Source: Oscillibacter sp. (GTDB lineage: Bacteria > Bacillota > Clostridia > Oscillospirales > Oscillospiraceae). From it: 47,554 bases of DNA. Below are positions 1-47,554 of the stretch, one piece after another; the first letter of the stretch is position 1; each line of letters opens with the position of its first letter. The position numbers and the translations under genes were made by a program. The notes under the pieces were generated by a model. It made no database searches and was not told the origin of the DNA. It saw only the letters and a list, made by a program, of their open reading frames with translations. Location of the stretch: NCBI GenBank assembly GCA_022797935.1, contig JAAWLO010000010.1, forward strand, positions 1-47,554. Direction: 5' to 3'.

Positions 1-93
1 GGCTTCTTCGTCTGCTTCGCCGCCATGTACGGTTTTGACAAGCTGAAGCAGACCATGGAGCAGTTCAACAGCATCAAGCGGAAGAAAGAGTAA
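1..93 (+). CDS. C-terminal end of a small membrane-type protein (partial)
   Basis: The window opens in frame with 30 codons ending at TAA 91-93. The visible part has a short hydrophobic stretch (GFFVCFAAMYGF) followed by a charged tail ending KRKKE, as in a small single-pass protein of a mobile element. The family is not recognisable from this fragment. A very strong terminator follows directly, so this is the last gene of an operon coming from the left. Confidence 0.6.
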   Translation, partial: GFFVCFAAMYGFDKLKQTMEQFNSIKRKKE

Positions 94-104
94 AAGCCCA
101 TTAC

Positions 105-143
105 AGCCCCCGTCTCGGCTTCGGCCGGGGCGGGGGCTTTTTT
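105..143 (+). terminator. strong Rho-independent terminator with UUCG loop
   Basis: A 15-base-pair stem (arms begin AGCCCCCG and end CGGGGGCT, with T-G wobbles inside) closes a TTCG tetraloop and runs into TTTTTT. It ends the operon that enters from the left and insulates the non-coding block that follows. Confidence 0.9.
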
Positions 144-316
144 GTTGTTTTTGCACGGATTTAGTTTGTAAAATTGTGCGTTTTTACTAATTACTAACTT
201 TTAAGACATGAAAAAGTTGATTTTGCCATGATTTTGAAGTTTTTCAGAACGGGAAAAAATGGCAAAACGAAGTTGATTTGTTCAGAATATACTTATACCA
301 CCCCCAAGAAAGGCGC

Positions 317-349
317 GTCTAAGACCCGTCTAAGCCCGTTCTAAGACGT
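317..349. repeat. three short direct repeats, GTCTAAG-type, period about 11
   Basis: GTCTAAG occurs at 317-323 and 328-334 and GTTCTAAG at 338-345, so the repeats fall about one helical turn apart. The outer parts (CGTCT...AGACG) can also pair as an imperfect hairpin. The 12-mer CCCGTCTAAGCC at 325-336 recurs at 9407-9418 in the gap before the last gene block of the element. Confidence 0.5.
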
Positions 350-517
350 GTTTTCTCTGGGAGACGTTTTGGGCTCAAAATCCGCCACCCACGAACAGGA
401 TTTTCGGCCTTCTGTAAGGGCTGCTTACACCTGAACCACCACGGAAAGCGTCAATGCCCTCTACAATCGAAATAAAGCCCCGTAAATGCGTCCTATGTGA
501 TGTACCCATCAAATCAC

Positions 518-532
518 TTACCGATACGGTTA
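518..532. promoter_or_regulatory. operator-like palindrome (degenerate copy)
   Basis: TTACCG-ATA-CGGTTA matches the array operator TTACCG-TGT-CGGTAA except in the central triplet and one arm base. It is not placed between recognisable -35 and -10 boxes. It may be an auxiliary site for the same regulator, about 200 bases upstream of the array 1 promoter. Confidence 0.4.
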
Positions 533-562
533 TATTCGTTAAAACGCTCCTCAGCGCGTCAT

Positions 563-629
563 ACGCCCCCTTACCAGCAGAAGCCAGAGTTTAGGACTGT
601 GCAAGCTGGTCAGAGGGCGTTCTTTTTTT
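563..629 (+). terminator. long hairpin terminator with no gene before it
   Basis: Arms ACGCCCCCTTACCAGC (563-578) and GCTGGTCAGAGGGCGT (605-620) pair at 14 of 16 positions and are followed by TCTTTTTTT. The form is that of a Rho-independent terminator on the plus strand. As nothing between 146 and 563 codes for protein, it suggests an untranslated transcript ending here. Confidence 0.7.
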
Positions 630-719
630 GCTCAAAAGTAGCGATATTCTATTAGAAATGTATAGAATAAAGCGTAAGATTGACACGCAAAAATATTTTC
701 GAAAATTTCAATTTTTGAC

Positions 720-748
720 TTGACATTACCGTGTCGGTAAGTTAGAAT
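720..748 (+). promoter_or_regulatory. promoter of small-gene array 1
   Basis: TTGACA (720-725), a 17-base spacer and TAGAAT (743-748) form a good SigA promoter, preceded by A/T tracts that could act as an UP element. The block from the A/T tract through the -10 box is nearly identical to 6360-6408, before array 2. Confidence 0.85.
726..740. promoter_or_regulatory. operator in the promoter spacer of array 1
   Basis: TTACCG-TGT-CGGTAA is a perfect 6-3-6 inverted repeat filling bases 1-15 of the 17-base -35/-10 spacer. A dimeric repressor bound here would block RNA polymerase. The identical 15-mer lies in the same place at 6386-6400. Confidence 0.8.
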
Positions 749-762
749 GATGACAATGAAAC

Positions 763-777
763 TTACCAAGACGGTCA
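763..777. promoter_or_regulatory. second, weaker operator-like site in the array 1 leader
   Basis: TTACCA-AGA-CGGTCA matches the perfect operator at 11 of 15 positions and starts 37 bases downstream of it. The string CCAAGACGGTCAGTTT (766-781) is identical to 6431-6446 in the array 2 leader, so this part of the 5' leader is conserved between the two units. It could be a second operator or an RNA element. Confidence 0.5.
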
Positions 778-786
778 GTTTCTGAG

Positions 787-811
787 CGCACCGCCTGTTG
801 AGGGCGGTGCG
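787..811 (+). other. hairpin in the array 1 leader
   Basis: CGCACCGCC (787-795) and GGCGGTGCG (803-811) form a perfect 9-base-pair stem with a 7-base loop, just before the ribosome site of the first gene. It lacks a T run and is absent from the array 2 leader. Confidence 0.6.
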
Positions 812-840
812 TGAACACTTTGGCAGGAGGTGTACCTCTC

Positions 841-987
841 ATGGAAGAAGGTGATGTGAGCATGACCGCTACGGAAGCTGCTCGCCTGATTGACTGGCTC
901 ATGAGCAACGGTCACACGGCAGATGAGGCTACCCAGTGTATCAAGTACATCGCTGGAACGCCGGCCCCGGCCAAGCCGGAAAAGTAA
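841..987 (+). CDS. small hypothetical protein, 48 aa
   Basis: First gene of array 1. ATG 841 follows AGGAGG at a spacing of 10; an in-frame ATG at 862 is an alternative. The protein has a helical middle (TATEAARLIDWLMSNGHTAD) and a proline/lysine-rich end. The family is not recognised. It is separated from the next gene by two large hairpins, so its transcript may be processed or stabilised apart from the rest. Confidence 0.6.
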   Translation: MEEGDVSMTATEAARLIDWLMSNGHTADEATQCIKYIAGTPAPAKPEK

Positions 988-990
988 AAA

Positions 991-1034
991 GTTAGGCTCC
1001 CCCTCAGCCGACCAAAGCACAAAGGGAGCCTAAC
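991..1034 (+). other. intercistronic hairpin 1
   Basis: GTTAGGCTCCC (991-1001) and GGGAGCCTAAC (1024-1034) form a perfect 11-base-pair stem with a 22-base loop directly after the first gene's stop. There is no T run, so it is not a typical terminator; mRNA processing, stability or attenuation are possible roles. Confidence 0.65.
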
Positions 1035-1040
1035 CCATAA

Positions 1041-1069
1041 GGCGGGACGGGACCTGCCCCCGTCTCGCC
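1041..1069 (+). other. intercistronic hairpin 2
   Basis: GGCGGGACGGG (1041-1051) pairs with CCCGTCTCGCC (1059-1069) with one mismatch and a 7-base loop. It lies 6 bases after hairpin 1, making a tandem stem-loop before the gene at 1128. Confidence 0.6.
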
Positions 1070-1127
1070 ACCTATGGTAACAGACGGGCAGGAGAAAGTC
1101 AAGGCCGAGAGGCCGGGAGGTAATGAT

Positions 1128-1424
1128 ATGAAGAGCAAGGTTTACAAGCTGGACGGCAAGCTGTTCCGCTACAACTTCGGCCGCTGCACGGTCGAGTACG
1201 TCGCCAAGGCCGGTAAGGATGAACTGAAGGATGAGGCCGAGTGGATGCAGAAGTACGGCGAGCCGCTGTTCGGCATCGACCACGACGGCTACATGGTGAT
1301 CGACAGCATCGGCCTGAGCCGGGAGAACTGGGAGAACCGCGAGGCCCGCGACAGCTACCTGTACGGCTGGGCGCAGGACTTGGATGCTGAGACCTCTGCG
1401 CTGGCGGCGGACTTCGTGAAGTAA
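1128..1424 (+). CDS. hypothetical protein, 98 aa
   Basis: ATG 1128 follows GGGAGG at a good distance; an upstream in-frame ATG at 1074 lies inside hairpin-rich sequence without a ribosome site and was not chosen. The product is a soluble mixed alpha/beta protein with a YNFGRCTVEYVAKAG segment and an acidic C-terminal half. It resembles small accessory proteins of clostridial mobile elements, but I cannot name a family. Confidence 0.75.
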   Translation: MKSKVYKLDGKLFRYNFGRCTVEYVAKAGKDELKDEAEWMQKYGEPLFGIDHDGYMVIDSIGLSRENWENREARDSYLYGWAQDLDAETSALAADFVK

Positions 1425-1461
1425 GAGCTGCCATATCTGGTGTGAGGGAGGTGAGCGTAAC

Positions 1462-1626
1462 ATGAAAAAATTCTATGCTGACATCTACCACACTCCGAGC
1501 AACACGCATATCACCATCGGCGAATACTCAGAGAAGGCTATTGAGGAGTCCATTGCAGCTTGCATCAAACAGAGAGAGTTTGATGCCGCAGAGTGCATCT
1601 GGACGGTGCATACTGAGGAAATCTGA
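1462..1626 (+). CDS. small hypothetical protein, 54 aa
   Basis: ATG 1462 follows GGGAGGTGAGCGTAAC, a strong ribosome site. The protein begins MKKFYADIYHTPSN and has two cysteines and an acidic end. No family recognised. It is followed by an 80-base structured gap before the next reading frame. Confidence 0.7.
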   Translation: MKKFYADIYHTPSNTHITIGEYSEKAIEESIAACIKQREFDAAECIWTVHTEEI

Positions 1627-1636
1627 ACAGCCGAAA

Positions 1637-1693
1637 CGGGCCGCAAGCCCGGCGCCGGGAACTGACCTACCCGGCCTGGTGATGGCAGGTCAG
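1637..1693 (+). other. structured intercistronic segment
   Basis: Three overlapping pairings are visible: CGGGC/GCCCG (1637-1651), a perfect palindrome CCCGGCGCCGGG (1648-1659), and CTGACCT (1662-1668) / AGGTCAG (1687-1693). The segment sits just before a 14-codon reading frame and has no T run. Confidence 0.45.
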
Positions 1694-1708
1694 AAGGGAG
1701 CAATAATT

Positions 1709-1753
1709 ATGGCAGTTATCACTGGCATCTATGGGAAACTGAGCAAGGAGTGA
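1709..1753 (+). CDS. possible 14-codon leader peptide
   Basis: ATG 1709 follows AAGGGAG at a good spacing and reads MAVITGIYGKLSKE before TGA. Its last codons contain the ribosome site (AAGGAG) of the gene at 1759, so translating it would affect start of the next gene. It could be a coupling or regulatory leader peptide, or a chance short frame. Confidence 0.4.
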   Translation: MAVITGIYGKLSKE

Positions 1754-1758
1754 GCGCA

Positions 1759-1974
1759 ATGGTGGTTTATGTAATCCAGTATCGTCCCTACAACGGCGCA
1801 GAATTGAAAGTGTACCAGGAAGCCTACCAGACACTGGAGTCGGCACATCGGTTCATTGAGAGCAGACCGAACCGCCCGGAAAAGGAGCCCTGCACCAACT
1901 TCCACTATCGCACCGAGACCGGCGAGGAGTACCACATCTCTGAGGTTTCAGTCCGAACCGAAATGGAGGTATAA
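1759..1974 (+). CDS. hypothetical protein, 71 aa, paralogue of the 3179 product
   Basis: ATG 1759 follows AAGGAGTGAGCGCA. The protein starts MVVYVIQYRPYNG and contains QEAYQTLESAHRFIESR, which matches QEAYSSLEAAQRFIESR in the protein encoded at 3179. The pattern is a first beta strand, a turn and a long helix. Function unknown; the two genes look like diverged duplicates within the array. Confidence 0.75.
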   Translation: MVVYVIQYRPYNGAELKVYQEAYQTLESAHRFIESRPNRPEKEPCTNFHYRTETGEEYHISEVSVRTEMEV

Positions 1975-1976
1975 GC

Positions 1977-2192
1977 ATGGGGATTGCTAAAGTGGTTTTT
2001 GGGAAAGCAGATTATCGCTATTTTGTGGACCTCGTGTGTGATGGGAAACACGACGGACCCTGCGGAAGCCAGCTCAATAAGAACTGTTCCTCTCGGAATT
2101 TGCTGTGTGGTGCTCCGTACAGAGAGTGCAAAAAGGTTGCTAAAGAAGCTGCCGCGAAGTATGGCGTTCCGCTTGAAACTGATTGGGATTGA
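1977..2192 (+). CDS. cysteine-rich hypothetical protein, 71 aa
   Basis: ATG 1977 follows GGAGG and lies 2 bases after the previous stop. Five cysteines are spread through the protein (in LVCDGKHDGPCG, NCSS, LLCG and RECKK), which could bind a metal, though no standard zinc-finger spacing is evident. A second reading frame at 1984-2253 overlaps it but has no ribosome site. Confidence 0.7.
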   Translation: MGIAKVVFGKADYRYFVDLVCDGKHDGPCGSQLNKNCSSRNLLCGAPYRECKKVAKEAAAKYGVPLETDWD

Positions 2193-2215
2193 ACACTTTG
2201 AAGGAGGATGGCGTG

Positions 2216-2464
2216 ATGAAAAACGAAAAGAAATGGCCCGATACTTCCGTTAAGGAAATCCGAGAGCTTTTGTCGAGATTTTCGCCCAAGAAAATCCTTG
2301 TAAATACCATTGAGCAGGAAGATGGAAGCCTTGCTCCATCCGAAGTCTGCGAAATGCACGTTGCGGATGTTGATGGTGAGATGTGCCTTCTCATTACTCC
2401 AAAGATTATTGCTATGGATTACTACAATGCGGAAGACCACATACCAGAGGAGGCACAGTTATGA
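2216..2464 (+). CDS. hypothetical protein, 82 aa
   Basis: ATG 2216 follows AAGGAGG at a spacing of 8; an in-frame upstream start at 2183 would overlap the previous gene without a ribosome site. The sequence is acidic overall, with IRELLSRFSPKKILVNTIEQ and a strand-rich C-terminus. Its stop overlaps the ATG of the next gene, implying coupled translation. No family recognised. Confidence 0.7.
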   Translation: MKNEKKWPDTSVKEIRELLSRFSPKKILVNTIEQEDGSLAPSEVCEMHVADVDGEMCLLITPKIIAMDYYNAEDHIPEEAQL

Positions 2465-2625
2465 CGCTTGAAATGACGGAGGACGCAGTGGTGGCCTTGG
2501 TAATTGTCTCTGGCTATCTATTCATCTTGGGCACCGGTGGCCTGATTGCCGACTTCGTATTTCCGCACATCCCGTTCATTCAGCGATTCCTGGATAGCCT
2601 CCCGGACTGGGAGGATGAATACTGA
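2461..2625 (+). CDS. small single-pass membrane protein, 54 aa
   Basis: ATG 2461 overlaps the previous stop by 4 bases (ATGA) and follows GAGGAGG. Residues about 9-33 (from VVALVIVSGYL to LIADFVF) form one hydrophobic segment, followed by an acidic tail ending DWEDEY. It is the only clear membrane protein of the array. Function unknown. Confidence 0.7.
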   Translation: MTLEMTEDAVVALVIVSGYLFILGTGGLIADFVFPHIPFIQRFLDSLPDWEDEY

Positions 2626-2639
2626 AAGGAGAAAAGACT

Positions 2640-2876
2640 ATGGCGAACATGAGCTACTGCAGGTTCCAGAATACCCGGCCTGATGTGGAGGACTGCCTGG
2701 ACGCCCTCCGGGACGAAAAGCGGCTGAGTACCGACGAGGCCAAGGCCGGCCGCTGGATGTTCGATGACATCCTGGACTTCTGCCGGGATATGGGCATCAT
2801 TGACAGCTATGATGCTGGGATGCTGGAGGCCCTCTTCGACGGCCTGACCGAGAAGGAGGATGATGACGATGAGTGA
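2640..2876 (+). CDS. acidic accessory protein, MANMSYCRFQNT family, 78 aa
   Basis: ATG 2640 follows AAAGGAG. The opening MANMSYCRFQNT is a signature I know from a widespread family of small uncharacterised proteins in phages, plasmids and integrative elements. The protein is very acidic and ends EKEDDDDE. Acidic small proteins can mimic DNA, but there is no direct evidence for that here. Its 3' end overlaps the next gene by 8 bases. Confidence 0.8.
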   Translation: MANMSYCRFQNTRPDVEDCLDALRDEKRLSTDEAKAGRWMFDDILDFCRDMGIIDSYDAGMLEALFDGLTEKEDDDDE

Positions 2877-3165
2877 TCCGTCTTTGATTCGGTGGTCCTT
2901 TTGGCCCAAAGTGGGCCCGGTCGAGTATGGCAAGATGCCCCGGAAGAAGATGCAGGAGAACCTCCAGCGGTTCGAGGTCGAGGCCCGGAAGCTGCTGGCT
3001 GAGACCGGTGCCGACCATGTGGTGTATGGTCGAAAGCTCTACACCGAGGACGGAGAGTTGGAGGAGATTCGCTTCTATCTGGTCCCGATGACCGATGAGG
3101 AGTTTGAGAAAAAGGTGGTGCCGCTGAAGAGTCAGCAGGTGTACGCCGTCCACAAGATGAAGTGA
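2869..3165 (+). CDS. hypothetical protein, 98 aa
   Basis: ATG 2869 follows GGAGG with 9 bases between and overlaps the previous stop. The protein starts MSDPSLIRWSFWPK and has a long central helix (KMQENLQRFEVEARKLLAE) and a charged C-terminus. No family recognised. Confidence 0.7.
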   Translation: MSDPSLIRWSFWPKVGPVEYGKMPRKKMQENLQRFEVEARKLLAETGADHVVYGRKLYTEDGELEEIRFYLVPMTDEEFEKKVVPLKSQQVYAVHKMK

Positions 3166-3178
3166 GGAGGAATGAGCT

Positions 3179-3568
3179 ATGCGAGTTTATGCGGTGGCGG
3201 TCCGCTTCGATGGTGAAGAGAAGCTGTCCCAGGAAGCGTACAGCAGCCTGGAAGCGGCTCAGCGGTTCATCGAGAGCCGGCGTCCCTGCCCGCAGAAAGT
3301 GCGGGAAATGCTCTACCAGGGCAGCGAAGGCCGTGAGTATCTCATCCACGACCTGCTGGTCCGCAAGGACGGAGAAGAGAAGACCTTCTGGCGGGTCTGC
3401 CAGAAATACTTCGATGATGGCAGGGTGTCCGTGAGCGTCTACTCCGTGAAGGCTGCCAAGAAGCCGGAGAGCACGTCGGTCGAGGGCAAGACCTTTGATG
3501 AGTACAATGACTACTTTGATACCCGTCAGGAAGCGGATGAGTGGGCTGAGAACGCCCGGAAAGCGTGA
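3179..3568 (+). CDS. hypothetical protein, 129 aa, paralogue of the 1759 product
   Basis: ATG 3179 follows GAGGAGG. Residues about 1-40 match the protein encoded at 1759, sharing the QEAYxxLExAxRFIESR core. The C-terminal half (EYLIHDLLVRKDGEE onwards) is longer and ends in a polar helical tail. Function unknown; duplication within the array is the main clue. Confidence 0.75.
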   Translation: MRVYAVAVRFDGEEKLSQEAYSSLEAAQRFIESRRPCPQKVREMLYQGSEGREYLIHDLLVRKDGEEKTFWRVCQKYFDDGRVSVSVYSVKAAKKPESTSVEGKTFDEYNDYFDTRQEADEWAENARKA

Positions 3569-3578
3569 GGTGATCTGC

Positions 3579-4118
3579 ATGGGACGCGGTAATGTCTGTG
3601 TTACTGGCGCCTATGAGGGCCTGTACTACATCGACAACGATGATTTCCATGTCTACCGCCGGGATGACCCGCGCGACGATGATGAGTTTGAGTCCCGGCT
3701 GCTGAAGGACCTCAGCTACCAGGAGCTCACCGGTGGCGAATGGTACTACTGCGAATCGGATACTGCGGAAGAAGAGGACAGCATCCTGGAGTACTTCGTC
3801 GAGGGCTTCACCAAGCTGTTTCCCGCCTTCCGCCGGCCGGAGCCCGCAGAGCTGCGCCTGAAAGATGAAGGCCGGGTCCTCCTGGAGAGCAAGCTGTTCT
3901 ATATCGCCCTGGAGGACAACGAGTGGTCGTTGGCCGTGAAGCTGCTTCAGAAGGAGGAGCCCTGGGACCTCCCGTGGATGGAGAATCTCCAGAAGAGGCT
4001 GTATGAGAAGTACCTGGAAGGCATGAAGCGATGTCTGCTGGAAGTCCTCCCCAGTATCGGTACCTACAAAGGGGCGTGGCAGTCCGGCAGAATTACAAGA
4101 GAGGAGATTTTGGTATGA
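3579..4118 (+). CDS. hypothetical protein, 179 aa
   Basis: ATG 3579 follows GTGAGGTGATC. The first half is acidic and aromatic (YYIDNDDFHVYRRDDPRDDDEF, shown in part), the second half is alpha-helical with WENLQKRLYEKYLEGMKR-like character. Its stop overlaps the next ATG. No family recognised. Confidence 0.7.
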   Translation: MGRGNVCVTGAYEGLYYIDNDDFHVYRRDDPRDDDEFESRLLKDLSYQELTGGEWYYCESDTAEEEDSILEYFVEGFTKLFPAFRRPEPAELRLKDEGRVLLESKLFYIALEDNEWSLAVKLLQKEEPWDLPWMENLQKRLYEKYLEGMKRCLLEVLPSIGTYKGAWQSGRITREEILV

Positions 4119-4492
4119 GCGAGAAGAAGTTCACGGTACGGGCTCAGATTGAGGTCAACCTGAGCCAGCAGGACATAGACAACATCATGGTGACAGCCCT
4201 GGAGGGTGGCATCAACTATTGGTGCCGCAAGGCCAAGGTGGTGGGTGAGTATCTGGGCGAGGCCGCCAGCGATCAGATTTCCCGCGGCGGGTCCCTCACC
4301 CTCTACGACGCCGAGAGCTCCGACAAGTGGGAGCTGACCCTGGAGAAGTTCCTGAATGGGGTGAAGCTCTACTTCGAGCAGGGCTGCCATGTGCAGGTTG
4401 AGGACAATGCCATCGAAACCGGCGACATCGACGCCGGCGACGCCGACTGCATCGTCCAGTTTGCGCTGTTTGGGGAGGTGGTGTTCGGATGA
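4115..4492 (+). CDS. hypothetical protein, 125 aa
   Basis: ATG 4115 overlaps the previous stop (ATGA) and follows GAGGAG. The N-terminus FTVRAQIEVNLSQQDIDNIMVTALEGGINYW-type pattern (strand, then helix with a WCR motif) recalls small proteins found in phages and ICEs of Clostridia. The end is acidic with repeated GDIDAGDAD. Function unknown. Confidence 0.75.
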   Translation: MSEKKFTVRAQIEVNLSQQDIDNIMVTALEGGINYWCRKAKVVGEYLGEAASDQISRGGSLTLYDAESSDKWELTLEKFLNGVKLYFEQGCHVQVEDNAIETGDIDAGDADCIVQFALFGEVVFG

Positions 4493-4971
4493 CTGCGCTG
4501 AAGAGCAAGGCGTTTGACACCGCCTATGGCCTGTATAACAGGGATGTCCTCAGCAGCTCCGACTATGAGGTGATCCGCGAGGGCCTGGAGGAAATCGAGA
4601 CCCTCCGGGACCGGGATGAGGCCCTGGAGGAAATGTGGAGGCAATTCGCCGATGTCCCGGTGGACCCAAAGACCGAGTGCATCGAAGAGCAGTTCTTCGG
4701 CTGGGGGTCGGGCGTCAGCCGGGAGGAAATCTGGCACTGGTTCGACCAGAGGCATAGCAAGGGCATCGCCTACCTGTTGTACGGGACAACCCCTGAGCCG
4801 GGTGCCACCATGCTGATGTATTACAAGTCCCTATGCGATAGTTGCGGAACCTCGGATTGCGTATACAACTGCGCCGGAGAGTGCCGCTACCCCATGGTGT
4901 TTCACCGAGTCCCTATTATCACTGACGAGAATGGATGCAGGCATTATGCCAGAAAGGAAGTTGATGACTAA
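4489..4971 (+). CDS. mobile-element accessory protein with cysteine-rich tail, 160 aa
   Basis: ATG 4489 overlaps the previous stop. Residues about 45-95 (DVPVDPKTECIEEQFFGW, then SREEIWHWFDQRHSKG and AYLLYG) match a common small protein of clostridial integrative elements, which usually ends soon after AYLLYG. Here about 60 more residues follow, with a CDSCGTSDCVYNCAGEC cluster that looks metal-binding. It may be a fusion of the common protein with a zinc-binding module. Function unknown. Confidence 0.75.
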   Translation: MTALKSKAFDTAYGLYNRDVLSSSDYEVIREGLEEIETLRDRDEALEEMWRQFADVPVDPKTECIEEQFFGWGSGVSREEIWHWFDQRHSKGIAYLLYGTTPEPGATMLMYYKSLCDSCGTSDCVYNCAGECRYPMVFHRVPIITDENGCRHYARKEVDD

Positions 4972-5452
4972 TATGCGGGAAGACAGGCCCATCAAAATGA
5001 CGGAACATGAGCGCATCAGATGTTCCGCCTGCCCTATGATGAAAATGAGCGGACGCGCAAGGTACACCGCAAACAATAGCCACATGGCACTTCCCAGGGG
5101 AGACTGCTTCTGCAAGCACCCGGACGCTCATTCCGCATTTGAGCTGATTTGCCCCCGTAGCCCCCGTGCGGCCTGCTTCATCGGATATACCAAAGGGAGC
5201 AGCGATAAGCCTGGCATCAAGACAGCTCCCAGGTGGTGCCCCCGGAAGATGGCGGTGAGGCCCATGGAGATCAGCAAGATTCAGGCGCTCCAGGTCATCG
5301 AAACGCGCAAGCCTCGCGGCCTGTTCTTCGTGGTGGGCCAGGTGGTTACCGGCATCGACAACCGAACCGGAGATGCCTGGACAGAGGACTTTGCAACAAA
5401 GCGCGAGTGCTTGAAGTGGCTGGAAGATTACAGTAGGGAAGGTGACACATGA
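4964..5452 (+). CDS. cysteine-rich hypothetical protein, 162 aa
   Basis: ATG 4964 (MTNMRED) overlaps the previous stop and lies just after AAGGAAG; ATG 4973 is an alternative. Residues 25-100 hold CSACP, GDCFCKHPDA, ICP, CFIG and WCP motifs, suggesting a small zinc domain. The C-terminal part (IETRKPRGLFFVVGQVV and on) looks like a separate beta-rich domain with a helix ending LKWLEDY. Not recognised. Confidence 0.7.
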   Translation: MTNMREDRPIKMTEHERIRCSACPMMKMSGRARYTANNSHMALPRGDCFCKHPDAHSAFELICPRSPRAACFIGYTKGSSDKPGIKTAPRWCPRKMAVRPMEISKIQALQVIETRKPRGLFFVVGQVVTGIDNRTGDAWTEDFATKRECLKWLEDYSREGDT

Positions 5453-5784
5453 AAAATCGAGTAACCGTTCTGCATGGTATGCTCCCTGATTTGAAGGAGT
5501 ACCTGAAAAAGAGCGGGTGGAAGCTGGAGCCGCCGTCTGGAGACTATGAGGTCCTGCGAGCCCGTCGTGCTGGATACCCCCGCCCGCTCCTCGTCCATGA
5601 CCGGGCATCCGGCGGCTGCGGATATAGCATCGACGAGAGGGACATGAAGGTGTATCAGGGCTGGCAGAGAAACCGCAGGCGGCGCGGCCTTGACCCGTAC
5701 TCTTATACCAGGGAAGAGTGGGAGGCATACTGGGCTGGAGTGACTTCCAGTAAGAAGAAAGGGGAAAAAGATGAAAGCGTCTGA
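5449..5784 (+). CDS. hypothetical protein, 111 aa
   Basis: ATG 5449 overlaps the previous stop by 4 bases. The product is basic, in contrast to most of the array, with a NRRRRGLDPYSYTREEWEAYW stretch and a lysine-rich end. It overlaps the following regulator gene by 14 bases, so the two are probably translated together. Function unknown. Confidence 0.7.
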   Translation: MKNRVTVLHGMLPDLKEYLKKSGWKLEPPSGDYEVLRARRAGYPRPLLVHDRASGGCGYSIDERDMKVYQGWQRNRRRRGLDPYSYTREEWEAYWAGVTSSKKKGEKDESV

Positions 5785-6244
5785 TATGGTGCGCTCCGCG
5801 CTGGCGAGCGCAGGCAAGACCCAGCGGGAGCTGGCCGAGTTCATGGGCTGGAGCCCGCAGAATCTCAGCGGCCGGCTGAAGAACGACACCCTGACCTTCG
5901 ATGAGCTGACCAAAGCCCTGAGCATGACCGGGTACACCGTGAAGATGGTCAGTGCCTCCGGCGTGGAGCTCCCCATGCTGGGGAACAGCAGCAGTCCGCG
6001 GGTGGTCCAGATGGTAGAGGGCGTTACCTATGACACCAGCAAAGCAGAGTCCCTCTGTTCCAGCCGGGATGAGGCTAACAAGGATTTTTATACGGAGCTC
6101 TTCAAAGACCCGTCAGGGGCCTATTTCGTGGTCCATTTCCAGCTCTGGGATGGCGGCTATAATTCCATATCCCCCATAAGTAAGGACGCATCTAAGCGGT
6201 TCTGGGCGCGTTACAGCGGCCTCCCGGAGAGCGAGATGAAGTAG
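5771..6244 (+). CDS. XRE-type helix-turn-helix protein with unknown C-terminal domain, 157 aa
   Basis: ATG 5771 follows AAAGGGG and overlaps the previous gene. Residues about 5-60 form an XRE-like HTH (KTQRELAEFMGWSPQNLSGR as the helix-turn-helix core). Residues 75-157 are a separate domain (ELFKDPSGAYFVVHFQLWDG) I do not recognise. It is the last gene of array 1, and a near-perfect operator copy begins 8 bases after its stop, so it is a natural candidate for the regulator of both array promoters. That link is inference; the true repressor could be encoded elsewhere on the element. Confidence 0.8.
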   Translation: MKASDMVRSALASAGKTQRELAEFMGWSPQNLSGRLKNDTLTFDELTKALSMTGYTVKMVSASGVELPMLGNSSSPRVVQMVEGVTYDTSKAESLCSSRDEANKDFYTELFKDPSGAYFVVHFQLWDGGYNSISPISKDASKRFWARYSGLPESEMK

Positions 6245-6251
6245 TCAGAGC

Positions 6252-6266
6252 TTTCCGTGTCGGTAA
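6252..6266. promoter_or_regulatory. operator copy after the HTH gene
   Basis: TTTCCG-TGT-CGGTAA matches the array operator at 14 of 15 positions. It lies 8 bases after the HTH gene's stop and 134 bases before the array 2 operator, and no promoter boxes flank it. It may be a looping or auxiliary site. Confidence 0.6.
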
Positions 6267-6343
6267 GTTTTGCGAAGCTGTGCGTATTTTCTGAAAAAGC
6301 CACGCAGCTCCTTCAAAAGTGCTGGAAATCAAGCGTTTTGAGG

Positions 6344-6369
6344 ATAGCAAAAAATATTTTGCTATTTTT
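6344..6369 (+). other. AT-rich hairpin before the array 2 promoter
   Basis: ATAGCAAAA (6344-6352) and TTTTGCTAT (6357-6365) form a 9-base-pair AT-rich stem followed by TTTTC. It could be a weak terminator for array 1, or only an A/T tract acting as UP element for the promoter at 6380. Confidence 0.4.
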
Positions 6370-6379
6370 CATTTTTGAC

Positions 6380-6408
6380 TTGACATTACCGTGTCGGTAA
6401 GTTAGAAT
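6380..6408 (+). promoter_or_regulatory. promoter of small-gene array 2
   Basis: TTGACA (6380-6385), a 17-base spacer and TAGAAT (6403-6408). From ATTTTTGACTTGACA to TTAGAATG the sequence is identical to the array 1 promoter. Confidence 0.85.
6386..6400. promoter_or_regulatory. operator in the promoter spacer of array 2
   Basis: TTACCG-TGT-CGGTAA, the same perfect palindrome in the same place as at 726-740. Confidence 0.8.
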
Positions 6409-6427
6409 GTGAGCATGATAAATAACT

Positions 6428-6442
6428 TATCCAAGACGGTCA
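6428..6442. promoter_or_regulatory. conserved leader site of array 2
   Basis: TATCCA-AGA-CGGTCA lies 42 bases after the start of the perfect operator. It shares CCAAGACGGTCAGTTT (6431-6446) with the array 1 leader. Role unknown: weak operator or RNA element. Confidence 0.45.
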
Positions 6443-6463
6443 GTTTTTGAAGGAGGATGCACC

Positions 6464-6670
6464 ATGAAAGAGAAGCTCGAAAGCCTGAGTTGGTTCGGTC
6501 GCTTGGAAGACCTTACCGAAGAGCTGGAGGATATGGGCCTGGAGGTCCTGGAAGCCAACTGTGAGTATGTTGTGGTCGGCTATGAGGAAGACGGCGATGA
6601 TATTCAGCTCATCCTGCACCTGGGCGGAACCGCCCGCACCATCATCATCACCAACGTCGAGGAAGCCTGA
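6464..6670 (+). CDS. acidic hypothetical protein, 68 aa
   Basis: First gene of array 2. ATG 6464 follows AAGGAGG. The protein is strongly acidic (FGRLEDLTEELEDMGLEV, YEEDGDD) and predicted as helix then beta strands ending IIITNVEEA. No family recognised; its size and charge would fit a DNA- or protein-mimic, but that is speculation. Confidence 0.75.
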   Translation: MKEKLESLSWFGRLEDLTEELEDMGLEVLEANCEYVVVGYEEDGDDIQLILHLGGTARTIIITNVEEA

Positions 6671-6682
6671 AAGGAGAACGAC

Positions 6683-7228
6683 ATGAGCAGCAAGTATGAC
6701 AAAATCAAGACGGCCGCCGAGCTGGTGGCTGAAGTTCAGGTCCATGGCCTTAGCACGGCCCAGGAAGACATCTGCCGGGCCCAGGACATCTTCGGCCACA
6801 CCGCGATTGAGGAGCTGGCCTGCCTCGCCAACGACACCGGCATGAACAACGCCCAGGGTGAGCCGGACCCGAAGGGGACCTGGAGCAGCGGCCGGAAGGC
6901 CACGCGAGGCACGTTCTACGCAATCGCTTCCTCCATCTGGAACTGGGAGGAAGTGACCCGGTTCTGGAACCAGCACACGAACCCGGAGCGGGAGGAACTG
7001 CTGAATCTGCGGAGCTCTTGCAAGGTTCTGGAGCAGGAAGTATCGGAGAAGTCCGAGGAGGTTGCCAAGGAGCACGACCTCCGGCTGACGGAGACCTACG
7101 AAAAGCTGAAGCTGAAGGAGGAAGCCGAGAGGCTTGGGGCTGAGCTCCACGACCGGGACATGAGCATCTTGGAGCTGAAGGCCAAGCTGTATGACCTGAT
7201 GGTCGAGGGGAAGGGAGGGGAGCAGTAA
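6683..7228 (+). CDS. hypothetical protein with coiled-coil C-terminus, 181 aa
   Basis: ATG 6683 follows AAAGGAG. Residues 1-100 look globular (helices, an IWNWEEVTRFWNQHTNPE segment). Residues about 105-175 are a heptad-rich coiled coil (LEQEVSEKSEEVAKEHDLRL). Its stop overlaps the next start by one base. Function unknown; the coiled coil suggests oligomer formation. Confidence 0.75.
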   Translation: MSSKYDKIKTAAELVAEVQVHGLSTAQEDICRAQDIFGHTAIEELACLANDTGMNNAQGEPDPKGTWSSGRKATRGTFYAIASSIWNWEEVTRFWNQHTNPEREELLNLRSSCKVLEQEVSEKSEEVAKEHDLRLTETYEKLKLKEEAERLGAELHDRDMSILELKAKLYDLMVEGKGGEQ

Positions 7229-7506
7229 TGACTGTTCGTGAGCATATGGCGGCTGCCGGATATAACCTGGCCTCCGCCTGGGAGCCGGAGAGCATCCGGC
7301 CCGAAGCTGGTACGATGGAGTGCGAGCGGGTCGAAATCAAGACCTTCCGTTGCCGCCCCACCTGCTATGAGGAGATGCTGGGCGTGAAGGCGACGGCAAT
7401 CACCAGGTACTCCGACGGCTGCGAGCGTCCGTACCCGGACGGCTGGCCGGGGAGTATGGCTGCCAGTATCACCGCCTACTTCCACATTGAGAAGGAGGCG
7501 AGCTGA
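7228..7506 (+). CDS. hypothetical protein, 92 aa
   Basis: ATG 7228 shares its A with the previous TAA and follows GGAGGGG. Cysteines occur in MECER, FRCRPTCYEE and GCERP. The last A of its TGA begins the next ATG. No family recognised. Confidence 0.7.
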   Translation: MTVREHMAAAGYNLASAWEPESIRPEAGTMECERVEIKTFRCRPTCYEEMLGVKATAITRYSDGCERPYPDGWPGSMAASITAYFHIEKEAS

Positions 7507-7661
7507 TGAAGGAGTTCACCGTGAAGGTCACAGCCGTGACTACCCTGACCGTCGAGGCCGAGTCCGAGGACGAGGCCATCGACAAGGCTTGCGATACAGC
7601 CTGGGAATACGACGCCGATGAGAAGACCGGCGAGATTTTGGAGGTGGGCAACAATGCCTGA
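7506..7661 (+). CDS. small hypothetical protein, 51 aa
   Basis: ATG 7506 follows AAGGAGG and overlaps the previous stop (TGATG). It starts MKEFTVKVTAVTTLTVEAES and has EDEAIDKA, a strand-strand-helix layout common in small phage and mobile-element proteins. Function unknown. Confidence 0.7.
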   Translation: MKEFTVKVTAVTTLTVEAESEDEAIDKACDTAWEYDADEKTGEILEVGNNA

Positions 7662-7890
7662 AAGAGAATGGAAGCTCGGAGAAGACCTGCTGACCAGCGA
7701 CAGTCTGCTGGACGGTCTGACCTTCGATGACCTGATTCTGGCGGTTCACTGTAACTGCCACAGCATCACCCCGGAGGCGGTCCGGGCTGAGCTGAAGGAG
7801 GTGCTGGAGAGCCGGAAGCAGGATATGATGTTCCTGCTGGAGAAGAACATGGATGCAATCATGGCTGAGGCCAGAAAGGGGAGAGAATGA
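7654..7890 (+). CDS. hypothetical protein, 78 aa
   Basis: ATG 7654 overlaps the previous gene by 8 bases and follows GGAGG. The protein is helical and acidic (LTSDSLLDGLTFDDLILAV, EAVRAELKEVLESRK). Its stop overlaps the next start. No family recognised. Confidence 0.7.
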   Translation: MPEREWKLGEDLLTSDSLLDGLTFDDLILAVHCNCHSITPEAVRAELKEVLESRKQDMMFLLEKNMDAIMAEARKGRE

Positions 7891-8267
7891 TGACGCTGCA
7901 TGAGGCTATCGGTGTCCGGGTGGACACCGACATCAAGACTGGGGAGAAGTTGACCCACTCTGAAATCTACGGGAGGGCTATTGAGTTCCTTGGCGGGCTG
8001 GACGAGGTGGCCCGGTTCGTTCCGTTCCCGGTGGAAACCCTCCGCAAGAAGCTGAAAAGCGACCCGTTCCTGAACAACACGGCAATGAGCCGGTGGGAAG
8101 CTGCATCCGGGTTCGTTTGCCGCAGGGGAGACTGCAAGTACATCGGAGGCGGAATCTGGTCGCTGTACCGTCAGCACGGAATTAACGCCGCCAGTGCATC
8201 GGACGGCGTATCACTCTTGAAAGAAGCTGCCCGACGGTTGGTTGAGAGAGAGGAGGCTGCGAAGTGA
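7887..8267 (+). CDS. hypothetical protein, 126 aa, possible HTH-like
   Basis: ATG 7887 overlaps the previous stop. The central part (DEVARFVPFPVETLRKKLKS, LNNTAMSRWEAASGF) has the look of a small helical DNA-binding or phage-type domain, and the C-terminus (GIWSLYRQHGINAASASDGV) is a segment seen in small mobile-element proteins. No named family; the DNA-binding idea is weak. Confidence 0.7.
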   Translation: MMTLHEAIGVRVDTDIKTGEKLTHSEIYGRAIEFLGGLDEVARFVPFPVETLRKKLKSDPFLNNTAMSRWEAASGFVCRRGDCKYIGGGIWSLYRQHGINAASASDGVSLLKEAARRLVEREEAAK

Positions 8268-9028
8268 AGACTCTGTATTTTGAAGGCGCTGGCTGGAGCG
8301 ACGCCGACATCAGCAAGGCAACCATCGGCAACTGCCGCATCCGTACCGCCTTCCATCTCGATGATGGAAGGGCGGTGTACCTGGAAATCACCGGAACAGA
8401 GCGGACAAAGCATAGCAGCCCTCAGATTTTCCAGTGGCAGTACACCGGCTTTGTGGATTACTGCCACTATATTACGGATGACAAGCCGAACGACGATTGC
8501 AACAAGCACCATGTCATGCTGCCTAAGAAACGTGGCTCAAAACGCGGCACGGTCGAGAAAAACGCACGTTTCGAGTACACAGAGGCGGAAATCCTGCGTC
8601 TCGTGAATAGTCTTGGAGCCAGCTTCGACGCCGTGAAGGTGGTTCCAGACCTCGGCGGCTACCGTGTGTTCCCGGAAGACCATTCCTGCGACGGACCAGA
8701 TGGCTACAACTACGGCGACGAGTTTCAGTTTGATTCCGAGATGACCGCCCGCCGTGAGGCTGTCTACAAATGGGTCTATGACCTGGAGGCCAGAGAGCTG
8801 AAGGAGGACCGAGCCAATGGAGAGAAGAGGTTCGTCCATTCCCCGTCCGGGGCCGACTTCCCGAACTTCTCCCTGTGGGTAGACCGTAACGCCCCTGGCC
8901 TCCTGCATCTGCTCCGCCACTTCAGAGGCTACAACAAACACTGGACCATCAGGACGGATGCCGGAGATACCCTGGAGGACTGCCTGGAAACGCTGCAGGA
9001 AGCTCACCTCGGAAAGCACGGATGCTGA
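8264..9028 (+). CDS. hypothetical protein, 254 aa, largest of the arrays
   Basis: GTG 8264 follows GAGGAGG and overlaps the previous stop by 4 bases. The N-terminal about 100 residues are beta-rich with a YCHYITDDKPNDDCNKHH patch rich in Cys, His and Asp that could bind metal. The middle is acidic and the C-terminus helical. I do not recognise a family or a catalytic motif. As the largest array protein it is a good starting point for structure comparison. Confidence 0.75.
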   Translation: MKTLYFEGAGWSDADISKATIGNCRIRTAFHLDDGRAVYLEITGTERTKHSSPQIFQWQYTGFVDYCHYITDDKPNDDCNKHHVMLPKKRGSKRGTVEKNARFEYTEAEILRLVNSLGASFDAVKVVPDLGGYRVFPEDHSCDGPDGYNYGDEFQFDSEMTARREAVYKWVYDLEARELKEDRANGEKRFVHSPSGADFPNFSLWVDRNAPGLLHLLRHFRGYNKHWTIRTDAGDTLEDCLETLQEAHLGKHGC

Positions 9029-9042
9029 GGAGGTAAGCTGAT

Positions 9043-9201
9043 ATGAAAGTGTATATCGTAACCGGCAGTTGCCGTGACGACCACCACATCATCGCTGTAT
9101 GCAAAACCCCAGAGCTGGCAGAAGACCGCTGTACGGCTGAGAACCGAAAGTGCCGTGGTCTGAACGCCACTTTCGAGGAATGGAACGTAGATGAGAGGTG
9201 A
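9043..9201 (+). CDS. small hypothetical protein, 52 aa
   Basis: ATG 9043 follows GAGGAGGTAAGCTGAT. MKVYIVTGSC with a following helix (TPELAEDRCTAEN) recalls the strand-helix layout of the proteins at 1759 and 3179, but identity is too low to claim common origin. Three cysteines. Function unknown. Confidence 0.65.
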   Translation: MKVYIVTGSCRDDHHIIAVCKTPELAEDRCTAENRKCRGLNATFEEWNVDER

Positions 9202-9205
9202 TCTG

Positions 9206-9394
9206 ATGTTCAAGCTGGAAATCAAGACCGTCGGAGCGGCGTTCCGGGATGATAATGGAGAGGGCCTGGACCCCTACACCACGGAGGTGCGCCGTATTCT
9301 GTTGGATGTCATCTGTGAGCTGGAGGCTGGGCGTACCGACGGTCCCGTCATGGATGTGAACGGCAACAAGGTCGGCCGCTGGAGCTACAAGTGA
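9206..9394 (+). CDS. small hypothetical protein, 62 aa
   Basis: ATG 9206 follows GAGAGGTGATC 4 bases after the previous stop. The middle helix (TTEVRRILLDVICELEAG) and the end (GPVMDVNGNKVGRWSYK) are typical of a small uncharacterised mobile-element protein. Last gene before a 158-base gap. Confidence 0.7.
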   Translation: MFKLEIKTVGAAFRDDNGEGLDPYTTEVRRILLDVICELEAGRTDGPVMDVNGNKVGRWSYK

Positions 9395-9405
9395 TGTTGA
9401 AATAA

Positions 9406-9432
9406 GCCCGTCTAAGCCTCTACAAGACGGGC
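9406..9432 (+). other. hairpin closing the 6464-9394 gene block
   Basis: GCCCGTCT (9406-9413) and AGACGGGC (9425-9432) form a perfect 8-base-pair stem with an 11-base loop. No T run follows, so termination is doubtful. The 12-mer CCCGTCTAAGCC in its left arm is also at 325-336. The rest of the gap (9433-9552) shows no clear promoter; TATAAG at 9530 lacks a -35 box. Confidence 0.5.
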
Positions 9433-9552
9433 CCGCCCGCAGACTACTTACACCATTCGCGGACAGAAAAGGACGCTCCAAGAGGCTCTCAGGCGGTCCC
9501 TATGCAGGGTCCAGAGAAATATTTAACAAAGTATAAGATTGGAGGGAAACAG

Positions 9553-9996
9553 ATGACTGGTGCGCAAAGTCTCCTCTGCGAGATGCTGTCCTGCGGCAGC
9601 GCAGACCTGGAGATTCTCGACCGTATCGGTTACGGGTGGGATGAGATTCTTGACCAGATGGATTGGCCCCGTGAGGGCCTCGACTTCAACGATGTTTTGA
9701 GAGCGGCCGTCAGCGTCGGCATCATCAACATAAAAGAGGCTATCAGCGAAAGGACGTTCCTGCTGGAAGCGACTCAAGGTATCCATGGGAAACTGGAGCC
9801 AGAGAAGGCTGAAGAGCTGGAAGCCCTGCGTGACCTGCACCCGGACGATGACATTGAGGGAGACTTCAACTTCCTTGCCACGCACGTCTGGTTTAAGAGC
9901 AACGGACCGGCCTACCGCCGGTATCTGCCGGAGGCCGTAGACAACTTTGAGGACAATGTGGGTTTTTTCCTGACCGGAGGTGAAGGCGATGACTGA
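9553..9996 (+). CDS. acidic hypothetical protein, 147 aa
   Basis: ATG 9553 follows TTGGAGGG; an in-frame ATG at 9502 has no ribosome site and was not chosen. The protein is acidic, mostly helical (DWPREGLDFNDVLRAAVSVG) and ends TGGEGDD. It opens the last block of the element, probably on the array 2 transcript. Function unknown. Confidence 0.7.
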   Translation: MTGAQSLLCEMLSCGSADLEILDRIGYGWDEILDQMDWPREGLDFNDVLRAAVSVGIINIKEAISERTFLLEATQGIHGKLEPEKAEELEALRDLHPDDDIEGDFNFLATHVWFKSNGPAYRRYLPEAVDNFEDNVGFFLTGGEGDD

Positions 9997-10522
9997 AATA
10001 AAGAAAGCTGAGAACCTGGTGGCCGTCTCGGTCCGCCAGGGCCTCCAGATGAATCTGGTGGAAGCTGACATCGTGCTGGGCTACATAGAGGGACATGGCT
10101 TTGCCCTGATGTCCGATGAGAAGTTCCAGATGGCTCTGCACGATACCGAAGAGGAGGAGCAGTACGGATACAGCACGGACCAGCCCTACACTATCCGGGA
10201 GGTGGTCGAGTTCTGCCAGAAGATGAATGAGGAGCTGCTGAGGGATGCTTCCAGCGAGGAACCCTGCGACAAGAGCCATATCCTTGACCTTCGGAAAGAT
10301 GACCTCATCCTGAGCGGGCTCGTGGAGAGAGCTACTGCGGTGATACCGCCAGTGATCCGCCGGTACAAAATCGTTATCCTGGAGCACCTGAAGCGCGTGG
10401 TCCATGTGGAGGCCGCGAGCTGGGAGGAGGCCAAGTCAAAGGTGGAGCAGGCGTGGAAGGCTGGGGAGTATGTCCTGAGCGCCGAAGACTTCGCCGGGGT
10501 GAGCTTCAACACCGGAAGCTGA
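9989..10522 (+). CDS. hypothetical protein, 177 aa
   Basis: ATG 9989 follows GGAGG and overlaps the previous stop by 8 bases; the GTG at 9980 is a weaker choice. Residues 1-110 are helical and acidic; the C-terminal about 55 residues (YKIVILEHLKRVVHVEAAS onwards) look like a small strand-helix domain of the type seen in short phage proteins. Possibly a fusion of two small proteins. No named family. Confidence 0.7.
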   Translation: MTEIKKAENLVAVSVRQGLQMNLVEADIVLGYIEGHGFALMSDEKFQMALHDTEEEEQYGYSTDQPYTIREVVEFCQKMNEELLRDASSEEPCDKSHILDLRKDDLILSGLVERATAVIPPVIRRYKIVILEHLKRVVHVEAASWEEAKSKVEQAWKAGEYVLSAEDFAGVSFNTGS

Positions 10523-10533
10523 GGAGGAAAACG

Positions 10534-10788
10534 ATGGATAGAAATGCTGAGTTTGAGTTCATGGTATCCTTCGCCACGCAGAGCTGCTTCGACGAGGACA
10601 TCTGCCGCGACCGCTTCAGGATGCTGTGGACGGCGTACTGCCTCCACTACGACCTCGACGTGGATACCGCCAGCTATGACAGCTACATCCGGGAGCTGTG
10701 GAAGGCCGTGGCCGCGGACGAGGAGGATACAGCCGACTGGTCCGACTTCGACAGCTTCGGCAACTTCATGTGCCGGTATCTGGTGTGA
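10534..10788 (+). CDS. acidic hypothetical protein, 84 aa
   Basis: ATG 10534 follows GAGGAGG. The protein is acidic, rich in tryptophan, tyrosine and aspartate (AADEEDTADWSDFDSFGNF) and has three cysteines. No family recognised. Confidence 0.7.
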   Translation: MDRNAEFEFMVSFATQSCFDEDICRDRFRMLWTAYCLHYDLDVDTASYDSYIRELWKAVAADEEDTADWSDFDSFGNFMCRYLV

Positions 10789-10796
10789 GGTGTGTC

Positions 10797-11153
10797 ATGG
10801 GAAAGAAAAACGACTACCTGGCCCGCCAAGAGGAAAAGAAGCGAATGCTCCAGGATGCCACTAGACAGACCTTCGTGCAGTACATGACGGATACCCTCAT
10901 CTTCACACTGAACGACCCGGAGGTCATGGGCAAGGACGTGTTCGGCTATGCTCGGCTGAAGAAAGTGCTGGATGCCTGGGGGCAGTATTATGACCAGTTC
11001 TTCGACGCCCTGACGCTGAACCCGGAGGCCGACTATTCCAGGGCTAAAATGGATGAGGCCCTGAAGCGAATCTGCGGCGATAGTGGAGATTTTATCCCAT
11101 TTGAGCAGCGGTATGACTGGCTGCCGGAAATCCGGTATGGTCATAAGCGGTAG
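10797..11153 (+). CDS. hypothetical protein, 118 aa
   Basis: ATG 10797 follows GTGAGGTG; the in-frame start at 10698 lies inside the previous gene. It starts with a basic patch (MGKKNDYLARQEEKKR), followed by a helical body (TRQTFVQYMTDTLIFTLND) that resembles small mobile-element proteins I cannot name. Confidence 0.7.
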   Translation: MGKKNDYLARQEEKKRMLQDATRQTFVQYMTDTLIFTLNDPEVMGKDVFGYARLKKVLDAWGQYYDQFFDALTLNPEADYSRAKMDEALKRICGDSGDFIPFEQRYDWLPEIRYGHKR

Positions 11154-11191
11154 CTCCTGCTGAATACTCTGTGAGAGGGAGGTGGGGCCAT

Positions 11192-11401
11192 GTGGCGAAG
11201 AAACAGGAGATACGGACGGTATCCTTCGTACATATCGGAGATGAGCTGGTGAACACTGATGACCTGGACGACGATCAGCGCCGCAGGCTGGCGACATGGC
11301 TGAAGACTACCTACCTAAACACGCTGTTCCAGGGGAAGGCCGAGTTCTTCGAGAGTAGCGGGGAAGGGGATTGCCAAGGTCGACGCCGTGGTGTAAAATA
11401 G
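11192..11401 (+). CDS. hypothetical protein, 69 aa, last gene of the element
   Basis: GTG 11192 follows GGGAGG at a spacing of 9 and reads MAKKQEIRTVSF. An overlapping ATG at 11190 in another frame gives only 20 codons. The N-terminal layout (VHIGDELVNTDDLDDDQRRRLATWL, shown in part) resembles small end-of-element proteins of clostridial ICEs. The tail (SSGEGDCQGRRRGVK) looks out of character, so a frameshift near 11350 is possible. Confidence 0.55.
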   Translation: MAKKQEIRTVSFVHIGDELVNTDDLDDDQRRRLATWLKTTYLNTLFQGKAEFFESSGEGDCQGRRRGVK

Positions 11402-11403
11402 CG

Positions 11404-11434
11404 AAAGCCGGAGCAAAACCGCTCCGGCTTTTTC
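11404..11434 (+). terminator. terminator at the element's right end
   Basis: AAAGCCGGAGC (11404-11414) and GCTCCGGCTTT (11421-11431) form a perfect 11-base-pair stem with a 6-base loop, then TTTTT. It stops the small-gene transcript just before the cotJC junction. Confidence 0.9.
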
Positions 11435-11446
11435 GTAGTCTAATGG

Positions 11447-11464
11447 AGTAAGGTCCTCCGTACT
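11447..11464. other. probable attachment junction in cotJC
   Basis: Arms AGTAAGG (11447-11453) and CCGTACT (11458-11464) form an imperfect inverted repeat (6 of 7) around TCCT, exactly where the cotJC frame leaves the conserved QYGGP motif. This is the layout expected of a serine-recombinase core site, with one arm from the element and one from cotJC. The exact crossover cannot be fixed without the left junction. Confidence 0.55.
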
Positions 11465-11546
11465 GGGAGATAATCACCGCCGCCAGCTTGGGATTGGGAT
11501 TCTTGATCTTTACCGGATATTGCAATTTTTTCTCATAGACAAACAT
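11451..11546 (-). pseudogene. cotJC: cotJC 5' fragment, interrupted by the element
   Basis: ATG 11546 overlaps the cotJAB stop by one base (TAATG). It reads MFVYEKKLQYPVKIKNPNPK, then AAVIISQYGGP, which matches the start of spore coat protein CotJC, a manganese-catalase-like protein. The frame then enters element sequence (YSIRLRKS...) and stops at 11307, so only 32 of the roughly 190 usual residues are native. The remaining 3' part should lie at the far end of the element. If the element excises in the mother cell the gene could be restored. Confidence 0.85.
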
Positions 11547-11998
11547 TACTCATTCCCTCCTACATCCCAGGGCCACGGGTCTTTCAGCCAGGCATAGCCA
11601 TCTTCTGGAGTCAGATCCGTTTGGAGAATGGGGCCGTACATCTTCTCGTACTTCGCGCGTCCCTCTTGGGAGAGTTTGATATAGGACCAATAAAGCTGCA
11701 AAACCTCCTGATCTTGGGGATGCGTCGTCAAATACAACCCCAGCTCATCGACGGCGAAATCCAGAGCCATCAGCTCTACCAGGGCGGTGTTGGCCAGCTT
11801 CGTCCGGGCCTGAATGGCCGCTTTAAAAGGCAGGTCCAGTCCGGGGAAAAGGGTACCAGTCTGAAGGGCCTCCGCACGGCTGAACCGAGCCGGATTCTGT
11901 TCCTGCATGGGGATATATGGAAACGCCAGCGGTGCGCAGGCGCCAGGGAGCGTTCCGCTTCCTGTGCCGCAGCTGCCCGCCTGATCGGGTTTTTCCAT
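11546..11998 (-). CDS. fused spore coat proteins CotJA-CotJB, 150 aa
   Basis: ATG 11998 (MEKPDQ) follows AAAGGAGG; the upstream in-frame start at 12025 lacks one. Residues about 20-62 are CotJA-like (LAFPYIPMQEQNP, then FSRAEALQTGTLFPGLDLPF). Residues about 70-150 are CotJB-like (MALDFAVDELGLYLTTHP, YEKMYGPILQTDLTPEDGY, WLKDPWPWD). In Bacillus subtilis these are separate genes of the cotJABC operon. The single continuous frame has no internal stop. It acts in the spore coat, in the mother cell, followed by the broken cotJC. Confidence 0.85.
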   Translation of the reverse strand: MEKPDQAGSCGTGSGTLPGACAPLAFPYIPMQEQNPARFSRAEALQTGTLFPGLDLPFKAAIQARTKLANTALVELMALDFAVDELGLYLTTHPQDQEVLQLYWSYIKLSQEGRAKYEKMYGPILQTDLTPEDGYAWLKDPWPWDVGGNE

Positions 11999-12116
11999 TG
12001 CGCATAAACCTCCTTTTGTATACAAAAGCTCTCTTCGGAAAACAAAATAGGGAACTCAGCAGCCGGAGTTTGAGCTTTTGTTCGGAATGAAATTGCGCGT
12101 TTCTCACACGCATTCC

Positions 12117-12124
12117 ATTGTATG
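12117..12124 (-). promoter_or_regulatory. possible SigE -10 box for cotJ
   Basis: CATACAAT on the minus strand equals the SigE -10 consensus, about 120 bases before the cotJAB start. No convincing SigE -35 box is found 13-15 bases upstream. cotJ is SigE-dependent in B. subtilis, which makes the site plausible. Confidence 0.4.
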
Positions 12125-12183
12125 CTGTCGGAGAAGAAGCCGCTACTTGCCAGCAGAAAGTGGAATATTCGTTCGAATAATAC

Positions 12184-12212
12184 TTGCTTTTTTTCAAGAA
12201 GAACCGTATAAT
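12184..12212 (+). promoter_or_regulatory. SigA-type promoter of cwlD-radA
   Basis: TTGCTT (12184-12189), 17 bases, TATAAT (12207-12212). It leaves about 115 bases of leader before the GTG of cwlD. Confidence 0.7.
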
Positions 12213-12332
12213 AGGGAATATGGGATAAGCTGGCTGCCATATTCTTTGTCTAGAGTTCTGTTGGAAAACCGAGGAAGCTCTCCATATTTCTCTGGTTTTT
12301 CAATCGAATCAAACGACGAGGAGGCGCCGACT

Positions 12333-13058
12333 GTGATTATTCTTTTGCGGAAACGTACTCTGTTGCTCTCCGGCATTTTCTGCTGTTTTTTTGCTGCATT
12401 GGCCACGGTATTTTGGAAAGGAACTGTTGTTCCGGCTTTTTCAGTCAGGGAGGAGTTTCCACCTGTCACCGTAGTCATTGATCCTGGCCACGGCGGTGAG
12501 GACGGCGGGGCGGTATCCTCCGGAGGCGTTGCCGAGAGTCAAATCAATCTGGCAGTATCCCTGCGTCTTAACGATCTGCTGCGCTTCGCCGGGCGGCGGA
12601 CCGTTCTGACCAGAGTTGAGGATGTAACCATCTGTGATCCGGGATTAGAAACCATGCGCCAACGAAAGAGCTCAGATCTGAAAAACCGGGTACGTTTGGT
12701 GGAGGAAACCGAAAACGCATGGCTGCTGAGCATTCACCAGAATAGTCTGCCTTCCTCTCCCGTGACACACGGGGCCCAAGTCTTCTGGAACCGGCAGGAG
12801 GGGGCAGAAGTGCTGGCTGAAGCCGTTCAGACAGCGCTGAATGGCGGTATCAATGCGGGAAACGAAAAACATCCCCGGCAAATTCCAGACAGCATCTACC
12901 TGATGAAGCAGATCACCGTCCCAGGCATTTTGGTGGAATGCGGTTTTCTTTCCAATTCGGCGGAAACCGAATCCCTTCAGGAGCCAACGTATCAGCTGCG
13001 TCTGGCGGCTGCAGTAGCCGCTGGAGTTTTGAGTGCTGGGTCTCTTGAAAATACGTAA
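12333..13058 (+). CDS. cwlD: N-acetylmuramoyl-L-alanine amidase CwlD-like, 241 aa
   Basis: GTG 12333 follows GAGGAGG at 8 bases; the frame is open back to 12078 but that part lacks homology. Residues 1-30 are a signal anchor. The Amidase_3 domain follows, with the zinc histidine in VVIDPGHGGEDGGA, IHQN (second His) and a late glutamate in GILVECGFLSN. CwlD cleaves stem peptides from muramic acid, a first step to muramic delta-lactam in spore cortex. It precedes radA by 14 bases, so both are probably co-transcribed. Another Amidase_3 hydrolase is the alternative. Confidence 0.85.
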   Translation: MIILLRKRTLLLSGIFCCFFAALATVFWKGTVVPAFSVREEFPPVTVVIDPGHGGEDGGAVSSGGVAESQINLAVSLRLNDLLRFAGRRTVLTRVEDVTICDPGLETMRQRKSSDLKNRVRLVEETENAWLLSIHQNSLPSSPVTHGAQVFWNRQEGAEVLAEAVQTALNGGINAGNEKHPRQIPDSIYLMKQITVPGILVECGFLSNSAETESLQEPTYQLRLAAAVAAGVLSAGSLENT

Positions 13059-13072
13059 GCGGGAGCATATCT

Positions 13073-14434
13073 ATGAAACAACCAAAGACACTTTTTTATT
13101 GTACGGAATGCGGAAATGAGACCCCTAAATGGGCGGGACGCTGTCCCGCCTGCGGTTCCTGGAACACGGTCGTAGAGAGGCCTGCCCCCGCAAAAGGAAA
13201 ACGGGATACCAGGATAATCGCTTCTTCCAAAGCCTGTCCGGTAACGGAACTTCAGGACAGCGGAGAAATTCGGTTTTCTACCGGAATGGGCGAGCTGGAC
13301 CGGGTATTGGGCGGAGGCGCAGTGAAGGGGTCCCTGGTGCTGGTGGGCGGTGCTCCCGGCATTGGAAAATCTACGCTTATGCTGCAAATCTGCGGCAGTC
13401 TGTGTGGTTTTTCCCGCGTACTGTATGTATCTGGCGAGGAGTCGCAGCACCAGCTGAAGCTTCGCGCCCAGCGTCTCCGGGTGGAAAGCGAAAATCTTTT
13501 GGTGCTGTCAGAAACCGGAGTAGGGGAGATGCTGGAATCCGTTCAGCAGGAAAAGCCTGACGTGCTGATCGTAGACTCCATTCAGACTTTATACAACGAT
13601 TCCCTGGACTCTCCCGCAGGCAGTGTCAGTCAGGTAAAAGACTGCACGATGGCCCTGATGCAGCTGGCAAAGGGCAGCGGCATCACGGTTTTTGTCATTG
13701 GCCACGTCAATAAAGAGGGCTCTATTGCCGGCCCTAAGGTGCTGGAACACATGGTGGACTGCGTGCTGTACTTTGAGGGAGACCGGCACAATTTCTGCCG
13801 GATTCTTCGGGCGGCAAAAAACCGTTTCGGGGCTACCAATGAAATTGGCGTGTTTGAGATGCAAGACAATGGTCTGACCGAGGTGGAAAATCCCTCGAAA
13901 ATGCTGCTGTCTGGCCGGCCGGAGTCCTCACCTGGGGCCTGTGTCACCTGTGTGATGGAAGGAGCCAGACCGATACTGGCTGAAGTACAGGCCCTGGTAG
14001 TGAGCTCTGCCGGAGGAGGAAGTCCCCGCCGTGCCAGCAACGGCTTTGACTACAACCGTGCCGCCATGCTGCTGGCAGTCCTGGAAAAACGAGGGGGGCT
14101 GAAGCTCTCTGCCTGCGACGCTTACCTGAATATTATCGGCGGCCTGTGGCTGGACGAGCCCGCTGCTGATTTGGCTGCTGTGACAGCCCTAGCTTCCAGC
14201 TATTTGGACCGCCCCGTTCCCGGTGATTTGGCGGCGATCGGGGAAGTGGGCCTTACTGGGGAGCTGCGGGCCGTCAGTCAGCTTTCCCAACGGATCTCCG
14301 AGGTGCGGCGGCTGGGCTTTAAACGCTGCCTGGTTCCGGACCATGGGGGTCTGGAGCCCGAACCGGGCTTGCAGCTTCTGCCCGTGCGGAATATCGGTGA
14401 GGCAATTCGAGCCGCCCTTCGCCCGACGGAATAA
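13073..14434 (+). CDS. radA: DNA repair protein RadA/Sms, 453 aa
   Basis: Full-length RadA. It has the N-terminal zinc finger (CTECG...CPACG, residues about 10-30), a RecA-like ATPase with Walker A GGAPGIGKSTL, the RadA signature KNRFGATNEIG, and a C-terminal Lon-like domain. It is a helicase that helps recombination intermediates branch-migrate. It lies 14 bases after cwlD; the 3' end overlaps the antisense gene at 14319-14540 by 116 bases. Confidence 0.95.
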   Translation: MKQPKTLFYCTECGNETPKWAGRCPACGSWNTVVERPAPAKGKRDTRIIASSKACPVTELQDSGEIRFSTGMGELDRVLGGGAVKGSLVLVGGAPGIGKSTLMLQICGSLCGFSRVLYVSGEESQHQLKLRAQRLRVESENLLVLSETGVGEMLESVQQEKPDVLIVDSIQTLYNDSLDSPAGSVSQVKDCTMALMQLAKGSGITVFVIGHVNKEGSIAGPKVLEHMVDCVLYFEGDRHNFCRILRAAKNRFGATNEIGVFEMQDNGLTEVENPSKMLLSGRPESSPGACVTCVMEGARPILAEVQALVVSSAGGGSPRRASNGFDYNRAAMLLAVLEKRGGLKLSACDAYLNIIGGLWLDEPAADLAAVTALASSYLDRPVPGDLAAIGEVGLTGELRAVSQLSQRISEVRRLGFKRCLVPDHGGLEPEPGLQLLPVRNIGEAIRAALRPTE

Positions 14435-14540
14435 AGTGGAGACAGGCTCCGCCCAGAGCCGGCAGTCCGGCTGCCGCGGCGCTGTCCAGGGTGCAGACGC
14501 CATCAGACTGATAGACACAGCGGCTTGTGCAGGGAATCAC
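14319..14540 (-). CDS. small cysteine-motif protein, 73 aa
   Basis: GTG 14540 follows GGAGG at 7 bases; ATG 14546 is too close to that site. The first part (IPCTSRCVYQSDGVCTLD, then GGACLHFIP) shows the C-x3-C-x6-C ... C-x2-F/Y pattern of a tiny clostridial protein often labelled hydroxymyristoyl-ACP dehydratase in error. The family usually ends near CLHFIP; here a 35-residue tail runs antisense into radA, perhaps from loss of a stop codon. Function unknown, possibly metal binding. Confidence 0.6.
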   Translation of the reverse strand: MIPCTSRCVYQSDGVCTLDSAAAAGLPALGGACLHFIPSGEGRLELPHRYSARAEAASPVRAPDPHGPEPGSV

Positions 14541-14600
14541 GGTCATCCCTCCGTTCTGATCGGTACTTTCATGGAGAATAGTTTGACCACATTTCAGAAA

Positions 14601-14628
14601 TTTATAAGTTTGGGACGGCCTTTTCCAA
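14601..14628 (-). promoter_or_regulatory. possible promoter of the small cysteine-motif gene
   Basis: On the minus strand TTGGAA (14628-14623), 16 bases, TATAAA (14606-14601). Confidence 0.4.
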
Positions 14629-14636
14629 GGCACAAC

Positions 14637-14669
14637 AAAAGGGACTGACCATTTGGTCAGTCCCTTTTT
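14637..14669 (-). terminator. terminator of the phosphofructokinase gene
   Basis: AAAAGGGACTGACC (14637-14650) and its perfect complement (14655-14668) with loop ATTT give a 14-base-pair stem with T runs on both strands. It ends the gene at 14681 and may act in both directions. Confidence 0.9.
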
Positions 14670-14680
14670 ACGGAAAACAC

Positions 14681-15919
14681 TTATTTCGCCAAAACCTTCT
14701 TCAGATGGGCAAAGCGGGGAAGGGAATCCTGCTTCGGCAGCTTGGGTTCTCCCTGAACCAGGGGCAGGACGTAATCAATGAACGGCTTCTCCACGCCATT
14801 GTGGGCGGCATTGATCCACTCCAGAGGTACTTTCTTCTCGGTGTTGGCTACATCCGTGAGGCCCAGCAGCTTGGTCTTGCAGACGTACTGTCCGCCCTCA
14901 TAGCTCCGCTCAAAGCCCACCATCTTGTCTGTGATGCCCGCCACGGCGTTTTCCACGGCGGCCTTGCCGGACATGAAGGATTCCTCAATGTCGGTCTCAG
15001 AGGCCAAGTGCGCACCGCAGCGCTGAAGCAGGCTCAGCTCAATGCCGCGAACCTTCGCACCGGTTTTCTCCTTTACCGCCTCCGCCAGTATGGCAGCCAG
15101 ACCGCCCAGCTGAGCATGGCCGAAACCGTCGGTAGCAGACGTCTTCGCCTCGGAAACAAAGGAGCCGTCGGCGTAGTGGATGCCCTCGGAGACCGCGACC
15201 ATGCAGTTGCCCTTCTCTTTATAAATGCGGTCTACGTCGGCCAGGAACTGGTCCATGTCGAAATCCACCTCGGGGAGATACACCAGATCAGGTCCCGCGC
15301 CGTAAGCCGTGGCCAAGGCAGCAGCGCCCGCCAGCCAGCCGGCGTGACGGCCCATAATCTCAACAACGCAGACCATGCCGGTATCATAGACCCGGGCGTC
15401 CTGATAGACCTCCATGCAGCTGGTGGCAATATACTTGGCCGCAGAGGCAAAACCGGGGCAGTGGTCCGTGCCGAAGAGGTCGTTGTCGATGGTCTTGGGA
15501 ACGCCCATGACCCGGCATTCATAGCCAACCTTCTGCATGTATTTGCTGATTTTGTTGCAGGTATCCATCGAATCGTTGCCGCCGTTATAGAAAAAATAGC
15601 GGACGTCATACTTTTTGAAGATTTCCAGAATGCGCTTATAGTCCGTGTCATCCACATCCGGATCCTTCATCTTATAGCGGCAGGAACCCAGAGCAGAGGA
15701 GGGGGTATATTTCAGCAGCTCCAGTTCGGCGGGATCCTCCTCGCCCATATCAAACAGCCGGTCGTTCAGCACGCCCTTGATGCCGTGCTCCGCGCCCAGC
15801 ACGCGGGTGATGCTGGGATTTTTCAGCGCGGTGCTGATAACACCATAAGCGCTGGCGTTGATAACAGAAGTAGGACCGCCGGATTGGCCAAAAATGCAGG
15901 CGCCTTTCAATTCACTCAT
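14681..15919 (-). CDS. pfp: 6-phosphofructokinase, pyrophosphate-dependent type, 412 aa
   Basis: ATG 15919 follows GAGGAGG; the longer frame to 15970 lacks a site. It phosphorylates fructose 6-phosphate in glycolysis. FGQSGGPTSVINAS is the phosphate-donor loop. At the two donor-selecting places it has GGNDS (Asp in place of the ATP-type Gly) and PKTIDND (Lys in place of Gly); both are marks of pyrophosphate use, which would make the step reversible. The Asn in GGNDS, where Asp is usual, is unusual. It is divergent from fba. Confidence 0.9.
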   Translation of the reverse strand: MSELKGACIFGQSGGPTSVINASAYGVISTALKNPSITRVLGAEHGIKGVLNDRLFDMGEEDPAELELLKYTPSSALGSCRYKMKDPDVDDTDYKRILEIFKKYDVRYFFYNGGNDSMDTCNKISKYMQKVGYECRVMGVPKTIDNDLFGTDHCPGFASAAKYIATSCMEVYQDARVYDTGMVCVVEIMGRHAGWLAGAAALATAYGAGPDLVYLPEVDFDMDQFLADVDRIYKEKGNCMVAVSEGIHYADGSFVSEAKTSATDGFGHAQLGGLAAILAEAVKEKTGAKVRGIELSLLQRCGAHLASETDIEESFMSGKAAVENAVAGITDKMVGFERSYEGGQYVCKTKLLGLTDVANTEKKVPLEWINAAHNGVEKPFIDYVLPLVQGEPKLPKQDSLPRFAHLKKVLAK

Positions 15920-15979
15920 GAGAAACAGCCTCCTCAAAATAATTTCCGATTCCCAAGGAACAGTGTCCATGGTGTTTTT

Positions 15980-16008
15980 ATCATACCATTCAAAAAAAGA
16001 ATTGTAAA
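15980..16008 (-). promoter_or_regulatory. promoter of the phosphofructokinase gene
   Basis: On the minus strand TTTACA (16008-16003), 17 bases, TATGAT (15985-15980). Its -35 box lies only 3 bases from the -35 box of the divergent fba promoter. Confidence 0.7.
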
Positions 16009-16011
16009 TAC

Positions 16012-16039
16012 TTGCATTTTATTTTTTTTGTGATATTAT
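16012..16039 (+). promoter_or_regulatory. promoter of fba
   Basis: TTGCAT (16012-16017), 16 bases (mostly T), TATTAT (16034-16039). Back-to-back with the pfp promoter, so one bound protein could affect both genes. Confidence 0.65.
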
Positions 16040-16149
16040 CATAAGAGAAAATCGTTTTCGTCTCATCAAAGGAGGGAAAAGCGGGCTCATGCTCTTTTTC
16101 CCGCCGGACACGGAGGCGAGACAATAAAATTTATCAGGAGATGATTGTT

Positions 16150-17118
16150 ATGGCACTGGTCACTTCTACCGAAATGTTCAAGAAGGCCTATAACGGAGGG
16201 TATGCCATCGGCGCTTTCAATGTCAACAACATGGAGATTGTGCAGGGAATTACCGAGGCCTGCCGGGAGGAGAAAGCCCCTGTCATTCTCCAGGTCTCCA
16301 AGGGCGCTCGGGCCTATGCGAATCACACCTATCTGGTGAAGCTGGTGGAATCTGCGGTTATCGAGTGCCCTGAGATCCCCATCGTGCTGCATCTGGACCA
16401 TGGCGACAGCTTCGAAACCTGCAAGAGCTGCATTGACGGCGGCTTCACCTCTGTCATGATTGACGCCAGCTCCAAGCCCTTTGCGGAAAACATCGAAATC
16501 ACCAAGAAGGTCGTGGAGTATGCCCATGACCACGGCGTGGTCGTTGAGGCCGAGCTGGGCGCTCTGGCCGGCGTGGAAGATGACGTCAAGGTCTCTGCTG
16601 AGCAGTCTCACTACACCCGTCCGGAAGAGGTGGAGGAGTTTGTCTCCAAGACCGGCTGCGACTCTCTGGCGATTGCCATCGGTACCAGCCACGGCGCTTA
16701 CAAGTTCACGGCCGCGCAGTGCACTCGCAATGAAAAGGGCGAGCTGGTTCCGCCTCCGCTGCGCTTTGACATTCTGGAAGAGGTTGTCAAGCGTCTGCCC
16801 GGGTTCCCCATCGTGCTTCACGGTTCCTCCTCTGTGCCTCAGGACTTCGTGAAGATGGTCAACTCCAACGGCGGCAAGATGCCCGACGCAGTGGGAATCC
16901 CCGAGGAACAGCTCCGTCAGGCCGCCCGCAGCGCCGTCTGCAAGATCAACATTGACTCTGATCTGCGCCTGGCTATGACCGGCACTATCCGGCAGTTCTT
17001 CAATGAGCATCCCGATAAGTTTGATCCCCGTGAGTACCTGAAGCCTGCCCGTGCCAACATCAAGGAACTGGTCCGTCACAAGCTGGTGGACGTTCTGGGT
17101 TGCAACGGCAAGGCGTAA
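16150..17118 (+). CDS. fba: class II fructose-bisphosphate aldolase, 322 aa
   Basis: ATG 16150 (MALVTSTE) follows AGGAG at 9 bases; ATG 16141 lies too close to it. It splits fructose 1,6-bisphosphate into two triose phosphates, the step after phosphofructokinase. Class II marks are HLDHGDSFE (catalytic Asp, zinc His), the Glu of VEAELG, GTSHG and LHGSSSVP. Divergent from pfp with a shared promoter region, so the pair covers two consecutive glycolytic steps. Confidence 0.95.
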   Translation: MALVTSTEMFKKAYNGGYAIGAFNVNNMEIVQGITEACREEKAPVILQVSKGARAYANHTYLVKLVESAVIECPEIPIVLHLDHGDSFETCKSCIDGGFTSVMIDASSKPFAENIEITKKVVEYAHDHGVVVEAELGALAGVEDDVKVSAEQSHYTRPEEVEEFVSKTGCDSLAIAIGTSHGAYKFTAAQCTRNEKGELVPPPLRFDILEEVVKRLPGFPIVLHGSSSVPQDFVKMVNSNGGKMPDAVGIPEEQLRQAARSAVCKINIDSDLRLAMTGTIRQFFNEHPDKFDPREYLKPARANIKELVRHKLVDVLGCNGKA

Positions 17119-17140
17119 GTAATATCCTGCATAAAGACTT

Positions 17141-17177
17141 GCGGAGCGGCTGGAAATGCCGCTCCGCTCTCTTTTTT
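17141..17177 (+). terminator. terminator of fba
   Basis: GCGGAGCGGC (17141-17150) and GCCGCTCCGC (17158-17167) form a perfect stem with a 7-base loop, then TCTCTTTTTT. Confidence 0.9.
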
Positions 17178-17244
17178 CGCACCGGCTTTACGAGGCGGAA
17201 GGGGAGGGGAGATGGTATGCTGATCTGCGAAAGGAGAAGATGCT

Positions 17245-18087
17245 ATGGACTGGCTGGATAACTGGAACCGGGCTATGGAGTATTTGGAGGAACATCTGGA
17301 AGAGGAACTTGATCTGAAAGAGCTGGGAAAACTGGCAGGCTGCTCTGCCTATCATTTTCAGCGTATGTTTTCTTATTTGGCAGGCGTGCCGCTCCATGAG
17401 TACATTCGGCGGCGGCGCATGACGCTGGCTGCGGCAGAATTACAAAGCGGAGAAAAGGTACTGGATGTGGCGCTGCGTTTTGGATACGAGTCTCCTACCT
17501 CCTTTAACCGGGCCTTCCAAGCCCTTCACGGGATACCGCCATCGGAAGCCAAGCAATCCGGTGTAAAGTTAAAAGCCTTTTCACGTATCCGCTTCAAGTT
17601 CATATTAAAAGGAGCCGAGGAAATGGAGTATCAAATTGTAAAGGAAAAAGCCTTTCGCATTGTTGGATTTCGAACCCCTCAACCTTCCGATGCAGAGGAA
17701 AGCTTTCGGGTCATTCCACAATTTTGGTCAGAGGTCGGTTCTCGCATCGGAGAGCTTCTGCCTTTGATGAACAGCAATCCATCTGGCATATTGGGGATAT
17801 GCACCTGCAACGAAACAGAAAATCACTACTACATTGCCGTGGCCTCCAGCGCCCCGGTGCCAGAGGGGATGTATGAATGGACAGTTCCAGCTGCCTCCTG
17901 GGCTGTCTTTTCCGGAGCGGGTTCGCTGCCCTTTGCCATTCAGGACCTGCAAAAGCGCATTGTTTCCGAATGGCTTCCGGATTCCGGCTATGAGTGGGCA
18001 CAGGCTCCCGATGTGGAAGTTTATCTGGACCCGCCCGGAGGAGCAGAGAGCCGCTTCCAGGTTTGGCTTCCTGTGACGAAACGTTAA
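17245..18087 (+). CDS. AraC-family regulator with GyrI-like effector domain, 280 aa
   Basis: ATG 17245 follows AAAGGAG. Residues about 5-110 hold two AraC helix-turn-helix units (LDLKELGKLAGCSAYHFQRM and VLDVALRFGYESPTSFNRAF). Residues about 125-280 are a GyrI-like small-molecule-binding domain (MEYQIVKEKAFRIVGF onward). This layout is that of Rob/SoxS-like regulators of drug or stress response. The ligand is unknown. Next gene: a secreted-amidase domain protein. Confidence 0.9.
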   Translation: MDWLDNWNRAMEYLEEHLEEELDLKELGKLAGCSAYHFQRMFSYLAGVPLHEYIRRRRMTLAAAELQSGEKVLDVALRFGYESPTSFNRAFQALHGIPPSEAKQSGVKLKAFSRIRFKFILKGAEEMEYQIVKEKAFRIVGFRTPQPSDAEESFRVIPQFWSEVGSRIGELLPLMNSNPSGILGICTCNETENHYYIAVASSAPVPEGMYEWTVPAASWAVFSGAGSLPFAIQDLQKRIVSEWLPDSGYEWAQAPDVEVYLDPPGGAESRFQVWLPVTKR

Positions 18088-18140
18088 CACACACCTCCGC
18101 TTCTTCCGGCATATCTTATGGAGAAGGGGAGGGGAACCGT

Positions 18141-18644
18141 ATGCCACAGCTATATCCATATGACCGCAGTGCTGCCGTTCTATATGCTCATCAATGGGCC
18201 TATGGACGGAACCCGCTTTTTTACGATTATGAGCACCTGGGCGGAGACTGCACCAACTTTGCGTCTCAGTGCATTTACGCGGGCAGTGGCGTTATGAATT
18301 TTACGCCGACCTATGGTTGGTATTACATTGACGCAAACCGGAAAGCGCCTGCCTGGACCGGCGTGCCATATCTATATAACTTTCTGACACGGTCCAATCA
18401 ATCCATTGGCCCCATCGGGAAACCCTGCCAGCTGAAGGAGCTTTTACCGGGAGACTTGATTCAGCTTTCCTTTAAAGGGGAGGACTATCAGCACTCACCA
18501 ATTGTTGTGTCTGTAGGCTATCCGGTATCACCTGAAAATGTATTGATTGCAGCTCACAGTTATGACGCCGATTTCCGTCCTTTGTCCACTTATGAATATC
18601 GAAAAATCCGAATGATCCATCTGACCGGCGTGATACGTCCTTAA
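18141..18644 (+). CDS. amidase-domain (Amidase_6-like) protein, 167 aa
   Basis: ATG 18141 follows GGGGAGGGG. The sequence begins YDRSAAVLYAHQWAYGRNP and has GGDCTNFASQCIYAG, with the likely catalytic cysteine, and YQHSPIVVSVGY, with the likely histidine, as in the putative amidase domain PF12671 of Firmicutes. No signal peptide is visible, so it may be intracellular or spore-related. Substrate unknown; a peptidoglycan peptide is possible. Confidence 0.85.
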   Translation: MPQLYPYDRSAAVLYAHQWAYGRNPLFYDYEHLGGDCTNFASQCIYAGSGVMNFTPTYGWYYIDANRKAPAWTGVPYLYNFLTRSNQSIGPIGKPCQLKELLPGDLIQLSFKGEDYQHSPIVVSVGYPVSPENVLIAAHSYDADFRPLSTYEYRKIRMIHLTGVIRP

Positions 18645-18700
18645 AATTTTGTTCAATAATTTGATGGAGTATCTCCGGAGTTCAAGCAGAAGAGAAGAGA

Positions 18701-18724
18701 CCCGCCTCCCGGCGGGTTTTCTTC
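18701..18724 (+). terminator. terminator after the amidase-domain gene
   Basis: CCCGCC and GGCGGG (18701-18716) with loop TCCC, then TTTTCTT. It overlaps the end of the convergent recombinase gene. Confidence 0.75.
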
Positions 18725-19742
18725 AGCTTTCCTGCTTCTTTTTTCTTGTTTTTTTAACGCCTGACAAGGGATTTAACTTTGCAGCAATTTGGAGGGATTC
18801 ATTGCCGATATGGGTGTAAATCTGTGTGGTGTTCAGGTGGTCGTGGCCTAAAACCTCCTGGACAGCCCGTACGTCTACACCATTTTGCAGCATCAATGTC
18901 GCGGCGGTGTGGCGAAGCTTATGAGAAGAGTATTCGCTCTCATCCAGTCCCGCCCCGGAGAGCCGCTTTTTTACCATGGCGTGTACGGTGGAACGGCTGA
19001 CCCGTTCATTTCGGGCGGAGAGGAACAGCGCGTTGGCATCCTGCCCAGTAATGGGACGGCGCACCGCCAGATAGCGGGACAGCGCATCCTGACAGGCGTC
19101 ATTTAAATAGAGAATTCGTACTTTATTGCCTTTTCCCAATACTCGAAGGGTGTCGCCCTGAATATCCCGGAGGTTTAATCCGACTAACTCAGAAATTCGC
19201 AGCCCGCAGTTCAGGAACAATGTCAGGATGCAGTAATCCCGTTCTTGATTTTTACCCTCTACAGAATCCAGCAAATGAAGGCTTTCATCCAGTGTCAAAT
19301 ATTTGGGCAAGGACTTTTTCAGCTTCGGAGAATCAATGTCTTTGACAGGATTTTCACGAAGCAGATGCATCTTGTTGGTCAGGTAATTATAGAAGGACCG
19401 AATCGTCGCCAGTTTTCGAGCCCGAGAGGTGGCGTTCAGACCGTAGTCAGAGATTTGACTGTTCTGGTGCAGAACGCGGTCCCGGCTCAAGTAGGTCATG
19501 TAGCTGTAGATATCCGTCAGTGTCACACTGGCAACGAAGTCCAAGTCGACATCCAGAATATCGATTTCATCCAGGGCCAGACCGGCCAGACTGGGATTCC
19601 GGATTTGCTTCATATAACGAAAGAAATTGCGCAAATCTAAAAAGTATTCATCCACCGTGCGTTTAGAATGCGCTTTGACGGTTTCATGATACGCAAGAAA
19701 ATCAATTAGAATTTGCGGGGCGTCTGTACGGTAATCATTCAT
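18723..19742 (-). CDS. tyrosine recombinase, XerC/XerD type, 339 aa
   Basis: ATG 19742; the ribosome site is weak. The N-terminal SAM-like DNA-binding domain spans about residues 10-135 and the catalytic domain 150-325 with all active residues: Arg in GLRISEL, Lys in LGKGNKVR, His and Arg in HKLRHTAAT, His in LGHDHL and the nucleophile Tyr in QIYTHI. Size and context (no neighbouring element genes) favour the housekeeping Xer that resolves chromosome dimers, not the integrase of the element at 1-11450. It ends in a lysine-rich tail. Confidence 0.9.
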   Translation of the reverse strand: MNDYRTDAPQILIDFLAYHETVKAHSKRTVDEYFLDLRNFFRYMKQIRNPSLAGLALDEIDILDVDLDFVASVTLTDIYSYMTYLSRDRVLHQNSQISDYGLNATSRARKLATIRSFYNYLTNKMHLLRENPVKDIDSPKLKKSLPKYLTLDESLHLLDSVEGKNQERDYCILTLFLNCGLRISELVGLNLRDIQGDTLRVLGKGNKVRILYLNDACQDALSRYLAVRRPITGQDANALFLSARNERVSRSTVHAMVKKRLSGAGLDESEYSSHKLRHTAATLMLQNGVDVRAVQEVLGHDHLNTTQIYTHIGNESLQIAAKLNPLSGVKKTRKKKQES

Positions 19743-19819
19743 CTGTTCTTTGTATTGGGGTTCAGTTTGCTTGGGCAGATTACAGCTTCAGCGGTCTCGG
19801 ACCGGTTTTCTCTCCCCTG

Positions 19820-19849
19820 AATTGAACAAAAATTTCATTTTGTTCAATT
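19820..19849. repeat. perfect 12-base inverted repeat in the xer leader
   Basis: AATTGAACAAAA (19820-19831) and TTTTGTTCAATT (19838-19849) are exact complements with a 6-base spacer, 78 bases before the recombinase start and downstream of its promoter. It could be a repressor site or an RNA hairpin covering the leader. Confidence 0.6.
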
Positions 19850-19884
19850 ATGCATATCCCCAAACTCCCTCCTCTCTTTTTGAC

Positions 19885-19913
19885 ATTATACCACGCAGAG
19901 ACTCTGACGGCAA
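19885..19913 (-). promoter_or_regulatory. promoter of the Xer-type recombinase
   Basis: On the minus strand TTGCCG (19913-19908), 17 bases, TATAAT (19890-19885). It predicts a leader of about 135 bases. Confidence 0.65.
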
Positions 19914-19956
19914 GCCAGACAAACAAACTCCCGAGCATGTATTTGGTCACAATGTT

Positions 19957-20006
19957 GTCTGAATGTCCGCCGGACAATGAAAATTCTGTCCAGCGGACAT
20001 TCAGAC
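19957..20006. repeat. 20-base inverted repeat between xer and the anti-sigma gene
   Basis: GTCTGAATGTCCGCCGGACA (19957-19976) is repeated inverted at 19987-20006 with one mismatch and a 10-base spacer. Each arm also contains a short palindrome, TGTCCG-C-CGGACA on the left. There is no long T run, so it is a poor terminator; it lies 35 bases beyond the anti-sigma stop. Confidence 0.6.
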
Positions 20007-20040
20007 GGTTTTCAATCTTCGGACGGCTATGTTGTTCCAG

Positions 20041-21057
20041 TTATTTTTCTATGCCGGACCAGCTCAGCAGCCATTGATCATCACGCCGGATCAGTTCCAT
20101 GGTCAAGTAGTTATAACTTTCGCCTTCCTCCAGGTTTAGCCGGTGTTTGACCGAGACCCTGGCAGAGGCTGGATTTTGGTCATCCTCCAGAACATAGTCT
20201 ACAGAAGCAACGGTGAGATTGGCCCAAACGTTCTCGCCATAGGCGTCTGCTTCGGCGTCTTCTGCCAGAAGATCCGAAATGCTGGACAGGTCATTGGACA
20301 GCAGCGCCGGAAACAGACGGTCCGCTGCCGCATAGAGAGAACGCATCCACTCTGGAACAGCCTCCTTCAAGGAGATTACCCGGAAGCTGGACGCCATATC
20401 GCGGAAAAGCATACCAAGCCCTTCTTCCGCTTCCAGAAAATAGCGGGCGGTCAGGACGAAGGCGCCGCCCTGTCCGTCATCTATGAACCAAAGCTCCGCC
20501 TGTTCAGAGTTCCATTCTGTTCCGTTGCTTGCCCGAAGGTAAAGGCTGGCGTCATCCTCTCCTGGTATAAATTCAGCGTAACGGTCCGCCAAAGTTTTTT
20601 TCGCTTCACGCTTGGCCTCTGAGGCAGAAATTTGAGGCATGTGGAAAATATCCAATCCACACTCAGGAAAATCTTCCGGCAAAGAATTGATACTTCTAAT
20701 ACTGTAAAGTCCTTTTTCTTCACGGATAAAAAACTGTTCCTCATTGACGTAAATGAGAAAATCCACCGCCTCATCCTGGGACTGAGGCGCATAGCTCAAC
20801 AGACGCAGTGTCCCGATTTCACTGCCATCTGGCGGCAGAAACGTATCAGAACCCGGTGTCTCCTCAACAGGGGCCGGCGGGACAACAGGCGTTTCTGTCC
20901 GCCATATAAAGACACTTCCGGCTGTCAGCATCAGCGCCAGACAGGCTGCGGCGGCAAGGCTGTATCGAATCCAGTAATTCTGCCGCCGTTCACTGCGCAC
21001 AATTAAATGCGGCAACGCCTCTCCGATTGCGGCAAACAGCCGCTCCTGCTCATTCAT
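20041..21057 (-). CDS. putative membrane anti-sigma factor, 338 aa
   Basis: ATG 21057 overlaps the sigma gene's stop by 8 bases. Residues 1-30 are cytosolic and polar, residues about 31-50 a transmembrane segment (YSLAAAACLALMLTAGSVFIW, shown in part), and the rest is extracellular with proline-rich linker PVVPPAPVEETPG and a folded domain. No zinc anti-sigma motif is seen. Overlap with an ECF sigma gene is the main ground for the call. The outer domain may sense an envelope signal. Confidence 0.7.
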   Translation of the reverse strand: MNEQERLFAAIGEALPHLIVRSERRQNYWIRYSLAAAACLALMLTAGSVFIWRTETPVVPPAPVEETPGSDTFLPPDGSEIGTLRLLSYAPQSQDEAVDFLIYVNEEQFFIREEKGLYSIRSINSLPEDFPECGLDIFHMPQISASEAKREAKKTLADRYAEFIPGEDDASLYLRASNGTEWNSEQAELWFIDDGQGGAFVLTARYFLEAEEGLGMLFRDMASSFRVISLKEAVPEWMRSLYAAADRLFPALLSNDLSSISDLLAEDAEADAYGENVWANLTVASVDYVLEDDQNPASARVSVKHRLNLEEGESYNYLTMELIRRDDQWLLSWSGIEK

Positions 21058-21607
21058 AAAAGCCTTCCTTTCTCAAATATTGCTTCAGTTTCGTTCGGGT
21101 GCGGAACAGGCTGGTCCGTACAGTATTCTCCCGCATTCCATAACGCTTGGCTATATCTGCCATAGGTTCGGCAAACCAGTAGCGCCTCAGAAAAATATTG
21201 CACGTTTGCTCCGGCAGGCCGCACAGAAAACGGTTTATGGCCTCTGCCAGTTCTGCCGCTTCCAAAGTCTGAACAGTATCGGAGAATGAGACGCATTCTT
21301 TCAGTTCATCCAGAACCAGAGGCATCTCTCCCCCGCCCCGTTTTTCTGTATGAAGGGAGCGCCAGCGATTGAAAGCCAGATTTCGTGTAATCACCCCCAG
21401 AAATGGAGCCAGCAGTCTGGGACGGTCTTCCGGCATTGCGTTCCAGGCCTTCAGCCAAGTGTCGTTGACACACTCCTCCGCATCCCGGTGATCCGGTAAA
21501 ATATTGCGGGCAATGGCCTGGCAATACTTACCGTATTTCTTTCCAGTCCATTGAATGGCCTCCGGGTTACGGGACCAGTACAGATCTACAATAGCTTGAT
21601 CTTCCAT
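21050..21607 (-). CDS. ECF-type RNA polymerase sigma factor, 185 aa
   Basis: ATG 21607 follows GGGGAG; the frame to 21706 is an unlikely extension. Region 2 spans about residues 20-90 (RDAEECVNDTWLKAWNAMPED) and region 4 about 115-175 (LPEQTCNIFLRRYWF, IAKRYGMRENTVRTSLFRTR). It directs RNA polymerase to a stress or envelope regulon that is not known. No clear autoregulated promoter was identified upstream. Confidence 0.9.
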   Translation of the reverse strand: MEDQAIVDLYWSRNPEAIQWTGKKYGKYCQAIARNILPDHRDAEECVNDTWLKAWNAMPEDRPRLLAPFLGVITRNLAFNRWRSLHTEKRGGGEMPLVLDELKECVSFSDTVQTLEAAELAEAINRFLCGLPEQTCNIFLRRYWFAEPMADIAKRYGMRENTVRTSLFRTRTKLKQYLRKEGFYE

Positions 21608-21704
21608 ATTTTCTCCCCTTTTGCGTTTGTGTATTTCATAGAGGGCCCTTACTGATATAGACAGGAAAAACCAGACTTCGTTTCCGTTTATCTTCCCCTT
21701 TTGC

Positions 21705-21739
21705 AAAAAAAGCGTCCGCCGGTAAATTCAGGCGGACGC
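21705..21739 (-). terminator. terminator of coaX
   Basis: GCGTCCGCC (21712-21720) and GGCGGACGC (21731-21739) pair perfectly; on the minus strand seven T follow (A run 21705-21711). Confidence 0.85.
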
Positions 21740-21794
21740 CGGGCTGCGGCGGACAGGCAGTGAAATTGCGTGAGCAGCTGGTTCATTTCTCTCA

Positions 21795-22565
21795 TCAGCG
21801 ATTCTTTTGATAGATGGCCCAAAGACCATCCATCAGCAGGAACTTGTCATAGATGATCTTATTCCGGCAATACCGTACAATTACGGGAGCGTTTCCCCCG
21901 GTGGCCACTACGCTGATTTCCCGGTTTGGGAACTCTTCCCGAATACGGTCAATGATACCGTCCAACATTCCGGCAGTGCCATAGACAATGCCGGAACGCA
22001 TGCAATCTTCCGTGTTCTTCCCGATCAGAGCCTTGGGATGCTGAAGGGAGATGTCCGGCAATTGGGCCGCCCGGCGGCTGAGGGCCTCCAAAGAGACATT
22101 GACTCCCGGCAGCAGCAGTCCTCCCTCGTAGGTCCGTCCCTCGGAAATTACCCCAATGGTAGTAGCCGTGCCCATATCAATGGTGATAATAGGAGGCGTG
22201 AATTTTTCCAGCGCCGCCACAGCGTCCGCCACGATATCCCCTCCTACTTGAGTTTGGACCGTCAAGCGGATATTCAATCCGGTCTTCACTCCCGGTCCTA
22301 CTACCATGGGCGGCTTGCCCAGAAGACGGGTCAGCGCCTTTTCCATCATGAAATTCAGCGGCGGCACCACGCTGCACAGGATGGCACCCGTGACATCCTT
22401 GTAGCTGAAATGATAAAGGGTGAAGAGATTCATCAAATCAATGCAGATTTGGTCGGCTGTTTTCCGGCTGTCCGTATCCAGGGAGGCCAGAAAACGAAGG
22501 TTTTTTTCCCTGTCGAAAAGTCCGACAGAAGTATTGGAGTTACCGGCATCTATAGCAAGCAGCAT
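21795..22565 (-). CDS. coaX: type III pantothenate kinase, 256 aa
   Basis: ATG 22565 follows AAAGGAG; the upstream extension to 22724 has no homology. It makes 4'-phosphopantothenate, the first step of coenzyme A synthesis. Marks of the ASKHA-fold type III enzyme are DAGNSNTSVGLFD at the N-terminus, DMGTATTIGVIS with GGLLLPGV, and GTAGMLDG near the end. It stands alone between its own terminator and the divergent ogt. Confidence 0.95.
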   Translation of the reverse strand: MLLAIDAGNSNTSVGLFDREKNLRFLASLDTDSRKTADQICIDLMNLFTLYHFSYKDVTGAILCSVVPPLNFMMEKALTRLLGKPPMVVGPGVKTGLNIRLTVQTQVGGDIVADAVAALEKFTPPIITIDMGTATTIGVISEGRTYEGGLLLPGVNVSLEALSRRAAQLPDISLQHPKALIGKNTEDCMRSGIVYGTAGMLDGIIDRIREEFPNREISVVATGGNAPVIVRYCRNKIIYDKFLLMDGLWAIYQKNR

Positions 22566-22691
22566 GAAAATCGCTCCTTTCGTAAGGGCTTTATTGGGAT
22601 TCACCGGATGCGTTTGGTCAACCGAACTTTCTTTTCTCTTCATATAGTAACACGAGTCCGGGCTCCTGGCAAGAGCGGGCAGAAAAATGGC

Positions 22692-22720
22692 TTGCACACG
22701 TACATAAGTTCTGATATAAT
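22692..22720 (+). promoter_or_regulatory. promoter of ogt
   Basis: TTGCAC (22692-22697), 17 bases, TATAAT (22715-22720), 31 bases before the start codon. Confidence 0.8.
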
Positions 22721-22751
22721 CCATGTATCACCATGAAAGGACCGTAAATTC

Positions 22752-23282
22752 ATGACTTATTGGGCAAACGTGACGTCTCCCCTAGGTCCGGTAAACCTGG
22801 CCTCTGACGGAGAAGCGCTGATAGGACTGTGGCTGGAAGGGCAAAAGTATTTTGCGGCTGGATTGGAGGATACGATAGAACCGTGCCCAGAACTGCCGGT
22901 TCTCCGGCAGACAGCGGCTTGGCTGGACGCCTATTTTGCAAAACAGGACCTTCCTCCCCTTCCGCCGCTGGCTCCCAGGGGAAGTGCGTTTCGGCAACGG
23001 GTGTGGAAGCTGCTGCTGGAGATTCCCTTCGGGGAAACCACCACCTACGGCGCCCTGTCGGAGAAGCTGAAAGCCGCTGGCAGTTCCGCCTCTCCCCAGG
23101 CTGTTGGCGGCGCGGTGGGTCATAATCCGATTTCCATCCTCATTCCATGCCACCGGGTGGTGGGCTCGGACGGCAGTCTGACAGGCTATGCCGGAGGCGT
23201 GGACAAGAAACGGTTTTTGCTGGAGCTGGAAGGCGCTGACCTGTCAAAACTCTATACGCCCACAAAGGGAACCGCACTTTGA
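22752..23282 (+). CDS. ogt: methylated-DNA--protein-cysteine methyltransferase, 176 aa
   Basis: ATG 22752 follows AAAGGA. It removes methyl groups from O6-methylguanine onto its own cysteine. The C-terminal domain has RVWKLLLEIPFGETTTYG, the HTH (ASPQAVGGAVGHNP) and the acceptor motif IPCHRVV, then GYAGGVDKKRFLLELE. The short N-terminal domain is as in Ogt. Confidence 0.95.
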   Translation: MTYWANVTSPLGPVNLASDGEALIGLWLEGQKYFAAGLEDTIEPCPELPVLRQTAAWLDAYFAKQDLPPLPPLAPRGSAFRQRVWKLLLEIPFGETTTYGALSEKLKAAGSSASPQAVGGAVGHNPISILIPCHRVVGSDGSLTGYAGGVDKKRFLLELEGADLSKLYTPTKGTAL

Positions 23283-23330
23283 GAGAGGATTCTTAACAGA
23301 CAGATTTCTGCCGGCAAAGCGCACAGAAAC

Positions 23331-23366
23331 GGCGGGCATCGGTTCTCCCAATGCCCGCCTTGTTTC
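23331..23366 (+). terminator. terminator of ogt
   Basis: GGCGGGCAT (23331-23339) and ATGCCCGCC (23351-23359) pair perfectly, followed by TTGTTT. It touches the end of spoIVA from the other strand. Confidence 0.75.
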
Positions 23367-24840
23367 ACAGAATGATGCAGATCAGCCCTCCGCTGCCCTC
23401 GTTGATGATGCGGGTCAGCGTCTCCTGGAGTTTCTTCCGGGCATCCTCCGGCATTCGTTTCAGCTTGCCCTGCAGGTCATCACTGACCAATTCATGAAAG
23501 CTCCGGCCAAAAATATTGGACTGCCAGATTTTGCTGGTATCTCCCTCAAACTCCTGAAGAAGATAATTCACCATATCTTCTGACTGCTTCTCGTTTCCCA
23601 CAATGGGCGAGACCGCCGTCTCTATATCCGCACGAATCATGTGAATGCTGGGGGCGCTGGCCTTCAGCTTCACACCATAACGCCCGCCCTGCTTCATGAT
23701 CTCCGGTTCCTCCAGCTTCAGCTCCTCTATGCTGGGTACAACAATGCCATACCCCGTCTCCCGCACATCCCTCAGCGCACCGGACACCTTGTCATATTCC
23801 GCCTTTACCGCCGCAAGACGGGTCAGCAGGCTCATCAGATCGCCGTCATCCCCTACCTCAAAGCCGGACTGTTCCGACAGCGTTCGGTAAAACAGCTCCC
23901 TTGGCAGACGCAGGCTGGCCGCCGCCACACCGGTCCCCAGGTCAATGGCCGTAATTTTTGCCTCGCTGATGTTTTCACAGGTTCCCAAAGCTGTAATGAC
24001 GCCGTCTACTTCCCGGATGTGCTGGAGCTGAGCGGTGCCCTGACGTACCGCTTCGTAGAGACTGGCCTTGATGGGATGGTCCAGAGGCAGGGCGTCTACC
24101 CACGGCGGCAGGAACAAATCCAGTTCCTGCATGGGGAACTCATAGAGCACTGCCCGTAGGATGTCAGCGACATCCTCTTCTCCCAGTTCCAAACAGTTCA
24201 CCGGAACGCAGTTCACCTCATACCGGGAAGCAATGTCCCGCGCAATGGCGGACGCCCGGTCGCTTCTGGGGTCTGCGGAGTTCAGCAGAACAATAAAGGG
24301 TTTCCCCAGTTCCTGGAGTTCCCGAATCACCCGCTCCTCTGCCTCCAGATAATCCTCCCGCGGAATATCGGAGACCGTACCGTCAGTAGTAATGACAATG
24401 CCAATGGTGGAGTGCTCGGAAATCACCTTCCGGGTGCCGATCTCCGCTGCCTCGGTCATGGGAATTTCGTGGTCGTACCAGGGGGTCGTCACCATGCGGG
24501 GAGAATCGTCCTCAAATTGTCCAATGGCGCCGCGTACCATGTAGCCCACACAATCAATGAGCCGCACGGAAAAAGAAGCTCCATCCGGCAGCTGAACCTG
24601 CGCCGCCTCCTCCGGAACAAATTTGGGTTCCGCCGTCATGATGGTCCGGCCGGACCCGCTCTGAGGCAATTCATCCCGGGCTCGCTCCTTGCGGTACACA
24701 TTTTCAATGTTGGGAATCACCTGGGTTTCCATAAAGCGCTTGATGAAGGTGGATTTTCCGGTGCGCACCGGTCCTACTACACCGATGTAGATATCCCCCG
24801 CCGTGCGGGTAGCGATATTCTGATAGATGGTCGTATTCAT
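23365..24840 (-). CDS. spoIVA: stage IV sporulation protein A, 491 aa
   Basis: Full-length SpoIVA, the ATPase that polymerises on the forespore surface as the coat base. The N-terminal GTPase-like domain has Walker A GPVRTGKSTF and DCVGYMVRGAIGQFEDDSPR-type sequence (shown in part here), and the C-terminus ends GSGGLICIIL as expected for the SpoVM-interacting tail. Start ATG 24840 is followed by the usual MNTTIYQNIATRT. SpoVM, its anchor, is encoded at 29224-29292 in this window. Confidence 0.97.
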   Translation of the reverse strand: MNTTIYQNIATRTAGDIYIGVVGPVRTGKSTFIKRFMETQVIPNIENVYRKERARDELPQSGSGRTIMTAEPKFVPEEAAQVQLPDGASFSVRLIDCVGYMVRGAIGQFEDDSPRMVTTPWYDHEIPMTEAAEIGTRKVISEHSTIGIVITTDGTVSDIPREDYLEAEERVIRELQELGKPFIVLLNSADPRSDRASAIARDIASRYEVNCVPVNCLELGEEDVADILRAVLYEFPMQELDLFLPPWVDALPLDHPIKASLYEAVRQGTAQLQHIREVDGVITALGTCENISEAKITAIDLGTGVAAASLRLPRELFYRTLSEQSGFEVGDDGDLMSLLTRLAAVKAEYDKVSGALRDVRETGYGIVVPSIEELKLEEPEIMKQGGRYGVKLKASAPSIHMIRADIETAVSPIVGNEKQSEDMVNYLLQEFEGDTSKIWQSNIFGRSFHELVSDDLQGKLKRMPEDARKKLQETLTRIINEGSGGLICIIL

Positions 24841-24872
24841 AGCATCCCGTCCTTTTTCCGCTTCATGTTCTC

Positions 24873-24902
24873 ACTCTATGCCCGTCCCCCAAAAAGTATG
24901 AC
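24873..24902 (-). promoter_or_regulatory. SigE-type promoter of spoIVA
   Basis: On the minus strand GTCATACT (24902-24895), 14 bases, CATAGAGT (24880-24873), close to the SigE consensus GTCATATT/CATACAAT, 32 bases before the start codon. Confidence 0.7.
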
Positions 24903-24975
24903 AGGCCGTCTGGTTTTAGGAAAACTGCACAAATTCCTCCTTGAAATTCAAGAGCGGATTCAGAATAATTTTGTC

Positions 24976-25004
24976 TTTACAGAGATGCTTTAGCATGGTA
25001 AACT
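24976..25004 (+). promoter_or_regulatory. promoter of the amino acid ABC transporter
   Basis: TTTACA (24976-24981), 17 bases, TAAACT (24999-25004). Confidence 0.55.
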
Positions 25005-25020
25005 ACTACCGTACTAAAAC

Positions 25021-25038
25021 GAACGGGACGTCCCGTTC
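25021..25038. promoter_or_regulatory. 18-base perfect palindrome before the ABC transporter operon
   Basis: GAACGGGAC-GTCCCGTTC is a perfect inverted repeat 17 bases after the -10 box and 19 bases before the start codon, on the expected transcript start. A repressor site is the simplest reading. Confidence 0.6.
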
Positions 25039-25057
25039 CAATTTGGAGGATGAAACG

Positions 25058-25948
25058 ATGAAAAAAAAGCTTTGGGCACTTCTCTTGGCCCTGTCCCTGA
25101 CGCTGTCCCTGGCAGCCTGCGGCGGCAATTCCAGCAATTCCGGCAGCAGTACCGCTCCCCCAGCGGAGTCCAACCAGAACACCACTTCCGATGACGGCGC
25201 TGACATCTCGGACGCCGCAGCGGAAAGTGACCTGGCCTATGTTCAGGGCAAGGGCGTCCTGGTGGTGGGCATGACGGACTTTGCCCCCATGGACTACCGG
25301 GATGCCGATGGCAAATGGATCGGCTTTGACGCCGATATGGCCACCGCCTTTGCTGAGAGCCTGGGCGTCAAGGTGGAGTTCCAGGAGATCACCTGGGATT
25401 ACAAGGTCATGGAGCTGGATGCCAAGAGCATTGACTGCGTCTGGAACGGCATGACCTTGAACGACGAGGTCAAGGCGGCTATGGACACTGGAGCCCCCTA
25501 TTCCCTCAACGCCCAGGTTCTGGTGGTCCCCACTGAGAAGGCTGCGGACTTTGAGAACCTGACCACCCTGGAGGGTCTGAACGTGGCTGTGGAGTCCGGC
25601 TCCGCCGGCGAGGACGCTGCCGAGGCTCTGGGCGCTTCCACCACCGCCGTAGCCAAGCAGGCCGACGCGCTGATGGAGGTCTCCGCCGGCACCGCCGACG
25701 CCGCCGTAATCGACCTGCTGATGGCCGGCGCTATGATCGGCGAGGGAACCAACTACGCCAACCTGACCCATACCGTCAACCTGAACGCCGCCCAGGGCCT
25801 GGAGTCCGAGGAATACGGCGTGGGCTTCCGCAAGGGGTCTGACCTGGTAAGCGCTTGGAACGAGTTCTGGGCCGCCGCCATAGCCGACGGCACCGTCCTG
25901 GAGACCGGCACTACATACGGCGTGCAGGAGTCCCTGATTTTAGAGTAA
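25058..25948 (+). CDS. amino acid ABC transporter substrate-binding lipoprotein, 296 aa
   Basis: ATG 25058 follows GGAGG. The signal peptide MKKKLWALLLALSLTLSLAAC ends in a lipobox with Cys after LAA, so the protein is lipid-anchored outside the membrane. A low-complexity Ser/Asn linker follows, then a family 3 periplasmic binding fold (MTDFAPMDYRDADGKWIGFD). It delivers a polar amino acid to the permease and ATPase encoded next; the exact ligand is unknown. Confidence 0.93.
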   Translation: MKKKLWALLLALSLTLSLAACGGNSSNSGSSTAPPAESNQNTTSDDGADISDAAAESDLAYVQGKGVLVVGMTDFAPMDYRDADGKWIGFDADMATAFAESLGVKVEFQEITWDYKVMELDAKSIDCVWNGMTLNDEVKAAMDTGAPYSLNAQVLVVPTEKAADFENLTTLEGLNVAVESGSAGEDAAEALGASTTAVAKQADALMEVSAGTADAAVIDLLMAGAMIGEGTNYANLTHTVNLNAAQGLESEEYGVGFRKGSDLVSAWNEFWAAAIADGTVLETGTTYGVQESLILE

Positions 25949-25970
25949 ACCCTTCCCAATTTCCATCCGC

Positions 25971-26000
25971 AAAGGCAGAGAGGTACTCCTCTCTGCCTTT
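25971..26000 (+). other. stable hairpin between binding-protein and permease genes
   Basis: AAAGGCAGAGAGG (25971-25983) and its perfect complement (25988-26000) with a TACT loop form a 13-base-pair stem lacking a T run. Such hairpins protect or partly end the transcript so that the binding protein is made in excess over the permease. Confidence 0.7.
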
Positions 26001-26043
26001 GGACGGTTTTCCTCCCCCAAATTTTCAATGAGAGGACGATTCC

Positions 26044-26733
26044 ATGCTTTCCTTTTTCAGCTCCGCCGAGTTCCAAACGGTCCTGTCCACCCTGAACACC
26101 GGCTTTGTCAAAACCCTCCAGCTCTTTTTCGTCACCCTGGTGGGGGCGGTCCCTCTGGGGCTGGTCATCTCCTTCGGCTCCATGAGCCGCATCCCTCCCC
26201 TGCGGTGGCTGACGAAAACCCTGGTCTGGATTATCCGGGGTACGCCCCTGGTCCTCCAGATCATTGCCCTCTACTATGTGCCCGGCCTGAAGGGTGTCCA
26301 CATCTGGAGCGGCGGCGAGTCCGGGCGGTTTACCGCCGTGGCGGTGGCTTTTGTCATCAACTATGCCTGCTATTTCTCGGAGATTTACCGGGGCGGCATC
26401 CAGGGCGTGCCTGCGGGGCAGCAGGAGGCCGGACTGGTGCTGGGCATGACCAAGCGGCAGATTTTCTTCAAGATCACGCTGCTGCAAATGATCAAGCGCA
26501 TTGTCCCCCCCATGTCCAACGAGATCATCACCCTGGTCAAGGACACTTCCCTGGCCCGAGTGGTGGCTTTGCAGGAGGTCATCTGGATGGGCGAGTCCTT
26601 TATGAAGGGCAATCAGGGCTATGCAGGACTGGTGTGGCCACTGTTCTTTACGGCGGTGTACTACCTGGCCTTCAGCGGCGTGGCCACCCTGCTTCTGGGG
26701 AAGCTGGAACAGAAGCTGGAATATTTCCGTTGA
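26044..26733 (+). CDS. amino acid ABC transporter permease, 229 aa
   Basis: A His/Glu/Gln/Arg-family permease with about five membrane spans (TLQLFFVTLVGAVPLGLVIS first). The EAA loop that contacts the ATPase is EAGLVLGMTKRQIFFKITLLQ. RGTPLVLQ is a further family mark. It lies between the binding protein and ATPase genes. Confidence 0.95.
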   Translation: MLSFFSSAEFQTVLSTLNTGFVKTLQLFFVTLVGAVPLGLVISFGSMSRIPPLRWLTKTLVWIIRGTPLVLQIIALYYVPGLKGVHIWSGGESGRFTAVAVAFVINYACYFSEIYRGGIQGVPAGQQEAGLVLGMTKRQIFFKITLLQMIKRIVPPMSNEIITLVKDTSLARVVALQEVIWMGESFMKGNQGYAGLVWPLFFTAVYYLAFSGVATLLLGKLEQKLEYFR

Positions 26734-26748
26734 GAGGAGCGGACAGAC

Positions 26749-27516
26749 ATGGAAATTTTAGAGGTCCAACACATTGAAAAGCACTTCGGGGACACCCAGG
26801 TCCTCAGCGACATCAGTTTTTCCCTGGAGGAGGGACAGGCTCTGTCCATCATTGGCTCTTCCGGCTCCGGCAAGACCACCCTGCTCCGCTGCCTGAACTT
26901 CCTGGAGCGGCCGAATCACGGTTCTATCGCCGTGAGGGGCAATGTGATCTTTGACGCGTCGGACCCCTCTACCCAGGCGGAGAGGGATATCCGCCAGAAG
27001 CGGCTCCACTTCGGTCTGGTGTTCCAGAATTTCAACCTCTTTCCCCAGTACACGGCCCTGCAAAATGTTACCCTGGCCCGGGAACTGCGGGCCAAGGAGC
27101 GGGGCGGTGAAAGCCGGGAAGACATTATGAAGGCAGGCCGGGACCTGCTGGACCAAATGGGCCTGGCGGACCGGGCGGACCACTACCCTCACCAGCTCTC
27201 CGGCGGCCAGCAGCAGCGGGTGGCCATCGCACGGGCTCTGGCTCTCCAGCCGGATATCCTCTGCTTTGATGAGCCCACCTCAGCCCTGGACCCGGAGCTG
27301 ACCGGCGAAGTACTGCGGGTGATTCGCTCCCTGGCGGAGAAACGGACGACCATGATTATTGTTACCCATGAAATGGCCTTCGCCCGGGATGTGGCGGATC
27401 AGCTTATCTTCATGGACAGCGGCGTAATTGTAGAACAAGGCAGCCCCCGAGAGGTCATCGACCATCCCAAAGAAGAACGGACAAAACAGTTCCTGTCCCG
27501 GTATTCCAATCATTAA
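26749..27516 (+). CDS. amino acid ABC transporter ATP-binding protein, 255 aa
   Basis: ATG 26749 follows GAGAGGAG. It has Walker [14 protein letters not shown]-loop QNFNLFP, signature LSGGQQQR, Walker [12 protein letters not shown] and switch His in VTHEMAFA. It powers the permease encoded just before it, as in GlnQ-type importers. Last gene of the operon. Confidence 0.96.
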
Positions 27517-27552
27517 AAAAAGCGCTCCGCCGCAGGGCTGGAGCGCTTTTTT
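27515..27552. terminator. bidirectional terminator between ABC operon and SPOCS-LysM gene
   Basis: AAAAGCGCTCC (27518-27528) and GGAGCGCTTTT (27540-27550) pair over an 11-base loop, with A and T runs on both sides, so it can serve both convergent units. Confidence 0.85.
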
Positions 27553-27557
27553 ATTCA

Positions 27558-29096
27558 TTAAGCCCGCTTTCTCGGAATCAGCAGCATCTGGTCCGCAGGA
27601 ATGTCCCCCTCCTCTTCCAGTTGATTGGCGGAAAGGATTGCGGAAATGGTGGTATTGTATTTTTTCGCCAAGTCCCAGGTACTCTCCTGCCGTCCAATGC
27701 ACCGCAGCACCAATGACGGCGCTCCAGAGGTGTCCTTTGCCGTCTCCGTGTCCAGTTTCGCGGCGGAAACGCATATCTTTTTGGTTCTGGCTGCCGCCTC
27801 AATGTGGAAGTCCACAGGAAATCGCACTTCGATTCCCCGCTCGCCCAAGGTGCCTTGAATTTCCTCTGTACAGACCGCCCGGGCTGTCACCCGGCTGTCC
27901 TCCGGAAGCTCTAGCTGGCAGCTGGCGTCCAGGCTTCGCTCTGCCACCAAGGGAACACCGCCCTCATCCAGATACATGGCCCGGACTGTCACGCCTGTCC
28001 GCAGCACGGCGGTGCCCCCCTCCCGGCTGACGGATACCGCACCGCAGACAGCAGACAGCGCCAGAATGGATTCCGCCACCACACCGATCTCCAGCACCTC
28101 CCGCAGAGTCTGCCGGCGGGTCAACGTCTCCCGGAAGCTGGTGAGGCTCAGAGGGACCGCGTCATAGGTCAAATCATAAGCTGTAGAATAGAGGTCGTTG
28201 AGCAAAGTCAGCTCCTGCTCCTCCCGCAAAAGTGCTGTGGCGTGCAGGTAAAGCGTTACGGCGATTTGCCGTCCCTCCGGGTCATCACCGTCAATCTGAA
28301 GATCCGTACCGGTCAGCTGTAATTGCAGGCTGGCCAACGCCCCCTCCTGTGCCCCTTCCACCTCCATAATCTGAGAGAATGGCAGTTCGGACACCGTGGA
28401 ACCACAGCTGCCGCTGCTGGTTCGGTACAACAGGCTGATCGAAAAAACACCCTTGAAAATCAGCTTGTTTCCCACGATTTTCGTCTCTGTCACCGTGCTG
28501 GAAACCTGGCTGGTCAACAGTTCCGACGCACCCTCACGCCCTGGTGAGAGATTCATCTCCTCTGTGAAGGTAAAATCCTTTTCAGCAATGTGCGTCAAAA
28601 GGATTGCGTGCTGCCGCTCCTGCCGCTTTTCTACACAAAGCCGCTCGTCCGCCTCCACATCCGTACAGAAATGCAGCGGGCTGCGCTGATACCCAGTCAG
28701 GTGGGTTACCAATTTGCAGTGGGTAAAGATCTTCCGGGGGTTCAGCATCCGGGCCTCCAGAAATTCCGGTTCTGCTTCCGCAGTCAGATACTGACAGTTC
28801 GGCAGGCTGCGGCTGTCGCTCTCCACCGTGAAGGGCATAGCAAATTCCAAGGTGCGGACGCCGCTCTCCCCGTCCGGCGTGTAGAGCACCGTCACCCGAA
28901 CAGTGCCGGAAAGTTCCGCTTTTCCGTCCCGAAGCTCCCGGCTGTGAAGGTAAACTTTCCCGTCCGTCTCAATAATGCGGGCAATGTCGGGACAGTAGTC
29001 CGGCACAATGGTCTCCGCTGTTTCCTCCTGGGTCAGAGTCAGTTCTCCCCCCGTTTCGTAGGTATCCAGCGATACATTTTTCATTTCCAGTTCCAT
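27558..29096 (-). CDS. SPOCS (DUF3794) and LysM domain spore protein, 512 aa
   Basis: ATG 29096 (MELEMKN) follows AAGGAAGG. Several DUF3794/SPOCS-like beta-rich stretches fill residues about 30-430 (for example LTLTQEETAETIVPDYCPDI and a later IVVAESILALSAVCG-like core). Residues about 455-510 are a LysM domain (ESTWDLAKKYNTTISAILSA). Such proteins are spore envelope morphogenetic factors in Clostridia, with LysM holding cortex peptidoglycan. The SigE-like promoter supports mother-cell expression. Confidence 0.88.
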   Translation of the reverse strand: MELEMKNVSLDTYETGGELTLTQEETAETIVPDYCPDIARIIETDGKVYLHSRELRDGKAELSGTVRVTVLYTPDGESGVRTLEFAMPFTVESDSRSLPNCQYLTAEAEPEFLEARMLNPRKIFTHCKLVTHLTGYQRSPLHFCTDVEADERLCVEKRQERQHAILLTHIAEKDFTFTEEMNLSPGREGASELLTSQVSSTVTETKIVGNKLIFKGVFSISLLYRTSSGSCGSTVSELPFSQIMEVEGAQEGALASLQLQLTGTDLQIDGDDPEGRQIAVTLYLHATALLREEQELTLLNDLYSTAYDLTYDAVPLSLTSFRETLTRRQTLREVLEIGVVAESILALSAVCGAVSVSREGGTAVLRTGVTVRAMYLDEGGVPLVAERSLDASCQLELPEDSRVTARAVCTEEIQGTLGERGIEVRFPVDFHIEAAARTKKICVSAAKLDTETAKDTSGAPSLVLRCIGRQESTWDLAKKYNTTISAILSANQLEEEGDIPADQMLLIPRKRA

Positions 29097-29137
29097 GAAG
29101 AAGTCCTTCCTTTCCCGGCAGTTCATAGATGCTCTAC

Positions 29138-29167
29138 ACTTTATGCCGCTGCCGGGCCGGTTATGCC
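29138..29167 (-). promoter_or_regulatory. SigE-like promoter of the SPOCS-LysM gene
   Basis: On the minus strand GGCATAAC (29167-29160), 14 bases, CATAAAGT (29145-29138), about 40 bases before the start codon. Confidence 0.55.
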
Positions 29168-29172
29168 TTTTT

Positions 29173-29208
29173 CAAAAGAAAACGCCTGCCGCAGAGGCCC
29201 GGCAGGCG
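29173..29208 (-). terminator. terminator of spoVM
   Basis: CGCCTGCCG (29183-29191) and CGGCAGGCG (29200-29208) pair perfectly; on the minus strand TTTTCTTTT follows. Confidence 0.85.
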
Positions 29209-29223
29209 GAATAGAAAGGAATT

Positions 29224-29292
29224 TCAGACCTTGAACAGCTTTTTCAGTATACCCCGCAGCATTTTGGGGGATTTCCAGACCACGATATTCAT
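29224..29292 (-). CDS. spoVM: stage V sporulation protein M, 22 aa
   Basis: ATG 29292 follows GGGAGGAGG at 6 bases. The peptide reads MNIVVWKSPK then MLRGILKKLFKV and matches SpoVM in length, amphipathic pattern and the conserved Pro at position 9. SpoVM is the curvature-sensing peptide that anchors SpoIVA to the forespore outer membrane. A longer in-frame reading (79 codons from 29463) has no homology. In B. subtilis spoVM also lies downstream of rsgA, which supports the call. Confidence 0.85.
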   Translation of the reverse strand: MNIVVWKSPKMLRGILKKLFKV

Positions 29293-29312
29293 ACAATGCC
29301 TCCTCCCTCGTT

Positions 29313-29474
29313 TCAGCGCCGGCAGCAGGCGCAGCCGCAGCCAATCAGCAGGAATGCTACCAGAAACATCAGCAGACCCACTGGAAACACGGCGGCAATG
29401 AGAATCCCGACGCCCAGCGCCACCGCAAACATCCCCAACAGGCGGAATCCGTTTCCTCCACATCCTCCATACAT
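29313..29474 (-). CDS. small Cys/Gly-rich membrane protein, 53 aa
   Basis: ATG 29474 follows AAAGGAGG. It begins MYGGCGGNGFRLLG, has one long or two short hydrophobic spans (residues about 13-45) and ends GCGCACCRR. It sits 20 bases before spoVM with its own SigE-like promoter upstream, so it is probably made in the mother cell during sporulation. I do not recognise the family. Confidence 0.7.
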   Translation of the reverse strand: MYGGCGGNGFRLLGMFAVALGVGILIAAVFPVGLLMFLVAFLLIGCGCACCRR

Positions 29475-29502
29475 TGCGTCACGCCTCCTTTCCTTCTGTC
29501 TC

Positions 29503-29531
29503 AGTATATACAGCTCAGGAGGGAGTTGTGC
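29503..29531 (-). promoter_or_regulatory. possible SigE promoter of the small membrane gene and spoVM
   Basis: On the minus strand GCACAACT (29531-29524), 13 bases, TATATACT (29510-29503). Partial match to SigE consensus only. Confidence 0.35.
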
Positions 29532-29555
29532 AAAAACGCCGCCCGAAGGCAGCGT
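29532..29555 (-). terminator. terminator of rsgA and of the long operon
   Basis: On the minus strand ACGCTGCC-TTCG-GGCGGCGT followed by TTTTT: an 8-base-pair stem with a TTCG loop. Confidence 0.85.
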
Positions 29556-29565
29556 CCCGCATTCC

Positions 29566-30447
29566 TTATTTTTTTCCCTGCCAATCCCGCAGAAACTTGA
29601 GTTCCTCGTAAAGCCGAAGATAGCTGGCGTGGCGGCTCTTCTGAATCGCGCCCCTGTGCAGAGCCTCCAATACGGCGCAGCCCTTTTCCTTGGTGTGACT
29701 GCATCCAACAAAGCGGCAGTTCTCCAAATAGGGAGCAAACTCCACAAAGGTCTCCGGCAGGCGCCGTTTCAGCTCCAGATTCAGCTCCTCAGCCTCAAAG
29801 GAGGAAAAGCCCGGGGTATCCACCACTTCCGCCCCGCAGGAAAGATGGTGCAACTCCACATGACGAGTGGTGTGCCGTCCCCGTCCTAAGGCCGTGCTGA
29901 CGGCTCCAGTCTCCAGATGAAAGGCGGGATCCAGCGCATTTAAAATGCTGGATTTCCCTACGCCGGAGTTCCCTGTAAAGGCAGACAGCTTGCCGGAAAT
30001 CCATTCCTTTAAAATCTCCATTCCCTCCCCGGTTTCCGCGCTGACCTGTAAGGTCGGAAATCCGGCTGCATGGTAAATTCTATAAAGATCTTCTGCCCGG
30101 TCCAGATCACACTTGTTCAGCAGGACCACCACTTGACAGCCTTTCAAGGCGGCAATGGCGGCTACCCGGTCTATGAGATAGGGGTCCGTTCTGGGAATGG
30201 CGGCAGAGGCAATTACCACCAACTGGTCAATGTTGGACACAGCAGGCCGGGTGAAGGCATTCTGCCGGGGCAGAATCCGCTCCACAAAGCCCTCGCTGTT
30301 TCCCAACTCCCGGACCTCCACCTGGTCCCCTACCAGGGGAGAAATTCCATCTTTCCGGAATTTCCCCCTGGCCCGGCAAGTCAGGACTGTCTCTCCGGTA
30401 TCCACGTAATAAAAGCCGCTGAGGGCCTTGTAAATCCGTCCCGTCAT
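29566..30447 (-). CDS. rsgA: ribosome small-subunit-dependent GTPase A, 293 aa
   Basis: A circularly permuted GTPase that checks 30S subunit maturation. Order: N-terminal OB fold (residues about 1-65), NKCD (G4) at about 111-114, then GNSGVGKSS (G1), DTPG (G3), and the zinc-binding end (ENCRFVGCSHTKEKGCAVLE, the last Cys and His being ligands). It starts one base after prkC ends and closes the long operon. Confidence 0.96.
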   Translation of the reverse strand: MTGRIYKALSGFYYVDTGETVLTCRARGKFRKDGISPLVGDQVEVRELGNSEGFVERILPRQNAFTRPAVSNIDQLVVIASAAIPRTDPYLIDRVAAIAALKGCQVVVLLNKCDLDRAEDLYRIYHAAGFPTLQVSAETGEGMEILKEWISGKLSAFTGNSGVGKSSILNALDPAFHLETGAVSTALGRGRHTTRHVELHHLSCGAEVVDTPGFSSFEAEELNLELKRRLPETFVEFAPYLENCRFVGCSHTKEKGCAVLEALHRGAIQKSRHASYLRLYEELKFLRDWQGKK

Positions 30448-30448
30448 A

Positions 30449-32443
30449 TCAGGTAAACTGCTCTTCCCGGCTCTGCTCCTGGGACAGCGTCAGATCAAAA
30501 TACACCCGGACGGTCTGGGTCCCGGAGCCCACCAGGGTGGGATACACATATCCGTCAGCCATGCTGACACGCTCGTCGTACTGGGGAGCCTTCTCGTCGC
30601 CCACGTAAACCTTCACATCAACGGTGGTCCGGTCGTCCTGGGGCAGCTCGATTTCGATTTTCTTCGACACGGTGCTGATGCCCTTGCTGACCCGGAATTT
30701 AATGGTGTCCCACTCTTTCACCTTGGTGGTGGGTTCAATGCTCTGCCAGATGACGGTATCCGGCTCCTGGTCGCTCTCCACGTACTCCACGTCCGCCTCT
30801 GTGCAGGTCAGGTGCCAGGGGTCCACCACTTCCCGCAGAACCTTGTCGATGGGCTCTCCAATAAAGCGGGGCACTACCACTTCTTTGATCTCCGGGCCTT
30901 TGCTGACAATGAAGCGGACGGTGTCTCCATCCTTCAGCGTGTCACCCTCAGCAGGTTCACTGGAGATGATATAACCCGCGGTCACACTGTCATTGAACTG
31001 CATGTCCGACTCACTGCTGATGATGTCCAGATGATATTTCTCAATCAGGCCCCGCATGGTGGCCTTCGCCTGCGCCACCGTCTGGTTGACCACATTGGGC
31101 ATCTCATCGGTCTCCTCCCCGGCACTGATCCAGACTTGAATCTCCGGGTTCTCCCCCTTCTTGTAACGCCCGTCTGTGGGATTTTGCCGGGCAATGGTAT
31201 TCTCCGCATATTGGTCGCTGTACACGGTACCCATATTGACCAGGGTAAAGAGGCCTTTGACGCTGTCCAGCTCATTGGCCTGTTCCAGCGTGTAGCCCAG
31301 CACTGGCGGCACGACTATCTGCTGCGGAACATCCGGCTCTTCTTGAATGGAGTCCGAGACCATGCGGAACAGCACCACCACCAGCGCTGCCGCCAATAGA
31401 ATGGCTACGCTCAGAAGAATTTTTACGCTGGTTCCGCCCTTGTGCCGGATGGGCTCGTAATCGTCATCATCGTAGTCCCGGCGGCGTTCTCGGGGTTCCC
31501 GGGTCTCCCGATTCTTGGGAGTGGGATGAAGCGTCCGGTCATAGGTGCGAATCGGCTGTGTGGGCTCGTCCGGCTCCTCCGGCCGGAGATCTACAATGGA
31601 AAAATCCAGCTCCACGTTGGGATTTTTGCGGAAGTTCTCCAGGTCCGCAATCATGGCGTCCGCCGAGGCATAGCGCCGGTCCAGCTCCGGCGTCATCGCC
31701 TTCATGCAGATCAGTTCCAGCTGCGGAGGAATTTCTGAGTTGAGTTCCCGGGGAGGCAGAGGTATAGCACTGAGGTGCTGAATCGCCACCGATACGGCGG
31801 AATCCCCCTCGAAGGGCAGCCGGCCAGTCAGCATCTCATACAGAACCACACCGGCAGAATAAATGTCAGACCGTGCGTCGGTCCGTTCCCCCTTGGCCTG
31901 TTCCGGAGAGATATAGTGTACGGAACCCAGGGCCTCCTGCGTCAGGGTCTGGGCGGCATTCTCCAGACATGCGATACCGAAATCGGCCACCTTTACGCTG
32001 CCGTCCCGAAGAACCATAACATTCTGCGGCTTGATGTCCCGGTGGACAATCCCCCGGCTGTGCGCGTGGCTGAGGCCCCGCATAATCTGCGTGATGAAGT
32101 GCAGGGATTCCCGCCAGTTCAGCTGGCCCCGCTTTTCCATATACTGCTTCAGTGTGATGCCGTCAATCAGCTCCATGACAATATATTCCGTCCCGCCGCC
32201 CTTGGACACGTCATAAACGGATACGATATTCGGGTGGGACAGCTGCGCAACGGCCTGGGATTCCGCGTTGAAGCGGCGCCGGAAATCCTCATCCTGGGCC
32301 AGATCGCTCTTGAGCACCTTCAGAGCCACAAGGCGGTTGAGCCGGTGACATTTGGCTTTGTAGACAACTGCCATGCCGCCTGTGCCAATGCGCTCCAGAA
32401 TTTCATAGCGGTTGTCCAGCATCTTTCCGATGTATTGATCCAT
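30449..32443 (-). CDS. prkC: PASTA-domain Ser/Thr protein kinase, 664 aa
   Basis: Membrane kinase that senses muropeptides or lipid II. Kinase domain residues about 10-270: GTGGMAVVYKAK, Lys in VALKVLKSD, HRDIKPQN, VADFGIA and APE-like SPEQAKGE. One transmembrane segment at about 345-365 (ILLSVAILLAAALVVVLF). Three PASTA repeats follow, starting near VVPPVLGYTLEQAN, EMPNVVNQTVAQAK and VVPRFIGEPIDKV, then a beta-rich end. Its phosphatase partner prpC is directly upstream. Confidence 0.96.
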   Translation of the reverse strand: MDQYIGKMLDNRYEILERIGTGGMAVVYKAKCHRLNRLVALKVLKSDLAQDEDFRRRFNAESQAVAQLSHPNIVSVYDVSKGGGTEYIVMELIDGITLKQYMEKRGQLNWRESLHFITQIMRGLSHAHSRGIVHRDIKPQNVMVLRDGSVKVADFGIACLENAAQTLTQEALGSVHYISPEQAKGERTDARSDIYSAGVVLYEMLTGRLPFEGDSAVSVAIQHLSAIPLPPRELNSEIPPQLELICMKAMTPELDRRYASADAMIADLENFRKNPNVELDFSIVDLRPEEPDEPTQPIRTYDRTLHPTPKNRETREPRERRRDYDDDDYEPIRHKGGTSVKILLSVAILLAAALVVVLFRMVSDSIQEEPDVPQQIVVPPVLGYTLEQANELDSVKGLFTLVNMGTVYSDQYAENTIARQNPTDGRYKKGENPEIQVWISAGEETDEMPNVVNQTVAQAKATMRGLIEKYHLDIISSESDMQFNDSVTAGYIISSEPAEGDTLKDGDTVRFIVSKGPEIKEVVVPRFIGEPIDKVLREVVDPWHLTCTEADVEYVESDQEPDTVIWQSIEPTTKVKEWDTIKFRVSKGISTVSKKIEIELPQDDRTTVDVKVYVGDEKAPQYDERVSMADGYVYPTLVGSGTQTVRVYFDLTLSQEQSREEQFT

Positions 32444-32459
32444 ACGGCTCCCCCCTTCC

Positions 32460-33197
32460 TTACAGCTTCCGCACTAAAACGGCGGTAATGTTGTCTGACG
32501 CGCCTTGGCCTTTGGCAATGGCCAGCAGGCGATCCATGCAGGTCTCCAGATCCTCCTGGAGAATCTCCCTGTGAAGTTCCTGGTCTGTCACTGTGTTGAC
32601 CAATCCATCCGTACAGAGGAGAAGAAAATCGCCCGGCTGCATCCGGCAGGTATAGCAATCGCACTCTGTGTCCACCCCAGGCCCCAATGCCCGGGTAATC
32701 AGGTTCCGGTTCGGATGCCGCCGGGCCTCCTCAGCCGTGATGTCGCCTCGCTCCACCATGTGCTCTACCAGAGAATGGTCCCGGGTAATCTGAACAATGC
32801 GGTCTTTTGTAATGTGATACGCCCGGCTGTCCCCCACGTTAGCCACCACCACGCCGCCATGGAACGACACGGCGGAGACCAGCGTAGTGCCCATATTCTG
32901 ATAATCCTCCGAATGTTTGGCAGCGGCACGGATGGCCTCATCGGCCAAAGCCACCGCCTGAACAGAGGCCTCCCGCAGCTTTTCCGGCGTCATGCCGGGC
33001 CTCAGACGCTTCTCCAGCTCTGCGGTAAAGGTATCCACTCCAATACGGCTGGCCAGCTTTCCGCCGGCAGAACCACCCATGCCATCGCAAACTACGCAGA
33101 TTGTGTACCCGGAAGCGGTCTGCTCTCGAACGGCATAGGCATCCTGATTTTCCCGGCGGACCAGCCCGGTGTCCGTCATACTCCAGATATGTTTCAC
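32460..33197 (-). CDS. prpC: PP2C-family protein phosphatase, 245 aa
   Basis: GTG 33197 follows AGGAGG and overlaps the rlmN stop by 4 bases. PP2C motifs with metal-binding aspartates: GLVRRENQDAYAV, VCDGMGGSAGG, NVGDSRAYHI, TRDHSLVEHMV, CTDGLVNTV and ASDNITAVLV. It reverses PrkC phosphorylation. Confidence 0.95.
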   Translation of the reverse strand: MKHIWSMTDTGLVRRENQDAYAVREQTASGYTICVVCDGMGGSAGGKLASRIGVDTFTAELEKRLRPGMTPEKLREASVQAVALADEAIRAAAKHSEDYQNMGTTLVSAVSFHGGVVVANVGDSRAYHITKDRIVQITRDHSLVEHMVERGDITAEEARRHPNRNLITRALGPGVDTECDCYTCRMQPGDFLLLCTDGLVNTVTDQELHREILQEDLETCMDRLLAIAKGQGASDNITAVLVRKL

Positions 33198-34225
33198 TGG
33201 GAACCTCCTCTTTCTTCCGCCTTCCGGCGAAGCTGTCCGCAGGCGGCGTCGATGTCGCCTCCCAGGCTCCGGCGCACCGTGGCGGTGACCCCATGGGATT
33301 CCAGCCGCTTTTGGAATGCCGCCGTGCGGCGTGAGGGCCGGAATGGGCTCTCCGCCACGTCGTTCAGCGGGATTAGATTCACGTGTCCGGGCATTCCCCT
33401 CAGCCGCCGGGCAATCAAGTCCGCCTGCCAGTCCTGGTCGTTGACACCGTCAATCATAGCGTATTCAAAGGAAATCCGCCGGCCGGTCCTGCGGAAATAG
33501 TCGTGGCAGGCCGTGAAGAGTGCTTCCAGATCATAGGCCCGGTTGACCGGCATCAGACGGGAACGGGTCTCTTCGTCCGGCGCATGCAGGGAAACGGACA
33601 AAGTCAGCTGCAGTCCCAACTCCGCCAAACGGCGAATGCCGGGTACCACGCCGCAGGTGGACAGAGAAATGTGGCGCATCCCAATGTTCATTCCATCCGG
33701 ATGGTTGACAATTTCCAGAAACTTCAGCACGGCGTCCAGGTTGTCCATCGGCTCGCCAATGCCCATCAGTACTATATTGGAAACAGGAACTCCTGCGTCC
33801 TTTTGTACAAACATCACCTGGTCCAGCATCTCCCCAGGCGTCAAGTCTCTCACCTTTCCAGCTATTGTGGATGCACAGAAAGCACAGCCCATCCGGCATC
33901 CTACCTGGGAGGAGATGCAGACTGTATTTCCATGATGATAACGCATTAAAACAGATTCAATGCAGTTGCCGTCCGCCAGTTCCCAAAGGTACTTAATCGT
34001 CCCGTCCTTGGCAGAGAGCTGCTTTCGGGCGATACGGGGAACTGTCAGCAGGCATTCCGCTTTCATTCGTTCTCGCAGGCTGCGGGGCAGATTAGACATC
34101 TCGTCGAAAGAGATGATCCCCCGGTTCAGCCACGCAAAAACCTGTTTTCCCCGAAAAGCCGGTTCCCCCATGGCTTGTAAAGCTTCTTTACTTTCCATAA
34201 GGGTCATGGATTTCAAATCAATCAT
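33194..34225 (-). CDS. rlmN: 23S rRNA/tRNA adenine-C2 methyltransferase RlmN, 343 aa
   Basis: Radical SAM enzyme that methylates A2503 of 23S rRNA. It has the CxxxCxxC cluster in GCRMGCAFCAST, SQVGC before it, GMGEP-like GIGEPMDN, and the resolving cysteine region SLSTCGVVPGI. It overlaps prpC by 4 bases. Confidence 0.96.
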   Translation of the reverse strand: MIDLKSMTLMESKEALQAMGEPAFRGKQVFAWLNRGIISFDEMSNLPRSLRERMKAECLLTVPRIARKQLSAKDGTIKYLWELADGNCIESVLMRYHHGNTVCISSQVGCRMGCAFCASTIAGKVRDLTPGEMLDQVMFVQKDAGVPVSNIVLMGIGEPMDNLDAVLKFLEIVNHPDGMNIGMRHISLSTCGVVPGIRRLAELGLQLTLSVSLHAPDEETRSRLMPVNRAYDLEALFTACHDYFRRTGRRISFEYAMIDGVNDQDWQADLIARRLRGMPGHVNLIPLNDVAESPFRPSRRTAAFQKRLESHGVTATVRRSLGGDIDAACGQLRRKAEERGGSQ

Positions 34226-34240
34226 ACAACACGCCTCTGG

Positions 34241-35557
34241 TCAAATATGCCGTGTCATACGGCAGATGTAAAAACCGTCCGTTCCCTGGCGATGGGGCCA
34301 AAGCGTCAGCTGGCCTTCCACCAATCCAATTGGTTCCGGCAGATGAAAGTTTTCCCAGGAAAAGTCAGGACGCATGCCCAGAAAGGCCTCCGTCACTTCT
34401 TCATTTTCCTCGGGAAGCAAGGTGCAGGTGGAGTAAAGCAGCGTACCGCCGGGCCGCACATACCGGGAAGCGTTCTCCAGAATACCGCTTTGCAGTACCG
34501 GAAGCATAAACAGCTCGTCCGCCCGTTTCCGGCGGATATCCGGCTTCTTCCGAAGGATGCCAAGCCCTGAACAAGGGGCGTCCACCAAAACCACATCAAA
34601 CGCCTTGTTCCACTCCGGGCGATACTGCCGTCCGTCAGCGGTTTCCGTGCGGAGACAGGTCAGACCCAGCCGCTCCGCACCTTCCTGAATGCGTTTGAGC
34701 TTATTTTCATGCAAGTCGCAGGATACAATCTCCCCCTGGTTTCCCATGGTAATGGCAGCGGCAAAAGACTTGCCGCCGGGAGCGGCGCAGACATCCAAAA
34801 CGCGGTTTCCCGGCGAAAGACCTGCGGCCATTACCGCCAGACGGGCCGCCGGGTCCTGAATGTAGAAAGCCCCGTTCCGGAAGGAATTCAGATGTTCCAG
34901 GTTTCCTGTACCAGAGAGCAGCAGGCAATCCGGCAGCCAGGGGTGAACTTCCGCCTGAACCCCCTCCTCCCCTAGTACCGCCTGTACCTGCTGGATTTCA
35001 AACCGGCAGGTATTGACCTGCGCCGCCGCAGGCGGCTGGCTGTTGTTTAGTTCCAGCAGCCTCTCGGTCTCTTCCCGGCCCAACAATTCCAGCAGACGTT
35101 TCACAAGCCATTTGGGGTGACTATAGCGAATGGAAAGATATTTTGCCTCGTCCCGACTTGGAATGGCAGGCAGGGAACCCTTTTCCCGGCTGAGACGGCG
35201 AAGAACCGCGTTCACCAATCCCGCTGCCTGGCCCCGTCCTGCGCTTTTCGCCAGTTCTACGGATGTGTGAACAGCGGCGCTGTCCGGCACCCGGTCCAGG
35301 AAAAGAATCTGGTAGGCTCCCAAACGCAGAATATCCGCCAAGGGCGGCTGAAGATGATCCAGCTTTTGCGTGCAGAACTGCGAGAGGTAGAAACTCAGCA
35401 AGGCCTCATTTTGGATGACGCCGTAAACCATCCGGCTGCATAATCCCGCGTCCGCGGTGGAAAGATGCTCCAAATGAGGCCCGAGGGCGGCGTCTGCCCA
35501 GGCGCCCCGGGTTCGGCAGGCAGTCAGAACTGCCAGGGCCTCCTTGCGGGCGCTCAT
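34241..35557 (-). CDS. rsmB: 16S rRNA cytosine-C5 methyltransferase RsmB, 438 aa
   Basis: N-terminal NusB-like domain (residues about 1-135), then a SAM-dependent methylase with VLDVCAAPGGKSFAAA and the two catalytic cysteines in VDAPCSGLG and YSTCTLLPEENE. ATG 35557 overlaps the stop of the peptidase gene by 4 bases. Confidence 0.95.
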   Translation of the reverse strand: MSARKEALAVLTACRTRGAWADAALGPHLEHLSTADAGLCSRMVYGVIQNEALLSFYLSQFCTQKLDHLQPPLADILRLGAYQILFLDRVPDSAAVHTSVELAKSAGRGQAAGLVNAVLRRLSREKGSLPAIPSRDEAKYLSIRYSHPKWLVKRLLELLGREETERLLELNNSQPPAAAQVNTCRFEIQQVQAVLGEEGVQAEVHPWLPDCLLLSGTGNLEHLNSFRNGAFYIQDPAARLAVMAAGLSPGNRVLDVCAAPGGKSFAAAITMGNQGEIVSCDLHENKLKRIQEGAERLGLTCLRTETADGRQYRPEWNKAFDVVLVDAPCSGLGILRKKPDIRRKRADELFMLPVLQSGILENASRYVRPGGTLLYSTCTLLPEENEEVTEAFLGMRPDFSWENFHLPEPIGLVEGQLTLWPHRQGTDGFYICRMTRHI

Positions 35558-36282
35558 CTGCGGCCTCCGCCCCGGCGGTTTTCACGGCCAAGAAAAATCA
35601 GCACATAGCGCAGCAGCTGAAGCGCGGACATCAGCAGTGCCGCCACATAGGTCAAAGCTGCTGCCCGCAGGACTTTTCGGGCTCCGGAAAGCTCATCCGT
35701 ATCCAAAAGTCCCTGCCCCTCAATCGCCTCCAACGCCCGGCGGGAGGCATTGAACTCCACCGGCAGCGTTACCAATTGGAATACCGTTGTCAACGAGAAA
35801 AGTAAAATGCCTATCAGGAACAAGCTCTGGCTATACAGCAGCATTCCCACCAGAAGAAGAATGACCGAACAGCGGGAACCCAGATTCGTCAAGGGAACTA
35901 TGGCGCTCCGCAGACGGATGGGAGAATAGCCAACGGCATACTGCACCGCATGGCCTGCCTCATGAGCTGCCACACCAACGGCTGCCACCGTCGGCGCACT
36001 ATAGACGGACTCAGAAAGGTAAATGGTATGATCTCTGGGGTCATAGTGATCCGTTAAATGGCCACTGGTTGGACGAATCGCCACCTGGTACACGCCGTTA
36101 GCCCGCAGAACTGCTTCCGCCGCCCGGGCTCCCGTAAGCCCCCGCCGGTTTTGATCGCGGCTGTATTTCCGAAAGCTTCCGCTGACCTGGGCCTGGGCCC
36201 AAACAGACAGAATCAACACCGGAATCAGCAGCACGCAATAAATGTTATTAACCAGAAAATTACTGTAATGATTATAAGGCAT
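35554..36282 (-). CDS. YugP-type zinc metallopeptidase, 242 aa
   Basis: A membrane protein of the Zn_peptidase_2 family. The zinc motif HEAGH lies in VAAHEAGHAVQYAVGYSP (about residue 110). Hydrophobic spans are at the N-terminus (YCVLLIPVLILSVWAQ), after the motif (SVILLLVGMLLYS and LFLIGILLFSLTTVFQLV) and at the end. Its substrate is unknown. It lies in the operon between rsmB and fmt. Confidence 0.9.
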   Translation of the reverse strand: MPYNHYSNFLVNNIYCVLLIPVLILSVWAQAQVSGSFRKYSRDQNRRGLTGARAAEAVLRANGVYQVAIRPTSGHLTDHYDPRDHTIYLSESVYSAPTVAAVGVAAHEAGHAVQYAVGYSPIRLRSAIVPLTNLGSRCSVILLLVGMLLYSQSLFLIGILLFSLTTVFQLVTLPVEFNASRRALEAIEGQGLLDTDELSGARKVLRAAALTYVAALLMSALQLLRYVLIFLGRENRRGGGRR

Positions 36283-36297
36283 AAACTCCCTCGAATT

Positions 36298-37218
36298 TCA
36301 GCGTTGTATGGGATGGCCCAGCAAATAGGCGGAAGCCGCCATGCGCTTCCCGCCCTTGGCCTGGAGCTCTATGACGCGAAGCACCTTTCCGTCGCCGCAG
36401 GCAATGTCGATTCCCTGCTTTCCAGCCGCCGTAATGGTTCCCGGCTTCGCCTCCACAGTTTCTCCCGTTTCCCGAACGGCATAGAGTTTCATCTCTTCGC
36501 CGCTGATGACGTCCGTAGACGCGCAGGGCCACGGCAGCAGGCCCCGTACCTGACAGCTGATTGCATGGGCACTGCGGGTCCAGTCCACCGGTGACAGCTC
36601 CTTCCCCAGCATGGGGGCATACGTGTGCTGTGTATGGTCCTGAGCCGTGCGGGTAGCCGTTCCTGCCGCCAGAGCTGCTACGGTTTCCGACAGAGCCTCT
36701 GCGCCCAATTCCGCCAGGCGGACGGTGAGAGCCTGGGCATCCTCTGTCTCCCCGATCCGTGTGGACTTTTGCAGGATGATATCCCCGGCGTCCAATTCCT
36801 TTGCCATATACATAATGGTAACGCCGGTCTCCGTTTCGCCATTCAGCACAGCCCAGTTGATGGGAGCCGCACCTCGATACTTGGGCAGCAGAGACGAATG
36901 GACGTTGATAGAACCCAACTTCGGCGTATTCAGAATATCTTCCGGCAGCAGTTTTCCATAAGCTGCCACGGCAATTAGGTCCGGTTCCAGGGAGCACACC
37001 AGCTCCAGGGCTTCTGGGTTCCGAAGGCCAGCAGGCTGAAAAACAGCCAGCTCCTTTGTAATGGCATATTCCTTTACAGGTGAGAAGGCCAGCTTATGTC
37101 CGCGATTTTTTGGTTTATCCGGTTGGGTAAACACACCGCAGATTTCATGTCCATCCTCCACCAGACGCCGCAAGGAGGACACCGCAAAATCCGGCGTTCC
37201 CATAAACAGAATCCGCAT
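36298..37218 (-). CDS. fmt: methionyl-tRNA formyltransferase, 306 aa
   Basis: ATG 37218 follows AGGAGG at 7 bases and overlaps the def stop (TGATG); the GTG at 37221 is too near. It formylates initiator Met-tRNA. MRILFMGTPDFAV opens the domain, with HSSLLPKYRGAAPINWAV holding the catalytic region, and an OB-fold C-terminal domain. It pairs with def in the same operon: formyl group on, then off. Confidence 0.96.
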   Translation of the reverse strand: MRILFMGTPDFAVSSLRRLVEDGHEICGVFTQPDKPKNRGHKLAFSPVKEYAITKELAVFQPAGLRNPEALELVCSLEPDLIAVAAYGKLLPEDILNTPKLGSINVHSSLLPKYRGAAPINWAVLNGETETGVTIMYMAKELDAGDIILQKSTRIGETEDAQALTVRLAELGAEALSETVAALAAGTATRTAQDHTQHTYAPMLGKELSPVDWTRSAHAISCQVRGLLPWPCASTDVISGEEMKLYAVRETGETVEAKPGTITAAGKQGIDIACGDGKVLRVIELQAKGGKRMAASAYLLGHPIQR

Positions 37219-37715
37219 CACTGTACCTCCTCCTGTTCAAAATACGCCTCCACTTCTTCCTCTGTCAGAAAGCGGTCGATACGCTCCGTGTACAGATGCC
37301 CATCCAGATGCTCCAGTTCATGGCAGAAACAGCGGGCCATAAGCCCTTCCCCTTCCATCTCAAACCAATTGCCATCCCGGTCCTGCGCCCGGATCCGCAC
37401 CTGATTGGGACGGGTAACCAGCCCCCACTTTCCTGGAAGACTCAGGCATCCCTCCGGTCCGGTCTGTTCCCCCTTCTGGAACAGAATTTCCGGATTGACC
37501 AACTCAATATATTCCTCAGTCTCTTCATCCATGACGATGCAGACCCGGCGAAGAATTCCCACTTGCGGAGCAGCCAACCCCGCTCCGCCAGCCTCGCTCA
37601 AAGTTTCCGCCAAATCATCCAGCAGCGCGTGCAAACGGGGATTGAACTCCGTCACGGGGCGGCAGACCTTGGTCAGGCACTTTTCCCCCTGCTCCACAAT
37701 CTTACGCAATGCCAT
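37218..37715 (-). CDS. def: peptide deformylase, 165 aa
   Basis: ATG 37715 (MALRKIVEQ) follows AGGAGG. It removes the formyl group from new proteins. All three motifs are present: GGAGLAAPQVG, EGCLSLPG (metal Cys) and HELEHLDG (metal histidines with catalytic Glu). It lies 16 bases after priA. Confidence 0.96.
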   Translation of the reverse strand: MALRKIVEQGEKCLTKVCRPVTEFNPRLHALLDDLAETLSEAGGAGLAAPQVGILRRVCIVMDEETEEYIELVNPEILFQKGEQTGPEGCLSLPGKWGLVTRPNQVRIRAQDRDGNWFEMEGEGLMARCFCHELEHLDGHLYTERIDRFLTEEEVEAYFEQEEVQ

Positions 37716-37731
37716 GCTTGAACCTCCTGCT

Positions 37732-40185
37732 TTACTCCGCGGTGTTGCAGTCCGCGAAAATATTGAATCCCCGGTTCGCTTTGTTTTTCGCAAAAGCCTT
37801 CAGCAGCCAGCTGATCTCCTCCCGGGTCTGTTTATCATTTTTCGCCGCCAGCAGAATACGGTACCGGTAGCGATTGTTTACTTTTAAAATAGGCGCGGGC
37901 GCAGGACCCAGTATCTCCGCCGTTTCCGGTCCTGCCCCGGCATAGTACCGGCGCAATTCGTTCCGGACGCCTGCGGCAGCCCGCAAAACGCCTCCCTCGT
38001 CCATTCCAGAGACGGTAATGCAGAAGAGGTCCGCAAAAGGAGGATAGCGCCGCACACGCCGCATCTGAAGCTCGCTTTCATAAAACCGCGTGTAATTCTG
38101 CTGCGCGGCACATTGAATGACATCATTTTCCGGCGTGTAAGTCTGAATTACCGCCCGGCCGCTCTTGTCTCCCCGGCCAGCCCTTCCCACCACTTGAGTC
38201 AGCAGGCTGAAGGTCCGTTCCGCTGCCCGATAATGATCCAGATACAAAGAAAGGTCTGCCGCCAGAACGCCTACCAATGTCACATTCTCAAAGTCCAGGC
38301 CCTTGGCCACCATTTGTGTTCCCAATAAAATGGGAATCCGCTCTTTCTCGAAGCGCCGCAGCAGCACTTCATGCCCGCCTGCCGCCGTATCCGCATCCAT
38401 ACGCAGCACACCGGCCTCCGGAAAAAGCTCCGTCAGTTCCTCCTCCACCTTCTGTGTCCCTGTGCCGACCTGCTTCATGATGCCGCCGCACTGGGGACAT
38501 TTCTCCGGACGGTGTTGGGAATAGCCACAGTGGTGGCACATCAGCCGCTCATTGGCGGAATGGTATGTCAGCGGCACACTGCACCGGCAGCACTCCGGTA
38601 CATACCCGCACTCGCCGCACAACAGCATCCGGCTGTTTCCCCGGCGGTTCAAAAAAAGAATGCTCTGCTCCCCCCGCTCCAGATTCTGCGCCAGCTCCCG
38701 GCGCAAATCCGCTCCGATAAGGCCGGGATATCCGGCTTTGAGCTCCTGGCGCAGATCGGCAATGAGTACCTGAGGCAGATCTTGGTCGTTATAGCGCCGC
38801 CGCAGAAAAGCCTTATGGTAAACACCCGTTTCCGCCGCCCAGGCCGTTTCAATGGACGGCGTAGCAGAGCCCAAAAGCAGCAGCGCTTTATCCCGAGCGC
38901 AGAGATACTTGGCGATATCCCTTGTGTGGTATCGAGGCGGGTTTTCTGACTGATAGCTTCCCTCCTGCTCTTCGTCCAGGATAATCACACCCAGATTCTG
39001 CAAAGGCGCAAAAATTGCGGAACGAGTCCCCAGTACTACCTTCACCTCGCCCCGGCGGATGCGCTTCCACTGGTCATAACGCTCTGTCATGCGCAGAGAG
39101 CTGTGGAGCATAACCACATCCTTCCCAAAATATGAGGAAAATTTTCCCATAATCTGAGGCGTCAGCACAATTTCCGGAACCAGAACCATAGCCGTTTTGC
39201 CTTTTGTCAGTATTTCCTGAACCAGACGCAAATAGACCTGGGTCTTTCCGCTGCCGGTAACCCCCTGAAGCAGTGCCCCGGCAGCCTGTCCGCTCTCCGC
39301 CAGCGACAGCAGATGCGCAAACGCTGTCTGCTGTTCTTCACTGAGACAGATCGGAGGGCCGGGTTCTATGGTATCAGGTTGAGAGATACGCAGTTCTTCT
39401 GCCTCGGAAAAGACCAGCAATCCTGCCTTTTCCATGCTTCGCAGGGTCCGCATGGAAGCGCCTGTAAAGTAGGTAATTTCCCCACAGGCGGTCTTTCCGG
39501 CGGCGGCCAGAAGCTGTACCACCTCCCGCCGGACGGCGGCAGAGGATTTTTGCGTCAGCGCCAGCGCCTCTGCGGTGCTGACGGCCAGCTCTGCCATGCG
39601 GCGGGTTTTATCGGAGATCTTTCGCGCAGCCTCCGCCTCCCGCCAAACAACGCCCGCCTTCTCCAGTCCTCGGAGAGCTGCGGCCGCGGCATCCCCGCAA
39701 AGAGAGCGCAGACTCTCCAGCTCCGCCTTGCCGCCGGATTGAACCAAAGCCTCCAGCACTTCGCTTCCATGCCGAATCCCCTCTGCGGCAGCTCTGGCGG
39801 CGGCTGGGTCCAATTCCGCCTGAAGCCGCCAAATCTCTCGAATGCGATACCACAGCCCTGCGGGAAGAATGGCCTTCACTGCCTCAAACATTGTGCAAAA
39901 GTAGCGCTGGCGCATCCAGAGAGCTAGCGACAGACCGCTTTCGTCCAACACGGGTTCCTGGTCCAGCAAAGCGGCAATGGGCTTCAGACTGGGAATTTTG
40001 ACGTCCTCTCTCCGGCTCAGAATCACACCCTCCGACAGCCGGTTTCCCCGTCCAAAGGGCACGGTAACCCGCACACCAGGCAGCGCGTGCACCGACAGGA
40101 CCTCCGGCACCAGATAGTCATAAGGCTTATCAATGGCGTACGGCGCAGCACTGACCGCCACTTTTGCGATAGCTGCGGTTTCCAA
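37732..40185 (-). CDS. priA: primosomal replication helicase PriA, 817 aa
   Basis: Restarts stalled replication forks. It has Walker A GVTGSGKTQVY, DEEQEGSYQSE, GSATPS, a zinc region with eight cysteines (from CGECGYVPECCRC through CPQCGG) and helicase motifs V/VI (LLGTQMVAKGLDF, QVVGRAGRG). The frame begins with TTG 40185 two bases after rpoZ, without a clear ribosome site, so the true start may be slightly different. Confidence 0.95.
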   Translation of the reverse strand: METAAIAKVAVSAAPYAIDKPYDYLVPEVLSVHALPGVRVTVPFGRGNRLSEGVILSRREDVKIPSLKPIAALLDQEPVLDESGLSLALWMRQRYFCTMFEAVKAILPAGLWYRIREIWRLQAELDPAAARAAAEGIRHGSEVLEALVQSGGKAELESLRSLCGDAAAAALRGLEKAGVVWREAEAARKISDKTRRMAELAVSTAEALALTQKSSAAVRREVVQLLAAAGKTACGEITYFTGASMRTLRSMEKAGLLVFSEAEELRISQPDTIEPGPPICLSEEQQTAFAHLLSLAESGQAAGALLQGVTGSGKTQVYLRLVQEILTKGKTAMVLVPEIVLTPQIMGKFSSYFGKDVVMLHSSLRMTERYDQWKRIRRGEVKVVLGTRSAIFAPLQNLGVIILDEEQEGSYQSENPPRYHTRDIAKYLCARDKALLLLGSATPSIETAWAAETGVYHKAFLRRRYNDQDLPQVLIADLRQELKAGYPGLIGADLRRELAQNLERGEQSILFLNRRGNSRMLLCGECGYVPECCRCSVPLTYHSANERLMCHHCGYSQHRPEKCPQCGGIMKQVGTGTQKVEEELTELFPEAGVLRMDADTAAGGHEVLLRRFEKERIPILLGTQMVAKGLDFENVTLVGVLAADLSLYLDHYRAAERTFSLLTQVVGRAGRGDKSGRAVIQTYTPENDVIQCAAQQNYTRFYESELQMRRVRRYPPFADLFCITVSGMDEGGVLRAAAGVRNELRRYYAGAGPETAEILGPAPAPILKVNNRYRYRILLAAKNDKQTREEISWLLKAFAKNKANRGFNIFADCNTAE

Positions 40186-40187
40186 GG

Positions 40188-40403
40188 TTACGCTTCTTCA
40201 AGACCGGTACTCAACTCCCCGGCATTCAGCTTCCCGTCTGCCACCTCGTGGATGGCCAGCGTCACTGGCTTGTCGTCCAGGTGAATGTGCGAGTGCTCCG
40301 CCTCCTCAGCAATCTGGCGGGCCCGGCGGGCCACCACGTTCACCAGCATATAACGGTTTGGAATATAAGAATTCAGCTTGCTCATAGCGGGATACAGCAT
40401 CAT
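40188..40403 (-). CDS. rpoZ: RNA polymerase omega subunit, 71 aa
   Basis: MMLYPAMSKLNSYIPNRYML, then VVARRARQIAEEAE, is the omega pattern of short Firmicute subunits. It follows gmk by 40 bases and precedes priA by 2, the conserved order. In B. subtilis coaBC lies between rpoZ and priA; it is absent here. Confidence 0.9.
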   Translation of the reverse strand: MMLYPAMSKLNSYIPNRYMLVNVVARRARQIAEEAEHSHIHLDDKPVTLAIHEVADGKLNAGELSTGLEEA

Positions 40404-40443
40404 AACGAAATCGACATCCTTTCTGATCTTGAATGGGAACCCA

Positions 40444-41040
40444 TCAATTGCCGCTGATAATCTCCATGCGTTCCATGGACCGGCAGTGTTCCGCCGTCAT
40501 GATGGCATCCAGCTCCATGGCGGCATTCTCAATGGTATCGTTGATTACAAAGTAATGATATGCGCTGGCAGTCCGGCATTCCACCTTTGCCCGCAGCAGC
40601 CGTTTTTGAATTTTCTCCAGGCTGTCGGTGCCCCGGAGAGTCAGGCGGTGTTCCAGCTCCTCCCAACTGGGGGGCGCAATGAAGATGAGGATGGCATCCG
40701 GCCGCTTCTGGGCAATTTGCAGCGCACCCTGTACATCAATCTCCAAAATCACATCCCGCCCTTCTTCCATGGCGGAGTCCACAAAGCGCTTGGGGGTCCC
40801 GTAGAAATTGCCTACATATTCGGCGTATTCCAAGAACGCGTCCTGGGCAATCCACTCGTGAAATGTGTCCACATCCAGGAAGTGGTAATGCACACCGTTC
40901 TCCTCCCCAACCCGAGGCTGGCGGGTGGTGGCGGAAACAGAAATATAAACCTCTTTCCGTTTTTCCAGCAATGCTTTCAGCACGCTGCCCTTTCCCACTC
41001 CGGAAGGACCCGACACGATAAAAGTCTTTCCCTTTTTCAT
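40444..41040 (-). CDS. gmk: guanylate kinase, 198 aa
   Basis: Converts GMP to GDP with ATP. P-loop [14 protein letters not shown] at residues about 10-23, GVHYHFLD, and the GMP-binding Tyr/Arg region [13 protein letters not shown]. It overlaps remA by 4 bases. Usual length. Confidence 0.96.
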
Positions 41041-41282
41041 ACTCCCTCTCTTTCTCCCACGCCAAATTTCTCCGGCGGCAGGGCTGACAAAATCACATGG
41101 TCGCTGTCCATGATAAAAATAGAGGCGGTTTTTCTCCCATAGGTGGCGTCAATCAGCATACCCCGTTCCCGGCTCTCCTGCGCCATGCGGCGAATCGGGG
41201 CGGAATCAGGGGAGACAATTGCCACAATCCGCTCTCTGGAGACGGCACTCCCAAAACCAATGTTGATAAACTCCATACTCAT
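41037..41282 (-). CDS. remA: RemA-family regulator (DUF370), 81 aa
   Basis: [12 protein letters not shown], then [20 protein letters not shown] and [21 protein letters not shown], is the RemA pattern. In B. subtilis RemA is a DNA-binding activator of biofilm matrix and osmoprotection genes. ATG 41282 overlaps the yicC stop; its ribosome site is weak, so translation is probably coupled. Confidence 0.92.
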
Positions 41283-42157
41283 TCAATATTCTGAACCTGT
41301 TCCCGCATCTTCTCTACCTCTGCCTTCAAGTTGACTACCACCTGAGCAATGGCCACGTCGCTGCTCTTGGAACCGATTGTATTGGACTCCCGGTTGATCT
41401 CCTGAATCAGGAAATCCATCTTCCGTCCCATAGGCTCACTGGAGGTCAGCATAGTCCGCATCTGCGCGACATGGCTGCGCAAACGGACGGTTTCCTCATC
41501 GACCGCAACCTTATCCGCGTAAATGGCCGCCTCCGTTAAAATCCGCTGGGGGTCAATGGTGACATTCTGGAGTACCTCCTGTATCCGGGCAGTGAGCTTA
41601 CGGCGGTATTCCGCCACCGTCTCTGGAGAACGGGCCTCCACTTCCCCGGTATAGCGCTCAATAGTGTCCAGGCGGTTTCCAATGTCCTCCGCCAGACGGG
41701 CCCCCTCCACACCCCGCATTTTATGGAACGCAGACAGTGCCTCATCCACTACGGCGCAAAGATCCGCTCCTACAGCCTCCAGATCTTCCTCCTCCTTGGT
41801 GACCGTAAGCACGTCCGGGAACCGGGCCAGCTGCTCAGGCGCGAGACGGAAGTCGCCAAGGCCACAGGCCTCTGCCAGCTCTTGCAGCGCAGCGGCGTAC
41901 TGGGCTGCAAGCTCCCGGTTCACAGCCACTTTGGTGCTGTCTGCGGCAGCTTCCACGGTGATGAACACATCCACTTTTCCCCGGGAAACCGACCGCTGCA
42001 CCCGCTGCCTGATGGCGTCTTCCGCAAAGATATACAGCCGGGGCATTTTTACTGTGCAGTCCAGATACCGGTTGTTGACGGCCCGTATCTCCACAGTAAT
42101 ATCCCGACTGTTTCTTGTCTCCCGCGCCCGGCCATAGCCTGTCATGCTTTTCACCAT
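41279..42157 (-). CDS. yicC: YicC/YloC-family endoribonuclease, 292 aa
   Basis: ATG 42157 follows GGGGAG; the frame to 42187 is an unlikely extension. It starts [11 protein letters not shown], the family hallmark, and ends with the DUF1732 part ([20 protein letters not shown]). E. coli YicC is an RNase that degrades a small RNA; the role in Clostridia is unknown. The order yicC-remA-gmk-rpoZ is conserved in Firmicutes. Confidence 0.93.
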
Positions 42158-42193
42158 AAGGAATCTCCCCCTATCGTTGATTTTCATACTCCG

Positions 42194-42793
42194 TCAGATA
42201 AAGAAACACCATCCGCCATTGCAGCACACCGTATACAAACAGCACATGCTCAGACAGGGATTGGCGCACAGCGTTCCGCCGGAGTTTCCCCAAGGGCGGT
42301 AGGATGGCCCTCTGCGCATACGCTCCAGGGTCTGCCGGTACTCCGGATTGCCGGGCTCCATCTGGCAGGCGGTCTCGTAATACCGCAGAGCCTCATCCAT
42401 CCAGCCCCGGCGGAAGCAGACGGCTCCCCGAAGGAAATTCCACTCCGCGTTATGGTCGCTGTAATTATTCAGCAGCGCCTCTGCCCGGGCGATATCCCCC
42501 ATCTGAATGGAGATGCGGACCTGCTGGAGCACAGAGGAAGAGGACCCTCCGTATTGCTGCCAGCCGCCGGCCGTCCCTCCGGAACTGCCGGCCTGCCCGC
42601 CGCTGCCCCGGCGCTTGTTGATCTCCTCGTAGGCAGCATTGATTTCTTTCATTTTCTCCTGGGCCAAATCAGCCAGGGGATTGTCATGGTAGTTATCCGG
42701 GTGATATTTCCGGGCAAGGTCCCGGTACGCCCGTTTGACTTCCTCGTCGGCGGCGCTCTCCGGGATGCCGAGTACCTGATAGGGATCCTTCAT
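42194..42793 (-). CDS. J-domain protein with TPR-like part, 199 aa
   Basis: ATG 42793 follows AGGAG and overlaps the previous stop. Residues 1-65 are a J domain with the HPD motif (ARKYHPDNYHDNP), which stimulates Hsp70. After a Gly/Ser linker, residues about 105-165 look like TPR repeats (ARAEALLNNYSDHNAEWNFL). The end is Cys-rich and hydrophobic (CLSMCCLYTVCC), which might anchor it. Partner unknown. Confidence 0.88.
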   Translation of the reverse strand: MKDPYQVLGIPESAADEEVKRAYRDLARKYHPDNYHDNPLADLAQEKMKEINAAYEEINKRRGSGGQAGSSGGTAGGWQQYGGSSSSVLQQVRISIQMGDIARAEALLNNYSDHNAEWNFLRGAVCFRRGWMDEALRYYETACQMEPGNPEYRQTLERMRRGPSYRPWGNSGGTLCANPCLSMCCLYTVCCNGGWCFFI

Positions 42794-43695
42794 GTGCTTC
42801 TCTCCTGTGTTTCTCTCTCGGGAAGCGAGCTTCCCTTGTTTCTCCGCCTCCGGAAGGTACCATCCAGCACGGCCTTGCCTACGCGAAAGAGGCCGGAGTA
42901 TATCGTTTCCCGCAGAATTGGCGTCCAGACGCCAAAGTCCCATAGCTCAAAAGCGGCAGCCATCTGATAGACGGATTGGTCCAAGGTGGCTGCAAAGGCC
43001 TGTTTTGCCTCGGATGTCCATTGGCCATCCGGCAGTCCGTAACGAAGGGAAATGGGGTTATAGTTCGCGGATGCAGCGTCCTTCTTCAAGTCTTCCGCCG
43101 CGTCCACCAGATAAACCCAACGGCCCAGATGATACAGCATCTGCTCCAGTACCCGCCGGCGAACCGGATTTTCTATCTGCCGGGCCGCACCCTGAAGCAG
43201 CACAGCAAAGGTATCCGCTGCCCGGTCCATAGAAGGACAGTTTTCCCGCTCCAGAACCGCCAGCTGTTCCAACTGACAGCGGGTGCTTCGGTCAAAATCC
43301 GGCCGGACCTGTGCGGCTTTCCGGCAGGCGGACTCCAAAAAGGCGGAACCGCCCCGGTATTTCAGCCCCCGAAGCCAGCCATGGTCCTCCACCCCGTCCC
43401 ACAGCTGCCAGTAAGCCAGAATGACACTCTCGTCCGCCGCCAGCTCCAGAGCGGCGCAGGGCGCCAGATATTCCTGTCCATGGCGGGGATGGACCACACA
43501 GCGGCCCCGACGCCGCTCCCCCTCCTCCGGGTCAGAGAGAAGAATGGCCAAATACGTGAAATCGTAATTCAGAATCATCTGGGCCCTGGGCCCATAACGC
43601 CTGCCCAGCGTGTGGCACAGGCCGCAGTAGGCCCGGCGGAAGCGGTTCATCTCTTCTTCCGGCAAATCCTGGGGCGGGATGACATAGCCAAACAT
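42790..43695 (-). CDS. DUF5685 family protein, 301 aa
   Basis: ATG 43695 (MFGYVIPPQ) lies one base after the rseC stop. The N-terminal YCGLCHTLGRRYG and NYDFTYLAILLSD segments, and the WVYLVDAAEDLKKDAAS segment, are typical of this uncharacterised Firmicute family, often next to J-domain genes. It is helical, reminiscent of isoprenoid-synthase-like folds (Asp-rich VDAAEDLKKD), but no function is known. Confidence 0.85.
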   Translation of the reverse strand: MFGYVIPPQDLPEEEMNRFRRAYCGLCHTLGRRYGPRAQMILNYDFTYLAILLSDPEEGERRRGRCVVHPRHGQEYLAPCAALELAADESVILAYWQLWDGVEDHGWLRGLKYRGGSAFLESACRKAAQVRPDFDRSTRCQLEQLAVLERENCPSMDRAADTFAVLLQGAARQIENPVRRRVLEQMLYHLGRWVYLVDAAEDLKKDAASANYNPISLRYGLPDGQWTSEAKQAFAATLDQSVYQMAAAFELWDFGVWTPILRETIYSGLFRVGKAVLDGTFRRRRNKGSSLPERETQERST

Positions 43696-43696
43696 C

Positions 43697-44107
43697 TCAA
43701 AAGAGCCGGACGATGGTAAAGGACAATCCGCCCCTGGCCCGCAGGCGGCGGTCATACGCGATTGCCCCCAGAATTCCCAGGACAAAGCCCAATACCGCTG
43801 CGGTATACTGCACCGCTGTACTGGATGTCATCGCAAAGGCTCCCAGATACCCCACGAAAAACAGAACCACCGGAATCAAGTAGACCAAAGCCACAATCCG
43901 CAGAAGCTTCTTTGTGCTGCTCTCTACGACTACCTTCTGACCCGGCGCGGCTCCGATGGGATTCAGCGCCCTGGCCCGGACCGCCGCACCGGTGACGCCG
44001 CATCCGGCGCATTCCTCACAGTCGTGGCCGCAGGCGGACTTGCGGGGCACGGAAATTTCGGCATGACCGGCATCCAATATCCGCTCAACCGTTGCAATCT
44101 GTGTCAT
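43697..44107 (-). CDS. SoxR-reducing system/RseC family membrane protein, 136 aa
   Basis: The N-terminal cytosolic part has CGHDCEECAGCG, a cysteine cluster typical of RseC/MucC proteins. Two transmembrane helices follow (VALVYLIPVVLFFVGYLGAF and TAAVLGFVLGILGAIAY). Relatives serve Rnf-linked reduction in other bacteria; here it lies after cdaR and its role is unknown. Confidence 0.88.
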   Translation of the reverse strand: MTQIATVERILDAGHAEISVPRKSACGHDCEECAGCGVTGAAVRARALNPIGAAPGQKVVVESSTKKLLRIVALVYLIPVVLFFVGYLGAFAMTSSTAVQYTAAVLGFVLGILGAIAYDRRLRARGGLSFTIVRLF

Positions 44108-45456
44108 GACGGCTGCCCCTCCTCTTCTTCGTCAGGGAGTACGGTCCCCTCTTCCGGAGATTCCTCCTCGGAAGGGGTTGCCTCCCCCTCCCGGATGGTA
44201 ACCTGAACCTGATATTCGCCGCTGATTCCAATATCCCCGCCGCTGACCGCAACTTCCGCAGGAACGGTATACGTGCCGGAGGCATTGGAAAAGTCGCTCA
44301 AATCCACGGTAACGGTCACGTTCTCACCTGTAACAGCCGCAACATCCTTCTGGGTTCCGAAAATCCGCACCAACAGGCTCTCTGTCAGGGATTCTACCCG
44401 TTTCCCCTCCGCCAGATTCTTCCATTCAATATTCTCGGTCAAGACATCTGCGCTGGCCATATCTTTGAAGCGAATCCGCAGAGCCGCCCGGGTAACGCCG
44501 CTGAGATTCTGGCAGCCTTCCGGGAGTATGATGGGATAGTTGGTCGTTGTAAAGTTCTGGGACGCGCTGGTTCCCAGCTCCGACAGATCGTACTTATCCA
44601 GCCGCAATGTCTCCACGTTCTTCAGCTGCGTTGCATCACCGGAAACCGTAATGGTAGAGGGCTCAATGCGGTATTCCGTACTCCGGCGGCGGAAGCCGGG
44701 ACTCTCGACGAAGTCCACCACCAATTGCAGTTCCTTGGTGACAAAGACCGGCAGAGTGGCCTGGACCGTCTCCACGGAGGAATAGATGCCGGACTTGTCC
44801 AAAAGCTGGTCATTCTCCCCGTAGTACTGCACCTCCAGGTCCTGTACGACAGACTCTACCGCACTGTCGCCAATATCCAGCGTCACCTTGGCGTAGCGAA
44901 TCGGATCAATATCCTCCGCCTGCCCCTGCACCTCAATCTGCGTGTGGGACAGCTGGACCTGACCGGCGGAATAGCTTTCCGCCACGTTGCCCACCAGCTC
45001 ACAGCTGACGTCAATGGTCCGGCTGTACAGCTCCTGAATATTGACCGTGGCCATGCCGAAGCTGGCATTTTTTCTCTGAACGGTATTCACGTTGAATTTT
45101 GAGTCCGTGTAGCTGGTTACATAATTGATGCGCTGTTCTCCAGCGCTGGTGACGTCCTTCAGACTGGCCGTGACCCGAATTTGGGAACGGTCCAGATTGG
45201 CAAGCAGCCAGCGGGTGCTCTCCAGAGTCAGGTCTATGGTCTGATCGGTCCCCTCCTCTACCAGCATCAGGCCCCGGTCGGTCAGTGTGCTCTCGTAGGT
45301 GTACTCAATGGGAATGTCCTGATAATCCCAGGTTCTGGTTTGAGGCGTCTTGTTGGGCCCGCTTGTCAGGTCGGCATACAGCCAGATACCGGCGGCCACC
45401 AGGATGGACAGCAGCAGATAAATTACTTTGCGGCGGCCCGCTTTTTCCTTTTCCAC
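44104..45456 (-). CDS. cdaR: YbbR-domain regulator CdaR, 450 aa
   Basis: GTG 45456 lies one base after the cdaA stop and follows GGAGG at 8 bases, better than the upstream in-frame ATGs at 45483 and 45471. One transmembrane helix (VIYLLLSILVAAGIWLYADL, about residues 11-30), then four YbbR-like repeats outside the cell and an acidic C-terminal tail. CdaR binds and modulates the diadenylate cyclase CdaA. Confidence 0.92.
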   Translation of the reverse strand: MEKEKAGRRKVIYLLLSILVAAGIWLYADLTSGPNKTPQTRTWDYQDIPIEYTYESTLTDRGLMLVEEGTDQTIDLTLESTRWLLANLDRSQIRVTASLKDVTSAGEQRINYVTSYTDSKFNVNTVQRKNASFGMATVNIQELYSRTIDVSCELVGNVAESYSAGQVQLSHTQIEVQGQAEDIDPIRYAKVTLDIGDSAVESVVQDLEVQYYGENDQLLDKSGIYSSVETVQATLPVFVTKELQLVVDFVESPGFRRRSTEYRIEPSTITVSGDATQLKNVETLRLDKYDLSELGTSASQNFTTTNYPIILPEGCQNLSGVTRAALRIRFKDMASADVLTENIEWKNLAEGKRVESLTESLLVRIFGTQKDVAAVTGENVTVTVDLSDFSNASGTYTVPAEVAVSGGDIGISGEYQVQVTIREGEATPSEEESPEEGTVLPDEEEEGQPS

Positions 45457-45457
45457 G

Positions 45458-46330
45458 TCAGGCACCTCCATCCTTCTTGGCACGCAGCAGGCTCAGCAGG
45501 CTGAATTTCTGCTTTTCCGTCCCGGCCTCCTCCTGCGGAAGCAGTTCGTTCCGCAGGAGGTTATCCAGGGTCTCCGGCTTGAGATGCCGTTTCAGCATAC
45601 CGCCGGTGGCCACAGAGATGGAACCGGTCTCCTCTGACACAATGACCACCACCGCGTCAGAATTTTCGCTCATGCCGATGCCGGCCCGGTGCCGCATCCC
45701 CAGATCCCGGGAGAGGTTTACATTTTTACTCAGGGGCAGCATACAGCCCGCGCCCAGAATCCGGCCGTGGCGGACGATTACCGCGCCGTCGTGCATGGGG
45801 GCTTTGACGAAGAAAATGTTCTTCAAAAGCTCACTGGACACCGCCGCGTCCAACACCGTGCCGCTGCGGACCATGTCATCCAGCAGAATCTCCCGTTCAA
45901 ACACAATCAGCGCGCCCGTGCGGGACTGCGACATTTCCGAGCAGGCCAGCACCGTCTGCTCAATGGCCCGCTCCAGAGCGCTGGCATTTTCCGTCCGCGT
46001 GAAGAAGGCCAAAATCCGGCGGCTGCCCATCTCTTCCAGAATCCGGCGAATCTCCGGCTGAAAGAGGATAATCAGCGCCAGCACACCCCACTCTACCATC
46101 TGATTCATTAAATAATAGATACCGTTGAGGTGGCATAGGTAACTCAGCAGCAGTACAGCAAAGAAAACCAGCAAGCCTTTCAGCAGACTGGCGGCCTTCG
46201 TGGTCTGCACCAGGGTCAGCACTTTGTAAAGCGCAAACGCCATAATGGCAATATCCAGAACATCTGCCACCTCAAACAGCAGCAGATACCGGCCAACGAC
46301 AGAAAAAAACTCTGTCAACGTCACATTCAT
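45458..46330 (-). CDS. cdaA: diadenylate cyclase CdaA, 290 aa
   Basis: ATG 46330 follows AAAGGAA. Three transmembrane helices (residues about 15-95) precede the DisA_N cyclase domain with the DGA motif (PMHDGAVIVRHGRI) and RHR motif (LGMRHRAGIGMSE). It joins two ATP to make c-di-AMP, which controls potassium and osmotic balance. Usually followed by cdaR and glmM; glmM is not here. Confidence 0.96.
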   Translation of the reverse strand: MNVTLTEFFSVVGRYLLLFEVADVLDIAIMAFALYKVLTLVQTTKAASLLKGLLVFFAVLLLSYLCHLNGIYYLMNQMVEWGVLALIILFQPEIRRILEEMGSRRILAFFTRTENASALERAIEQTVLACSEMSQSRTGALIVFEREILLDDMVRSGTVLDAAVSSELLKNIFFVKAPMHDGAVIVRHGRILGAGCMLPLSKNVNLSRDLGMRHRAGIGMSENSDAVVVIVSEETGSISVATGGMLKRHLKPETLDNLLRNELLPQEEAGTEKQKFSLLSLLRAKKDGGA

Positions 46331-46409
46331 TTTCACCGTTCCTTTCTTTCCAGCCGTCCCCGGCCCGCTTTGAGAAAGGCCACAAAGCGTCAAGTCATGA
46401 ATACTTTAG

Positions 46410-46438
46410 ATTATATAGAAACTCCCGGTAAAATGCAA
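46410..46438 (-). promoter_or_regulatory. SigA promoter of the cdaA operon
   Basis: On the minus strand TTGCAT (46438-46433), 17 bases, TATAAT (46415-46410), about 80 bases before cdaA. It is the only strong promoter visible for the 18-gene run. Confidence 0.85.
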
Positions 46439-46475
46439 GGTGAAGCAATGGAAAATTCACGGACTATTCAGAAAA

Positions 46476-47554
46476 TTATTCCAAGGCCACCCGCATAGCC
46501 GCAGTCAGACGGGAAATTTCCTCCGGCGTATTGAAATCGGAGAAGCTGAACCGGACCGTGCCCGTAGACAGGGTCCCGGCGCTGCGATGAGCCAGAGGCG
46601 CACAGTGAATTCCGGAACGAACGGCAATTCCACGTTCCGCCAAGGCCGCGCCCAAAGTCTCGGTGTCTTTCCGCTTTGACGTGAGGGAAAGTACTCCAAC
46701 CTGTCCCGCCAAATCCGGCGCGGCGTAAATCCGCAGGTCCGGCATGGCGCTCAGGGCCTGTACCGCCAGGGCGGTCAGCTGCTTTTCATGGTCCAGAATC
46801 CTGTCCAGCCCTCTTTGGCGAACATAGCGGACACCCGCCAGAAGTCCGGCAATCCCCGGCATATTGTGCGTTCCCGCCTCCAGGCGGTCTGGCAGAAAAT
46901 CCGGCATCTGCTGCTGAATAGACAGACTTCCGGTACCGCCCTCCAGCAGAGTCTGTACAGGGACGTCCCGGCCGCAGAGAAGGACGCCTGTGCCCTGGGG
47001 GCCGTAGAGTCCCTTGTGACCAGGCATTCCAATAAAAGCCGCACCCAAAGTCTCCATATTCAGAGGCAGAACCCCCGCAGACTGCGAGGCGTCAATGATG
47101 AAGGGCACGCCCCGGCTGCGGCAGAGGGAGGCGACCTCCTCCACCGGCTGGACAAAGCCAAAGACGTTGGACACGTGGCTGCACACAACGGCGTCCACAC
47201 CAGGGACTACCAAACGGTCAAAGGCCTCCAATACCAGATCCGGCCGGAACAGACCACCGGCGGCAACGTCCACCCGGGCATTCCGCGCCGCCAAAGGGCG
47301 GGTAACGGCGTTGTGCTCATAGCCGGAAATCACCGCTCTGCCCCCTGGGGGAACCAGACTTTTGATGGCAATGTTCAGAGCGTGCGTGGCGTTCAGCGTA
47401 AACACCACTCCCTCCGGATTACTGAGGTGAAAGAGCTCCGCCAGCTCACTGCGGCACTGAAAGGCTGTGTCAGCAGCTTTGGCGGCAGCAGGATAGCCCC
47501 CCCGCCCCGGCGAGCTCATGGTGGCCAGAGCCTCCCACATGGCGGCAGCTACGG
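46476..47554 (-). CDS. cysteine desulfurase-family aminotransferase (partial)
   Basis: The gene enters from the right; at least 359 codons are visible and about 20-30 N-terminal residues are missing. It is a PLP fold type I, class V protein: SSPGRGGYPAAAKA, NATHALNIAIKSL, DASQSAGVLP, PLP lysine in GMPGHKGLYGPQGTG, and the possible catalytic Cys in RSGIHCAPLAHRS. The MSSPGRGG subtype is related to SufS/NifS, and its sulfur acceptor is unknown. No terminator lies between it and cdaA. Confidence 0.9.
   Translation of the reverse strand, partial: VAAAMWEALATMSSPGRGGYPAAAKAADTAFQCRSELAELFHLSNPEGVVFTLNATHALNIAIKSLVPPGGRAVISGYEHNAVTRPLAARNARVDVAAGGLFRPDLVLEAFDRLVVPGVDAVVCSHVSNVFGFVQPVEEVASLCRSRGVPFIIDASQSAGVLPLNMETLGAAFIGMPGHKGLYGPQGTGVLLCGRDVPVQTLLEGGTGSLSIQQQMPDFLPDRLEAGTHNMPGIAGLLAGVRYVRQRGLDRILDHEKQLTALAVQALSAMPDLRIYAAPDLAGQVGVLSLTSKRKDTETLGAALAERGIAVRSGIHCAPLAHRSAGTLSTGTVRFSFSDFNTPEEISRLTAAMRVALE

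Follow-up and report, generated by a model that had tools for sequence, protein, structure and literature searches.

Is a spore coat gene that breaks off after 32 codons a dead gene, or one half of a gene that can be rejoined? This question is raised by an Oscillibacter sp. contig of 47,554 nucleotides, the window of this analysis, which is the complete contig C39 of a draft genome (2.69 Mb, 158 contigs, 84% complete). On its minus strand, cotJC starts at ATG 11546 and passes into foreign DNA after codon 32. This had been claimed from the sequence alone, and it was confirmed by the match with the Mn_catalase profile (Table 1) as well as by a tblastn alignment with the intact cotJC of a relative (L007), in which residues 1–32 are 91% identical and the alignment stops at 11451. 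The upstream cotJAB had also been described as intact, and indeed CotJA and CotJB both lie above the Pfam cut-off in one frame. CotJA and CotJB form a single ORF in the window; the same fusion is present in all four relatives aligned. We consider it probable that a phage-like element, belonging to the large serine recombinase (LSR) family of the first of four insertion sites, splits cotJC in the window, and that its precise excision restores the gene in the mother cell when it is needed.

Table 1. Positions of features in the window and, in the last two rows, of the divided spoIVA of the related genome G065.
Feature	Position	Strand	Remarks
Right-hand portion of mobile element	1..11450	.	Phage-like, many small plus-strand ORFs; contig starts within the element, whose left end thus lies beyond it
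Last element ORF before junction	11171..11401	+	76 aa; homolog at the same element end in L124
attP arm of site-1 LSR family (element side of attL)	11430..11450	-	Matrix score, window left out of matrix
cotJC 5′ part	11451..11546	-	Codons 1–32 (MFVYEKK...QYGGP), in frame, without stop; Pfam PF05067 (Mn_catalase), residues 1–32 matching profile positions 1–32 of 284, E 6.4e-08, 32.4 bits (cut-off 27), no match beyond
Site-1 core GGAGGACC	11452..11459	-	cotJC codons 30–32
cotJAB	11546..12025	-	Position of the whole ORF, cotJAB being read as 11546..11998; Pfam CotJA 8.8e-12, CotJB 4e-24; intact; overlaps cotJC start
ORF, presumably amidase-like	12078..13058	+	Host side, divergent from cotJAB; from ORF list
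spoIVA	23368..24834	-	Intact; TIGR02836, 711 bits
G065 spoIVA pieces	L269 6444-5242; L270 3858-3577	-	
G065 LSR ORF	L270 3849-5519	-	At start of the spoIVA 3′ piece

The sequence-only reading took an imperfect inverted repeat as the mark of the junction. Such a repeat is present; it is the place where the conserved host core GGAGGACC meets the attP arm of the element, and core and arm mark the junction better than the repeat does. A weight matrix built from 17 arms of other genomes ranked the arm of the window first of 95,068 positions (24.4 bits, runner-up 13.1). After the nearest relative, G101, had been dropped as well, the scores were 23.5 versus 13.5 bits. The matrix excluded the window, a duplicate of G074, both arms of G107, G039 and the right arms of G008 and G003. 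Among the relatives, the pattern GGNGGNCC flanks the element on both sides in seven of eight site-1 attL/attR pairs. Core and arm thus place a mobile element in cotJC at a defined recombination core, as had been supposed. A draft assembly of 158 contigs might nevertheless contain a chimera in which a phage contig was fused to a host contig. We set this explanation aside as extremely improbable, since the stretch 11155–11460, which spans the junction, is matched at 81% in L124, an independent genome where the junction falls at the same cotJC codon and the element end is similar, since the junction bears the attP arm of the family, and since contiguous assemblies have the same arrangement (in G236 and G239, the two cotJC halves flank an LSR element, which measures 8.6 kb in the former and 16 kb in the latter).

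The content of the element was examined by profile and protein searches. A PHROG scan of 25 window ORFs returned 13 families, mostly of unknown function and including three regulator families, and Pfam matches of the element ORFs were DpnD/PcfM-like, a TPR domain and helix-turn-helix. The 25 window ORFs used as queries against relatives and viral contigs included two in a wrong frame; the viral contig L228 matches 11 of the 25 at 41–93% identity. No near match of the first 12.5 kb of the window was found in the phage collection. The product of the last ORF before the junction is 87% identical in L124 and 49% identical in L127. Altogether, two element proteins of L124 are 84–87% identical to those of the window, but the host proteins CotJAB and RadA only 58% and 74%, which indicates movement between hosts; four more element proteins share 32–59% identity, so the element is a mosaic. 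Occurrence of this element type in the distant host L124 fits ordinary lysogeny, as does the 41-kb site-1 element of G103, which carries a phage gene set with matches to terminase, tail and endolysin. According to this explanation, conserved cotJC segments would merely serve as attB, and cotJC would be a dispensable gene, switched off in lysogens and regained only upon induction and loss of the element, without any link to spore development. In the light of the small elements and the constraint on the gene pieces described below, we regard it as unlikely, though deserving serious attention.

A family search of the whole 84%-complete assembly found no second part of cotJC. No LSR ORF was found inside the window, and a site-1 LSR query returned from the assembly only weak matches to other recombinases (best 33% identity). 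The lack of a 3′ part and of a site-1-type LSR in this assembly counts against our main reading and favors simple decay, in which the 5′ piece would be a relic left after the insertion. The gene we take to be ligA was also not found in this assembly; it is present in 10 of 10 other genomes tested. Since it adjoins cotJC or lies up to about 10 kb away in some relatives and is on a different contig in others, ligA is a weak marker of the missing region, and the joint absence of ligA and the cotJC 3′ part weakly supports an incomplete assembly. Because the assembly lacks ligA too, the absence of the 3′ part is poor evidence of gene loss. Moreover, the 32-codon piece is uninterrupted and typical, which also speaks against decay. 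The intact spoIVA of the window is a sign that the host carries sporulation genes; a search for sigK in the same genome gave a top TIGR02846 match of 282 bits, which is below the cut-off.

The sequence-only reading had proposed a comparison with related genomes, and intact cotJC copies do exist there, next to many broken ones. In the genus, the cotJC family is present in 69 of 86 genomes, three of which carry a longer paralog alone (read from profile spans), leaving 66 genomes with cotJC. The gene is broken in 36 of these 66 at one or more of four fixed places, near codons 30–32, 62–64, 134–136 and 173–175 (sites 1 to 4): in 33 genomes at sites 1–3 (six with one piece only, among them the genome of the window) and in three at site 4 only (two checked by sequence). 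It is intact in 29 genomes, of which G040, G042 and G047 have an extra partial copy, and broken at another place in G069. Similarly, 80 named loci were fetched via CotJAB alignment, many from records titled Oscillibacter, Dysosmobacter or Oscillospiraceae and with species overlapping the genus set; one is without cotJC, and 37 of the other 79 are split (42 intact, 36 split, and L112 read as a site-1 split). At order level, the family was found in 120 of 147 genomes, at least 38 of which show fragments starting or ending at the same places, paralogs being pooled in. The contiguous assemblies G236 and G239 are further examples of such breaks in the order. That cotJC is an integration hot spot in this group is close to certain.

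Several genomes are occupied more than once. G008 carries elements at sites 1, 2 and 4, while sites 2 and 3 are both occupied in G021, G024 and G073, and one of sites 1–3 is combined with site 4 in G002, G052, G054 and G072 (in G095 by profile span only). Where both ends of the site-4 break are in hand, they lie 8.3 kb (G072) and about 19.5 kb (G040) apart. Two arrangements deviate: in O. valericigenes Sjm18-20 (L146/L104), the cotJC halves have opposite orientation about 10 kb apart, and in G189 (C1; L272, L273), they are separated by 675 kb on one contig; in both, an LSR adjoins the 3′ part. An ORF resembling the presumed amidase-like ORF next to cotJAB in the window also adjoins cotJAB in O. 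valericigenes L146, as judged by eye. The 24-base windows at the four sites rank in the top 3.5 to 22% and the 48-base windows give a p of 0.07, weakly supporting the notion that the sites are the most conserved DNA of cotJC. All four sites also seem to lie no more than about six codons away from a codon for a metal ligand, a proximity recognized only in hindsight.

Nine full-length site-1 LSR ORFs are found 0–61 bases from the junction. A tree was built from 45 LSR rows out of 58 distinct ones, those below 430 residues being left out. In it, the LSRs of site 1 (9), site 3 (6) and site 4 (4) form one clade each with 100% ultrafast bootstrap, and those of site 2 form two (14 and 5 rows). At least five clades, therefore, target cotJC, with site labels given by a distance of at most 2,300 bases (L142 by hand at 4.5 kb), some long branches flagged and deep joins unsure. 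The LSR is truncated in G107, and G062 has none. The closest match of a site-1 LSR in phage records is 46%. Among viral contigs, L236 and L237 contain a complete attP, with both arms around GGTGGCCC, adjoining an LSR which is 61–62% identical to a site-1 LSR. These are 2 of 31 viral LSR loci, the next candidate scoring below zero. The DNA pattern of the attP arm of the window itself found no match in the viral contigs. Separately from L236 and L237, a cotJC part follows the LSR in 6 of the 31 viral LSR loci, and in L245 and L246 the cotJC part ends at site 2.

The pieces of a split gene should be joinable if excision is precise. In-register comparison of attL and attR in 21 pairs gave longest common runs of 2 to 21 bases, with GGTAC recurring among the site-2 pairs and GCAGCAGA among those of site 3; no convincing core appeared in five of the 21 (G008, G046, G052, G054 and G099; 2–3 bases). 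We joined the pieces in a chosen subset of 25 split genomes; in 15 of these a single contig holds both halves, and in the other 10 they are found on different contigs. With the join point placed by hand inside the core, exactly 198 codons resulted in 19 of 25 (a looser script tally gave 23 of 25). The other six genes end differently and carry or suggest a further break at site 4. All five metal-ligand positions, mapped by alignment with PDB 1jku using what we take to be its ligand residue numbers, are kept in all 25 joined genes. The sequence-only reading had looked to a 3′ part beside an integrase gene with a core shared by both ends, and in the relatives the 3′ part and an LSR at the junction are present, in most cases together with a shared core, and the joined pieces give an uninterrupted frame. 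Its interpretation as an excisable element in a sporulation gene is, therefore, partly supported.

Split pieces are as constrained as intact cotJC. The pN/pS values of split versus intact genes in four segments are 0.153/0.163, 0.090/0.084, 0.225/0.217 and 0.117/0.129 (from matches of at least 60% identity and segments free of gaps and N), although the constraint may partly predate the insertions, since synonymous differences are large (pS 0.59–0.78). None of the 174 split-piece segments contains a stop. Outside these segments, two listed 3′ pieces do (G092 C9 and G129 C13); with these two exceptions, the stops, frameshifts and relaxed constraint of a decaying pseudogene were not seen in the pieces. 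The two stop-bearing pieces and the five core-less pairs count against our main reading, and the former, together with the damaged cases G107 and G062, are what decay would produce. Nevertheless, pieces in relatives are under the same constraint as intact genes, and simple decay was set aside as very improbable. The same constraint argues against lysogeny with a dispensable cotJC.

Further evidence bearing on lysogeny comes from small elements. In elements of 3.5–13 kb, small for a tailed phage, the LSR ORFs are still long and the gene pieces free of interruption. Such elements at sites 2 and 3 carry genes for RecQ, two-component systems, sugar uptake with amylase, an alanine symporter, Fic or relaxase. 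The cargo of those in L139, L138, L110, L141 and L039 comprises a sugar PTS with amylase, a two-component system, RecQ, a relaxase and Fic. When ten ORFs from five small elements were scanned with Pfam, the matches of nine were to named non-phage families and the tenth matched only domains of unknown function, which is not what lysogeny would lead one to expect. A second sporulation gene, spoIVA, served as control. It was detected in 80 of the 86 genus genomes and is split beside an LSR in one of the 80: in G065, its two pieces are on different contigs and away from contig ends, with the break between residues 398 and 401 (Table 1). Other incomplete spoIVA matches sit at contig ends. This similar hit on spoIVA likewise speaks against ordinary lysogeny.

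In the mechanism we propose for developmental excision, the site-1 LSR would join attP to attB inside codons 30–32 of cotJC, and the coat catalase could, therefore, not be made while the element stays. The same LSR, with a putative directionality factor, would remove the element precisely and restore the gene. If this takes place in the mother cell, the dividing line would keep the element and spores would still get CotJC; an element leaving only there loses nothing, because the genome of the mother cell is discarded. At the level of sequence, the split, the core with its attP arm, site-linked LSRs, a restorable frame, constraint and viral attP sites point to this mechanism. We infer both that excision occurs in this strain and that it is timed to the stage at which the mother cell requires the cotJ operon. 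The timing is suggested by the known class of such elements (skin, SP-beta, gin and yin), by the small elements keeping their LSR and by the spoIVA case. Developmental excision of cotJC elements is, in our view, likely.

Some observations count against a developmental role. Upstream of 34 LSR ORFs scanned, no enrichment of a sporulation-type promoter was found, which would fit lysogeny. A sigma-E-like motif occurs in 1 of 34 LSR upstream regions, 9 of 556 random and 1 of 26 cotJAB upstream regions; this motif has little power, since even cotJAB is preceded by it only once in 26. Corresponding counts are 2 of 34, 16 of 556 and 10 of 26 for the −10 element alone, and 1 of 34, 12 of 556 and 5 of 26 for a sigma-K-like motif. 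Besides this null result, the LSR defects of G107 and G062, the orientation in O. valericigenes and the 675-kb distance in G189 speak against developmental excision. In O. valericigenes, recombination of attL with attR is predicted to invert about 10 kb with cotJAB rather than to excise, yet it would restore cotJC. According to the part of PMC3558957 consulted, this species is reported as non-sporulating though sporulation sigma factors are present. Lysogeny further gains from the portion of PMC3533761 in which the catalase activity of CotJC is apparently unimportant for coat assembly, and from PMC10083194, where, in the sections used, convergence of diverse LSRs on one conserved target gene is already known.

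Split cotJC is a real, recurrent case of a known type of system. The comparisons that follow refer to the sections consulted of the papers cited. In skin of Bacillus subtilis and Clostridioides difficile, the mother-cell gene sigK is split, and precise excision by a serine recombinase restores its frame (PMC4191935, PMC10747680). The cotJC elements resemble skin in splitting a sporulation gene, with a serine recombinase and a join that would restore the frame, both seen in relatives; they differ in the gene concerned, in having four sites and several LSR lineages, and in that their excision is predicted from sequence. SP-beta is similarly a phage that has a serine recombinase and occupies a spore-envelope gene, spsM (PMC4191935), whereas in cotJC up to three elements occupy one gene. 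The gin element in gerE is a non-phage island (PMC5595907) and in this resembles those small cotJC elements that carry cargo of other kinds, and yin occupies a sporulation protease gene, yabG (PMC10747680). For both gin and yin, a single site in a single strain is described in these papers, in contrast to cotJC, where the case recurs over many genera. Among the LSR families of PMC10083194, many enzymes likewise converge on the same conserved target within a protein gene; the cotJC case differs in that several LSR lineages use four sites of one gene, and the sections consulted do not name cotJC or a catalase. In C. difficile R20291, prophage phi027 adjoins a complete manganese-catalase gene related to cotJC, as described in part of PMC11222575. 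No description of a split cotJC was found in the open-access PMC literature searched.

The splits of sporulation genes in the sections cited are single examples in single genes, while cotJC is repeatedly hit at four places, by at least five recombinase clades and in many genera of bacteria common in the gut. The question why such elements are drawn to mother-cell genes thereby becomes open to testing. The case also supplies recombinases together with their matching attB and attP sites, and it cautions against reading every split cotJC in these genomes as a dead gene. More tentatively, and with somewhat less than even confidence, we suggest that cotJC could be a developmental switch throughout the order: several LSR lineages would use its four sites with up to three stacked elements, all of which each sporulating mother cell would have to cut out before the enzyme can be made, non-phage islands with metabolic cargo would likewise reside in a gene for which growing cells have no use, and spoIVA would be at the start of the same course. 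Finally, in G003, the contigs C70 and C23 (L045 and L046) both stop within two bases of the cotJC core and lack sequence of an element, the pattern expected if the sample contained a mixture of element-bearing and empty forms.
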